Below are positions 1-42,790 of a stretch of 42,790 nucleotides of DNA, piece by piece (within the stretch, counting starts at the first letter, position 1; every line of letters begins with the position of its first letter). The stretch is from assembly GCF_002895565.1 (NCBI RefSeq), contig NZ_AZRN01000025.1, positions 1-42,790 on the forward strand, given 5' to 3'. The notes beneath the pieces are model-generated. The model ran no database searches. It had not been told where the DNA came from and saw nothing but the letters and a program-made list of their open reading frames with translations. Origin of the DNA: Petrotoga mexicana DSM 14811. Lineage in GTDB: Bacteria; Thermotogota; Thermotogae; Petrotogales; Petrotogaceae. Position numbers and translations under genes: made by a program.

Positions 1-104
1 AACGATACGGGAAACACCCAGAACCATACCGAACCTGACGGTTAAGCCGTATCGTGCCGATGGTAGTACGCTAAGACGTGTGAGAGTAGGTATCGCCCCC
101 TCAC
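1..104 (+). rRNA. rrf: 5S ribosomal RNA, 3' part
   Basis: The sequence shows the 5S core: gggaaacaccc, then ccataccgaacctgacggtt and aagccgtatcgtgccgatggtag, then the conserved gagagtaggtatcgcc near the 3' end. About 15-20 bases of the 5' end are missing because the window starts inside the gene. A run of eight or more T follows directly and can end transcription. The break inside a ribosomal RNA gene is typical of a short-read contig edge. The exact 3' end is estimated. Confidence 0.93.
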
Positions 105-140
105 TTTTTTTTAAAGTTTCTCTGCCCAAGTCCCGCCCTT

Positions 141-176
141 AAAAATTGCCGCGTAGAATATACGCGGCATTTTTGC
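141..176. terminator. Bidirectional-looking intrinsic terminator after 5S rRNA
   Basis: An 8-bp stem gccgcgta/tacgcggc encloses the loop gaata. It is flanked by AAAAAT on the left and ATTTTT on the right, so it could stop transcripts from either side. It separates the rRNA operon from the gene at 323. Confidence 0.75.
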
Positions 177-205
177 TTAATAAAAAGGAAAAAATATGAT
201 ATAAT
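177..205 (+). promoter_or_regulatory. Probable promoter of the phosphohexomutase-truA operon
   Basis: A perfect TATAAT lies at 200-205. A weak -35 TTAATA (177-182) sits 17 bp upstream. The roughly 110-nt leader that follows includes a G-rich stretch (about 225-262, with ggggag and cagggcgaaa) resembling the intergenic repeats further right. Confidence 0.45.
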
Positions 206-322
206 TTTTTTGATGAGTTTCGGTGTGAAAGGACGGGGAGTTACAGGGCGAAATGCTATTAAAGTAAATTTTCAAATTTCTAAATTCAGTATAAACTTCT
301 AAAAATGGAGGTAGGGAGTGAA

Positions 323-2002
323 ATGGAAGACGTTAAAGAAATTGCATATAAAAGATATCAGCAGTGGCTTGAAAATGTGACAGAAGATTTCAAAGAAGAA
401 TTGATGCGTTTAAAGGATAATGAGGATGAGATTATTGATCGATTTTATAAAGATTTAGAATTTGGAACTGGTGGTTTAAGGGGTATAATGGGTGTTGGTA
501 CCAACAGAATGAATGTATACACCGTAGCTCGAGCGACTCAGGGGTTTGCTAATTATTTGAAAAAATATAAAGATTTTCCCAGTGTTGTTATTGCTTACGA
601 TACAAGGAATAACTCCGACTTATTTGCAAAGGTTGCTGCTCGAGTATTAGCTGCTAATAACGTTAATGTTCATATTTTTGATCAAGTCGCTCCCACACCA
701 TTACTTTCCTTCACGGTAAGAAAGCTAAAAACAGATGGAGGAATTGTCATAACCGCAAGCCATAATCCACCTGAATACAACGGTTACAAAGTTTACACAT
801 CTGACGGCACTCAAGCGGTTCCCAAATATGCTAATGAAATTACTGCAGAAATTGAAAAGTTAGATTACTTCAAAGATATTAAGATGATGAGCTTCGAAGA
901 AGCTGTTAATTCTGAAAAAATAAATATACTTAACGAAACCATTTTCAACGATTATTTAGATGAAATTGAAGGATATATTAGGTCTTTAAATCCAAAGATG
1001 GATAAAAAACCCTTAATAGTATATACACCATTGTATGGAGCAGCTTTGAAATTAGTTAAAGGTATTTTGGATAGATTAGGTTTTGAGTTAAGTTTAGTTG
1101 AAGAACAATCAAAAATTGATCCTTCCTTTTCAACTTTAAAGGTTCCTAATCCCGAAGAGAAAGAAGCATTTGAACTGGCTTTGAAAAAAGCAAAAGAAAT
1201 AGATGCTAATCTTGTTTTGGCAACAGATCCTGACGGTGATAGAATAGGGATATTTGAAAAGTACAAAGGTGATTATGTATCTTTTACAGGAAATCAAGTT
1301 GGAGTCATGTTGGCTCACTATTTGTTAAGCAAATTTAGAGAATTTTCTTCCTTAAACCCTGATGATTACATTGTAAAGACAATAGTTACTACTGATATGG
1401 TTAAACCCATCGCTCAAGAGTTCAATGTAAAAGTCGAAGAAACGTTGACCGGATTCAAATATATAGGGGAAAAAATTGAAAAATATATAGGCAGTGGAAG
1501 GAAATTCATATTTGGATTTGAGGAAAGTTATGGATATTTAGCGAATGATCATGTGAGGGATAAAGATGCAATAATTGCTGCTGCATTAATTTCTGTTATG
1601 AGTTCTGAATTGCTTTCTAAGATGAAAACACTCACTGAATATTTGAAGGATCTAAAGGAAAGGTATGGCTATTATGATGAAAAACTTCTTTCGTTTACTT
1701 TTGAAGGGTTTGAAGGAACTCAAAAAATAAAACGTATAATGAACAAAATGAGAAAAACCCCACCTATAAAAGTGGGTGATTTTACCTTGAAGGAAACTTT
1801 AGATTATCTTAATGGGATAGAGGGATTCCCGAAATCCGATGTAGTGGAATTGAGATATTCAAACGTTAAAATAATAGCAAGACCTTCAGGAACAGAGCCA
1901 AAAATTAAATTTTATATTATGGTAAAATCATCTTCAGAAAATGAATCCCGTAAACTAATAAAAGATGCTGAGCAGGTTATATCAGAAATTGTAAATGTTT
2001 AG
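323..2002 (+). CDS. pgcA: Phospho-sugar mutase (phosphoglucomutase/phosphomannomutase, PgcA-like)
   Basis: Alpha-D-phosphohexomutase that moves a phosphate between C1 and C6 of a hexose, linking glycolysis with glycogen and cell-wall sugar supply. All four family signatures are visible: the catalytic serine loop TASHNPPEYNGYKVY near residue 146, the metal loop DPDGDRIGI near residue 300, the sugar loop GFEESYGY near residue 400, and the C-terminal phosphate loop RPSGTEPKIKFY. At 559 residues it matches the longer PgcA-like branch, whose N-terminal FGTGGLRGIMG it also has. I place the start at ATG 323 rather than ATG 305 because GGAGGT (307-312) is well spaced for 323 and nothing precedes 305. 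It is the first gene of an operon with the next three. Sugar specificity (glucose or mannose) cannot be read from sequence. Confidence 0.93.
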   Translation: MEDVKEIAYKRYQQWLENVTEDFKEELMRLKDNEDEIIDRFYKDLEFGTGGLRGIMGVGTNRMNVYTVARATQGFANYLKKYKDFPSVVIAYDTRNNSDLFAKVAARVLAANNVNVHIFDQVAPTPLLSFTVRKLKTDGGIVITASHNPPEYNGYKVYTSDGTQAVPKYANEITAEIEKLDYFKDIKMMSFEEAVNSEKINILNETIFNDYLDEIEGYIRSLNPKMDKKPLIVYTPLYGAALKLVKGILDRLGFELSLVEEQSKIDPSFSTLKVPNPEEKEAFELALKKAKEIDANLVLATDPDGDRIGIFEKYKGDYVSFTGNQVGVMLAHYLLSKFREFSSLNPDDYIVKTIVTTDMVKPIAQEFNVKVEETLTGFKYIGEKIEKYIGSGRKFIFGFEESYGYLANDHVRDKDAIIAAALISVMSSELLSKMKTLTEYLKDLKERYGYYDEKLLSFTFEGFEGTQKIKRIMNKMRKTPPIKVGDFTLKETLDYLNGIEGFPKSDVVELRYSNVKIIARPSGTEPKIKFYIMVKSSSENESRKLIKDAEQVISEIVNV

Positions 2003-2026
2003 TATTTCAAATAAAGGTGAGTGAAA

Positions 2027-2605
2027 ATGCGGTTTCATAACGTTTTGTTTTCAGATAAAGGAAATTTTGTAGAAATAAACGATATTTCTTATTTAGATGG
2101 TAGCACGATAAAAATAAACGATATTCTTCCACCTTCTATTTTAAGAAAAAATTCTGATCATTTCGTAGGATATTTTCTCGTGGAAGAGGACAATAATGAT
2201 TTATCAGGTATAAGAAGATATTTAAATATAAGCGAGCGAAGAGGAAAATACCTTAAATTAAGTTATTGTGATGACATATCCAACACCATTAGAGAGATTC
2301 ATGGTGATTATGTTGATCTTGTTTCTAAATATGTAGGGTTAAGAAGAGTAATTTCTTCTTTCAACGATTTGATTTTAGAAAACGATATAAATAATAATTT
2401 TAGTTATTGGCTAGAAAAGACAGTTGAAAAAGTCCCTTTTGATATTAAAGAGTTGATTGCTCAGAGGATTACAAAACTTGTTAATTTGTATTTGATAAAG
2501 ATCTATGATGGGATTTATAAAAAAAATATAGATCTATTAAAAAAATATGAATCGGAAATTGCATTCAAAATTTTAGAAGCTCAATTACTACAGAAGACGT
2601 ATTAG
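2027..2605 (+). CDS. Conserved-looking hypothetical protein (192 aa)
   Basis: I do not recognise this family. It is a soluble, charged protein without signal peptide or membrane segment. The N-terminal half is rich in beta-type residues and the C-terminal half looks helical and lysine-rich. ATG 2027 is preferred over GTG 2021 because AGGTG (2015-2019) sits 7 nt before the ATG but almost touches the GTG. It lies 24 nt after the phosphohexomutase stop and 11 nt before truA, so it is probably co-transcribed with both. Nothing in the sequence gives a function. Confidence 0.8.
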
Positions 2606-2616
2606 GAGGAGTATTA

Positions 2617-3354
2617 GTGAAATGGGTCGCAGCAAGGGTAATGTATGATGGTACAAACTTTTATGGTTATCAGAGTCAGCCAACATTTCGTACGGTCCAA
2701 GATGAGTTTGAAAAAGCTTTAAAGATTATTTTTAAAAAGGAAGTTCCATCTTATGCGTGCGGAAGAACTGATACAGGAGTACATGCGGTAGGCCAAGTTA
2801 TTTCATTTAAAGTAGAAAACGAAAATATGACTGAAAGAAATATTAAAGATGCTTTGAATGCCATTTTACCAGAAGATGTGTATGTAAAGGAAGTTAGGGA
2901 AGTAAAAGAAGGCTTTAATCCAAGGTCTGAGGCAAAAAAAAGAATATATCACTATTTTATTTATATAAATGAAGATCCAAATATATTTTTAAGAAACAGG
3001 GTATGGTGGATTCCTTTCAGATTAAATTTAGAAAAAATGAGACAAGCAGCAAGATATTTTGAAGGTGAGCATGACTTTACCAGCTTTAAAACGGGAAACG
3101 ATGAAAGGAATCCTATAAGAACTATTTATAGGGTAAGAATAATAGAGTTAAGAAAAGATCTGATTTTGATAAGAGTTGAAGGGAAGTCTTTTTTAAGACG
3201 AATGGTTAGAAATATAGTTGGTGCATTGGTAAAGGTAGGTACAGATGTATGGGAAGTGGAAAAAATACAGGAAATTTTGGAAGCAAAAAAAAGAGCTTTG
3301 GCTCCTGCATCAGCTCCCCCTCAAGGGTTATATTTTTATTCAGCTTTATTCTAA
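2617..3354 (+). CDS. truA: tRNA pseudouridine synthase A
   Basis: Converts uridines at positions 38-40 of the tRNA anticodon stem-loop to pseudouridine. The family active-site motif [10 protein letters not shown] is present with catalytic Asp52. The C-terminal [14 protein letters not shown] and the N-terminal [13 protein letters not shown] are also TruA hallmarks, and 245 residues is the normal length. The start is GTG 2617, supported by AGGAGGA (2604-2610) six bases upstream. The last 106 bases overlap, in another frame, the start of the next gene. Confidence 0.97.
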
Positions 3355-4478
3355 TAAACGTTTTAACCTTTGCAAAAGTTGAAATAGGCTTAATTTATAA
3401 TGGCCCCTCGAAATATTTCGACGAGGTCTTATTAAATCTCTACAAATATGCGGATATCTCCATCCCTCCTGGTGAAAACTCTCAAATTATGGAAGTAGAT
3501 TATATTAACGAACTATTCTATATAAATTATAAAAACAAAATCGTTTCAACTTCTTTGGAAAAGTTGGATAGTACTATCCATGAAATACTTAATGAACTTC
3601 CTAGGAGTATTTTTGTCATTGCGGAAAACTCTTTTATTGTTACAGATGATGGGACCAAAACATCTAAATTTCTAAGTTGGGATGAAAATATGTATGTACT
3701 TCTAGATGTAAATGGTTTTATTTTTGAGCATCAATTTTCTCCACCTATAGGCGAAGTGATTACAAGAGTACCTTCAAAATGGATAGAGCTAGAAATTACA
3801 GGAGATAGTAGAGAAGCTACTTTAAACAATCTAAAAATAAAAACACCAATTACTATAGAGGTGCCGCCATCAAAGATTACTTTAACGGATGGCTTAAAAA
3901 AAATAGAAATAGACTTAACAAATTATGAAGGTGAAAAATACTCATTAGATCTGGAAAAACAACAGATATATAAAAAAGTTGAAACTAATATAGATAAAGT
4001 ATTTGAAATTGAAAGCGGAGCTTTCTTTTACGGAGAGCCTTTATCAATTTGGATGCCAAAAAAAGGACAACCTGTTATTACTAAGTCCCGGTTTTATTGT
4101 GATTATGGTGATATAGAAGAAAAAAGTAAGACATTCTATATAGATGGAGAAATTGTTTTTGCCTATGAGAAAGATAGTACGGTATACTTGCTTTCTAGTT
4201 CGGGCCAATTTGTTACTTTGGGTAAAAAAAATGTAAATCGAGATTTTGAAAGAGCTCCTTTATCCATTTTGGTCACTGATGAATATATTCAGATAAAAAC
4301 TTTCAAATTAGAAAGTTATAGGATTGAATTTGCTGGAGGAGTATTCAAAGAGGAAAATGTTTATAATATGTTTTTAGAATTGCCTTCTTACCCACCACAA
4401 AAGGAATACGATTTTGGTAAGTTCGATATCGAAATTGCGAAAAACGAAGTTATAATCTATTCTAATGAAGAGGAGTGA
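3249..4478 (+). CDS. Exported protein of unknown function (409 aa)
   Basis: A long reading frame follows truA. Its N-terminus has basic residues (KKK at 13-15, R at 26), then a hydrophobic run [16 protein letters not shown] at about 27-42, read here as a signal peptide or anchor with possible cleavage before KVEIG. The rest looks beta-rich with many Asp/Glu/Lys and no motif I recognise. The only ATG ahead of the signal segment is 3249, inside truA, with AGGTAGG (3233-3239) upstream; no ATG, GTG or TTG exists in frame closer to the hydrophobic run. The overlap implies coupling to truA. It ends 4 nt from the stop of the convergent gene at 4483. The start is less certain than the gene. Confidence 0.8.
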
Positions 4479-4482
4479 ATGA

Positions 4483-5211
4483 CTAAACAGGGAAGTTCAG
4501 TAAAAAACCCTCAATACTCCCTTTGTAAATAATCTCACCCTTATCCAAAAAAACAATCTTTTCTGCAATGTCAGAAAACAAAGAAAGATTTCTTGTTGAA
4601 ATAATCAACGATCGATCTTCTTTTATATCGAAAAGAAAATCCTTAATATCTTTATGCATGAAATCGTCCAAATGGTCTAGAATGGAATCAAATATAAATA
4701 CTTGTGGATTTCTCGCTAAACTCAGAAAGATTATAAAAGAAATCTTATCTCCAATAGTCCAGTTGCCAAAATCCTCATAACTTTTTAATGAAGAATGGTT
4801 AGAAAAAATATGTGCAATATTAAGTTTTTCAAGAAGCATATATTGTTCTTGAGAAATGTCACACGGTTTCATTCTTAAAGCAAGGTTGAAAACTTCAGTT
4901 AAAGTCAGGAAATTGATATTGTCGACAAAAGTAGGTTCAGAATAAGCAATTGAGGATCGCAAATATCTTTTTTCAATATTATTTACATCCTCGCCTAAAA
5001 ATAAAACCTGTCCAGTGGTTTGGATACCTTTAAAAAGTTCCTCATTTAATGCCACCATAGACCTTGCTAACAAAGATTTACCTGCATTTCTAGGTCCATA
5101 AATTAAAAGAATTTCATTTTTTGATATTTCTAAATTAATATTATTCAATAATTTTAGATTGTTGATGTATACAGATAGATTTTTAATTTCGATAATTTTA
5201 TTTTTCCCCAT
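4483..5211 (-). CDS. ABC-type ATPase domain protein with degenerate catalytic motifs
   Basis: A single 242-residue ABC nucleotide-binding domain. The Walker A loop GPRNAGKS is intact near residues 40-47. The other catalytic positions are altered: the Q-loop position reads YSEP, the LSGGQ signature is reduced to WTIGDK, Walker B is VFIFDSIL with Ser where the catalytic Glu should be, and the switch histidine is Arg (STRNLSL). Known ABC chemistry makes efficient ATP hydrolysis unlikely; binding may persist. No permease gene is adjacent. Its ATG lies 1 nt after the stop of the 58-residue gene upstream, with a poor Shine-Dalgarno of its own, so translation is probably coupled. It could be one half of a heterodimeric transporter or a regulatory ATP-binding protein. 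Confidence 0.85.
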   Translation of the reverse strand: MGKNKIIEIKNLSVYINNLKLLNNINLEISKNEILLIYGPRNAGKSLLARSMVALNEELFKGIQTTGQVLFLGEDVNNIEKRYLRSSIAYSEPTFVDNINFLTLTEVFNLALRMKPCDISQEQYMLLEKLNIAHIFSNHSSLKSYEDFGNWTIGDKISFIIFLSLARNPQVFIFDSILDHLDDFMHKDIKDFLFDIKEDRSLIISTRNLSLFSDIAEKIVFLDKGEIIYKGSIEGFLLNFPV

Positions 5212-5212
5212 T

Positions 5213-5389
5213 CTATCGTTTAGTACTCTTCCTATTATTAAAAAAATAATCTTCTTTGGCTAACGCTAACTTTCTAATACTTTCCTCATCGTTAGCATTT
5301 TTTAGGGATCTAATAAAATCAATTTGGGAGGAATATTTAAATTTGTCATAATTATCTTCATCGTAAGTACTTTGATTTTTCTCGTACAT
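5213..5389 (-). CDS. Small charged protein (58 aa), coupled to the ABC protein
   Basis: A short frame starts at ATG 5389 after AAAGGCGG, spaced about 9 nt. The product is highly charged and tyrosine-rich (MYEKNQSTYDEDNYDKF...), with a C-terminal half that looks helical (EESIRKLALAKEDYFF). There is no cysteine, signal peptide or membrane segment. The TAG stop is followed after one base by the ATG of the degenerate ABC gene, which argues that the two are made together. A possible promoter (TTGTAT, 16 bp, TAGTAT) lies near 5440-5470 on this strand. I do not recognise a family. Confidence 0.6.
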   Translation of the reverse strand: MYEKNQSTYDEDNYDKFKYSSQIDFIRSLKNANDEESIRKLALAKEDYFFNNRKSTKR

Positions 5390-5569
5390 AGTAATTCGCC
5401 GCCTTTCTTCATTTAACTTTTAAGTTGGTGGCTTCCAAATACTATGATACTCTCTTCTTTATACAAAAAAACTAAACTTCATTACATTTCTTTTATAAAA
5501 CAGTGAAAAATCACGTGTTTAAGGAAAAAAGAAAGACCCCCTAAAATCAGAAGCCTCTATAAAAATCGT

Positions 5570-6766
5570 TTATAATGAAAGAGGTTTTAATGTTCTATTT
5601 AAGGTTCCGTGAAGAAATGATATTATTACTCCATAATTTACAATAGGAATTCCTAATCTATTTATCGCATTTATTCTTCTCATCATCATCCTTCTTGTAA
5701 GAGTACATCCTCCACAATGCACCACTAATTTTACGTTTTTTACATCTTCTATGTCGGGAAATTCTTTCCCGACAATAAACTTAAAATTCAAGGATTTTTG
5801 AGTATATTTTTTAAGCCATTTAGGAATTTTAACCCTTCCAATGTCTTCATTTAACGGTCGATGAGAACAGCCTTCCATAATAAGAATAGTGTCACCATCT
5901 ACTAACTTATTAATTACGCCGACGTCCTTAGTTAAAATACTGATATCCCCTTTATGGCGAGCTTCTAATATTGAAAATGTAGTGAGGTTTATATCTTCGG
6001 GCACTAATTCAACAACCGTTCCAATAGCTTGAGAATCGGTGATCACCAACTTTGGTTTTTCTTTCAATTTACTAATTATTTCACTTGTTCCTTCAACAGA
6101 TGTCACAATTGGAAAAGCCTTTCTATCTATAGCTTCTCTTATAGTTGCCACCTGTGGCATTATCAATCGACCTTTTGGTGCTCCAGTGTCTACTGGAACC
6201 ACTAGTAAGACAATATCGTTACTTTTAATAAATTTAGGAAGCATGGGAACTTCCTCTTCTTTTGGTTTTAACTCAGTCAAAACTTCTTTTACTCTTTCTA
6301 TATTAATTTTTTCTTTGCAGGAAACTTCTAAAACTGGTTTTTTGAAAGAATTAATATATAATTGTTTTAAGTTAAAAACGTTGTTAAGCTGATCTATCTT
6401 ATTCAATACGATTATGAATGGGATTTGCATCTTTTCAAAAAGATTGCAGATGAAGTGTTCAAATTCGTTTGGTTCAGAATCAACTACTAAAATTCCTATA
6501 TCAGCTTTGTAAAAGGCTCGTTTAGCCCTTTCGATTCTTTTTTCCCCGAGTTCACCTTCATCGTCTATACCTGGGGTATCAATTAAAGTAATGGGACCGA
6601 TAGGTTGTAACTCCATGCTTTTATAGACTGGATCGGTAGTTGTTCCAGCAACGTTGGAAACAAGAGCTATTTCTTGGTTCACTATGGCGTTTATCAAAGA
6701 GGATTTTCCAACGTTTCTTCTACCTGCTATAGCTATGTAAGTCCTATAACCGGATGTTGCTGGCAT
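5570..6766 (-). CDS. hydF: [FeFe]-hydrogenase maturation GTPase HydF
   Basis: Scaffold protein on which the 2Fe subcluster of [FeFe]-hydrogenase is assembled before delivery to HydA. The N-terminal G domain shows G1 GRRNVGKSSLIN (about residues 16-27), G3 DTPGIDD and G4 NKID. The C-terminal iron-sulfur region has the CxH motif in MEGCSHRP and the HCGGC motif about 50 residues later, the arrangement known for HydF. At 398 residues it is full length. ATG 6766 lies inside hydE (23-nt overlap) with GGAGGAG just upstream, so it is coupled to hydE. It is the last gene of hydG-hydE-hydF. Confidence 0.97.
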   Translation of the reverse strand: MPATSGYRTYIAIAGRRNVGKSSLINAIVNQEIALVSNVAGTTTDPVYKSMELQPIGPITLIDTPGIDDEGELGEKRIERAKRAFYKADIGILVVDSEPNEFEHFICNLFEKMQIPFIIVLNKIDQLNNVFNLKQLYINSFKKPVLEVSCKEKINIERVKEVLTELKPKEEEVPMLPKFIKSNDIVLLVVPVDTGAPKGRLIMPQVATIREAIDRKAFPIVTSVEGTSEIISKLKEKPKLVITDSQAIGTVVELVPEDINLTTFSILEARHKGDISILTKDVGVINKLVDGDTILIMEGCSHRPLNEDIGRVKIPKWLKKYTQKSLNFKFIVGKEFPDIEDVKNVKLVVHCGGCTLTRRMMMRRINAINRLGIPIVNYGVIISFLHGTLNRTLKPLSL

Positions 6767-7886
6767 TCTTTTTCTCCTCCATTCGTTTTTGCGTTATTTT
6801 GGAAGGTGAGAAGCCTAATTGTTTGATTTTTTCGAACGTTTCATAAAATTCTACTTTTATCTTATTGTCATAGATGTTGTAATTTTTTCTATATACCTCT
6901 GGAGTTATGTTAACCATGATAACGTTACATCCTGCATAAAAGCCTTGGTATTGTAAATCAGGAGAAATTGTTCCTAATGCGGTAGTAGTAGGCATTTGTG
7001 CCGTTGGTATGCAAAACCTTGTGGCACAGTAGGCATTTAAAGTTAATTCACTACTTCCACGAGGATGATCTTTTAACGGAGTGTTTTCTGTTGGGATAAA
7101 AGGACCTATACCGATCATCCTGATGTTTTCGTTTCTCATAAAAAGAATATCTTCTGCAATGTCTTCTAATGTTTGTCCCGGTAAACCTATAATATTACCC
7201 GAACCAGTCACATAACCCAGGGTATTCATAAACCTTAAAAGTTCTATTCTATTATCATAGTTCTTTTCAGGGTGAATATTTTTAAAAATTTCTTTGTTTA
7301 TAGTTTCATGTTTTAGAAGCACCCTTACTGCCCCTGCTTTTCTGAATTTTCTATAAGACAAAAAACTTCTTTCTCCGATGGATAAAGATACGGGTAAACT
7401 TGTGTTTTTTCTTATTTCTCTAATGATGTAGACTAAATCATCATCTGTATATTTATCGTCTTCACCACTTTGAAGAATGATTGTATCTAAACCAAATATC
7501 GCTGCTTGATTTGCCACTTCAATTATTTCATCTGGACTCATCCGGTACCTTTGCACAAATGGATTTTTAGCTCTCAATCCACAATAGTAACAATTTTTCT
7601 TACAATAATTTGAAAACTCGATAACTCCTTTAATGTTTATATAATCTCCTGTATACTCTTTTCGGATCAGATTTGCTACCTTGAAAAGATCTTCTCGATC
7701 TTTATCATGTTTATTTAAAGACAAGATTTGGATGATGTGCTCTTTTTCGATGGTTTTATTATCTGTGAAATAATTCACGATATTCTTAACTTTTTCAGAA
7801 AAATTAATGTAGTCAGCCCCTTGAGACGGGGATTGTGATGCTTTACCCTGTAGCTTTTTTAAAATCTCGTGATTTTGTAATTTCAT
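6744..7886 (-). CDS. hydE: [FeFe]-hydrogenase maturation radical SAM enzyme HydE
   Basis: Radical SAM enzyme that works on the HydG-derived iron-cyanide-carbonyl synthon to help build the azadithiolate-bridged diiron unit. The radical SAM cluster motif Cx3Cx2C is seen as CKKNCYYC (about residues 94-101) after GVIEFSNY. A glycine-rich SAM-binding stretch follows (GNIIGLPGQT), and PTTTALGTI lies near the C-terminus as in HydE and related BioB-like barrels. Length 380 fits, slightly longer at the N-terminus than most. ATG 7886 has AGGATG six bases upstream. It follows hydG by 17 nt. Confidence 0.95.
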   Translation of the reverse strand: MKLQNHEILKKLQGKASQSPSQGADYINFSEKVKNIVNYFTDNKTIEKEHIIQILSLNKHDKDREDLFKVANLIRKEYTGDYINIKGVIEFSNYCKKNCYYCGLRAKNPFVQRYRMSPDEIIEVANQAAIFGLDTIILQSGEDDKYTDDDLVYIIREIRKNTSLPVSLSIGERSFLSYRKFRKAGAVRVLLKHETINKEIFKNIHPEKNYDNRIELLRFMNTLGYVTGSGNIIGLPGQTLEDIAEDILFMRNENIRMIGIGPFIPTENTPLKDHPRGSSELTLNAYCATRFCIPTAQMPTTTALGTISPDLQYQGFYAGCNVIMVNITPEVYRKNYNIYDNKIKVEFYETFEKIKQLGFSPSKITQKRMEEKKNASNIRL

Positions 7887-7903
7887 TTATACATCCTTTT
7901 ACA

Positions 7904-9319
7904 TCAAAAATATAAATCTCTTTTTCCAGCCTTAACAAGATCTATTCTTTCCAATAATTTATCTTTTATAGGTCCTTCATCCATATCTTTTAATTCTTCT
8001 TTGATTCTTTTTTCAATAGATACCCTAGTATTTTCTGGTGCGTAATCTTGTACATATTCTAATAGAGTTAAAATCGCGTTTGGAGTACAAAACCTTTTCA
8101 CAAATCCAGGTATTGCAAACTCCATGAAATGTTCGCCGGTTCTCCCCATACGATAGCAGGCTGTACAAAATGAAGGAAGATAACCTTCGATCGCTAATTC
8201 GTTTATTACAGCATCTAAACTCCTTTGGTCACCTAAAGTAAATTGGCTTTTTTTATAGGCTTCTTGATCTTCTGTTGAATATGCTCCAATCCCAATGTTA
8301 GAACCTGCATCTATTTGTGAAACTCCTAACTTTAATATCTCGTTTCTTATATGGGAAGGTTCCCTTGCTGTTAAAATTAAACCAGTATAGGGTACAGCCA
8401 ACCTTAAAATCGCCACTATCTTTTTAAATTCATTATCATTAACAAGGTATGGAGGTTGCTCAGATAAAGGGGTATTTAAGGCTGGTTCCATTCGTGGAAA
8501 GGAAATTGTATGTGGACCAAATCCAAAACGTTCTTCAAAATGTATCGTATGGTATATTAGTCCCATAACCTCAAATTTATAATCGTAAAGACCAAATAAG
8601 GCACCGATTCCAACGTCGTCTATACCTGCGGCTATGGCTCTGTCTAATCCATATAGCCTCCATATATAGCTTGATTTTGGTCCCTTTGGATGAACCTTCT
8701 TATACGTTTGATAATAATAAGTTTCTTGAAAAATTTGAAACGTTCCTATACCCATTTCTTTTATTTTTTTGTAATCATCAATTGTCTGAGGGGCAGCATT
8801 GATATTTACCCTTCTGATCTCACCGTTTTTGTTTTTTGTTTTGTATACCGTCTCAACAGTTTTAGCGATGAAATCTGCATTGTAATCAGGATGTTCACCA
8901 TATACTAATATCAATCTTTTATGGCCTTTATCTTCAAGGGCTTTTACTTCTTTCTCTAGTTGTTCAAAACTCAGGGTATTTCTAAAAATTTCGCGGTTAC
9001 TAGATCTAAAACCACAATATTCACAATCGTTTATGCATTTGTTTCCGATATAAAGAGGGGCAAATAACACTATTCTATTTCCATATATATTCTTTTTTAA
9101 TGTTCTTGCTCCTTCAAAAATCTCTTCTAACGTTTCATCATCTTCAACATTTAAAAGAGTAGCGACTTCACCCGGATCCAATCTTTCTTTTGATAACGAT
9201 TTTTGAATAATGTCCCTGACTTTTGATCTACTTGGGGATTTTGTTTCTTCCAAGAGCTTAAATATTTCATCTTCTTTGATAAAAGATTTTTGATTTGCCT
9301 TATCTCTTACCCAAAACAA
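7904..9319 (-). CDS. hydG: [FeFe]-hydrogenase maturation tyrosine lyase HydG
   Basis: Radical SAM enzyme that cleaves tyrosine to p-cresol and dehydroglycine, yielding the CO and CN- ligands of the H-cluster. The N-terminal cluster motif is CINDCEYC (after YIGNK). The C-terminal auxiliary-cluster motif starts CTACYRMGRTGEHFM and ends with the later FCTPNA cysteine, the HydG-specific pattern. Full length at 471 residues. The start is TTG 9319 preceded by a strong GGGAGGG six bases away; no ATG is available nearby. It heads the hydGEF operon and lies downstream of tmRNA on the same strand. No hydrogenase structural gene is in the window. Confidence 0.97.
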   Translation of the reverse strand: MFWVRDKANQKSFIKEDEIFKLLEETKSPSRSKVRDIIQKSLSKERLDPGEVATLLNVEDDETLEEIFEGARTLKKNIYGNRIVLFAPLYIGNKCINDCEYCGFRSSNREIFRNTLSFEQLEKEVKALEDKGHKRLILVYGEHPDYNADFIAKTVETVYKTKNKNGEIRRVNINAAPQTIDDYKKIKEMGIGTFQIFQETYYYQTYKKVHPKGPKSSYIWRLYGLDRAIAAGIDDVGIGALFGLYDYKFEVMGLIYHTIHFEERFGFGPHTISFPRMEPALNTPLSEQPPYLVNDNEFKKIVAILRLAVPYTGLILTAREPSHIRNEILKLGVSQIDAGSNIGIGAYSTEDQEAYKKSQFTLGDQRSLDAVINELAIEGYLPSFCTACYRMGRTGEHFMEFAIPGFVKRFCTPNAILTLLEYVQDYAPENTRVSIEKRIKEELKDMDEGPIKDKLLERIDLVKAGKRDLYF

Positions 9320-9421
9320 TTAAACACCCTCCCATCTTTTTGGATTATGCGGTCTTTAGTATCTCTAAAATTTTATATATAGTTCACCTTTGTCTCGCAG
9401 CCCGACCATAATGAAGAAAAA

Positions 9422-9450
9422 TCAGTGCTTCGCCCACTCCCCCTTTTACA
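9422..9450 (-). repeat. Single copy of GC-rich intergenic repeat motif
   Basis: On the minus strand this reads aaaagggggagtgggcgaag followed by cactg. It matches the GC-rich end of the tandem repeats at 13.9 and 17.0 kb (ggggagcggggcgaaggggc). It contains gcgaagc, a sequence known to fold into an unusually stable three-base-loop minihairpin. It lies between hydG and tmRNA. Confidence 0.4.
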
Positions 9451-9494
9451 TATCTGGTATATATGTGAAATTTTTAACATATTACCTTAAAAAA

Positions 9495-9854
9495 TGGTGG
9501 AGACGGCGGGAATCGAACCCGCGTCCGAAAACAGGCGAAGTCGGCTTCTCCGAGCGCAGTCCGCAATCAGCTTTCGGAAATTGTGACTTTGCGGACCGAG
9601 TCACAATTTCCTATTACCCATTGATACTTCTAAAATCCGGGTAAGAGATTTTAGAAGTGGAACCTTTTTCTGACGCCTCATTCCTCAAGAGAGGTTCCAA
9701 GAAAACTTGAGGAGAGACGAGCCGCCGTCTACGCAGCAGCTAATGCTAATTCTGGTTCTTCGGCATTTCAATATTTTTTCGTTTTTTACGAGGTTTCAGA
9801 CTCCTCGACTCGCTTCCCGACTTCAGCCTATTCCCGTCGAACCCAATCGTCCCC
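9495..9854 (-). ncRNA. ssrA: Transfer-messenger RNA (tmRNA)
   Basis: Rescues stalled ribosomes and tags the unfinished protein for proteolysis. The 5' end ggggacgattgggttcgacg pairs its first seven bases with cgtctcc before the encoded CCA at the 3' end, closing the tRNA-like acceptor stem. The T arm ggttcgattcc is present. The tag frame lies at 9764-9729 and encodes AEEPELALAAA followed by TAG, ending in the hydrophobic alanine-rich tail that proteases recognise. Total mature length is about 360 nt. A run of T directly after CCA may end transcription. Open frames read across this region on either strand are artefacts of the RNA gene. Confidence 0.97.
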
Positions 9855-9869
9855 ATACTTTATTCCTTG

Positions 9870-9939
9870 ACCCCGTTCGGGGTGAATTTTTTTTACTGGG
9901 ATACATCTATATTATAACAAATTTTTAGTCCAAAATCAA
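9870..9939 (-). promoter_or_regulatory. Promoter and 5' leader hairpin of tmRNA
   Basis: On the minus strand TTGATT (9939-9934), a 17-bp spacer and TATAAT (9916-9911) form a near-consensus promoter. It overlaps the stop codon of the HEAT-repeat gene. Transcription would begin about 50 nt before the mature tmRNA end, leaving a leader with a perfect hairpin accccg-tt-cggggt (9870-9883). The leader would be removed by RNase P. Read on the plus strand, the hairpin is followed by T8 and could act as a terminator there. Confidence 0.7.
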
Positions 9940-10556
9940 GACCTTTTGAGATGCCACTCCAGCTTTTCAGATATTTCAGGGTCACGCTCTTGTAGGTATG
10001 GAACTAAATCAAAATTCTTAGTCAAGATTTTTGTTATTGAATCCAAAATAAGTACTTTTAAAGAATTGTTGGTAGTTTTATAATATTTCTCTAAAAGTAT
10101 ATCTAAAGTTTTTCTGCTTGGTAGCTCGGTGATGGCCATAACGCTTATCTCTTCTATTTCACCTTCGTCACTGTCAATATAAGTTTTCAATATATCTAAA
10201 TAAGATTCATCTTTTGTGATTTTTAATAAATTCTCTATGATCAAAGGGAAAGCCCTCTCATCTGAAAATTTATTGAACATCATCTTAAGGTTTTCCACTA
10301 TTTCGTGACACTTCAAATCAGACAAAAGTTCAGCTAGATACAACAAAACAGTATCGTCTTGAAGATTGAGATTAAATCTTCGTTTGAACTCTTGTAATAG
10401 GTATTCTTTTCCTTCGGGTGCCATCACGCTCAATGCATCCCGTGCCAATTCTCGAACTTCGTAATCTTCGTCATCTAATAGCTCTATTAAATTAGGAATA
10501 GCTTGAAGCCCTTTTTCATCTACTATCTTTTTTATCAGATCTTCACGACTGTACAT
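9936..10556 (-). CDS. HEAT-repeat protein
   Basis: A 206-residue all-helical protein. The first repeat is plain: AIPNLIELLDDEDYEVRELARDAL near residues 18-42 has the helix-turn-helix and DxxxVR pattern of HEAT/PBS-lyase repeats. Four or five weaker repeats follow (for example SYLDILKTYIDSDEGEIEEISVMAI). Such repeats form protein-binding scaffolds; no catalytic residues are visible. It begins 16 nt after recN and is probably co-transcribed with it, but a specific partner cannot be named. Confidence 0.8.
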   Translation of the reverse strand: MYSREDLIKKIVDEKGLQAIPNLIELLDDEDYEVRELARDALSVMAPEGKEYLLQEFKRRFNLNLQDDTVLLYLAELLSDLKCHEIVENLKMMFNKFSDERAFPLIIENLLKITKDESYLDILKTYIDSDEGEIEEISVMAITELPSRKTLDILLEKYYKTTNNSLKVLILDSITKILTKNFDLVPYLQERDPEISEKLEWHLKRS

Positions 10557-10572
10557 CTTTTACACATCCTTT

Positions 10573-12168
10573 TCAATAGACAATGTTTCCGTACATTTCT
10601 TTTATTTCTTCTAATCTTTCATTTTCTGATAATTTTACAATTGTTGAAGTAGTTTCTTCGTTCAACGATTTTACTATTTTAAAATGTTCAGTGGCGAAAT
10701 TTGCAACTTGTGGCATATGAGTAATTACAATAATTTGTTTATCTTTTGATAATTCGTTGAGCTTATTTCCTACGACATCGGCCATTCTTGGGCCAACTCC
10801 AGAATCAATCTCGTCAAAAACCATTGTATCAATTGCATGATTTTTTCCTAGTACAACCTCTACTGCTAATATTATTCTAGATAATTCTCCACCGGAAGCT
10901 ATTTCGGCTAAAGGCATAAATTTACTTTTTGGATTTGTTTTTAATAAAAAGGTAATCCTATGTGCGGACTCTTTTTTTGGTTCTTTTAGTTTTTCTATCT
11001 TCCAATCTATCTTACTATTCTCCATATTGAGATCCTTTAAATTATTTTCAATATGTGATTTTAAATCATTTAGAAAAGGAGTAACCTTCTCTATTATTTT
11101 ATCACTGAGTTCTAATAATTCCTCTTTCAACTTAGACAATCTCGGTTCTAATTCGTGAAAATCGTTTTTGATTTCTTCTAACTCACTTTTTTGAATTTTG
11201 AACTTGTTGAGATTTTCTAAAACATCCTCAAGAGATGGTCCATATTTCCTTTTTAACTCGATGATTTTATTCAGTCTCTCACTGACTCTTTCTAATTCTT
11301 CTGGATCAGTATCTAATTCAGACAATCTATTTTCTAAAAGGGTATATAATTCATCTATCTGCTCTTGAATAGAAGAAGCCAAGGAATATTCTTCACCGAA
11401 CCCAAAATCTTTAAGCTTTGACAGATTGTAAATTATATAACCAATTTCCTGATCAATACTTTGTTCATCTCTGTCTTTTAGTATGTTTAATGATTCCACC
11501 AATCGTTCCCTGATTTCTTCCATATTATTTAGAGTTTTAAATCTAGCAGAAAGTTCATCATCTTCACGAGGTTGCAGGTTCGCCTCTTCAATTTCCTGTA
11601 TCTGGTAGTTTAAAATATCAATATTTCGAAAGATTTCTGTTTTATTGGTTGGAAGATTTTCTAACTTTCTTTTTAAATTCAAATATTCCTGGTACCCCTT
11701 ATCGTACTCAGAAAAATACTCGGGGAATTTATCCCTCAAAATCTTAAAGATCAAAGAGTTTTGATAATTCTCATCTCTCAAAGCTATGTTGGAGTCTTGA
11801 GAATGAATTTCTAGCAGATACTTTGAAACCTCCTGAACAACGTTTCTTGGAACTATTGTATCGTTTACTCTAAAAAGCGTCTTTTTAGGAGTGAAATTTA
11901 CAGCTAAGATCAATTCATCACCATCAAAAGGTGCGTATTCCTGCAACATATCTTTAATGAATTCATTAACAGTAAAATACGCTGACACGGAACCTTCTGA
12001 GGTTTTCAGGTTTTGAGGAACGTTTCCTATTAAAAAAAGATTTAAAGCATTTAGAAACATGGATTTTCCCGTTCCCGACTCACCAGTGATAGCGCAGAAA
12101 TTGTTGCTAAAATCTACGTTAGCACTTTTAAAAAGACCAAAATTTTTTATGGACAAAGAAAGCAGCAT
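10573..12168 (-). CDS. recN: DNA repair protein RecN
   Basis: SMC-like ATPase acting early in double-strand break repair. Walker A GESGTGKS is at about residues 29-36. A long coiled-coil middle with many Glu/Lys/Leu runs from about 150 to 375. The C-terminal ATPase half has signature SGGELSR, Walker B MVFDEIDSGVG and the switch histidine ITHMPQVA. At 531 residues it is close to the usual 550. The upstream extended -10 promoter gives it its own transcript, which continues into the HEAT-repeat gene. Confidence 0.96.
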   Translation of the reverse strand: MLLSLSIKNFGLFKSANVDFSNNFCAITGESGTGKSMFLNALNLFLIGNVPQNLKTSEGSVSAYFTVNEFIKDMLQEYAPFDGDELILAVNFTPKKTLFRVNDTIVPRNVVQEVSKYLLEIHSQDSNIALRDENYQNSLIFKILRDKFPEYFSEYDKGYQEYLNLKRKLENLPTNKTEIFRNIDILNYQIQEIEEANLQPREDDELSARFKTLNNMEEIRERLVESLNILKDRDEQSIDQEIGYIIYNLSKLKDFGFGEEYSLASSIQEQIDELYTLLENRLSELDTDPEELERVSERLNKIIELKRKYGPSLEDVLENLNKFKIQKSELEEIKNDFHELEPRLSKLKEELLELSDKIIEKVTPFLNDLKSHIENNLKDLNMENSKIDWKIEKLKEPKKESAHRITFLLKTNPKSKFMPLAEIASGGELSRIILAVEVVLGKNHAIDTMVFDEIDSGVGPRMADVVGNKLNELSKDKQIIVITHMPQVANFATEHFKIVKSLNEETTSTIVKLSENERLEEIKEMYGNIVY

Positions 12169-12215
12169 TCACCACACCAACCTTAAAATCGACACTTTTT
12201 TCTTCTATCATCGAA

Positions 12216-12224
12216 ATTATACCA
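12216..12224 (-). promoter_or_regulatory. Extended -10 promoter of recN
   Basis: On the minus strand TGGTATAAT is a TGn-extended -10 with a perfect TATAAT (12221-12216), about 48 nt before the recN start. No good -35 is seen, as is common for this promoter class. I see no LexA box. Confidence 0.55.
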
Positions 12225-12229
12225 TAATT

Positions 12230-13648
12230 TCAAATCTTTTTATTTTTTAAATAATCAAGTATTATTTCTTTTGCATCTAAAGAAGGCACTTTTTCTATGT
12301 TTTTTTTGGGAAGTTTAATTCCTTCCTCAATAACCTCTAAATATCCTCTGGCCGTGCTTTTCCAAGTATAATTTTCTAAAACTCTTTTTTTAACCTTTTT
12401 TGAAAAATAATCATAATTATTCAAACCGTTTATTAAGCCCTCAACAATATCTTGTATATCTTCAGGATCAATTAATACACCTGAACCATCTGAGAATATT
12501 TCACTTGGTCCACCATTCTTTGTTGCAACAACAGCGAGGCCACAAGCGCCTGCTTCGATAGGAGCTAAGCCAAAAGGCTCATAAAAAGAAGGTAAAACAA
12601 AGACGGACTTCAATTTTGAAAAGAATTTGTAAGCAGAAGCTAAGGCAAGTTGAGATTTTAAATCAAAAAAATATACCTTATCTTTTATATTCGCTTTTAC
12701 TATTTCTTCCAAAATTGGGGTTAAGATGGATCTTTCTTTTTCCGACAATTTGTGTATGTCGGTGAATGGATCAGGAATGCCCCTAAGAAATATTCCTAGA
12801 TTTGCCTTATCTTGAAGATCTTTAGAATTTGCGTATGCTTTTACAACAGAAATATGATTCTTTTTGAGATCTAAACGGCTGGAGAGAATAATAAAAGGTT
12901 TTTGCTGTTTATTTAATTTTTTTTCTATTTGAGCGACAGTCTCTTGATCGAGGTCAGTCATATCGTCGTTAAAGATCTCCGTGTTAACACCAGGAGGAAT
13001 CACTTTGTATTTACTGTCGTTTTCAACTTCAGAAACATCGACATACAAAGGATGAGAATACTGCTCGTATCTTTCCATAGATGTGGAGACAATAATTTTA
13101 GATGCATATTGCATGGACAATCTTTCAGCCATTATTCTTTGAGAAAAGTGATATTCTTTATCTAGATCTTCAAAGTTCTCAGAAGAGACGTTTAGTTTGT
13201 CCATTTTTTGGGCACCTAAAGAATGCCCTGTGAACGAGAAATTTAAGCCTAATTTTGATTTTAAAAGAACTCCTGAATAACCTCCATCGGCGTAATGGGT
13301 GGTTATGAAATCTATCTTTTGATCTTTGTAGAATGAAAGAATATTATCAACGTATTCCTTTAAAAATAGCCATAATTGTTCTTTGTTTAAAAATTTATCC
13401 CCACCAAAAGGTATTCTAACGATAGTTGGGTTTTTATTCGTATCAAAATAATCAAACTTCTTAGAAAACTCTGGCCAATTGGGATCATTTATCTGTCTGG
13501 TGACTATATCCACAGAAACATTTAAATTAGCCAACTCTTTCGATACTTCTTTAACGTAGATCAATTGACCACCAAAATCAGGATGCTCAGTTAAATGAGA
13601 ATCGTTTTTGTCAAAGTTGCCTTGAGGATTGAGAAACAACACCTTCAT
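12230..13648 (-). CDS. GT4 glycosyltransferase, sucrose-phosphate-synthase-like
   Basis: A 472-residue GT-B fold retaining glycosyltransferase. The N-terminus has the sucrose-synthase-type FGGQLIYVKEVSKEL and GHSLGAQKMD. The C-terminal nucleotide-sugar half has SRLDLKKNH and the ExFGLAPIEAGACGLAVVATKNGGPSE signature near residues 365-390. Family knowledge points to sucrose-phosphate synthase or a close relative; Petrotoga makes mannosylglucosylglycerate, so a role in compatible-solute synthesis is an alternative. The open frame extends 54 codons upstream, but ATG 13648 has TGGAGGA eight bases before it and begins the conserved MKVLFLNPQGNF. A promoter with TTGAAA and TGTTAT or TGGTAAAAT lies about 50-80 nt upstream. 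Confidence 0.88.
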   Translation of the reverse strand: MKVLFLNPQGNFDKNDSHLTEHPDFGGQLIYVKEVSKELANLNVSVDIVTRQINDPNWPEFSKKFDYFDTNKNPTIVRIPFGGDKFLNKEQLWLFLKEYVDNILSFYKDQKIDFITTHYADGGYSGVLLKSKLGLNFSFTGHSLGAQKMDKLNVSSENFEDLDKEYHFSQRIMAERLSMQYASKIIVSTSMERYEQYSHPLYVDVSEVENDSKYKVIPPGVNTEIFNDDMTDLDQETVAQIEKKLNKQQKPFIILSSRLDLKKNHISVVKAYANSKDLQDKANLGIFLRGIPDPFTDIHKLSEKERSILTPILEEIVKANIKDKVYFFDLKSQLALASAYKFFSKLKSVFVLPSFYEPFGLAPIEAGACGLAVVATKNGGPSEIFSDGSGVLIDPEDIQDIVEGLINGLNNYDYFSKKVKKRVLENYTWKSTARGYLEVIEEGIKLPKKNIEKVPSLDAKEIILDYLKNKKI

Positions 13649-13756
13649 GAAAAATTCCTCCAATAGTCTGTTATTTACAATATAACAAATATATTTTACC
13701 ATACTTTCAATAAATTTTCTTTTCGAAGCGCATTTTAGAAACATAATCTGAAAATA

Positions 13757-13765
13757 TGCTATAAT
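13757..13765 (+). promoter_or_regulatory. Extended -10 promoter upstream of the PLD-like gene
   Basis: TGCTATAAT is a TGn-extended perfect -10 (hexamer 13760-13765). If used, the transcript would carry about 270 nt of leader, including all four tandem repeat units, before the TTG start at 14041. Confidence 0.45.
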
Positions 13766-13814
13766 TCTAAAGATTTCATTTTGTATTCCCATGTGTGTGC
13801 AGCAGAACAAAAAA

Positions 13815-13995
13815 CAAAAAAACTTTTTTCCTTATGTGTGGTTAGCAGGTCAAAAAATGAAAAACTTTTTTCGTACGAGGGTGTTCTTGGGAAAATATTA
13901 AAAAAACTTTTCCCTTATGGGTCGGCTTCTTGGCTAAAAGATGAAAACATTTTTCCTTATGGGTGGGGAGCGGGGCGAAGGGGCGCTGTAGAATT
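13815..13995 (+). repeat. Four-unit 42-bp tandem repeat (block A)
   Basis: Four diverged units have equivalent bases at 13823, 13865, 13907 and 13949, exactly 42 bp apart. Each opens with A-rich DNA, then cttttttcc or a variant, then ttatgggtggg. The last unit ends in a GC-rich cap, gagcggggcgaaggggcgct. The block fills the 392-nt gap between the divergent glycosyltransferase and PLD-like genes. A related block lies at 16826-17010. The spacing is a multiple of three and the plus-strand frame is open, but I see no ribosome site, so I treat it as noncoding. Confidence 0.8.
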
Positions 13996-14040
13996 GATAA
14001 AGATAGTATCGGAGGTAACAAAGTAGGAGGTTTAACAACA

Positions 14041-14943
14041 TTGAAAGCAAAACTTATCTTAACAGCATTATTTCTGTCTTTCTTTACCTCGCTTTTTTCC
14101 TATGAACTCTTCTTCTCCGGTGGAGAATTAGCATACTTTATAAACCAAAAACTAACAACGAGCACTTCAGTAAAAGTTGTATCTTTCAGTTTGGATGACA
14201 CAATTTCTAAAAAATTATCAGCTATAAATCACCAAATATTTTTAGAAAAAGATGGTGGATATTCTGGTGATTTAAATTTAAACATCAAATATGACAAAAA
14301 CACCGATGGGTATCTACATCAAAAATATATGATTTTTGATAACAACTCAGTATTATTTGGAACCGGAAATTTCACTACAAGCGGTTTATTAACAGATTTA
14401 AACATCTTTATCTACACCGAAGATGAAAAGGTCGTAAAAGTTTTCCTTGATGAATATGAAAACTTTCAAAGGGGTAAATTTGGATATTACAAAAAACCAA
14501 TCAATGAGCGCCTAAGCACGACAGAATTCGGGAAAGTAAAAATAGTAACTGGACCATCAAAAGAGGTCCTTAACTCAGTCTTAAATGAGATTAAGAGATC
14601 CAAAATTTCTATAAAAGTTTTTTCATATTCTTTCACCGATCCCTACTTCGTCCATATCTTGGAACAAGCTTCCTCCAATAATGTAGTTGTTGAAATACTA
14701 TCCGACGATTGGAACAAAATCTACACATCACCATTAAAATATATGCAAGGCATAAATATAAAGTATAGAAATGACATTCATGCAAAGTGTGTAACAATAG
14801 ATAAAGAAACGGTCATTATAGGAAGTTACAATCTGACCTACAGGGCAAGAGAGAAAAATGACGAAATGGTTGTAATAATTAAAAATAAAGGGTTAGCTGA
14901 CATCATAAATAGAAAATTTGATTTATTATGGCAAGAATGGTAA
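14041..14943 (+). CDS. Exported phospholipase-D-family protein
   Basis: A 300-residue protein with two HKD catalytic motifs of the PLD superfamily. The first is HQKYMIFD followed by GTGNFTTSG near residue 95. The second is HAKCVTID followed by GSYNLTYRA near residue 244. Two motifs in one chain make a complete active site for cutting phosphodiester bonds in lipid or nucleic acid. The start is TTG 14041, ten bases after AGGAGG (14025-14030). It gives a signal peptide KAKLILTALFLSFFTSLFS, so the protein acts outside the cytoplasm or in the envelope. Related small PLD proteins include nucleases of the Nuc type and bacterial phospholipases; substrate cannot be told. Confidence 0.87.
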   Translation: MKAKLILTALFLSFFTSLFSYELFFSGGELAYFINQKLTTSTSVKVVSFSLDDTISKKLSAINHQIFLEKDGGYSGDLNLNIKYDKNTDGYLHQKYMIFDNNSVLFGTGNFTTSGLLTDLNIFIYTEDEKVVKVFLDEYENFQRGKFGYYKKPINERLSTTEFGKVKIVTGPSKEVLNSVLNEIKRSKISIKVFSYSFTDPYFVHILEQASSNNVVVEILSDDWNKIYTSPLKYMQGINIKYRNDIHAKCVTIDKETVIIGSYNLTYRAREKNDEMVVIIKNKGLADIINRKFDLLWQEW

Positions 14944-14976
14944 AATATATTGGTGTTTCTTTTTTCAATACCAAAA

Positions 14977-15023
14977 AAGGAGGCCTGTGCTTTTAAAAAA
15001 TCAACTAAAAGCACAAATTAGCT
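14977..15023 (+). promoter_or_regulatory. Shine-Dalgarno separated from the nadE start by a hairpin
   Basis: AAGGAGG (14977-14983) is 40 nt from the nadE ATG, too far for normal initiation. Between them is a perfect 9-bp inverted repeat, gtgctttta (14987-14995) and taaaagcac (15006-15014), with a 10-nt loop. If folded, 3 nt remain on one side and 9 on the other, bringing the site to a normal spacing of about 12. No T tract follows, so it is not a usual terminator. A GTG at 14987 is out of frame with nadE. Confidence 0.6.
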
Positions 15024-16751
15024 ATGAAAATAAGAATATCTTTGGCCCAAATGAATTCCACAGTTGGCGATTATCAGGGAAATATTGAAAAGATAAAAGA
15101 TTTTATCTCCAAGGCAGACGAAAAAGGTGCCGATCTGATACTCTTTCCAGAATTAACTCTAAATGGTTATCCCCCCGAAGATTTAATCTTAAAAACCCAA
15201 TTTTTAAGGGATTCTTTGAAAAGTATAAAAGAAATACAAGATTTTAGCGAATCTAAAGATGTTGTAATAGTTTTAGGTGCTGTTGACTGGGATGTTGAAT
15301 CCTACAACACCGCTTTTGTTATATACAAAGGGGAAATCTATGGTAGTTATAAAAAGATGTTCTTACCAAACTACTCTGTTTTTGACGAAAAAAGATATTT
15401 TACTGCCGGTAGAACACCTTTTTTAATGGAAATTGAACGGATCAAAATAGGAATAACAATTTGTGAAGATCTGTGGGTTCCCAATGGACCGGCTGTTTCC
15501 TTAGCCCAAAACGGAGCCAATTTGATTTTAAATCTTTCTTCGTCTCCTTTTTATAAGGGAAGAAATAAGGTAAGATTTGAAATGCTCAAAACTAGAGCAT
15601 CAGAGTTATCAAGTTGGATTGCTTATTGCAATAATGTAGGTGGACAAGATGAGTTGGTTTTCGATGGTGGAAGCGTTGTAATTAACCCATACGGAGAAAT
15701 AGAATTAAGTGCTCCTTCTTTTGAAGAGGGTTTGTATTTTATAGATATAGATCCCCTAGAACCTACTAGAGCAAATTTAAGGGAAGGAAAAAGGAAACAT
15801 TACAATCAAAGTGCCTATTATGAAAGCGTAAATACAATTAAAATAGCAAAAAAGATTACGGAAAAAAATCCTATAAAAGCTATCAAAGTTGACTCTTTTG
15901 ATATATACGAGCAATTGTACCTCGCTGTAAAAACAGGTATAAAGGATTATGTTTGGAAAAATGGTTTCCAAAAAGTCGTTTTAGGATTGAGTGGAGGAAT
16001 AGATTCCTCGCTCACGGCGGCTATTGCTGCGGACGCTATAGGTCCTGAAAATGTTTTGGGATTACTAATGCCTTCTCAATACTCTTCTAAAGGCAGTATT
16101 GACGATTCGATAGAACTATCCAAAAATTTAGGAATAAATTACAAAATAATTCCGATTAATGACATATACGAAAAATATATTGAAAATTTGAAGGAAAGCT
16201 TTAAAAACACCGATGAAGATAAAACTGAAGAAAACATTCAAGCAAGGATAAGAGGAAACTTAGTAATGGCATTTTCGAACAAATTCGGATATTTAGCCTT
16301 AGCATGCGGAAATAAAAGTGAAGCAGCCACAGGATATGCTACATTGTATGGAGACATGGCGGGAGGATTCTCTCCCATTAAAGACTTATACAAAACAGAG
16401 CTATACAAAGTTGCCAAAAAGTACAACGAACTTCACGGAAAAGAAATTATTATAAAATCTATATTAGAAAAACCGCCTTCAGCAGAGCTTAGACCAAATC
16501 AAAAAGATGAGGATACTTTGCCGCCATATGCTTTACTAGATGAGATTTTATTCAAGTACATAGACAGAGAAATGTCTTATGATGAATTACTACAAGAAGG
16601 ATACGATGAAGAGTTATTGAAAAATGTTATAAACATGGTAAACAAGAACGAGTACAAAAGAAGGCAATCTGCTCCCGGGATAAAACTAACTGAAAGAAGT
16701 TTTGGAAAAGACAGAAGAATGCCAATTACCAATAAATATATTCCCTGGTAG
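15024..16751 (+). CDS. nadE: NAD(+) synthetase, glutamine-hydrolysing
   Basis: Makes NAD from deamido-NAD, ATP and glutamine, the last step of NAD synthesis. The N-terminal nitrilase-type glutaminase shows its Glu-Lys-Cys triad in LFPELTLNGYPPEDL, YKKMFLPNYSVFDEKRYF and TICEDLWVPNGP. The C-terminal synthetase has the ATP-pyrophosphatase loop LGLSGGIDSSLTAAIAADA near residue 325 and the GNKSEAATGYATLYGDMAGGF motif. 575 residues is normal for the two-domain form. The start is the only ATG at the conserved N-terminus (MKIRISLAQMNSTVGDYQGN). An unusual hairpin lies in its leader. Confidence 0.96.
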   Translation: MKIRISLAQMNSTVGDYQGNIEKIKDFISKADEKGADLILFPELTLNGYPPEDLILKTQFLRDSLKSIKEIQDFSESKDVVIVLGAVDWDVESYNTAFVIYKGEIYGSYKKMFLPNYSVFDEKRYFTAGRTPFLMEIERIKIGITICEDLWVPNGPAVSLAQNGANLILNLSSSPFYKGRNKVRFEMLKTRASELSSWIAYCNNVGGQDELVFDGGSVVINPYGEIELSAPSFEEGLYFIDIDPLEPTRANLREGKRKHYNQSAYYESVNTIKIAKKITEKNPIKAIKVDSFDIYEQLYLAVKTGIKDYVWKNGFQKVVLGLSGGIDSSLTAAIAADAIGPENVLGLLMPSQYSSKGSIDDSIELSKNLGINYKIIPINDIYEKYIENLKESFKNTDEDKTEENIQARIRGNLVMAFSNKFGYLALACGNKSEAATGYATLYGDMAGGFSPIKDLYKTELYKVAKKYNELHGKEIIIKSILEKPPSAELRPNQKDEDTLPPYALLDEILFKYIDREMSYDELLQEGYDEELLKNVINMVNKNEYKRRQSAPGIKLTERSFGKDRRMPITNKYIPW

Positions 16752-16825
16752 TTAATGTAAAAACAGCTGGGAGCGTGAAGAATCCTAACTACCATTCCTT
16801 ATGAAGAAAGCAAAGTGAAAGGGAG

Positions 16826-17010
16826 CTAAATAAAGATCTTTTTCCTTATGGGTGAGCATCGGGGTGAAAAAGCGCTAAAAAAGTCTTTCTTCCTCACAGG
16901 TGGACTTTTGAGGATGAAAGGGGAAAAATCTTTTTCCTTATAGGCGGGTTGTGGAGTCAAGAGATCTTTCGCCTTTTTCTTATGGGGGGGCTGCGGGGCG
17001 AAGGGGCGCA
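16826..17010 (+). repeat. Tandem repeat block B (four units of 43-47 bp)
   Basis: Units with equivalent bases near 16838, 16885, 16930 and 16973 repeat ctttttccttatgggtgg with variation. The last is followed by ctgcggggcgaaggggcgca, the same cap as block A at 13.97 kb. Together with the two elements below it fills the 585-nt gap between nadE and the next gene. I see no gene in that gap; the minus-strand frame through the block is only the repeat read backwards. Confidence 0.75.
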
Positions 17011-17073
17011 AATAACGACCCAGCGCAGCTTACAAAAAAACAATGTGAATAATTAACTAAAAAACGCTCTATT

Positions 17074-17170
17074 TTTTAAAGGGTCACAGGGCGCAGCCCT
17101 CTATCCCTGCTTAGGTCAGGGACCGCAGGCCCCTCTTTAAAAGGGTGGGCAGCGGGGAAAAGGGCGCAAA
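17074..17170 (+). repeat. Intergenic hairpin element, copy 1
   Basis: An element of about 95 bp. It contains two short GC-rich hairpins with GCA loops, agggc-gca-gccct (17088-17100) and the slightly imperfect agggacc-gca-ggcccct (17118-17134). It is bounded by tttaaaggg on the left and ctttaaaaggg on the right, and ends in gcggggaaaagggcgc, the cap also seen in the tandem repeats. Confidence 0.7.
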
Positions 17171-17224
17171 CCTATATAGAATAAATATTATAGAAACTAA
17201 ATAATTTTTAACAATAAGATTCTG

Positions 17225-17306
17225 GTTTTAAAAGGGTCACAGGGCGGAGCCCTCCCCCCGGCCGCGTTAGGGACCGCAGGTCCCTTTTAGAAGGGCGGAA
17301 GCGCTA
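17225..17306 (+). repeat. Intergenic hairpin element, copy 2
   Basis: A second copy about 150 bp after the first. It has agggc-gga-gccct (17241-17253) and a perfect agggacc-gca-ggtccct (17269-17285), flanked by ttttaaaaggg and cccttttag. The loop base changes from C to G in the first hairpin and an extra pair forms in the second, as expected if the fold is kept. It ends about 30 nt before the next gene's start. Confidence 0.7.
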
Positions 17307-17336
17307 AATCAGATCATTAAAACAGGAGAAAAAATC

Positions 17337-18083
17337 ATGGAAGAAAAAGAAAAAGAAAAAGAAAAAAACCAATCCAACGACAGTCTAAAAAATTTATTAA
17401 TCATCATTGGCACTATGGCAGTCATATATTTTGCAACTTTCATACTATGGAATTTGTACGTAGAAAACTTAGAAAACCATTATTACTATCCATATGTAAA
17501 AATCAAAGAAACCGGCTACGAACGGGTTAAAAAAATGCCTTTTTCGCCCAAAGGTTACAATATAACTATTGAAAAAAGCAATATCACAAACACTTACACA
17601 GTAAAAACGAAGTTTGGTTCATTCAATATTCAAACATTTGACGATAGATTCTTCTTTTTTGAAAACTCTGATATGGTAGTAATCTCATATCCTTCATACG
17701 ATTTCAGAGGTCTTGAATATTCTGTAATTCTAAAAAATGGAAATATTTTTAAATTTGTCATAGTACCAAACGAGGAAATTGTGGAAGATATCTTCACCTT
17801 TGTTGAAAACCTTCTAAGAATAAGGGTTTTAGAGGTTCCAGAATTAGCAAATTATGATTATATCAAAGAAAGTGAGGATAGTTATACCATTGAAAGTAAA
17901 AGACAAGAATTTACTTTGTCAAAGAATTTAATAAGCACAGTAGGTGAATCCCAAGACTACATTTATTTCATTTCTAAAAAGTATGGGTTGTTCAACAAGA
18001 TTTACTATTTAGAAAAATCAACCAATAATTTTGGAGAGCTAATAATGATATCGGAATCTCAAGAATTTTGGAGCAATAATTAG
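17337..18083 (+). CDS. Membrane-anchored protein of unknown function (248 aa)
   Basis: The N-terminus is a run of Glu/Lys (EEKEKEKEK), followed by one hydrophobic segment LLIIIGTMAVIYFATFILW (about residues 21-39). An exported domain rich in aromatic and beta-type residues follows. This is a single-pass anchor with the tail probably outside. The start ATG 17337 has AGGAGA eight bases upstream. No known domain is recognisable. It follows two intergenic repeat elements and precedes glgP by 123 nt. Confidence 0.8.
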   Translation: MEEKEKEKEKNQSNDSLKNLLIIIGTMAVIYFATFILWNLYVENLENHYYYPYVKIKETGYERVKKMPFSPKGYNITIEKSNITNTYTVKTKFGSFNIQTFDDRFFFFENSDMVVISYPSYDFRGLEYSVILKNGNIFKFVIVPNEEIVEDIFTFVENLLRIRVLEVPELANYDYIKESEDSYTIESKRQEFTLSKNLISTVGESQDYIYFISKKYGLFNKIYYLEKSTNNFGELIMISESQEFWSNN

Positions 18084-18206
18084 AAAATTTAGAAATAAAG
18101 AATTTTCAAGTATTATATTTATTTTAAAAAAGTTACTGGGATTGGGTCCAAAAGGGGTTATCTAATTTTAAAGATTCTATCAAAAGCTATATTGGGAGGG
18201 TAAAAC

Positions 18207-20774
18207 ATGGATTTTATAAGTAAAATTACCGTCGTTCCAAAAATCCCAGAAAAGATTTCTGGGTTAAAAGAACTCTCGGAAAACATGTGGTGGACTTGGA
18301 ATTATAAAGCTCAAGCCTTATTCGAAAACATAGACAAAGAGCTTTGGGAATCCACCCAGAGAAACCCGGTCACTTTTTTAAAGCGTGTGGAACAAAAAAA
18401 GTTAAACAAAGCTGCAGAAGATTCAAAATTTAATGAACTCTATCAAGAAGTCATGAAAGGGTTCTCTGATTATATGAATGAAAATAGCAACACATGGTTC
18501 AGAAAAACCCATAGTTCTTTTAAAGAAGGGGAAATTGCTTACTTTTGTATGGAATACGGCCTTCACGAATCTTTTCCAATGTATTCTGGCGGTTTAGGGA
18601 TATTGGCTGGTGATCATCTAAAAAGTGCAAGTGATCTAGGTATACCGCTTATAGCTGTAGGTTTATTATATCAAAAGGGGTATTTCATTCAGAAGCTCAA
18701 TTCGGAAGGTTGGCAAGAAAGCATATATTTAGACTACGATTTTTCGGATTTCCCTATTATTCCCGCCAAAGACAGCAATGGAGATGAAATATATGTCGAT
18801 ATAGACCTGTTAGGGAAAAAGGTATTCGCTAAAGTTTGGCAGCTAAAGGTGGGAAGAGTGAACCTATATCTTCTAGACACCAACCTAATGCAAAATGACC
18901 CTGAAGATAGAGAAATAACCTCCACATTGTATGGTGGAGACATAGAAATGCGCATAAAGCAAGAAATACTAATAGGAATCGGTGGAGTTAAAGCGGTAAG
19001 AAAATTAGGATACAATCCTTCTGTTTGGCACATGAATGAAGGTCACGCTGCATTCTTAGGGCTTGAAAGAATACGTGAATTAGTTCAAGAACATGGCTTA
19101 ACTTTTCAGGAAGCAATTGAAACGGTTCGGGCTGGAAACGTTTTTACCACTCACACTCCTGTACCAGCTGGAAACGATGTATTTTCTATTTCTTTAATTG
19201 ATAAATATTTTGGAGACTTCTGGCCTAAATTAGGAGCTTCAAGGCAGGACTTTCTAAATTTAGGATTAGAAAAGCAACAAAGCACGGAAGAATTATTTTC
19301 AATGACCATTTTGGCGCTGAAACTCTCTGGGAGATCAAATGCAGTTTCAAGGCTACATGGAGAAGTATCAAGGAAGTTATGGAACCATGTTTGGCCTGGT
19401 ATTGAATGGTTGGAAGTACCTATAAACTATGTCACCAATGGTGTACATATAGACACATGGTTAAACCCAAAATTACAGGAATCTTTAAAAGAATACCTAG
19501 GTGCTGACTGGATGTCAAAGATTGACGATCCAGAACTTTGGGAAAAAATTGATAATATCCCTGACCATGAACTATGGGAAACTCACCAACAACTAAAGAA
19601 AGAGTTAATAGAATACATTAGGAAGAGTATAAAAGCACAAAGATCGAGACATGGAGAAACAGTTGAACAACTTGAAGAAGTAAATCAAATAGGTGATGAA
19701 AAAGCTTTAACTATTGGTTTTGCCAGAAGATTTGCTACTTACAAAAGAGCAGATTTAATATTCAGTGATGAAGAAAGATTAAAAAAGATTTTGAACGATC
19801 CGGACAAACCCGTACAATTAATATTCGCTGGTAAAGCTCATCCTGCAGATAAACCGGGTCAAGAACTCATAAAAAAGATATACGAATACTCACGAAAACC
19901 AGAATTTCAAAATAAGGTCATAATTCTGGAAAATTACGATATGGATATGGCAAGGCACTTAGTTTCGGGTGTTGACATTTGGTTAAACAATCCTAGACGT
20001 CCAAGAGAGGCATCTGGAACATCAGGTCAGAAAGCCGGAATGAATGGAGCTATAAACTTCTCAGTTTTAGATGGCTGGTGGGTTGAAGGATACAACGGTA
20101 AAAATGGATGGGCCATAGGGGACAACAGAGACTATGAAGACTTGAAATTACAGGATAAAATAGACAGTGTTTCAATATACAACCAATTAGAAAAACAAAT
20201 AGTGCCTCTGTACTATGAAAAAGAAGAATCTAACGTTTCAAAAGAATGGGTATCAAAGATGAAAGAATCTATTAAAAGTGTCACGTCTTTCTTCAACACA
20301 TCAAGAATGCTCAAAGAATACACTCAAAAACTATATATGCCAGCTCTTGAGCAACACATACGTTTTTCAAACGATGACTTTAAATTGGCAAAAGAATTTG
20401 CCGGTTGGGTTAAATTATTAAAAGAAAATTGGGACTCTATAAAAATACATGTCAAACTCGATCAAGATCTTACTGGTGTAAAAAATGCAGAAGAAGAAAT
20501 AGGAGTACAAGCAGAAATATACTTGCCAGGTATAGGTCCAGACTCAATCCTACCAGAAGTTGTATTTGCAAGGTTAAAAGATGGTAAAATAGCAAACATA
20601 AGGCGGTACGATATGAAACTCATCAAAGAAGTACAAAAAGACACATATCTATACTCAGTAAAATTTAAAATAGAAGACAGGGGGGAATATGGAATAAATG
20701 TAAGGGTAACACCTAACAATCCTCTCATGCCCCATAAAAACTACTTGATGGGACTAGTGAAATATCCTCAATAA
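18207..20774 (+). CDS. glgP: Alpha-glucan (maltodextrin) phosphorylase
   Basis: Releases glucose 1-phosphate from alpha-1,4-glucans; the phosphohexomutase at 323 would convert that product to glucose 6-phosphate. The N-terminal WWTWNYKAQALFE region is the DUF3417 lead seen in the short bacterial/archaeal phosphorylase branch. The catalytic half has FARRFATYKRADLIF and the pyridoxal-phosphate region RPREASGTSGQKAGMNGA, with the cofactor lysine in GQKAG. Family length is about 820-860 residues; this is 855. ATG 18207 follows GGGAGG by 7 nt. No obvious terminator separates it from nrdJ, which has its own promoter. Confidence 0.95.
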   Translation: MDFISKITVVPKIPEKISGLKELSENMWWTWNYKAQALFENIDKELWESTQRNPVTFLKRVEQKKLNKAAEDSKFNELYQEVMKGFSDYMNENSNTWFRKTHSSFKEGEIAYFCMEYGLHESFPMYSGGLGILAGDHLKSASDLGIPLIAVGLLYQKGYFIQKLNSEGWQESIYLDYDFSDFPIIPAKDSNGDEIYVDIDLLGKKVFAKVWQLKVGRVNLYLLDTNLMQNDPEDREITSTLYGGDIEMRIKQEILIGIGGVKAVRKLGYNPSVWHMNEGHAAFLGLERIRELVQEHGLTFQEAIETVRAGNVFTTHTPVPAGNDVFSISLIDKYFGDFWPKLGASRQDFLNLGLEKQQSTEELFSMTILALKLSGRSNAVSRLHGEVSRKLWNHVWPGIEWLEVPINYVTNGVHIDTWLNPKLQESLKEYLGADWMSKIDDPELWEKIDNIPDHELWETHQQLKKELIEYIRKSIKAQRSRHGETVEQLEEVNQIGDEKALTIGFARRFATYKRADLIFSDEERLKKILNDPDKPVQLIFAGKAHPADKPGQELIKKIYEYSRKPEFQNKVIILENYDMDMARHLVSGVDIWLNNPRRPREASGTSGQKAGMNGAINFSVLDGWWVEGYNGKNGWAIGDNRDYEDLKLQDKIDSVSIYNQLEKQIVPLYYEKEESNVSKEWVSKMKESIKSVTSFFNTSRMLKEYTQKLYMPALEQHIRFSNDDFKLAKEFAGWVKLLKENWDSIKIHVKLDQDLTGVKNAEEEIGVQAEIYLPGIGPDSILPEVVFARLKDGKIANIRRYDMKLIKEVQKDTYLYSVKFKIEDRGEYGINVRVTPNNPLMPHKNYLMGLVKYPQ

Positions 20775-20795
20775 GATTTTGTAAATTTTTAATAG

Positions 20796-20861
20796 ACCCC
20801 CTTGATTTCAATATATTGTCGTGTTATCATATAAAAGTACAATATATTGATTCAAGGGGGT
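20796..20861 (+). promoter_or_regulatory. nrdJ promoter with paired NrdR boxes
   Basis: Two copies of CAATATATTG lie at 20809-20818 and 20840-20849, 31 bp centre to centre, the three-turn spacing known for NrdR repressor sites. The promoter is TTGATT (20802-20807), 17 bp, TATCAT (20825-20830). The first box fills the spacer and the second covers the transcription start. Both sit in a longer inverted repeat whose arms begin acccccttga and end tcaagggggt. Known biology: NrdR with bound dATP represses ribonucleotide reductase genes. Confidence 0.88.
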
Positions 20862-20868
20862 AATTTTC

Positions 20869-23391
20869 ATGAGAGTTTTAAATAAATGGATCCAAAAAGA
20901 ACCATCGAAGAATGCAATCACCATATTAAAAGACAGATATTTCTTAAAAGATGGCGAAGGGAATTATTTAGAAAGCACATGGGATGAAGTTTCAAAAAGG
21001 ATTGCAAGACATGTTGCTGCAGCTGAAGTAAACTATACCAGTGATATAGAAGAAATAAAAAATGCAGAAGAGCATTTTTATCAACTAATTAAATCTCGAA
21101 TTTTCTTACCAAACAGTCCAACGATATTCAACGCAGGCAAAACAATGGACAGACAATTATTCAAAAAAGATATAGAAGAAACAACTTTAGAAGACTACAA
21201 AACAATTTTTGATTCAAGAACAAAACACAACATGTTATCTGCATGTTTTGTAATCCCTATGGACGACTCAATGAGCGCCATATTTGATGCGGTAAAAAAT
21301 GCTGCTTTAATAATGAAATATGGAGGAGGAGTAGGATACGACTTCTCTGTTTTACGTCCAAAAGGTTCTTCTATCGCTGGAACAGGGGGAAAATCCTCCG
21401 GACCCATTAGCTTCATGCATGTTTTCAACACAGCAGCTTCCACGATAGAACAAGGTGGGGCAAGGCGGGCAGCTCAAATGGCTGTACTAAGGTATGATCA
21501 TCCCGATGTCTTTGACTTTATAAATTCCAAAAAAGACAACAAAGGCAACAATGTCTTGAATTACTTCAACATTTCAGTGAACATTGACAACCCAAAAGAA
21601 TTCAAAAAAATGCTCGAAGAAAATGGAGATCTCACCTTAGAACATCCCGCATCATCCATAAGAAAGACTATCAAGGCAAACGATCTAATGAACAAAATGG
21701 TAGAAAACGCATGGAAAACGGGAGATCCTGGCATGCTCTTCCTTGGCAGACACAATCAATACTACGCAATGAGTGAACATACCCCAGTCACCGCCACAAA
21801 CCCTTGTGGAGAAGAACCACTACCACCTTTTGGAAGTTGTAATCTCGGTTCTATAGACGTTGCAAAGTTAGTTGAAGACATGGATTTAGGAAACCCAAAC
21901 TCGGATGATATTTCAGAATTCCAAGAAATAATATATTGGGCTGTTAGATTTTTAGATGACGTCATAGAATCAAACATCTATCCTCTAAAAGAAATTGAAG
22001 AAATGTCTAAAAAGCAAAGATTTATTGGATTAGGAATAATGGGATTAGCAGATGCGTTGTACAAAAAAGAGCTACCTTACAACTCAGAACAAGCCAGAAA
22101 ATTCATGGCAAAATTAACCGCTGAATTAGCGTATTTCTCTCATGTTGCAAGTACTGAATTAGCCAAAGAAAGGGGCAATTTCCCAGATTTTCAAAGATCC
22201 AAATACCCGCACGGTTTCATACCATTTCCCATGTTGGATGACGAAATAGACGAAGACATAAAAGCATGGAATGAAAAAATACGTCAACATTTTCAAGGCG
22301 AAGCTACAAAATACAAAAGAAATGTACAAACGAACACCATAGCCCCAACAGGTTCAATATCTAACTTGGCAGATACATCAAGTGGGATTGAGCCAAATTT
22401 CTTACTATCCTATGTAAGATACATGACCAACAAAGAAGGAGACAGAGTTCCCCTATCTTACATAAATCCAATATTAATGGAAAAAATAGGCACCAACATG
22501 ACAGAAGAGTTAAAAGCTGAAATCATTGAAAAAGGAAGCATTCAAAATATAGACAGCATACCAAACGAAATCAAAAAAATATTTGTAACCTCAATGGACA
22601 TACCACCAAAAGATCATTTATTAGCCCAACACGTAATTCAAAGTTATCTTGATGCATCATGCTCTAAAACTATAAACATGCCTAAATCTTCAACAATAGA
22701 AGACGTTAAAGCTATCTATCTACAAGCATTAGAATTAAACCTAAAAGGATTAACTATTTACAGAGATGGGAGCCTTGAAACTCAAGTTCTAACCTCCGCT
22801 TCCAAAGAAGAAAAGGAAACATCCGAAACACAAGGCAAAAACGTTACATTCTTCGTATTGGATGAAAAACATAAACTAAGAGCAAGGCCAAGAAAAGAAA
22901 CCTTACGAAGCGTCACACGAAAGTTCAAACACGACACGGGAACAGTATACGTCACCGTCTCCTTTGATGATGGCGGTGAAGCCGTAGAAATCTTTCTATC
23001 AGATGGCACAGAAACTGCAGAGGTTATTGGAAGATTATCATCCATAGCTTTAAGAGCAGGCGTTTCAACTGATGAAATAGTTGAGCAATTAAAAAAAGTT
23101 AAGGGAACATATTGTAAAGAATTGGCACAAGAAATAAGCAAAGCCCTCAACGATTTCAACCAATTATGGGAATCTCAAATAGAAGATTATGAAGTAATAA
23201 GAACGGGAACGCCGAAAACCAGGGAAGAAGTAGAAAAATTCGTATACGCCAACGACTTAAAATACGAAAAAGGATATTATATAGACTCAGAAGGCAACGC
23301 ATACTGCCCAAGCTGCTTATCTAAAAATACCCTGATAAACGAATCAGGCTGTGTTACCTGCACCACTTGCGGATGGTCAAAGTGTTCTTAA
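20869..23391 (+). CDS. nrdJ: Adenosylcobalamin-dependent (class II) ribonucleotide reductase
   Basis: Reduces ribonucleotides to deoxyribonucleotides using coenzyme B12 to start the radical, without oxygen or a second subunit. LSACFVIPMDDS near residue 122, NPCGEEPLPPFGSCNLGSIDV near 307 with the active-site cysteine, and the phosphate loop NTIAPTGSISNLADTSSGIEPNF near 490 are class II hallmarks. The C-terminal 200 residues hold a DUF-like domain (DTGTVYVTVSFDDGGEAVEIF) and end in a cysteine-rich tail CPSC...CVTCTTCGWSKCS, the thioredoxin-reducible/zinc-ribbon end of thermotogal and related NrdJ. 840 residues. AAGGGGGT precedes the ATG by 8 nt. Regulation by NrdR is visible upstream. Confidence 0.96.
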   Translation: MRVLNKWIQKEPSKNAITILKDRYFLKDGEGNYLESTWDEVSKRIARHVAAAEVNYTSDIEEIKNAEEHFYQLIKSRIFLPNSPTIFNAGKTMDRQLFKKDIEETTLEDYKTIFDSRTKHNMLSACFVIPMDDSMSAIFDAVKNAALIMKYGGGVGYDFSVLRPKGSSIAGTGGKSSGPISFMHVFNTAASTIEQGGARRAAQMAVLRYDHPDVFDFINSKKDNKGNNVLNYFNISVNIDNPKEFKKMLEENGDLTLEHPASSIRKTIKANDLMNKMVENAWKTGDPGMLFLGRHNQYYAMSEHTPVTATNPCGEEPLPPFGSCNLGSIDVAKLVEDMDLGNPNSDDISEFQEIIYWAVRFLDDVIESNIYPLKEIEEMSKKQRFIGLGIMGLADALYKKELPYNSEQARKFMAKLTAELAYFSHVASTELAKERGNFPDFQRSKYPHGFIPFPMLDDEIDEDIKAWNEKIRQHFQGEATKYKRNVQTNTIAPTGSISNLADTSSGIEPNFLLSYVRYMTNKEGDRVPLSYINPILMEKIGTNMTEELKAEIIEKGSIQNIDSIPNEIKKIFVTSMDIPPKDHLLAQHVIQSYLDASCSKTINMPKSSTIEDVKAIYLQALELNLKGLTIYRDGSLETQVLTSASKEEKETSETQGKNVTFFVLDEKHKLRARPRKETLRSVTRKFKHDTGTVYVTVSFDDGGEAVEIFLSDGTETAEVIGRLSSIALRAGVSTDEIVEQLKKVKGTYCKELAQEISKALNDFNQLWESQIEDYEVIRTGTPKTREEVEKFVYANDLKYEKGYYIDSEGNAYCPSCLSKNTLINESGCVTCTTCGWSKCS

Positions 23392-23414
23392 AAATATATA
23401 TATAACAAATATTC

Positions 23415-23445
23415 AAACCCGGTGGAAATGCTCACCGGGTTTTTA
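23415..23445 (+). terminator. Intrinsic terminator of nrdJ
   Basis: A perfect 10-bp stem aaacccggtg/caccgggttt with an 8-nt loop, followed by TTTTTAT, begins 23 nt after the nrdJ stop. Confidence 0.9.
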
Positions 23446-23503
23446 TATCGTAAATACGACTTAGCTATAATAATTTTAATAACCTAGATTTTATTATCAG
23501 AAA

Positions 23504-23854
23504 CTATTCTTTATCTACTTTTTTACTGCTAGAATAACTAATTACCTTTACATCTTCTACAGTAATTAATCCATCTTTAACTAATTCCTGGACCTCAGGT
23601 AATATTTTTTCAATCTTTTCAGCCTCATCTACCACTTCTATTATCAAAGGAAGATCTGAGGATAATTGTAAAATATGTGCACTTTCTATTCTACTATTTA
23701 AGCCGAAACCTTCTATGCCTCTAATGACAGTGGTACCAGCCATCCCAGCCTTTTTAAACTTCTTAACTAAAACGTGGTAAAGTGGCTCATGATTCCATTT
23801 ATCTGTTTCACCGATATATATTTTTAAAATCTTGCCTTCTCCTGAATATTGCAT
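23504..23854 (-). CDS. DUF190 family (PII-like) protein
   Basis: A 116-residue protein of the DUF190 family, a small ferredoxin-like fold related in shape to PII signalling proteins. Visible family features are LKIYIGETDKW at the start, the loop KAGMAGTTVIRGIEGFG near residues 36-52 and DLPLIIEVVDEAEKIEKILPEV. DUF190 genes commonly lie next to crcB, as here (59 nt downstream), which suggests a role in fluoride response; the biochemical function is not settled. ATG 23854 has AAAGGAG upstream. Confidence 0.9.
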   Translation of the reverse strand: MQYSGEGKILKIYIGETDKWNHEPLYHVLVKKFKKAGMAGTTVIRGIEGFGLNSRIESAHILQLSSDLPLIIEVVDEAEKIEKILPEVQELVKDGLITVEDVKVISYSSSKKVDKE

Positions 23855-23913
23855 GATTTTCTCCTTTCTATGGACTACCTAGCAATTTAAATAAATTTAT
23901 TAAGAAAACGGAA

Positions 23914-24291
23914 TTAGCTAATAGCCTTTGCTAGAATAATGCCTCCCATAACAGAAACAAGACCTAAGAGCAAATTCGAAAGGATATTCATTCCAGCAAA
24001 GAACCAATCTCGTTCTTCAATAAGAACAACTGTCTCATAACTAAAGGTTGAAAAAGTAGTCAGAGCACCGATAAATCCCGTAGTGATTGCCAATCTAAGG
24101 TAAGGATGAGTTAAACCTTTCTCTAGGAAAAAGGTCATTATAAATCCAAGAAGAAAAGATCCAAGAAGATTAACTATTAAAGTACCATAAGGCAAAACAC
24201 CCTCAAGTTTCAAGCTTACCCACCTCGAAAGCAAAAATCGACTAATCGCTCCAAAAAATCCTCCTAACCCTACAAAGAAAATTTCTACCAT
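23914..24291 (-). CDS. crcB: Fluoride ion channel CrcB/Fluc
   Basis: Small membrane protein that dimerises to let fluoride leave the cell. Four hydrophobic segments fill its 125 residues. The family motifs GGFFGAISRFLLSRWV at the N-terminus, GTLIVNLLGSFLLGF near residue 40 and TGFIGALTTFSTFSYETV near residue 73 are all present, including the conserved Asn and the TTFSTFS pore region. ATG 24291 follows AAAGGAG. The AT-rich upstream region has TATAAT-like boxes but no fluoride riboswitch that I can recognise. Confidence 0.95.
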   Translation of the reverse strand: MVEIFFVGLGGFFGAISRFLLSRWVSLKLEGVLPYGTLIVNLLGSFLLGFIMTFFLEKGLTHPYLRLAITTGFIGALTTFSTFSYETVVLIEERDWFFAGMNILSNLLLGLVSVMGGIILAKAIS

Positions 24292-24384
24292 ATTTGGCTC
24301 CTTTCTTTTTCCAAAGATCTTTTAACATTATTATATATTATAATTATTCAAAAACAAAAAAAGTTATAATATTTACGGAGACCT

Positions 24385-24497
24385 TCAAAAAAGTGTTAAA
24401 CGTCACGACCTTTTTATCTTAAGTATATGAATTGATTCTTAACAATCTCTCAAAGTTTTGTTTGACAATCTTAATTTTTTATGATAATATAAAATAA
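24385..24497 (+). promoter_or_regulatory. CRISPR-leader-like promoter before the 24645 gene
   Basis: TTGACA (24462-24467), 17 bp, TAATAT (24485-24490) is a strong promoter. The stretch from caaagttttg through ttgacaatc to taattttttatgata is nearly the same as the leader directly before the CRISPR repeats at 33.4 kb. The part to its left (aagtgttaaa ... ttaacaat.tctcaaagttttg) matches 42523-42590 upstream of cas6. No CRISPR repeat follows here; instead a leader of about 150 nt with a small hairpin atacta-ttg-tagtat (24534-24548) leads to the gene at 24645. The rest of the 353-nt gap is AT-rich with nothing else clear. Confidence 0.65.
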
Positions 24498-24644
24498 CTT
24501 GCTTTCTTTAGCTTACCTTAGCTAATCATCCGCATACTATTGTAGTATTAGGGTATATCTTTACAAAAAAATAATAACCAAATCAAAAACAAATTTTTAG
24601 TGCTGTTTTTTTTGTTGTATAAACAATCACGAGGGGGGAACAAA

Positions 24645-25169
24645 ATGAAAAAGGGTTTAATTTTAACTTTGATATTGTTGGTAGGCATGCTTTCACTATT
24701 TTCACAAGATTCAATGACTGAGGCTCCTGAAGAACAAATTACACAGATCCTGACCACGAACCCACTTGGATCATTATTTGGTTTCTACAACGTTTCATAC
24801 GAAAGGCCACTTTCCTCAAGTGGTTCGATCCAGGTCAGCGCTCTTGTACAGTCCTTAGATATCATTATTGCACAAGTCAGCACTTTCGGCGGTGGTGTGG
24901 CATATCGCAACTACCTACATCAGACTGCACCAAGTGGTTTCTACGTTGCCCCAAGCGTTAGTGTGCTATATGGCTCAGCGATGGAAGATATCTACGACAC
25001 AGAGGGTTCTGTGCGTTTTCTCCTCGTAGGTGGTGTTGCAGGTTACCAGTGGATAAGTATCGGAGGATTTGTGGTCGACATCTCTGCTGGTGTAAATGCG
25101 ATTTTTGGTGCGCCAATACAACCAATCACATCTCCGGGGTTCGGTTTTGCCGTAGGATATGGATGGTGA
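24645..25169 (+). CDS. Small exported beta-barrel-like protein (DUF3575-like)
   Basis: A 174-residue protein with a clear signal peptide KKGLILTLILLVGMLSLFS. The mature part begins around QDSMTEAPEEQ. It then has NPLGSLFGFYNVSYERPLSSSGSIQVSA, resembling the start of DUF3575 barrels, followed by alternating strands with glycines (FGGGVAYRNYL, GFYVAPSVSVLYG, FLLVGGVAGYQW) and a C-terminal aromatic (GFGFAVGYGW) as in outer-membrane proteins. In Thermotogae the toga is an outer membrane, so that is the likely location. ATG 24645 follows GAGGGGGG. The gene looks richer in G+C than crcB and nrdJ, which suggests foreign origin; the promoter looks borrowed from a CRISPR leader. Confidence 0.75.
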   Translation: MKKGLILTLILLVGMLSLFSQDSMTEAPEEQITQILTTNPLGSLFGFYNVSYERPLSSSGSIQVSALVQSLDIIIAQVSTFGGGVAYRNYLHQTAPSGFYVAPSVSVLYGSAMEDIYDTEGSVRFLLVGGVAGYQWISIGGFVVDISAGVNAIFGAPIQPITSPGFGFAVGYGW

Positions 25170-25372
25170 GCTCCTTAAATTAATTTTTGATAACTGATCA
25201 ACTTTTGATTGACATTAGTAAATAGTTCATCATCTTTATTAAATAAACTGGGGAGTTTAGAATCGAATTATTATACAAAGTTAACAGTGAATAAATAATT
25301 TAACTAAACTCTATACGAATTTATATTCGCATATTTGACCTAATAATAAAAAAAGAAATTAATATCAAAAAA

Positions 25373-25418
25373 GTCTGTCGACCTGCTATAAGATAAAAAT
25401 ACAATGTGGTCGACAGAT
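25373..25418. repeat. Conserved GTCGAC hairpin element, copy 1
   Basis: The arms gtctgtcgacc (25373-25383) and ggtcgacagat (25408-25418) pair over at least 10 bp around a 24-nt loop containing ataagataaaaat. The DNA to the left (taataataaaaaaagaaa...) also matches the second copy at 42475-42522. Frames that read FYLI.GRQTF in both places are this hairpin read as protein. Confidence 0.7.
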
Positions 25419-25583
25419 GAGGAATGGAACGTAAGGGAAGGATATAGTTATATACGAAGGCAGAAAGTATATTGTTAAAAATATACAAGATAAGAGTAGA
25501 TACTTCAAAACTTGTAAAGCTTTCCAACCCACTAAAAACTGAACTTCTTAGGCTTTATATCTTTCGAAAAGGGTTATATATAG

Positions 25584-25667
25584 TATGAGCGACAAGTTAG
25601 CTTTCATCTCTTCGATGAATTAGAGAGAACTTCCGTTGAATTTCTCAAATCAGCTGTTTTTGTTTAG
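25584..25667 (+). pseudogene. Possible transposase fragment
   Basis: A 27-codon stretch between two stops reads ERQVSFHLFDELERTSVEF then LKSAVFV. The pattern D/E-x-x-S-x-x-F-L-K resembles the DDE core region of IS481/IS3-type transposases just before the TDNG motif, which is absent. It is too short to be sure and could be chance. Confidence 0.25.
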
Positions 25668-25963
25668 GAAAATGTTAGGTAATTAAGCTGAGGTTGAATT
25701 AAGTCTTTCCATTATTTTATCATTCTAATTTTTAGCGGTGTATTTTTCACCTTAATTTACAATTCATTTTTTATACCCATACTTCGTAAAAGTAAACTAA
25801 TTTTTTGTTATAAAAAACAAACAAAGTATGTTATAATATATTTATATTTTTTAAATTTAAGGTCTTTTAGTATTACGAATTTTTACAGAATAAGACTATT
25901 ACCATTTGCTAGTAATTTCAAAGAGAGTAACAACAAAATTTTAAAGAAGGAGGGGAGGAGTGT

Positions 25964-26635
25964 ATGAAGAATGTATTCATCGATCTAGAAAAGTGTATCG
26001 GTTGCCGGCATTGTGAGGTGGCGTGTGCCATTGAGCATTCTTCAGGGAAAGAGCTTTTCTCCATGTATTTCGAAGTTCCGCGCCCACAACCAAGAATAAG
26101 CGTCAAACTTGGAGTCGATTTAATGACCTTTCCCAACAAGTGTCAGCATTGTGATCCAGCACCGTGTATGGAGGTCTGTCCGGTCAATGCTATTTTCCGT
26201 GATGTTAAAACTGATACAGTTCAGGTTCAGGAAGAACGGTGCATATCCTGTGGTATGTGTGCTATGGTCTGCCCTTACGGAGCTATTCAGTACCAGGTAC
26301 GACCCAATCTACCAAATGAGGTTGCCTACAAATGTGATAGTTGTATTTCTCGACTTGAAAATGGTAAAGAGCCTGCTTGTGTAGAAGCTTGTGTTACGAA
26401 TGCACTGGTATTTGGCGAGTACAATGAAATTATCGCTGAAAAACAGAGGGGCATTTCTCTTAACTTAACGCGGGAAATTCAGGGATATAAAGAAGAGGAA
26501 ATGCCTGAGAATATCAAAGCTTTCAGGGCGTTGCAGCGGAAGGTTGCCCAGCTTGGGCCTCTTCCTTCGTCACAAAATAAGATAAATGTGAATGAAAAAA
26601 TTAAGGGGGCGAGCAAACGATGGATAAGTCATTAA
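25964..26635 (+). CDS. cooF: CO dehydrogenase iron-sulfur electron carrier CooF
   Basis: Polyferredoxin that takes electrons from CooS. Sixteen cysteines form four [4Fe-4S] sites: C11, C14, C17, C21; C60, C63, C68, C72; C93, C96, C99, C103; C124, C127, C139, C143. This is the arrangement of the HycB/CooF family. It is 223 residues long, with a C-terminal helical tail of about 70 residues after the last cluster. Directly followed by cooS (16-nt overlap). The gene and its neighbours through 30621 have higher GC than the flanking genes, a sign of transfer. Confidence 0.94.
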   Translation: MKNVFIDLEKCIGCRHCEVACAIEHSSGKELFSMYFEVPRPQPRISVKLGVDLMTFPNKCQHCDPAPCMEVCPVNAIFRDVKTDTVQVQEERCISCGMCAMVCPYGAIQYQVRPNLPNEVAYKCDSCISRLENGKEPACVEACVTNALVFGEYNEIIAEKQRGISLNLTREIQGYKEEEMPENIKAFRALQRKVAQLGPLPSSQNKINVNEKIKGASKRWISH

Positions 26636-28509
26636 TTAAACTAAAGGTAGAGGAGCGTACAATAGACGAAAGTGCAAAACCTCTCCTTGAACGAACATTG
26701 GAAGAGGGTATTGAAACGGCTTGGGATCGGTTGGAAAAGCAACAGCCCCAGTGCGGTTTTGGTCAACTTGGGCTTTGCTGTAACCGTTGTTCAATGGGTC
26801 CCTGTCGTATTGATCCGTTTGAAAAGGATGGTCCCAAACGTGGGGTCTGTGGTGCTGATGCAGATCTTATTGTCGCTAGAAACCTATTAGATGACTTAGT
26901 AACTGGGGCTGCAGCCCACTCGGATCATGGACGTGAGGTTGTAGAAACTCTTCTGATGACCGCAGAAGGTAAGAGTCAGGGATATGAAATTCTCGACAAA
27001 GAAAAGCTCTACACCGTTGCAAAAGAGATTGGTATCACTACAGAGGGGAGAAACGACACTGATATTGCCAAGGATATTGCCCTGAGCTTTCTTGAAGAAT
27101 ATGGAACAATTAAAAACAGTATTGATCTAAGTAAGCGGGCACCGGAGCCCACGCAAGATAAATGGGCCAAAGCTGGGATCCTTCCAAGAAGCGTAGATCG
27201 GGAAATTGTTGAGGCAATGCACCGAATTCACATGGGTGTAGGTGCAGATTATGCAAATATTCTGCTTCATGGGCTTCGAGCATCACTCTCCGATGGCTGG
27301 GGTGGCTCAATGATGGCCACGGAAGTATCGGATATCCTTTTTGGCACACCTGAGATCAAGGAATCTTGGGTTAATCTAGGTACACTCAAGGAAGATATGG
27401 TAAATATTGTTCTTCATGGGCACAATCCAGTTCTCTCGGAGATGGTTGTCAAGGCTGTCAAGGAACAAGAGATGGTAGATCTAGCGAAACAAAAAGGAGC
27501 CAAAGGGATTAACCTCGTTGGAATGTGCTGCACGGGAAATGAGCTTTTGATGCGTCGAGGTATTCCTATTGCTGGGAATTTACTCAATCAAGAACTGGCC
27601 CTCGCTACTGGCGCTGTAGACGTGATGATAATTGATTATCAATGTATCTTCCCTTCTATCACTCAGGTAGCAAGTTGTTTCCACACTAAAATCGTTTCAA
27701 CTAGCGAAAAATCAAAGGTTCCCGGGGCCGTTCATATGGAGTTCCATCCTGAGACAGCCTATGATACAGCAAAGAACATAGTAAAACTGGCGATTGAGAC
27801 CTATGAACAACGGAATCCTGACCGAGTAAAAATTCCAGCCAAGCCTGTAAAGATGATGGCAGGGTTCTCAGTTGAGGCGATTAAAAAGGCACTTGGTGGT
27901 ACCTTCCAGCCTCTCATCGATGCTATTGCCAACGGAAGTATCAAAGGGGCTGTTGGGATGGTCGGATGTAATAACCCAAAGATAAAACAAGATTATGGAC
28001 ATGTTACTCTTGGCAAGGAACTTATCAAGCGGAACATTTTGGTTGTCGAAACTGGTTGTGCCGCTATTGCATCCGGCAAAGCTGGACTCCTCCTCCCAGA
28101 AGCGGCTGATCTCGCTGGTGATGGACTGAAGAGTGTATGTCATGCTTTGGGAATTCCTCCAGTTCTGCACATGGGTTCCTGTGTTGATTGTTCCCGTATC
28201 CTCGTGCTTGCCGCCGAACTGGCGAAAGCTTTGAATGTTGGAATTGATCAGTTACCTCTTGCCGGAGCTGCACCTGAATGGTATTCACAGAAGGCCGTCT
28301 CGATTGCGTCCTACTTTGTAGCTTCCGGTGTGTATACTGTTCTGGGGCTACCCCCGAAAATCTTCGGCAGCAAGAATGTAATCGATCTACTTACTTCGGG
28401 TCTAAATGATGTTGTTGGTGCTACCTATGCTGTAGAACCGGGTCCTGTGGCTGCGGCAGATCTTATTGAGAAACATATCGATTCAAAGAGAAAGGACCTT
28501 GGGATATGA
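26620..28509 (+). CDS. cooS: Anaerobic carbon monoxide dehydrogenase, catalytic subunit
   Basis: Nickel enzyme interconverting CO and CO2. The N-terminal cysteines C45 and C53 (cluster D) and C54, C57, C62, C77 (cluster B) are spaced as in CODH II of Carboxydothermus. The cluster C ligands are all visible: His in VLHGHNPVLSEM, then cysteines in GMCCTGNE, ASCFHTK, VGCNNPK, ETGCAAIASGK and GSCVDCSR. 629 residues is normal for the monofunctional enzyme. The ATG lies in cooF (16-nt overlap). No acetyl-CoA synthase gene adjoins it, so it serves CO oxidation or CO2 reduction rather than acetogenesis. Confidence 0.97.
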   Translation: MDKSLIKLKVEERTIDESAKPLLERTLEEGIETAWDRLEKQQPQCGFGQLGLCCNRCSMGPCRIDPFEKDGPKRGVCGADADLIVARNLLDDLVTGAAAHSDHGREVVETLLMTAEGKSQGYEILDKEKLYTVAKEIGITTEGRNDTDIAKDIALSFLEEYGTIKNSIDLSKRAPEPTQDKWAKAGILPRSVDREIVEAMHRIHMGVGADYANILLHGLRASLSDGWGGSMMATEVSDILFGTPEIKESWVNLGTLKEDMVNIVLHGHNPVLSEMVVKAVKEQEMVDLAKQKGAKGINLVGMCCTGNELLMRRGIPIAGNLLNQELALATGAVDVMIIDYQCIFPSITQVASCFHTKIVSTSEKSKVPGAVHMEFHPETAYDTAKNIVKLAIETYEQRNPDRVKIPAKPVKMMAGFSVEAIKKALGGTFQPLIDAIANGSIKGAVGMVGCNNPKIKQDYGHVTLGKELIKRNILVVETGCAAIASGKAGLLLPEAADLAGDGLKSVCHALGIPPVLHMGSCVDCSRILVLAAELAKALNVGIDQLPLAGAAPEWYSQKAVSIASYFVASGVYTVLGLPPKIFGSKNVIDLLTSGLNDVVGATYAVEPGPVAAADLIEKHIDSKRKDLGI

Positions 28510-29384
28510 GTGCATCGAGTGAAGAAAGGCGTAAACAATTATTTGAAGTAGCAAATGAGTTGAAAAAAAAGAGTTTAGAAAAAAATCATGATTTTCGAGT
28601 TGTCATAACAGGTAAGGGTGGAGCAGGAAAAACTACACTTACGGCTGTTCTTTCACATCTTTTTGCCCAACATAAATATAATGTTCTTGCAGTAGATGAA
28701 GACCCTCAGCAAAATCTGGCATTTTCGCTTGGTTTTCCTATAGAAAAAGCGGACCAAATAGTGCCGGTGTCAAAAAATTTGGATTATATCGAGGAAAAGA
28801 CAGGCGCCCGTCCGGGGGAGGGATGGGGAGTAATGCTCAACCTGAATCCTGATGTTTCGGATGTTGTTAAGCGTTTCGGTATGAAAATCAATTCAAAAAT
28901 AAACCTGTTGGTCATTGGAAGTGTGATCCAGGCAGCAACAGGTTGCCTATGCCCCGAGAATGCTCTTCTCGATGCGATTGTGGGTTATATCAAGTTGCGT
29001 GAGGGAGAAGTTATTCTCATGGATACCCAGGCAGGTGTTGAGCATTTCGGGCGAGCTCTTGCGGAAGGGTTTCAAAATGCTGTTATTGTGACGGAGCCGA
29101 GTTTCAATGCCGTCCAGGTTGCACTGCATTCAGCAAAACTTTCACAGCAACTTGGAATAGAACGAATCTATCTTGCGGTCAATAAAGTTCGAGACGATGC
29201 GGACCGGGAAAAGGTGCTTCGTTTTATTGAAGGACAGAATTATTTTCAGTCAATACATTATTTACCCTTTGATGAGCAGGTGTATAAAAACGAACCGGAT
29301 ATTGGACCTTTGTTGGAAGGTTCCTCTCCTTATATAAGCGCAGTAAAAGGATTATTTTTGGAACTCACATCCAAAGACAAGTGA
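28506..29384 (+). CDS. cooC: CO dehydrogenase nickel-insertion ATPase CooC
   Basis: MinD-type ATPase that delivers nickel to cluster C of CooS. The deviant P-loop GKGGAGKTT is near residues 37-45, after about 30 extra N-terminal residues. The CxC metal site is in GCLCPEN, and DTQAGVEHFGRALAEG is the switch region. It overlaps the cooS stop by ATGA, so translation is coupled. 292 residues, slightly longer than typical (about 260) because of the N-terminal extension. Confidence 0.95.
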   Translation: MSASSEERRKQLFEVANELKKKSLEKNHDFRVVITGKGGAGKTTLTAVLSHLFAQHKYNVLAVDEDPQQNLAFSLGFPIEKADQIVPVSKNLDYIEEKTGARPGEGWGVMLNLNPDVSDVVKRFGMKINSKINLLVIGSVIQAATGCLCPENALLDAIVGYIKLREGEVILMDTQAGVEHFGRALAEGFQNAVIVTEPSFNAVQVALHSAKLSQQLGIERIYLAVNKVRDDADREKVLRFIEGQNYFQSIHYLPFDEQVYKNEPDIGPLLEGSSPYISAVKGLFLELTSKDK

Positions 29385-29394
29385 GGGAATCAAA

Positions 29395-30621
29395 ATGAAT
29401 AAAACTGTTGTTATTATTGGATCCGGGCCCTCAGGTGTTTCCGTGGTATCGAATCTCAGGAAGCAGGGATTTAAAGGTACTATTATCATGCTTTCTGCTG
29501 AAGAGGTTCCCCCCTACTCTCCTGCGGCTCTTGGAGAATATCTTATTCGGGACAATGAAGAGATCCTTTTCTGGCACGGTAGGAACTTCTGTGTCGAAAA
29601 CGAAGTTGAGTGTTTTCCCGGTGAAAGGGTTATGGAGATAGAAACAGATGTAAAGCGGGTACGGACCGAGAAAGATAGAATTATTGACTATGATACTCTG
29701 GTAATTGCATCTGGAAGTTCTCTTTACATTCCACCCACAGTTCAGGGGGCTGATCGGAGAGACCTTCTAAATTTCAAGACCCTTGCAGGGGCAGACAGAA
29801 TCAAGGAGATGGCACGTAAGGGCGGAGCAAGTGCTGTAATAGTCGGTGGTGGTTTTATCGGTGTCGAAATTGCCCTTTGTTTAAGCAAAATAGGTATATC
29901 TCCATCAGTTCTGAACCGACGGGGATGGATCATGCCCAGGCTCCTCGACCCGGAGACGTCCGAATATGTGCTTGAAGACCTTCGGTCTCAGGGTGTGAAT
30001 CCCCTACTAAATACAGAGGCAGCAAAATTCTTTGGCGACGATCATATAATTGGGTTGGAAACGACTGACGGGAGACGGATAGATGCAGATATCTTCATTG
30101 CTGCTACAGGGGTAAAGCCGAATGTGGATTTTCTCAGTGGTAGCGGAATCGATTGCGACGAATATGGTATATCCGTTGACAGTAAACTTCGAACAAACGA
30201 CAAAAATGTCTATGCCTGTGGAGATGTGGCTAAAACGATTGATCTGGTTACTGGTGAGTCCAAAAGTCATGGCCTCTACCCAGTTGCGGTAAGTCACGGA
30301 CAAACGGTTGCCATGAACATTCTTGGTTATGATTTTGACTACGAAAAACAGGTAAGTATGAATTCTCTTAAGGAGTTAAGCTTCAAGATCATTGTAGTAG
30401 GGGCACTTGAAGGTGATGAAATTAAATACAAAAAGAATGGGATCCTAAGGAAAGTTTATCTGCAAGATGGAAAACTAAATGGCTTTGTGCTTGTCCGAGA
30501 TATCAGCGGTGCGGGATATCTTTTGTCACTTCTGAGAAAACGAAAGCGTGTTGATACACTTGGATATTCTTTAGTCGATCCATCGTTCAGTCCCGCTTAC
30601 GGTGTAACAAGTCTGGTTTAA
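29395..30621 (+). CDS. CO-dehydrogenase-linked FAD/NAD(P) oxidoreductase
   Basis: Pyridine-nucleotide-disulfide-type flavoprotein of 408 residues. The FAD dinucleotide loop IIGSGPSGVS is at residues 7-16. The NAD(P) loop VIVGGGFIGVE is near 147. The second FAD motif VYACGDVAKT is near 274, preceded by ATGVKPN. No redox-active CxxC is seen, as in NADH oxidase/ferredoxin reductase relatives. It follows cooC by 10 nt. Such genes are known beside some cooS-cooF pairs, where they are thought to pass CO-derived electrons to NAD(P)+ (FNOR type). The direction of electron flow here is inferred from context. Confidence 0.88.
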   Translation: MNKTVVIIGSGPSGVSVVSNLRKQGFKGTIIMLSAEEVPPYSPAALGEYLIRDNEEILFWHGRNFCVENEVECFPGERVMEIETDVKRVRTEKDRIIDYDTLVIASGSSLYIPPTVQGADRRDLLNFKTLAGADRIKEMARKGGASAVIVGGGFIGVEIALCLSKIGISPSVLNRRGWIMPRLLDPETSEYVLEDLRSQGVNPLLNTEAAKFFGDDHIIGLETTDGRRIDADIFIAATGVKPNVDFLSGSGIDCDEYGISVDSKLRTNDKNVYACGDVAKTIDLVTGESKSHGLYPVAVSHGQTVAMNILGYDFDYEKQVSMNSLKELSFKIIVVGALEGDEIKYKKNGILRKVYLQDGKLNGFVLVRDISGAGYLLSLLRKRKRVDTLGYSLVDPSFSPAYGVTSLV

Positions 30622-30663
30622 GAGACGAAACTTCCTGAAGGCAAGACATTTGTTAACATCTTC

Positions 30664-30700
30664 TTCCCCGGAGCACTCATCATATCACAGCTCCGGGGAA
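30664..30700 (+). terminator. Terminator-like hairpin after the CO dehydrogenase operon
   Basis: A perfect 11-bp GC-rich stem ttccccggagc/gctccggggaa with a 15-nt loop begins about 42 nt after the oxidoreductase stop. No T tract follows (ataaaatgag), so it may stabilise the 3' end rather than terminate. From here to about 30898 I see no gene. Confidence 0.5.
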
Positions 30701-30898
30701 ATAAAATGAGAATATATTTTTCAATAAAGATGATTACAATGATTTTCTACCTATTCTTTGTAATGTAGCATAACTTTATTATCTTTTCTTATGTTACTCT
30801 TGTCTGATTTTCAACTATTACCATCTTCTGTTAGAAACCCCATAAGTAAATCTCTCCATTGGGTACTCTCTTAATTTGGTATGGATGAAAAAACATAA

Positions 30899-31699
30899 GA
30901 ATATCCTAAGAGAGGAGACGTTGATATTGCCCTTTATTCTGCTACTGGTGGAGCAAAGATGTACGCAAAGGTAATTGAAAACATTAGATTAGTGGGAGTT
31001 TATGTCTGGAAGGCAGTTTATGTGGTTGCTGGAAAAGACGTCTCCGATTGGGGAGACCTCAAGGGAAAAGATGTTTATATTGATTTTAGAGGAGGGTCGC
31101 CTGACATCATTGCTCGAGCATCAATGAAAGCAGCAGGTTATGATCCTGATAAAGATTTTAATATAAAGTATTTGCCCGGAAGTGAAATAAAAAGGCTCAT
31201 TCTTTCCGGGCAAGCAGATGCCGCGGTTTTTCCAGAACCCCACATTTCTCAGTTAGTCCTCGCCTCTGGTGGAAAGATGAATGTGGCGATAGATTGCCAA
31301 GAAGGATTTGTAAAGAGTATCTCCGGCTGGGAAAAAGGTGAGGAAATCCCTATAGGAGGGCTTTGGGTAGTAGTTTCGAACATCGAAGGTAAGGAGAAAG
31401 CTGTAGAAAAGTTCATTGATGCCTTTGATGAGGCTAATGATTACGCTATAAAACACCCTCAAGAAGTTGGTAATTTTACCTCCAAATGTTTTAAACAGTA
31501 CTTTGGCGCTGAATTTCCTTCAAAAGCTGTTGAAGATTCTATCATGTCTGGACGTCTCAAGTTGGACTTCATAGAAGTAGAAGATGTAAAGCCGCTCATG
31601 CCTTCTTATCTTGAAAGCTTAGGGTTCCCTATTCCTGATGAAGGAATTTATTACAAAGCTGAAATATCGCTTCCAGAAGAAGATGATTCTGATGATTAG
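30899..31699 (+). pseudogene. 5'-truncated NitT/TauT-type ABC substrate-binding protein
   Basis: The coding pattern is clear from GDVDIALYSATGGAKMYAKV (about 30914 on) to the acidic end EEDDSDD. It continues in frame upstream of the only ATG (30959) until a stop at 30896. It has the second-half features of NMT1/SsuA/TauA-type binding proteins: WGDLKGKDVYIDFRGGSPDIIARASMKAAG, and IKRLILSGQADAAVFPEP. The signal peptide and roughly the first 80-100 residues are missing, so the product could not be exported. Permease and ATPase genes follow intact. The break faces the end of the CO dehydrogenase block, suggesting the insertion or a rearrangement destroyed the 5' end. Translation from 30959 is possible but would give a cytoplasmic fragment. 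Confidence 0.75.
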
Positions 31700-32474
31700 A
31701 ACGAAACTTAAGTTTTTACAATGGCTTAAAAGATTATCAGGAATTATTGTCCTCCTTGGGATGTGGGAATTACTTTCTTTGTTTTTTCCCCCAATTATCG
31801 TTCCTTCGGTAGAAAGAGTTTTTTTAACGCTTAGCCAAATGGTTATTAGTGGAGAGATATGGCTCCCGCTTATTCATACGGTAAGTAGGGTGCTGATAGG
31901 TGTAAGCCTTTCTATTCTTCTAGGAGGAATACTTGGCACACTGGCGGGACTAATTAATGGCATTCATGAAGCAATTAGGCCTGTAATTGTAATCATTGAA
32001 AACATGCCTCCCGTTGTATGGGTAATTATAGCTGTTATTTGGTTTGGTTTGGGGGCTATCCCTCCAATATTTGTTATTATGTCTATCGCAGTTCCCATTA
32101 TTACTATTCATCTAGATCAGGGAATCAGAGATATAGACTCTTCTCTTCGCGAAATGAGTCAGTCTTTTGGAGTAAAAACATCAACTAAGCTCCACGACCT
32201 TTATTTACCTGCTATTAGTGGGCCCTTTTTCTCAGCACTATCTGTTGGATTTGGATTAGCCTGGAGAGGAGTAGTAATGGCAGAATTCCTTGGCAGTATG
32301 TCAGGTATTGGAAATGAACTTAATTGGGCTCGATTTAATTTAGAAACGGATAAGGTATTCGCATATACTATTGTTATTGTTGTTTTAGGCCTTGCTACCG
32401 AATATTTATTAATTAAACCTTTTCAAAATAGAACAATAAAGACAGAGACCGTGAGAAGGCGAAATAAAAAATGA
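31692..32474 (+). CDS. NitT/TauT-type ABC transporter permease
   Basis: Inner-membrane permease of the SsuC/TauC/NrtB class, with about six hydrophobic segments in 260 residues. The EAA-type cytoplasmic loop is seen at REMSQSFGVKTSTKLHDLYLPAISGPFFSAL near residues 154-184. It overlaps the end of the binding-protein gene. I favour ATG 31692 because AAGAAG lies nine bases upstream; ATG 31683 or 31638 are possible. The last four bases overlap the ATPase gene. The substrate (nitrate, sulfonate, a vitamin precursor or other) cannot be decided from sequence, particularly with the binding protein broken. Confidence 0.88.
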   Translation: MIRTKLKFLQWLKRLSGIIVLLGMWELLSLFFPPIIVPSVERVFLTLSQMVISGEIWLPLIHTVSRVLIGVSLSILLGGILGTLAGLINGIHEAIRPVIVIIENMPPVVWVIIAVIWFGLGAIPPIFVIMSIAVPIITIHLDQGIRDIDSSLREMSQSFGVKTSTKLHDLYLPAISGPFFSALSVGFGLAWRGVVMAEFLGSMSGIGNELNWARFNLETDKVFAYTIVIVVLGLATEYLLIKPFQNRTIKTETVRRRNKK

Positions 32475-33247
32475 AGGAGAAAAGAAAAACATTGGTAAAG
32501 TTTTCCGGAGTACATAAGAGATTTGGCTCCTTGCAAGTAATTAAAGATCTAAATTTTAAAGTCCCAGAAGGAGAAGTAGTTTCTTTTATTGGTCTCTCAG
32601 GTTGTGGAAAAAGCACTACTCTGCGTATTATTGCTGGCTTAGAAGAAGTAAATAAAGGAACAGTTGAGAGAAAATTTGATAACCTTGGGTTTATTTTTCA
32701 GGAGCCAAGACTTCTTCCCTGGAAAACTGTGTTAGATAATATTTGCTTTGTTTTAAAGGATCGCATCCCGAATAAGGTTGAACGTCAGGAAATTGCCTTG
32801 CATTATTTAAATTTGATGGAGCTTACCCAATTCAAGGATTATTATCCTGCTCAGCTTAGTGGAGGGATGAAAAGCCGGGTTTCGGTTGCTCGAGCTTTAG
32901 CTATAGACCCGGACATTATCCTAATGGATGAACCCTTTTCAGATATCGACTTTCCTTTGCGTCTTGTGCTCATAGACAGTTTAAAAGACATTTTAGAGAA
33001 AGAATCAAAGACGGTTATCTATGTTACTCACGATATTAGAGATGCACTTCTCTTATCGGATAGGATCTATGTTCTTACTGCTCGACCAATGCAACTCAAG
33101 GAAGAACTGTTTATTAGCGAAGAAGTGAGAGATATAAATAACCCTAAATTTTCAGAATTAGAAAGGTATGTGATTAATCTACTGAAGGAAGAGCTAGAAA
33201 TAAAAAGGTTGGATGAGATGAGAGTAGAAAGCATAGTAATAAAGTAA
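32471..33247 (+). CDS. NitT/TauT-type ABC transporter ATP-binding protein
   Basis: Complete ABC ATPase of 258 residues: Walker A GLSGCGKST near residue 42, Q-loop FIFQEPRLLPW, signature LSGGMKSRVSVARAL, Walker B IILMDEPFSDID, and switch histidine in YVTHDIRDAL. The RLLPWKTVLDNI pattern after the Q-loop is typical of the SsuB/TauB class. The ATG overlaps the permease stop (ATGA). It is the last gene before the CRISPR leader; no terminator is obvious in the 60 nt that follow. Confidence 0.93.
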   Translation: MKEKRKTLVKFSGVHKRFGSLQVIKDLNFKVPEGEVVSFIGLSGCGKSTTLRIIAGLEEVNKGTVERKFDNLGFIFQEPRLLPWKTVLDNICFVLKDRIPNKVERQEIALHYLNLMELTQFKDYYPAQLSGGMKSRVSVARALAIDPDIILMDEPFSDIDFPLRLVLIDSLKDILEKESKTVIYVTHDIRDALLLSDRIYVLTARPMQLKEELFISEEVRDINNPKFSELERYVINLLKEELEIKRLDEMRVESIVIK

Positions 33248-33310
33248 TACAAAAAATCCATTGAAAGCAAAATTAAACAATTATTCAAATATTAGATTAT
33301 GGAATGAAAA

Positions 33311-33463
33311 TTTAATGTTTAATCTCATTTCAATGCTACTGATATTTTAAATTAAAAATCAAGGTATATCTTGTAATATATTTTATCATACGATAATAAA
33401 AAAGCAAAGTTTTGATTGACAATCGTAATTTTTTATGATATAGTATTTATAGCTATCTTATGC
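33311..33463 (+). promoter_or_regulatory. CRISPR leader with cas6 start-region remnant
   Basis: Immediately left of the first repeat is a promoter, TTGACA (33416-33421), 17 bp, TATAGT (33439-33444). Further left, 33311-33410 closely copies 42362-42455: both contain gtttaatctcatttcaat and gatattttaaattaaaaat, then taatatattttatcatac.ataataaaaaa. At 42.4 kb the first of these is the cas6 start, so a few cas6 codons survive here on the minus strand. The leader was therefore duplicated together with its cas6 junction. Confidence 0.75.
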
Positions 33464-33562
33464 CTTTTTATCCTACCTATAAGGAATGGAAACTTTGTTG
33501 AAATAAACAATGGAAATCAAGTTGATGATTCACTTTTTATCCTACCTATAAGGAATGGAAAC
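33464..33562 (+). CRISPR. Minimal CRISPR array: two repeats, one spacer
   Basis: Two identical 30-nt repeats (33464-33493 and 33533-33562) begin ctttttatcctacct and end ggaatggaaac. They flank a 39-nt spacer. The end atggaaac fits the 8-nt tag left by Cas6 in type I-B. The leader lies on the left, so transcription runs rightward, towards the 3' end of the cas operon. After the second repeat come about 35 nt that may be part of another spacer, but no third repeat; decayed sequence follows. Confidence 0.88.
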
Positions 33563-33589
33563 ATCCCACTCCATTAAAATAATCCATGC

Positions 33590-34018
33590 TCTAAACTTCT
33601 CGAATATTATGAACTAAACTTACCAAAGATAATCTCGGTAAAACCAACAGAACTACCAGTAATAAAAGTATCAGACAGAAACATAGATTTTGTATTTGAA
33701 TTAGAGGTCACTTCTCTTACAATTGTGTAAGGGAAGAGTACATAAACAAACTGAAAGAGGTGATACGAACGACAAAGATATGAGCCTCGTTATTTGAAGA
33801 AGGCGTGAAAAAGGTAAAATTGAAGGTGTAAAAGAAGGTGAAAGAAAAGGGAAACTTGAAGAAAAAAAAGAATTAATAATTGAGATTCTAAATCAAAGGT
33901 TTGGAAAAGATTTTGATAAAAGACTAGAAGAAAAGATCAAAATACAAATGAAGAAACAATAAACCAAATAAAGAAAAATATTCTAAGTATTACAGTAGAA
34001 GAGCAAAAAGAATATTGA
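33590..34018 (+). pseudogene. Decayed Rpn-family (PD-(D/E)XK) recombination-promoting nuclease
   Basis: The first part reads YYELNLPKIISVKPTELPV then IKVSDRNIDFVFELE. This is the pattern of Rpn/putative-transposase nucleases up to the first catalytic acidic residue, then stops. The C-terminal part reads GKIEGVKEGERKGKLEEKKE then LIIEILNQRFGKDFDKRL, and after a one-base shift NEETINQIKKNILSI, ending at TGA 34018. The middle with the rest of the nuclease core is lost and several stops or shifts interrupt it. It lies between the CRISPR remnant and cas2. Confidence 0.6.
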
Positions 34019-34091
34019 AGTAGTTGTAGAAGGCTAATCTTATACTAATGCCATGAATTCCAAATAAATGTACTTCTAAAAATCTCACTCT

Positions 34092-34367
34092 TTAAATAAT
34101 GAAGTCATCAGGTTCTCCTTTTTCCACTCCATAAGTTTCTTTGATAAAAATTTTTCGAGATTCGAAAATGTACCAAGTAATGCTATCTTCGTCCTTTTTT
34201 GTGATTTTTCTTATCTGCTGTTTTAAGATCTCATATTTTGCTTTTGTTATTTCTCCTTCCAGCAAGGAATTTTGTACCCAGTTCAGGTATTGTCTCGCTT
34301 TTTTTAAAACTTTTGCAACTCTTTTCTCATTAACGTCATAAGCCATAATTACGTACGTTTTTACCAC
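34092..34367 (-). CDS. cas2: CRISPR adaptation protein Cas2
   Basis: Small structural partner of Cas1 in the spacer-integration complex. The first strand YVIMAYDVN ends with the conserved Asp/Asn. RVAKVLKKARQYLNWVQNSLLEGEIT is the expected helix and strand, with the usual SVFEG-like segment as NSLLEGEI. 91 residues is normal. The GTG start (34367) overlaps the cas1 stop by 7 nt, so translation is coupled. Last gene of the operon. Confidence 0.95.
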   Translation of the reverse strand: MVKTYVIMAYDVNEKRVAKVLKKARQYLNWVQNSLLEGEITKAKYEILKQQIRKITKKDEDSITWYIFESRKIFIKETYGVEKGEPDDFII

Positions 34368-35362
34368 CTCATCGTAAAAGGAACGTATTCTTTTTCTTCG
34401 ATCAGATGTTTTAAAATTTTATAAGCCTCATGTTTTATCAATGTTCTGTAGGTAATATTTCTTTTTAATTTTTTATGTTTTAAAGTTGTACTTAAGTGTT
34501 CTTCATAATTTTTTATAAAATTTTTTTGGCCTTCTTCGTTCAAGTGAATACCACCTTGAATTTTTTTAAAATGTTTTTCATTAATTATTTTTTTATTCAC
34601 AAGGTTAAAAATAGTTCTGTCTACCACAATAGGCTTAAATATTTCAGCTATATCAAGGTTCAAAGAAAATTTTCTAAAGTTAGTTGAATGAAGATAGCCA
34701 ATTCTAGGATCTAATGGTGTTTGATAAATTTGCGTTAAAACTGTAGAGTACATTAAAGAGTTCCCAAAACTGATAAGAGTGTTCATATAATTTGTAGGGG
34801 GCCTTTTTTCTCTGACAACCATTTTGAAATCTTCATTTGAGATTATATTGTTATCAATAAAATTATAATAAATCTCTCTATAATTTCCCTCTTGTGCCAT
34901 TAATTCATTAATAGAACTGATCTGGTGAATATTCTGAATAAATTCTTCCATTTTTTGCGAATACCGTTTTACTTCAAAATCGCTTTTTCTTTCATAATAT
35001 TGAACAATTTTTAAGATGTTTTGCATAGCTCCTTCCACAAACTTTTTTGCTAAAACTAATCTTTTTTCTGAAGAGATATAGTGCTCTACTTGTTTAACTA
35101 TTGTTATTCCATTTGTATTATGTTCATATGGATAAAAACTTCCAACATAAAAACCATAGTGGTTGAAAAAATGGAGCGGTAAGTTATTGGCGGACAAAAA
35201 TTCAAGAAGTCGTTTATTTATATTTATTTCTCCAAATATCTTTATTTCTGAAATATTTTCTATTGGGAAGTACTTAGTTTTTTCATCAGATTCACTTTTA
35301 AAGGCTAGTGTGTTTCCTTTTCTAGTTAATGTTCCACTTTGAAATATATAAATAGGTTTCAA
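34361..35362 (-). CDS. cas1: CRISPR integrase Cas1 (type I-B)
   Basis: Metal-dependent integrase that inserts new spacers. The protein begins KPIYIFQSGTLTRKGNTL, the usual I-B Cas1 N-terminus. The catalytic half follows with LGFLHST-like GYLHSTNFRKFSLNLDIAEIFKPIVVDR (conserved His, then Asp/Glu). I use TTG 35362 as start because GGGAGAGG precedes it by six bases and homologous proteins begin at MKPIY. An ATG 39 nt earlier lies inside cas4 and lacks a site. This gives 333 residues and leaves one base after the cas4 stop. Confidence 0.94.
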   Translation of the reverse strand: MKPIYIFQSGTLTRKGNTLAFKSESDEKTKYFPIENISEIKIFGEININKRLLEFLSANNLPLHFFNHYGFYVGSFYPYEHNTNGITIVKQVEHYISSEKRLVLAKKFVEGAMQNILKIVQYYERKSDFEVKRYSQKMEEFIQNIHQISSINELMAQEGNYREIYYNFIDNNIISNEDFKMVVREKRPPTNYMNTLISFGNSLMYSTVLTQIYQTPLDPRIGYLHSTNFRKFSLNLDIAEIFKPIVVDRTIFNLVNKKIINEKHFKKIQGGIHLNEEGQKNFIKNYEEHLSTTLKHKKLKRNITYRTLIKHEAYKILKHLIEEKEYVPFTMRW

Positions 35363-35363
35363 T

Positions 35364-35876
35364 TTATTCCTCTCCCGCCCAACATAATTCTGCAAAGCCA
35401 CATTTTGAACACATCCCTATCCATTTTGGTGGAGGTGGAACAGGCGATTCAATTAATTCATTGAGTTTAAGAAGTATATCTTGTATTTCTTTTTTGGCTT
35501 CCTCATCGAATACAATGGGAATTCTCTTTTTTTCTTTTGGCAACAGAATTTCCCCCTTTGCTTGAACGCCCATATCCTCCAATAATTTTAAATAATATAA
35601 TAACTGGATTTTGGCTCCTTTAAAAGACTTTGAGGATTTTTTGATTTCTCCAACTATGGTACACTTATTATCATTCCAAATTAAATCAATCACTGCTCCT
35701 GGAAGTTTTATTTCTTTTTCACCTTTCCCTTCATAAGAATTCTTGTGTAAAAACCTTCCTAGTTCTATGTAAGGGTTATCTTGTTCAGGAGTGAATCTCC
35801 TTAAAACAAACCAAGCTTCTCTTGGACATATTGAATAAGCTAAAACTGAATATCCTGTAATGATATTGTCATCCAT
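35364..35876 (-). CDS. cas4: CRISPR-associated exonuclease Cas4
   Basis: RecB-like nuclease that trims prespacers and checks the PAM for Cas1-Cas2. The PD-(D/E)XK core is seen as AVIDLIW then GEIKKSSK. The four iron-sulfur cysteines are one near the N-terminus (YSICPREAW, residue 17) and three near the C-terminus (CSKCGFAELC). 170 residues fits the short I-B form. The ATG overlaps the cas3 stop by 8 nt (ATGGATGA). Confidence 0.95.
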   Translation of the reverse strand: MDDNIITGYSVLAYSICPREAWFVLRRFTPEQDNPYIELGRFLHKNSYEGKGEKEIKLPGAVIDLIWNDNKCTIVGEIKKSSKSFKGAKIQLLYYLKLLEDMGVQAKGEILLPKEKKRIPIVFDEEAKKEIQDILLKLNELIESPVPPPPKWIGMCSKCGFAELCWAGEE

Positions 35877-38070
35877 AAAAATCCTCTTTCAATTCATACG
35901 GAATAAACCCTACTTCTTCAGAATAAATTTCCCCAATGCCTAACTGCGTAATCAACCAAACTCCATTACCTTTATACACAAGCTTTTTATCTTCTTCTAG
36001 GAATACTTCATTATAATGGGTTTCCCATTCTTCTAGTTCTTTGTGAGGAACATTTATAGAATAATCTTGAATTTCTTTCCATAGTTGTTTTTTTCTTTCG
36101 TAATTTTCTAAACTATGTTCCAAACTTTCAACTTCATATAATTTGTTTGAAACTGTTCCATCCACATCTACAAACACCACATCCTCGTATAAATGTTCTT
36201 CTATCAGAGGTTTATAATTACTCCAATTTCCTTCTTTTATGTCATACCATGGACCTTTTTGATATTTGCTAACTGACAATGCCTTGTAATATTTATCTAG
36301 TAGTTGTTGAACTTCGTTTTCTGAAAATTTATTTTTGTAGGCAAATATTTCTTTTGTATTATTTAGCGATATGCTATCGTACACATAAGAAGCATACGAT
36401 CTTTCATTATCACTTTCATCGTCTACTATTTCAGCAACCGTTACTGTGCCAAGTTCTTTTAGCATTCTTCTATTACATCTTCCAGCAGCTTGGACTATGC
36501 TGTCAAAGGGGGATAAATCTTTAAAGATATAATCAAAGTCCAAATCCACTCCGGCTTCTACTACTTGGGTAGATATGAGATTTCTTGGCAAGTTTTTATT
36601 TTCCAACTGTTTGATCTGTTTAATTCTGTCAAGCCTTTCTTTAGGAATTACCCAAGTTGAAAGAAAGAAAAGGTTATTTTTCAAATGTTCTCGGAGTAAG
36701 ATAAAAGTTTTTAGCGCTTCTTTTTTTGTGTTAAGAATAATTAGAGACGGGTTGTCAGCTCTCTCTTTTGTATATTGCTTTATATCTGAAAGAAATATTT
36801 TTTTATTAATTATGTTGTAAGAGTGCCTGTTTTTTGGGAAAGAACTCTTGGGGGCTAACTCTTTACCTTCTGCCATTTTAGGTTGTGTAGCGGTCATTAA
36901 AATGAAAAAAGTTCCCATCTTTTTTGAAAGAAAAGACATGGTTTCCCCAAATCCTTGCCAATATTCTGGAGGGATCGACTGAGGTTCATCCAAAATAACT
37001 ACCGCATCTTTTAACCTATGAAAACTCATAGAATCGTTGGCATTAGGAGAATAAAGCACTTCCCAAAACTTTGCGAGGGTTGTAACAATGAGTGGTTCTT
37101 TGAAGTATCTAAAAGAAAGTATAAACCTTTCTAAATTATCTAAATCTTCTTTTTCCTTTGATGCACTTACCAAATGATGGTCTTCTTGCACTTTGTCGTA
37201 TATGTTCTTTGCAACTTCGGAATTTTGATCAACAATACTTATGAACGGTAATACATAAATAATTGTTTTAAGAGAAAGTTTATTTGCTAACTTCATCGAT
37301 GCTTGCAATCCCGTTATAGTTTTTCCTGCTCCAGTAGGGAGCGTTATGGTATAGATACCTGGTTCTGAAATTGTATCAACGTTTGATAATGTACTTTCTC
37401 GAATTTCATTTTTCCAATCGCTTAAATGGTTCTTTGGAAGTGATTCAAGAAATTTGTCGAACCTATCTTGTTGATAAGAAATTTTATCAAAATTGATCCT
37501 ATCAACATTTAACGCATCTAGCCTATCAGATGTTATAAAAATTGAATTCTCGATTCTCGTATTAAACCATAAATCTTCAGCCTTAACCGTCTTATTTAAA
37601 AGATACTGTGAATGCCAAGATTGAAATATTAATCTTTTCCATTCTTTTTCTGTTAGATATTCAATTTTGCTTAGATCAAGGAATTCTTCTAATGCTTTTA
37701 TCACGTCTTGATAATTTAAATTTCTCCAAAAAGACATTATATCTTCAAAATTTAGCTGGTATGAATGATGTCTTCTAACAATCTCAGCTTGAAAGATATC
37801 TTTTGTAAGCATAAAAGTTAAGTAAGAAGAAGGCTCAGAGTGCGGATAATGACCTTTTTTTGTCTTTAAATATTTTTGAAATTTAACATGTGATTTAGCT
37901 ACATCATGTGTTAGACAGATATGTTTTAGTGTTTCGACTAATTCATTGTCTCCATGAAAATTTGATATCTCTTTGGATTTTTCAAATACTCCTTTTAAAT
38001 GATCTTTAAGAAGTTTACCCGGATGGCTTTCTTGACCATTCAGGAAGCCAAACAATTTCGTCGTTTCCAA
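35869..38070 (-). CDS. cas3: CRISPR helicase-nuclease Cas3
   Basis: Degrades the target DNA after Cascade binding. The N-terminal HD nuclease has THDVAKSH with H55/D56 and an upstream His in HPGKLLKDHL. The SF2 helicase has Walker A LPTGAGKT near residue 245, box II ILDEPQS, motif III MTATQP, and motif VI QAAGRCNRR after STQVVEAGVDLDFD. 733 residues, HD and helicase in one chain. The start is TTG 38070 with GGGGGAG six bases upstream; it lies 56 nt inside cas5 in another frame. That overlap is large but needed to include the conserved FLNGQESHPG. Confidence 0.96.
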   Translation of the reverse strand: METTKLFGFLNGQESHPGKLLKDHLKGVFEKSKEISNFHGDNELVETLKHICLTHDVAKSHVKFQKYLKTKKGHYPHSEPSSYLTFMLTKDIFQAEIVRRHHSYQLNFEDIMSFWRNLNYQDVIKALEEFLDLSKIEYLTEKEWKRLIFQSWHSQYLLNKTVKAEDLWFNTRIENSIFITSDRLDALNVDRINFDKISYQQDRFDKFLESLPKNHLSDWKNEIRESTLSNVDTISEPGIYTITLPTGAGKTITGLQASMKLANKLSLKTIIYVLPFISIVDQNSEVAKNIYDKVQEDHHLVSASKEKEDLDNLERFILSFRYFKEPLIVTTLAKFWEVLYSPNANDSMSFHRLKDAVVILDEPQSIPPEYWQGFGETMSFLSKKMGTFFILMTATQPKMAEGKELAPKSSFPKNRHSYNIINKKIFLSDIKQYTKERADNPSLIILNTKKEALKTFILLREHLKNNLFFLSTWVIPKERLDRIKQIKQLENKNLPRNLISTQVVEAGVDLDFDYIFKDLSPFDSIVQAAGRCNRRMLKELGTVTVAEIVDDESDNERSYASYVYDSISLNNTKEIFAYKNKFSENEVQQLLDKYYKALSVSKYQKGPWYDIKEGNWSNYKPLIEEHLYEDVVFVDVDGTVSNKLYEVESLEHSLENYERKKQLWKEIQDYSINVPHKELEEWETHYNEVFLEEDKKLVYKGNGVWLITQLGIGEIYSEEVGFIPYELKEDFYG

Positions 38071-38743
38071 CTAAGACTCCCCCTATCTCTTCAGGATTAT
38101 CAACAAAAATTCCCGTATCGATATTGGCTGGGTAAAAAACTGACAAGCTTTTAGTAAGGCCTCTTTCTTTGTCCATTTGTAGAGGGACAATGTCTTTAAA
38201 GATTCCATGAGTTTTTTTCAGATTAATTTTGGGCTTAATATCTGCAGGTATGATACTTTTTATTCTTGCCTCATCGTCTTCGATCTTTAGCGGGTTGAAA
38301 GATCCTATGTAATGAATATTTGCAAATGAATATGCGGTACCAAGATATGGGGTAAAAACAAAACTACCTTCTTCAAGAAAAGGTTTTAATTTTTCTTCTA
38401 TAGGACCTTCTACATAAATTCGATATTTTGGTCTTTTTACAAATTGATGTTTTATAATATTGTGAATACCCTTTTTTGGGTCTTTATTATTCCACAAGTT
38501 TATACTGGTGGTGAACCATTGAGTGGGAGACAGTATTGAAATGGCGATTCTGTTTCCATACAATGATTCCCAATAAGAAGCCAAATGAGCTTTATTTTCC
38601 GATTTGTTCTCTACTCCAATTATAGCCGCAATCAATCCTCCAACAGCTGTTGGTGGTGGGAAGGGATAAGATGCGGAAGAAGTGGTTGTATAAAATTTGC
38701 GAAACATAGCATACTCCCCTGTAATATCAAAAACAAGGGCCAT
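38015..38743 (-). CDS. cas5: Cascade subunit Cas5 (type I-B)
   Basis: Binds the 5' handle of the crRNA at the foot of Cascade. The N-terminus MALVFDITGEYAMFRKFYTTTSSASYPFPPPTAVGGLIAAIIGV carries the Cas5 FRK...T.. SYPFPPPTAL.G pattern; I count 242 residues. GAGGTGAT precedes the ATG. Four nucleotides separate it from cas7 and its 3' end overlaps cas3. Confidence 0.93.
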   Translation of the reverse strand: MALVFDITGEYAMFRKFYTTTSSASYPFPPPTAVGGLIAAIIGVENKSENKAHLASYWESLYGNRIAISILSPTQWFTTSINLWNNKDPKKGIHNIIKHQFVKRPKYRIYVEGPIEEKLKPFLEEGSFVFTPYLGTAYSFANIHYIGSFNPLKIEDDEARIKSIIPADIKPKINLKKTHGIFKDIVPLQMDKERGLTKSLSVFYPANIDTGIFVDNPEEIGGVLVGNDEIVWLPEWSRKPSG

Positions 38744-38747
38744 TGTA

Positions 38748-39656
38748 TCACCTCAATTCCATAGCTACTTTATCTTCTCCCAAAATACTTTTTAGATCAT
38801 CAATATATTGTACTTCCAAGTCAGGATCCTTGATAATTATTATCTTTTCTATATTATCTTTGAGTAAAGAAACCTTATCACATATTTCCTTCAAATTGAG
38901 AGCAATGTCTTGAATATTTCGGATTGCCAATTGTTCATCGTCATCTAACAAAGAATTATCTCTTTTGGTTAATTTTATTCTTTCATCCAAAGAACCAATT
39001 AATCCATTGAAATTAGGCTGGTACACAATCTCCATCAAAAAGCGAGATCTATGCTCAGTTTTACTCCTTGTGATTAAATTGTTGGTTCCATTCCAAACAG
39101 CTTGTGTAAGTTTGTTGAAATCCTCGTCTGTTGCTTGTGTCCTTTCAGATGCATATTGATTTCCAATTGCATAGGTTCCAATCAATGCAAAAGGAACTAT
39201 ATATTCATTTCTTATAGTTCTCTGTTCTCCACCTTCTTTAGTGACAAACGCGCCGGTTCCTTGTACAAATTCAACTTTTGCTTTGTGTAAAGATCTTCCC
39301 CATTTAAATTGGACAGGTCCAGTCCATGCAAAACTTTCCTTACCCAATGCGAATGTTACACCGAAAAGTCTTGTATCGATACATTTCTTTAGAGTTTCAT
39401 CTCCTTTTGTGGTAGACAATTTTGTTTTGAGCTCTTCGAATCTTTCTTTTAAAGATTTTGGTTCTCCATCAATGAAAACATCTTCTCCCATTCTCATTAA
39501 TTCGTCTCTGATAGTTCTTTTAATTCTAACGTCAGATACTAAAACTTGGCCTGTTTCTTCATCGTATCTTGGATGATTTGCATTCAATGGATCACCGTTT
39601 GGATTCGCATCTTTTACAGAGTATAAAAACAGAAGTTCTTTTCTGCCGTTAAACAT
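38748..39656 (-). CDS. cas7: Cascade backbone subunit Cas7 (Csh2 type)
   Basis: Multiple copies coat the crRNA spacer in Cascade. The N-terminus reads LFLYSVKDANPNGDPLNANHPRYDEETGQ and continues VLVSDVRIKRTIRD, the Csh2 signature (DANPNGDP and DVR.KRT.RD). FGVTFALG and GPVQFKWGRSLH are further family blocks. 302 residues. The ATG overlaps the stop of the upstream gene by 8 nt. Confidence 0.96.
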   Translation of the reverse strand: MFNGRKELLFLYSVKDANPNGDPLNANHPRYDEETGQVLVSDVRIKRTIRDELMRMGEDVFIDGEPKSLKERFEELKTKLSTTKGDETLKKCIDTRLFGVTFALGKESFAWTGPVQFKWGRSLHKAKVEFVQGTGAFVTKEGGEQRTIRNEYIVPFALIGTYAIGNQYASERTQATDEDFNKLTQAVWNGTNNLITRSKTEHRSRFLMEIVYQPNFNGLIGSLDERIKLTKRDNSLLDDDEQLAIRNIQDIALNLKEICDKVSLLKDNIEKIIIIKDPDLEVQYIDDLKSILGEDKVAMELR

Positions 39657-40134
39657 CTTGGTCTTCCCCCTTGTCCGTTTTTTCTATTTCTAATTCTACT
39701 ACTTCTTTCTCTTTTGTGTAATCTTTGTATATTTCCCAGAAGTAATTTCTCCAGTTCATGAAACCTGTCACAAAAGCAAAATTTCCATCGATCCCTAAAT
39801 CCTTTCCCTTAGAATTCAGTAATAGTTCTTGGGAATAACCAGCTAAATCTTCAACCAGGAAGGAAGGTTCAATCTTGTACGCTTTTATAAGTTCTGGTAT
39901 TCTTGATAGATGTTTTTTTATATCTCTTAAACTTAATCTTCCAAAATTTAACTGCTTGTACAATGGAGAATCTTGAATTTTTGCGTTTGAATAACCACTT
40001 TCTCCTTTTTCCCCCTTTGTTTGATTATACGCCACAAACCCCAAAACTACTCCAGATAAAAGTGTCCCTTTTCCAAAGTCGCTCTGCAAAAATTTATCAG
40101 AAAACTTATCTAGGAATTCCAAATGTCTTTTCAT
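39649..40134 (-). CDS. Separate Cascade small-subunit-like protein (Cas8b C-terminal domain / Cas11b)
   Basis: A 161-residue, mostly helical protein between cas8b and cas7. FGKGTLLSGVVLGFVAYNQ near residues 20-38, then LNFGRLSLRDIKKHLSRIPELIKAY and FAFVTGFMNWRNYFWE, resemble the C-terminal helical end of full-length Csh1/Cas8b proteins (FLLG...A..Q, and the FVLGM.L... segment). In type I-B that region is known to be made additionally as the small subunit Cas11 from an internal start. Here it has its own gene; the ATG overlaps the cas8b stop (ATGA). The acidic tail (EKTDKGEDQDV) is extra. The assignment is by pattern memory and position, not a database hit. Confidence 0.65.
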   Translation of the reverse strand: MKRHLEFLDKFSDKFLQSDFGKGTLLSGVVLGFVAYNQTKGEKGESGYSNAKIQDSPLYKQLNFGRLSLRDIKKHLSRIPELIKAYKIEPSFLVEDLAGYSQELLLNSKGKDLGIDGNFAFVTGFMNWRNYFWEIYKDYTKEKEVVELEIEKTDKGEDQDV

Positions 40135-41612
40135 AATGAATACCCCCAGGTTTTATTGTAGTTGTTCAAAAATTCAATCAGTAACAAAAAGTCATTCAAA
40201 GTAAGATTAAAATAATCATTTTGGACTTTGTCGTTCATCAATTTAGGAATTCTTGCAACAAAATTTTGTTTTATAGTTTTGGTTTCAACTCTTTCTTCAC
40301 TTAAAATTTTTCCAATAATTTCCATTGCCAGTGTTCTCATAACTTTTTCTTCAGCGTCTTCTTTCAAAACTAAATGGCGAAGGGTTCGATATATGTGTTT
40401 AAATGCAACAGAAAGTTGAGTATCTTTCTTTTTCTTTTGGGAAAAGAGATTTACCGTCTCTTCCCAAACTTTTTGTAATTTTTGTATCCTTGTTAAAGGT
40501 ACATCCTCGATCATTTGATGTATTACAAGTTGTGCTTGGTTTTGTTCTAGAAAAAGAAAATGAAATACAGCGGTGTACGGTTTATCCATATAATCAGGAT
40601 CTGTGATATAATCCAAAAGATCTTTTTCTTTTGTATACTGATCACTCCAAAAATAATTCTTTAAATCACCGAAAGCATCATCCCGGATGTTTGTATCCGT
40701 TGTAAAAAATTCGGGTATTATCCAGATCTGGATATTATTTATAATAGATTGATCAACAAAATTATAATCTATGTAAGTTTTGGCGTTAGAGAAAGTCTTA
40801 AAGCACTCTTTACAATATTTGTAAACCTTGTTAGAAAAATTTTTATTTATGGCAGGAAGGAAATTCACCTTATCAAAAGTAGCAAAAGGAAAAATCATAT
40901 CGAAATTAAGTAAAATATCGCTTTCCTTACCACAATAATCACAAATTCCACCTTTTTTTGAAACATTTTTCTTAATCAGTTCGTCGTTTAACTTCTTTAA
41001 AAAATATTGTTGAAACAGCTTAACTTCTCCAGGATAAAGAAATCCTCCATCATCTTCAACGCCAAAAACAATTAAATACGAAGCCTTTGGATCACTGTAA
41101 CACTCTAAGAACCGGTCAACAAAATCATTATTAGATAAGTCATTGATTATTTTTTGAACAGAACCTTTTTCAAAAAATCCTAAATCTTCGAAATCTTGAA
41201 TCATTTTTTCAATTTTGCTTATATACGATTTAGAACCAGTTAAGAAGGCATCACGATTCTTTTCTTTATTATTTTTCGGCTTTGATAACCTCAAAACAGG
41301 AGAGTAACGCCACGCAGTATTACTGCCTGGAGGTTCTTTGTACAAATACCTAAGTTTTTTATATTGTTCATCTTTGTTACCGGCAAAAAAATCTACTTCA
41401 TCAATTTTTGAAACACCCTCAATTTTTAGGGGTATAATCGTATTTTCTTCTTCACTTTGCAATTTTAAAGCATTGTAATTTGATACTTTTAAATAAATTC
41501 TTATTTCTTTTGATCCATCTATTCTTACGGGTACGGTTAGATAATCTGTTATTTCATAAGTTTTTGATGAAAACTCTTTCCCAACAGTGTAAACGGCATC
41601 GATAAAACCCAT
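40131..41612 (-). CDS. cas8b: Cascade large subunit Cas8b (Csh1/TM1802 type)
   Basis: Recognises the PAM and holds the target strand in type I-B Cascade. The position between cas6 and cas7 and the opening MGFIDAVYTVGKEF fit the Csh1/TM1802 group. A zinc-finger pair lies mid-protein, CDYCGK near residue 222 and YCKEC about 40 residues later, as in Csh1. At 493 residues it is shorter than many Csh1 proteins because the C-terminal helical domain is encoded by the next gene. AGAGGGTGAT precedes ATG 41612. It begins 21 nt after cas6. Confidence 0.88.
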   Translation of the reverse strand: MGFIDAVYTVGKEFSSKTYEITDYLTVPVRIDGSKEIRIYLKVSNYNALKLQSEEENTIIPLKIEGVSKIDEVDFFAGNKDEQYKKLRYLYKEPPGSNTAWRYSPVLRLSKPKNNKEKNRDAFLTGSKSYISKIEKMIQDFEDLGFFEKGSVQKIINDLSNNDFVDRFLECYSDPKASYLIVFGVEDDGGFLYPGEVKLFQQYFLKKLNDELIKKNVSKKGGICDYCGKESDILLNFDMIFPFATFDKVNFLPAINKNFSNKVYKYCKECFKTFSNAKTYIDYNFVDQSIINNIQIWIIPEFFTTDTNIRDDAFGDLKNYFWSDQYTKEKDLLDYITDPDYMDKPYTAVFHFLFLEQNQAQLVIHQMIEDVPLTRIQKLQKVWEETVNLFSQKKKKDTQLSVAFKHIYRTLRHLVLKEDAEEKVMRTLAMEIIGKILSEERVETKTIKQNFVARIPKLMNDKVQNDYFNLTLNDFLLLIEFLNNYNKTWGYSL

Positions 41613-41633
41613 ATTATCACCCTCTATCCATAA

Positions 41634-42380
41634 TCATATAACTTCGACTAATCCAAATCCTTGGGAGTTTTTTGCTCCAAAACCAGAATCATAACCAATT
41701 TTCAACAAAGTAGGATTCCCTTGGATTACAAAAGTTCCATGCCAGCCTTTAATAATAAAATTTTTATACTTTGTTATGATCATTTTAGATCTTTTTTGAT
41801 TAGCCTCTTTTATAACGAATTCATCATTACTTATTTCTTTTGGAAGATATGAATCATAGTAGGCAAGATACTTTTTTATTAAGTTCTCTCTTATTAATTT
41901 TGAAAAGTTATCATCGTTGGGGGAAAAGTAGACTGTCTTTTTTGAAGAATTTTGTTCCATCGTAGAATAAACAGTAATGGGGGATAAAGTTTTTACTTTT
42001 ATTTTATCGTTTTTTATTTCCAAATCATCATACTCTAACTTCTCTACATGAATCTTTTGGCCTAATAGTTCAAAATCGTCTTTAAATAAAAGCGAGTCTG
42101 CACAATACTGAATTAAATTCTTATCGTGAGAGGAAATTTTCAAAGAAACATTATCAAAAAACTCTATTGTTTTATCCTTTTGATTTAAGCTAAATTTTCC
42201 ATTTAGTCTTGAAAAAGAAAACAATTTGTACTTTCTTTTCTTATAACTAAAGCCCTCGTTATGAACGAAGTTTCTATATTCGGCGTTATCTATTAGATCA
42301 AGAATGAAAGCCTGAATGATATGATTGTAATTTAATGGAAGTATTAAACTATTTAAAGAAAATTGAACGTTTAATCTCAT
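41634..42380 (-). CDS. cas6: CRISPR RNA endoribonuclease Cas6
   Basis: Cuts the CRISPR transcript within each repeat and leaves an 8-nt 5' tag. The C-terminal glycine-rich loop GYDSGFGAKNSQGFGLVEV is the Cas6 hallmark. A ferredoxin-like N-terminus (MRLNVQFSLNS...LPLNYNHIIQAFI) with a candidate catalytic His in that stretch is also typical. 248 residues. ATG 42380 follows GGGAG by about 7 nt. First gene of the cas operon; its start region is partly copied at 33311-33330. Confidence 0.95.
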   Translation of the reverse strand: MRLNVQFSLNSLILPLNYNHIIQAFILDLIDNAEYRNFVHNEGFSYKKRKYKLFSFSRLNGKFSLNQKDKTIEFFDNVSLKISSHDKNLIQYCADSLLFKDDFELLGQKIHVEKLEYDDLEIKNDKIKVKTLSPITVYSTMEQNSSKKTVYFSPNDDNFSKLIRENLIKKYLAYYDSYLPKEISNDEFVIKEANQKRSKMIITKYKNFIIKGWHGTFVIQGNPTLLKIGYDSGFGAKNSQGFGLVEVI

Positions 42381-42606
42381 TTCAATTCTCCCGATATTTT
42401 AAATTAAAAATTAGAATCTTTTCTGTAATATATTTTATCATACAATAATAAAAAAAGCAAGAAAGTATAAAAAATGTCTGTCGACCTCCAATAAGGTAAA
42501 AATCCCAGGGGATCGACAGACAAGTGTTAAAAATCACAATCCTTATATCATGCATATTTGAATTGAATTTTAACAATTTCTCAAAGTTTTGCGGCTGTAT
42601 AATAAA
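42381..42606. promoter_or_regulatory. CRISPR-leader-like region upstream of cas6
   Basis: This AT-rich DNA carries three recognisable pieces. First, 42381-42455 matches the leader at 33325-33410. Second, a hairpin tgtctgtcgacc (42475-42486) with gatcgacagaca (42511-42522) matches the one at 25373-25418. Third, 42523-42590 (aagtgttaaaaatcaca ... ttctcaaagttttg) matches 24390-24459. It probably holds the cas operon promoter on the minus strand and a divergent leader on the plus strand, but no CRISPR repeat appears before the window becomes artefactual. The minus-strand 82-codon frame here is not a gene. Confidence 0.6.
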
Positions 42607-42661
42607 AATGGTTGATGAGATACTTGACAAAAGGGATAAAAAAAGATATCACTCCTCATAG

Positions 42662-42790
42662 TAGTCTCTTATACACATTTCAGAGCCCACGAGACGAATA
42701 GGAATCTCGTATGACGTATTTAGCTTGAATTAATCTAACACTTAAAACAAAGCACAGACCAAAGAAGCAAAATGCGAAACCGTTTTAAAT
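42662..42790. other. Illumina Nextera adapter read-through (assembly artefact)
   Basis: From 42664 the sequence reads gtctcttatacacat (transposon mosaic end), then gagcccacgagac (to 42695), an 8-base index gaatagga (42696-42703), then atctcgtatg and a corrupted copy of the P7 flow-cell end finishing gcttg at 42727. This order is exactly that of the Nextera read-2 adapter with about nine base errors. What follows to 42790 is probably low-quality tail. None of this should be treated as genome. Confidence 0.93.

Follow-up and report, generated by a model that had tools for sequence, protein, structure and literature searches.

A block at positions 24387-24497 of the window, by which we mean the whole stretch of 42,790 nucleotides from Petrotoga mexicana DSM 14811 analysed here, is well supported by its sequence as an orphan leader of the type I-B CRISPR system of this genome, and the region around it is equally well supported as a dismantled and scrambled array site. 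The explanation that we favour, and hold to be probable, adds to this relic the chance capture of the leader's promoter by a chimeric gene lying directly behind it. The sequence-only reading had offered the loss of an array and the recruitment of a leader as promoter as alternatives; these are not exclusive, and each is compatible with the other. The features of the site are as follows.

23914-24291, minus strand: crcB, which borders the site on the left; collinear at 98% with the nearest relative (G005) up to 24389
24387-24497, plus strand: orphan CRISPR leader (block A), AT-rich left part and promoter core, without an intact repeat behind it
24462-24490, plus strand: predicted promoter, TTGACA, 17 nt, TGaTAATAT (TGaTATAGT in active leaders)
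24498-24520, plus strand: possible decayed 5' half of a first repeat (TGCTTTCTTTAGCTTACCT against TGCCTTTTTATCCTACCT), p 0.04-0.14, not significant alone
24521-24707, plus strand: segment resembling the start of a sugar-ABC solute-binding-protein gene (5' region, signal peptide), 81% identical to G005 contig C35
24645-25169, plus strand: chimeric ORF of 174 aa, predicted to be exported, without counterpart in other genomes of the phylum except for signal-peptide matches
25175-25240, plus strand: weak second leader-like stretch (TTTTGATTGACATTAGTAA) directly behind the ORF, p 0.0015-0.026 according to the leader used
25342-25417, plus strand: inverted-repeat element (GTCTGTCGACC..GGTCGACAGA), found directly 5' of leaders in relatives
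25417-25429, plus strand: CRISPR repeat, exact 13-nt 3' part (ATGAGGAATGGAA), joined directly to the hairpin, random-window p about 0.001
25713-25939, plus strand: stretch sharing 75% identity with the sequence that leads up to the Cmr-like (type III-B) operon in G005

Identity of block A

In a whole-genome search, block A matched the truncated leader B (33405-33440) with 94% identity over 36 nt (E 1.4e-9), which bears out the likeness to the 33.4 kb leader from which the sequence-only reading had started, and region C (42522-42591) with 80% identity over 70 nt (E 9.7e-12). The likeness to the 42.5 kb region, also noticed before, therefore stands, but the region is more than sequence upstream of cas6: it forms the first (5') half of the main array's leader. 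Allowing up to three mismatches, the core TTGACAATCKTAATTTTTTATGAT occurs in the window at 24462 and 33416 only, and in none of 100 shuffled sequences. A slightly looser 24-nt promoter core, searched for across the genus, is present in 11 copies in six congeneric genomes (none for the reversed control). A CRISPR repeat lies behind ten of these eleven, including a minus-strand copy in G003, and block A is the sole exception; the sequence is thus a CRISPR leader rather than a common promoter type. The exact leader core found no match in viral contigs or in GTDB genome contigs, a set that possibly does not include this genus.

Block A is homologous to array leaders over the leader length, sharing approximately 100 nt with the type I-B leaders of the genus (G001-G005 and contig C15), including the -35 element, the TG element, the spacing and the sequence between the -35 and -10 elements. 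It departs from them in its -10 element (TATAGT changed to TAATAT), in the displacement of the hairpin to the other side of the ORF, and in its position, which is not directly 5' of the first repeat of an array. As had been noted from the sequence, no intact repeat follows it, full repeat scores being reached in the window at 33464 and 33533 only. We use the term orphan leader, and not working leader, because only the non-significant half-repeat stands behind it; spacer uptake is probably no longer possible, as is expected from the loss of the leader-repeat junction. Block A is distinct from every other leader of the genome. A comparison of leaders assigned to it no private changes in the 25-nt core and six in the other 72 nt, a conservation of the core that carries little statistical weight, since all leaders are nearly identical there.

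The array site and its counterparts in related genomes

The nearest relative, G005, is 98.2% identical and collinear over window positions 20039-24389, and carries, beside crcB, a hairpin, a leader and an array of at least 22 repeats, followed by genes resembling a Cmr (type III-B) operon, as read from the sequences and not from a profile search. In G001 the order is nrdJ, hairpin, leader, array, P-type metal ATPase (read from the sequence) and cas2, and in G002 and G004 a hairpin, leader and array again follow nrdJ, so that an array occupies the same site in all four relatives. The suggestion that an array was lost here is upheld by the hairpin-leader-array of G005 and by the half repeat at 25417, repeat debris close to block A. 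Leader A itself is without hairpin and without repeats, the hairpin standing approximately 0.9 kb further on, beyond the ORF. The leader with its possible half repeat and the hairpin with the other half repeat look like pieces of a single hairpin-leader-repeat unit. The stretch that precedes the Cmr-like operon in G005 here precedes a CO dehydrogenase operon.

Leader A and the leader of G005 are about 79% identical (approximately 21% different), whereas their left flanks differ by only 2%. Since a leader of this identity adjoins a 98% identical flank, an exchange of CRISPR alleles must have been involved, and simple decay of an orthologous array is ruled out as the sole history of the site. 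The interval between leader and cas genes emerges as an insertion hot spot in the genus, having received a P-type ATPase in G001, a Cmr-like operon in G005 and a CO dehydrogenase operon here.

Two side observations concern this region. An inverted repeat (GTCTGTCGAYC..GATCGACAGAC) is conserved directly 5' of most of the leaders examined in the genus, with the exception of A and B, and forms a stable hairpin (z -4.6), behind which the minus strand has a run of T; its copies in the window lie at 25342-25417 and 42467-42521. Behind the CO dehydrogenase operon, an NMT1-like substrate-binding protein (30959-31699) is apparently truncated at its N-terminus.

The gene behind the leader and its putative promoter

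The ORF, which is joined to leader A with no more than a few bases between them, is, as judged from its composition, a chimera, because 187 nt from 24521 match the start of a solute-binding-protein gene of G005, spanning its 5' region, ribosome-binding site and signal peptide, and because the GC content of the body differs (45%, against 34.6% for the contig). The matching gene adjoins an IS110-type element in G005, and partial copies of the segment precede further transport or sugar genes of the genome of the window. The reading frame comprises 174 intact codons, with a strong ribosome-binding site, a signal peptide and a C-terminal aromatic residue. No Pfam or NCBIfam family matched it. A search of 102 other genomes of the phylum gave matches to the signal peptide but no full-length relative, and plasmids and phages gave nothing; one Bacteroidia genome codes for a protein resembling residues 29-149 with 31% identity. 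The earlier description of the product as barrel-like is an impression for which the C-terminal aromatic residue speaks; structure prediction without an alignment was of low confidence (pLDDT 40).

The promoter scan recovered a single promoter-like site on the plus strand upstream of the ORF, that of leader A (10/12, with TG element). No terminator-like sites were predicted between the leader and the ORF start, and folding of the 5' untranslated region indicated no unusual structure (z 0.51). The solute-binding-protein region of G005 that resembles the 5' part of the ORF has no promoter-like site on the matching strand. That the captured leader promoter drives the ORF is plausible, because the -35 element, the TG element and the 17-nt spacing are intact and no other promoter-like site lies upstream, but the chances are about evenly balanced; a weak promoter within the transplanted segment may have escaped the scan.

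Weighing the explanations

Under the favoured combination of relic and promoter capture, the array region would have been replaced or scrambled by recombination, which brought a chimeric exported gene to a position directly behind the leader. This gene presumably consists of a foreign GC-rich body to which a solute-binding-protein gene contributed the 5' region and the signal peptide. RNA polymerase would then start at approximately 24497 from the -35, TG and -10 elements of the leader, a step about as probable as its opposite, and the transcript would read the gene through an untranslated region of 148 nt, which is likewise less certain. Such a capture would have come about by chance, and regulation by the CRISPR system is not needed to account for it. 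The most serious competitor, although we consider it clearly the less probable, retains the relic and denies the capture alone: leader and ORF would both be debris, the promoter silent or its transcript useless, and the ORF a non-functional fusion. The heavy rearrangement of the locus, the six private changes outside the core, and a chimeric ORF with neither a family match nor relatives in the genus are in keeping with it. The persistence of an intact frame over all its codons, with ribosome-binding site, signal peptide and C-terminal aromatic residue, the intact promoter core and the resemblance to the Bacteroidia protein argue in the opposite direction. We regard as improbable the stronger proposal that the gene has been kept for strong constitutive or CRISPR-co-regulated expression, an envelope protein and the crRNAs sharing control; the intact core and its being the only promoter-like site upstream of the ORF would agree with selection, but leaders in the genus give no evidence of regulation, and the arrangement is a single event that recurs in no second genome.

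An error of assembly, with repeats dropped after block A or the contig misjoined between 24498 and 25417, deserves consideration, as a contig break inside a leader and adapter-like sequence at the contig end from about 42660 suggest that CRISPR regions were hard to assemble in this genome. We nonetheless think it very unlikely, for the DNA on both sides of block A is unique and coding, block A differs from all other leaders of the genome, and the ORF between the relics is non-repetitive. An ordinary sigma-70 promoter resembling a leader by chance, which the TTGACA and TAATAT hexamers might suggest, has next to no probability: the similarity reaches well past the hexamers and all other copies of the core in the six genomes lead CRISPR arrays, which together refute it.

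Comparison with known systems

Leader remnants are known from degraded CRISPR-Cas loci of Escherichia and Salmonella (PMC2886076), beyond which we found no direct precedent for solo or orphan leaders in the literature. The resemblance lies in a leader that stays at its chromosomal site after the decay of the system; in contrast to those remnants, the genome of the window retains an intact cas operon and a further intact array, only the array of leader A is gone, and a foreign gene stands behind it. CreTA-type modules (PMC9458426) offer a second comparison, as CRISPR-derived sequence outside arrays adjoins a small gene in both cases and a crRNA, that of spacer 34 (see below), partly matches the promoter at A. 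Unlike CreTA, the site has no ectopic repeat-flanked antitoxin RNA, no toxin RNA and no demonstrated repression; spacer 34 belongs to the main array, and not to an ectopic repeat giving a crRNA-like RNA against a toxin promoter. Block A provides a concrete case in which lost arrays can leave intact-looking promoters behind, and its site illustrates how a leftover promoter can end up ahead of an arriving gene. The chimeric gene and the leader-matching spacer set it apart in interest from most leader remnants.

Leaders B and C, the main array and the cas operon

The remaining CRISPR features of the window are the following.

33405-33562, plus strand: leader B (truncated) and an array of two repeats and one spacer
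34092-42380, minus strand: type I-B cas operon, with cas6, split cas8 (TM1802 type), cas7, cas5, cas3, cas4, cas1 and cas2
42444-42592, plus strand: hairpin element and first (5') half of main-array leader C, continuing at position 27 of contig C15 into 97 repeats

To the left of the core of leader B lies a copy of the start and promoter of cas6 (83% over 122 nt, window 33287-33407), and for this reason B is an internally deleted leader, which originated by internal deletion or by recombination. Contig C15 opens with the promoter (3') half of a leader followed by 97 repeats, and on its far side (7127-12206) it runs collinear, at 91%, with what follows the cas6-proximal array in the complete genome G001, in which cas6, hairpin, leader and array are contiguous. 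From this join and the contiguity in G001 it follows that the contig of the window stops inside the leader of the main array; block A accordingly corresponds to both halves of that leader.

The end of the contig (42593-42790) looks chimeric and holds CTCTTATACACATTTCAGAGCCCACGAGAC and ATCTCGTATGACGT, which we take to resemble Nextera and P7 adapter, presumably as read-through from about 42660. As they are adapter-like, the bases of the window from about that position are unfit to build on. In the cas operon, cas8 is split into ORFs of 493 and 161 aa (39649-41612), a split shared with G001; in this type I-B operon the small subunit thus seems to have a gene of its own.

Spacers matching CRISPR loci

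Spacer 34 of the 97-repeat main array (contig C15 of this genome, locus L046, 2302-2337) is the reverse complement of leader sequence. It matches the leader of the first array of G001 at 36/36 positions and block A at 33/36, covering the -35 element. The C25 and C15 parts of the main leader are matched separately at 20/20 and 24/24, and the joined C25/C15 leader, by inspection, at 36/36 if the contig ends overlap by a shared C. Provided that this join holds, spacer 34 would be a self-targeting spacer against the CRISPR leader of its own genome, and the self-match may explain the contig break. The 5' flank of its target is AAA; the spacers of the main array, compared with phage genomes for a PAM, gave no match. 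A spacer against the own leader would gain weight if crRNA 34 acts on that leader. We give very little credence to the more far-reaching idea that the envelope gene shares its control with crRNA synthesis, with the effector carrying crRNA 34 binding both the own leader and block A and so tuning array transcription as well as the envelope gene.

Spacers directed against CRISPR loci occur at least twice in the genus. The leader-proximal (first) spacer of the cas6-side array of G003 (L074, 14441-14477) matches cas7 in the window and in G001, with 94% identity to the window copy (39553-39584), and is thus a spacer against a cas gene of another strain. In several arrays the distal repeats are interrupted by an insertion of approximately 19 nt (GGAATGGAgggtaggtgGAGGAATGGAAAC), recurrently at one place in the repeat (L070, 18300-18700; L072, 12200-12300; L075, 13865-14150).
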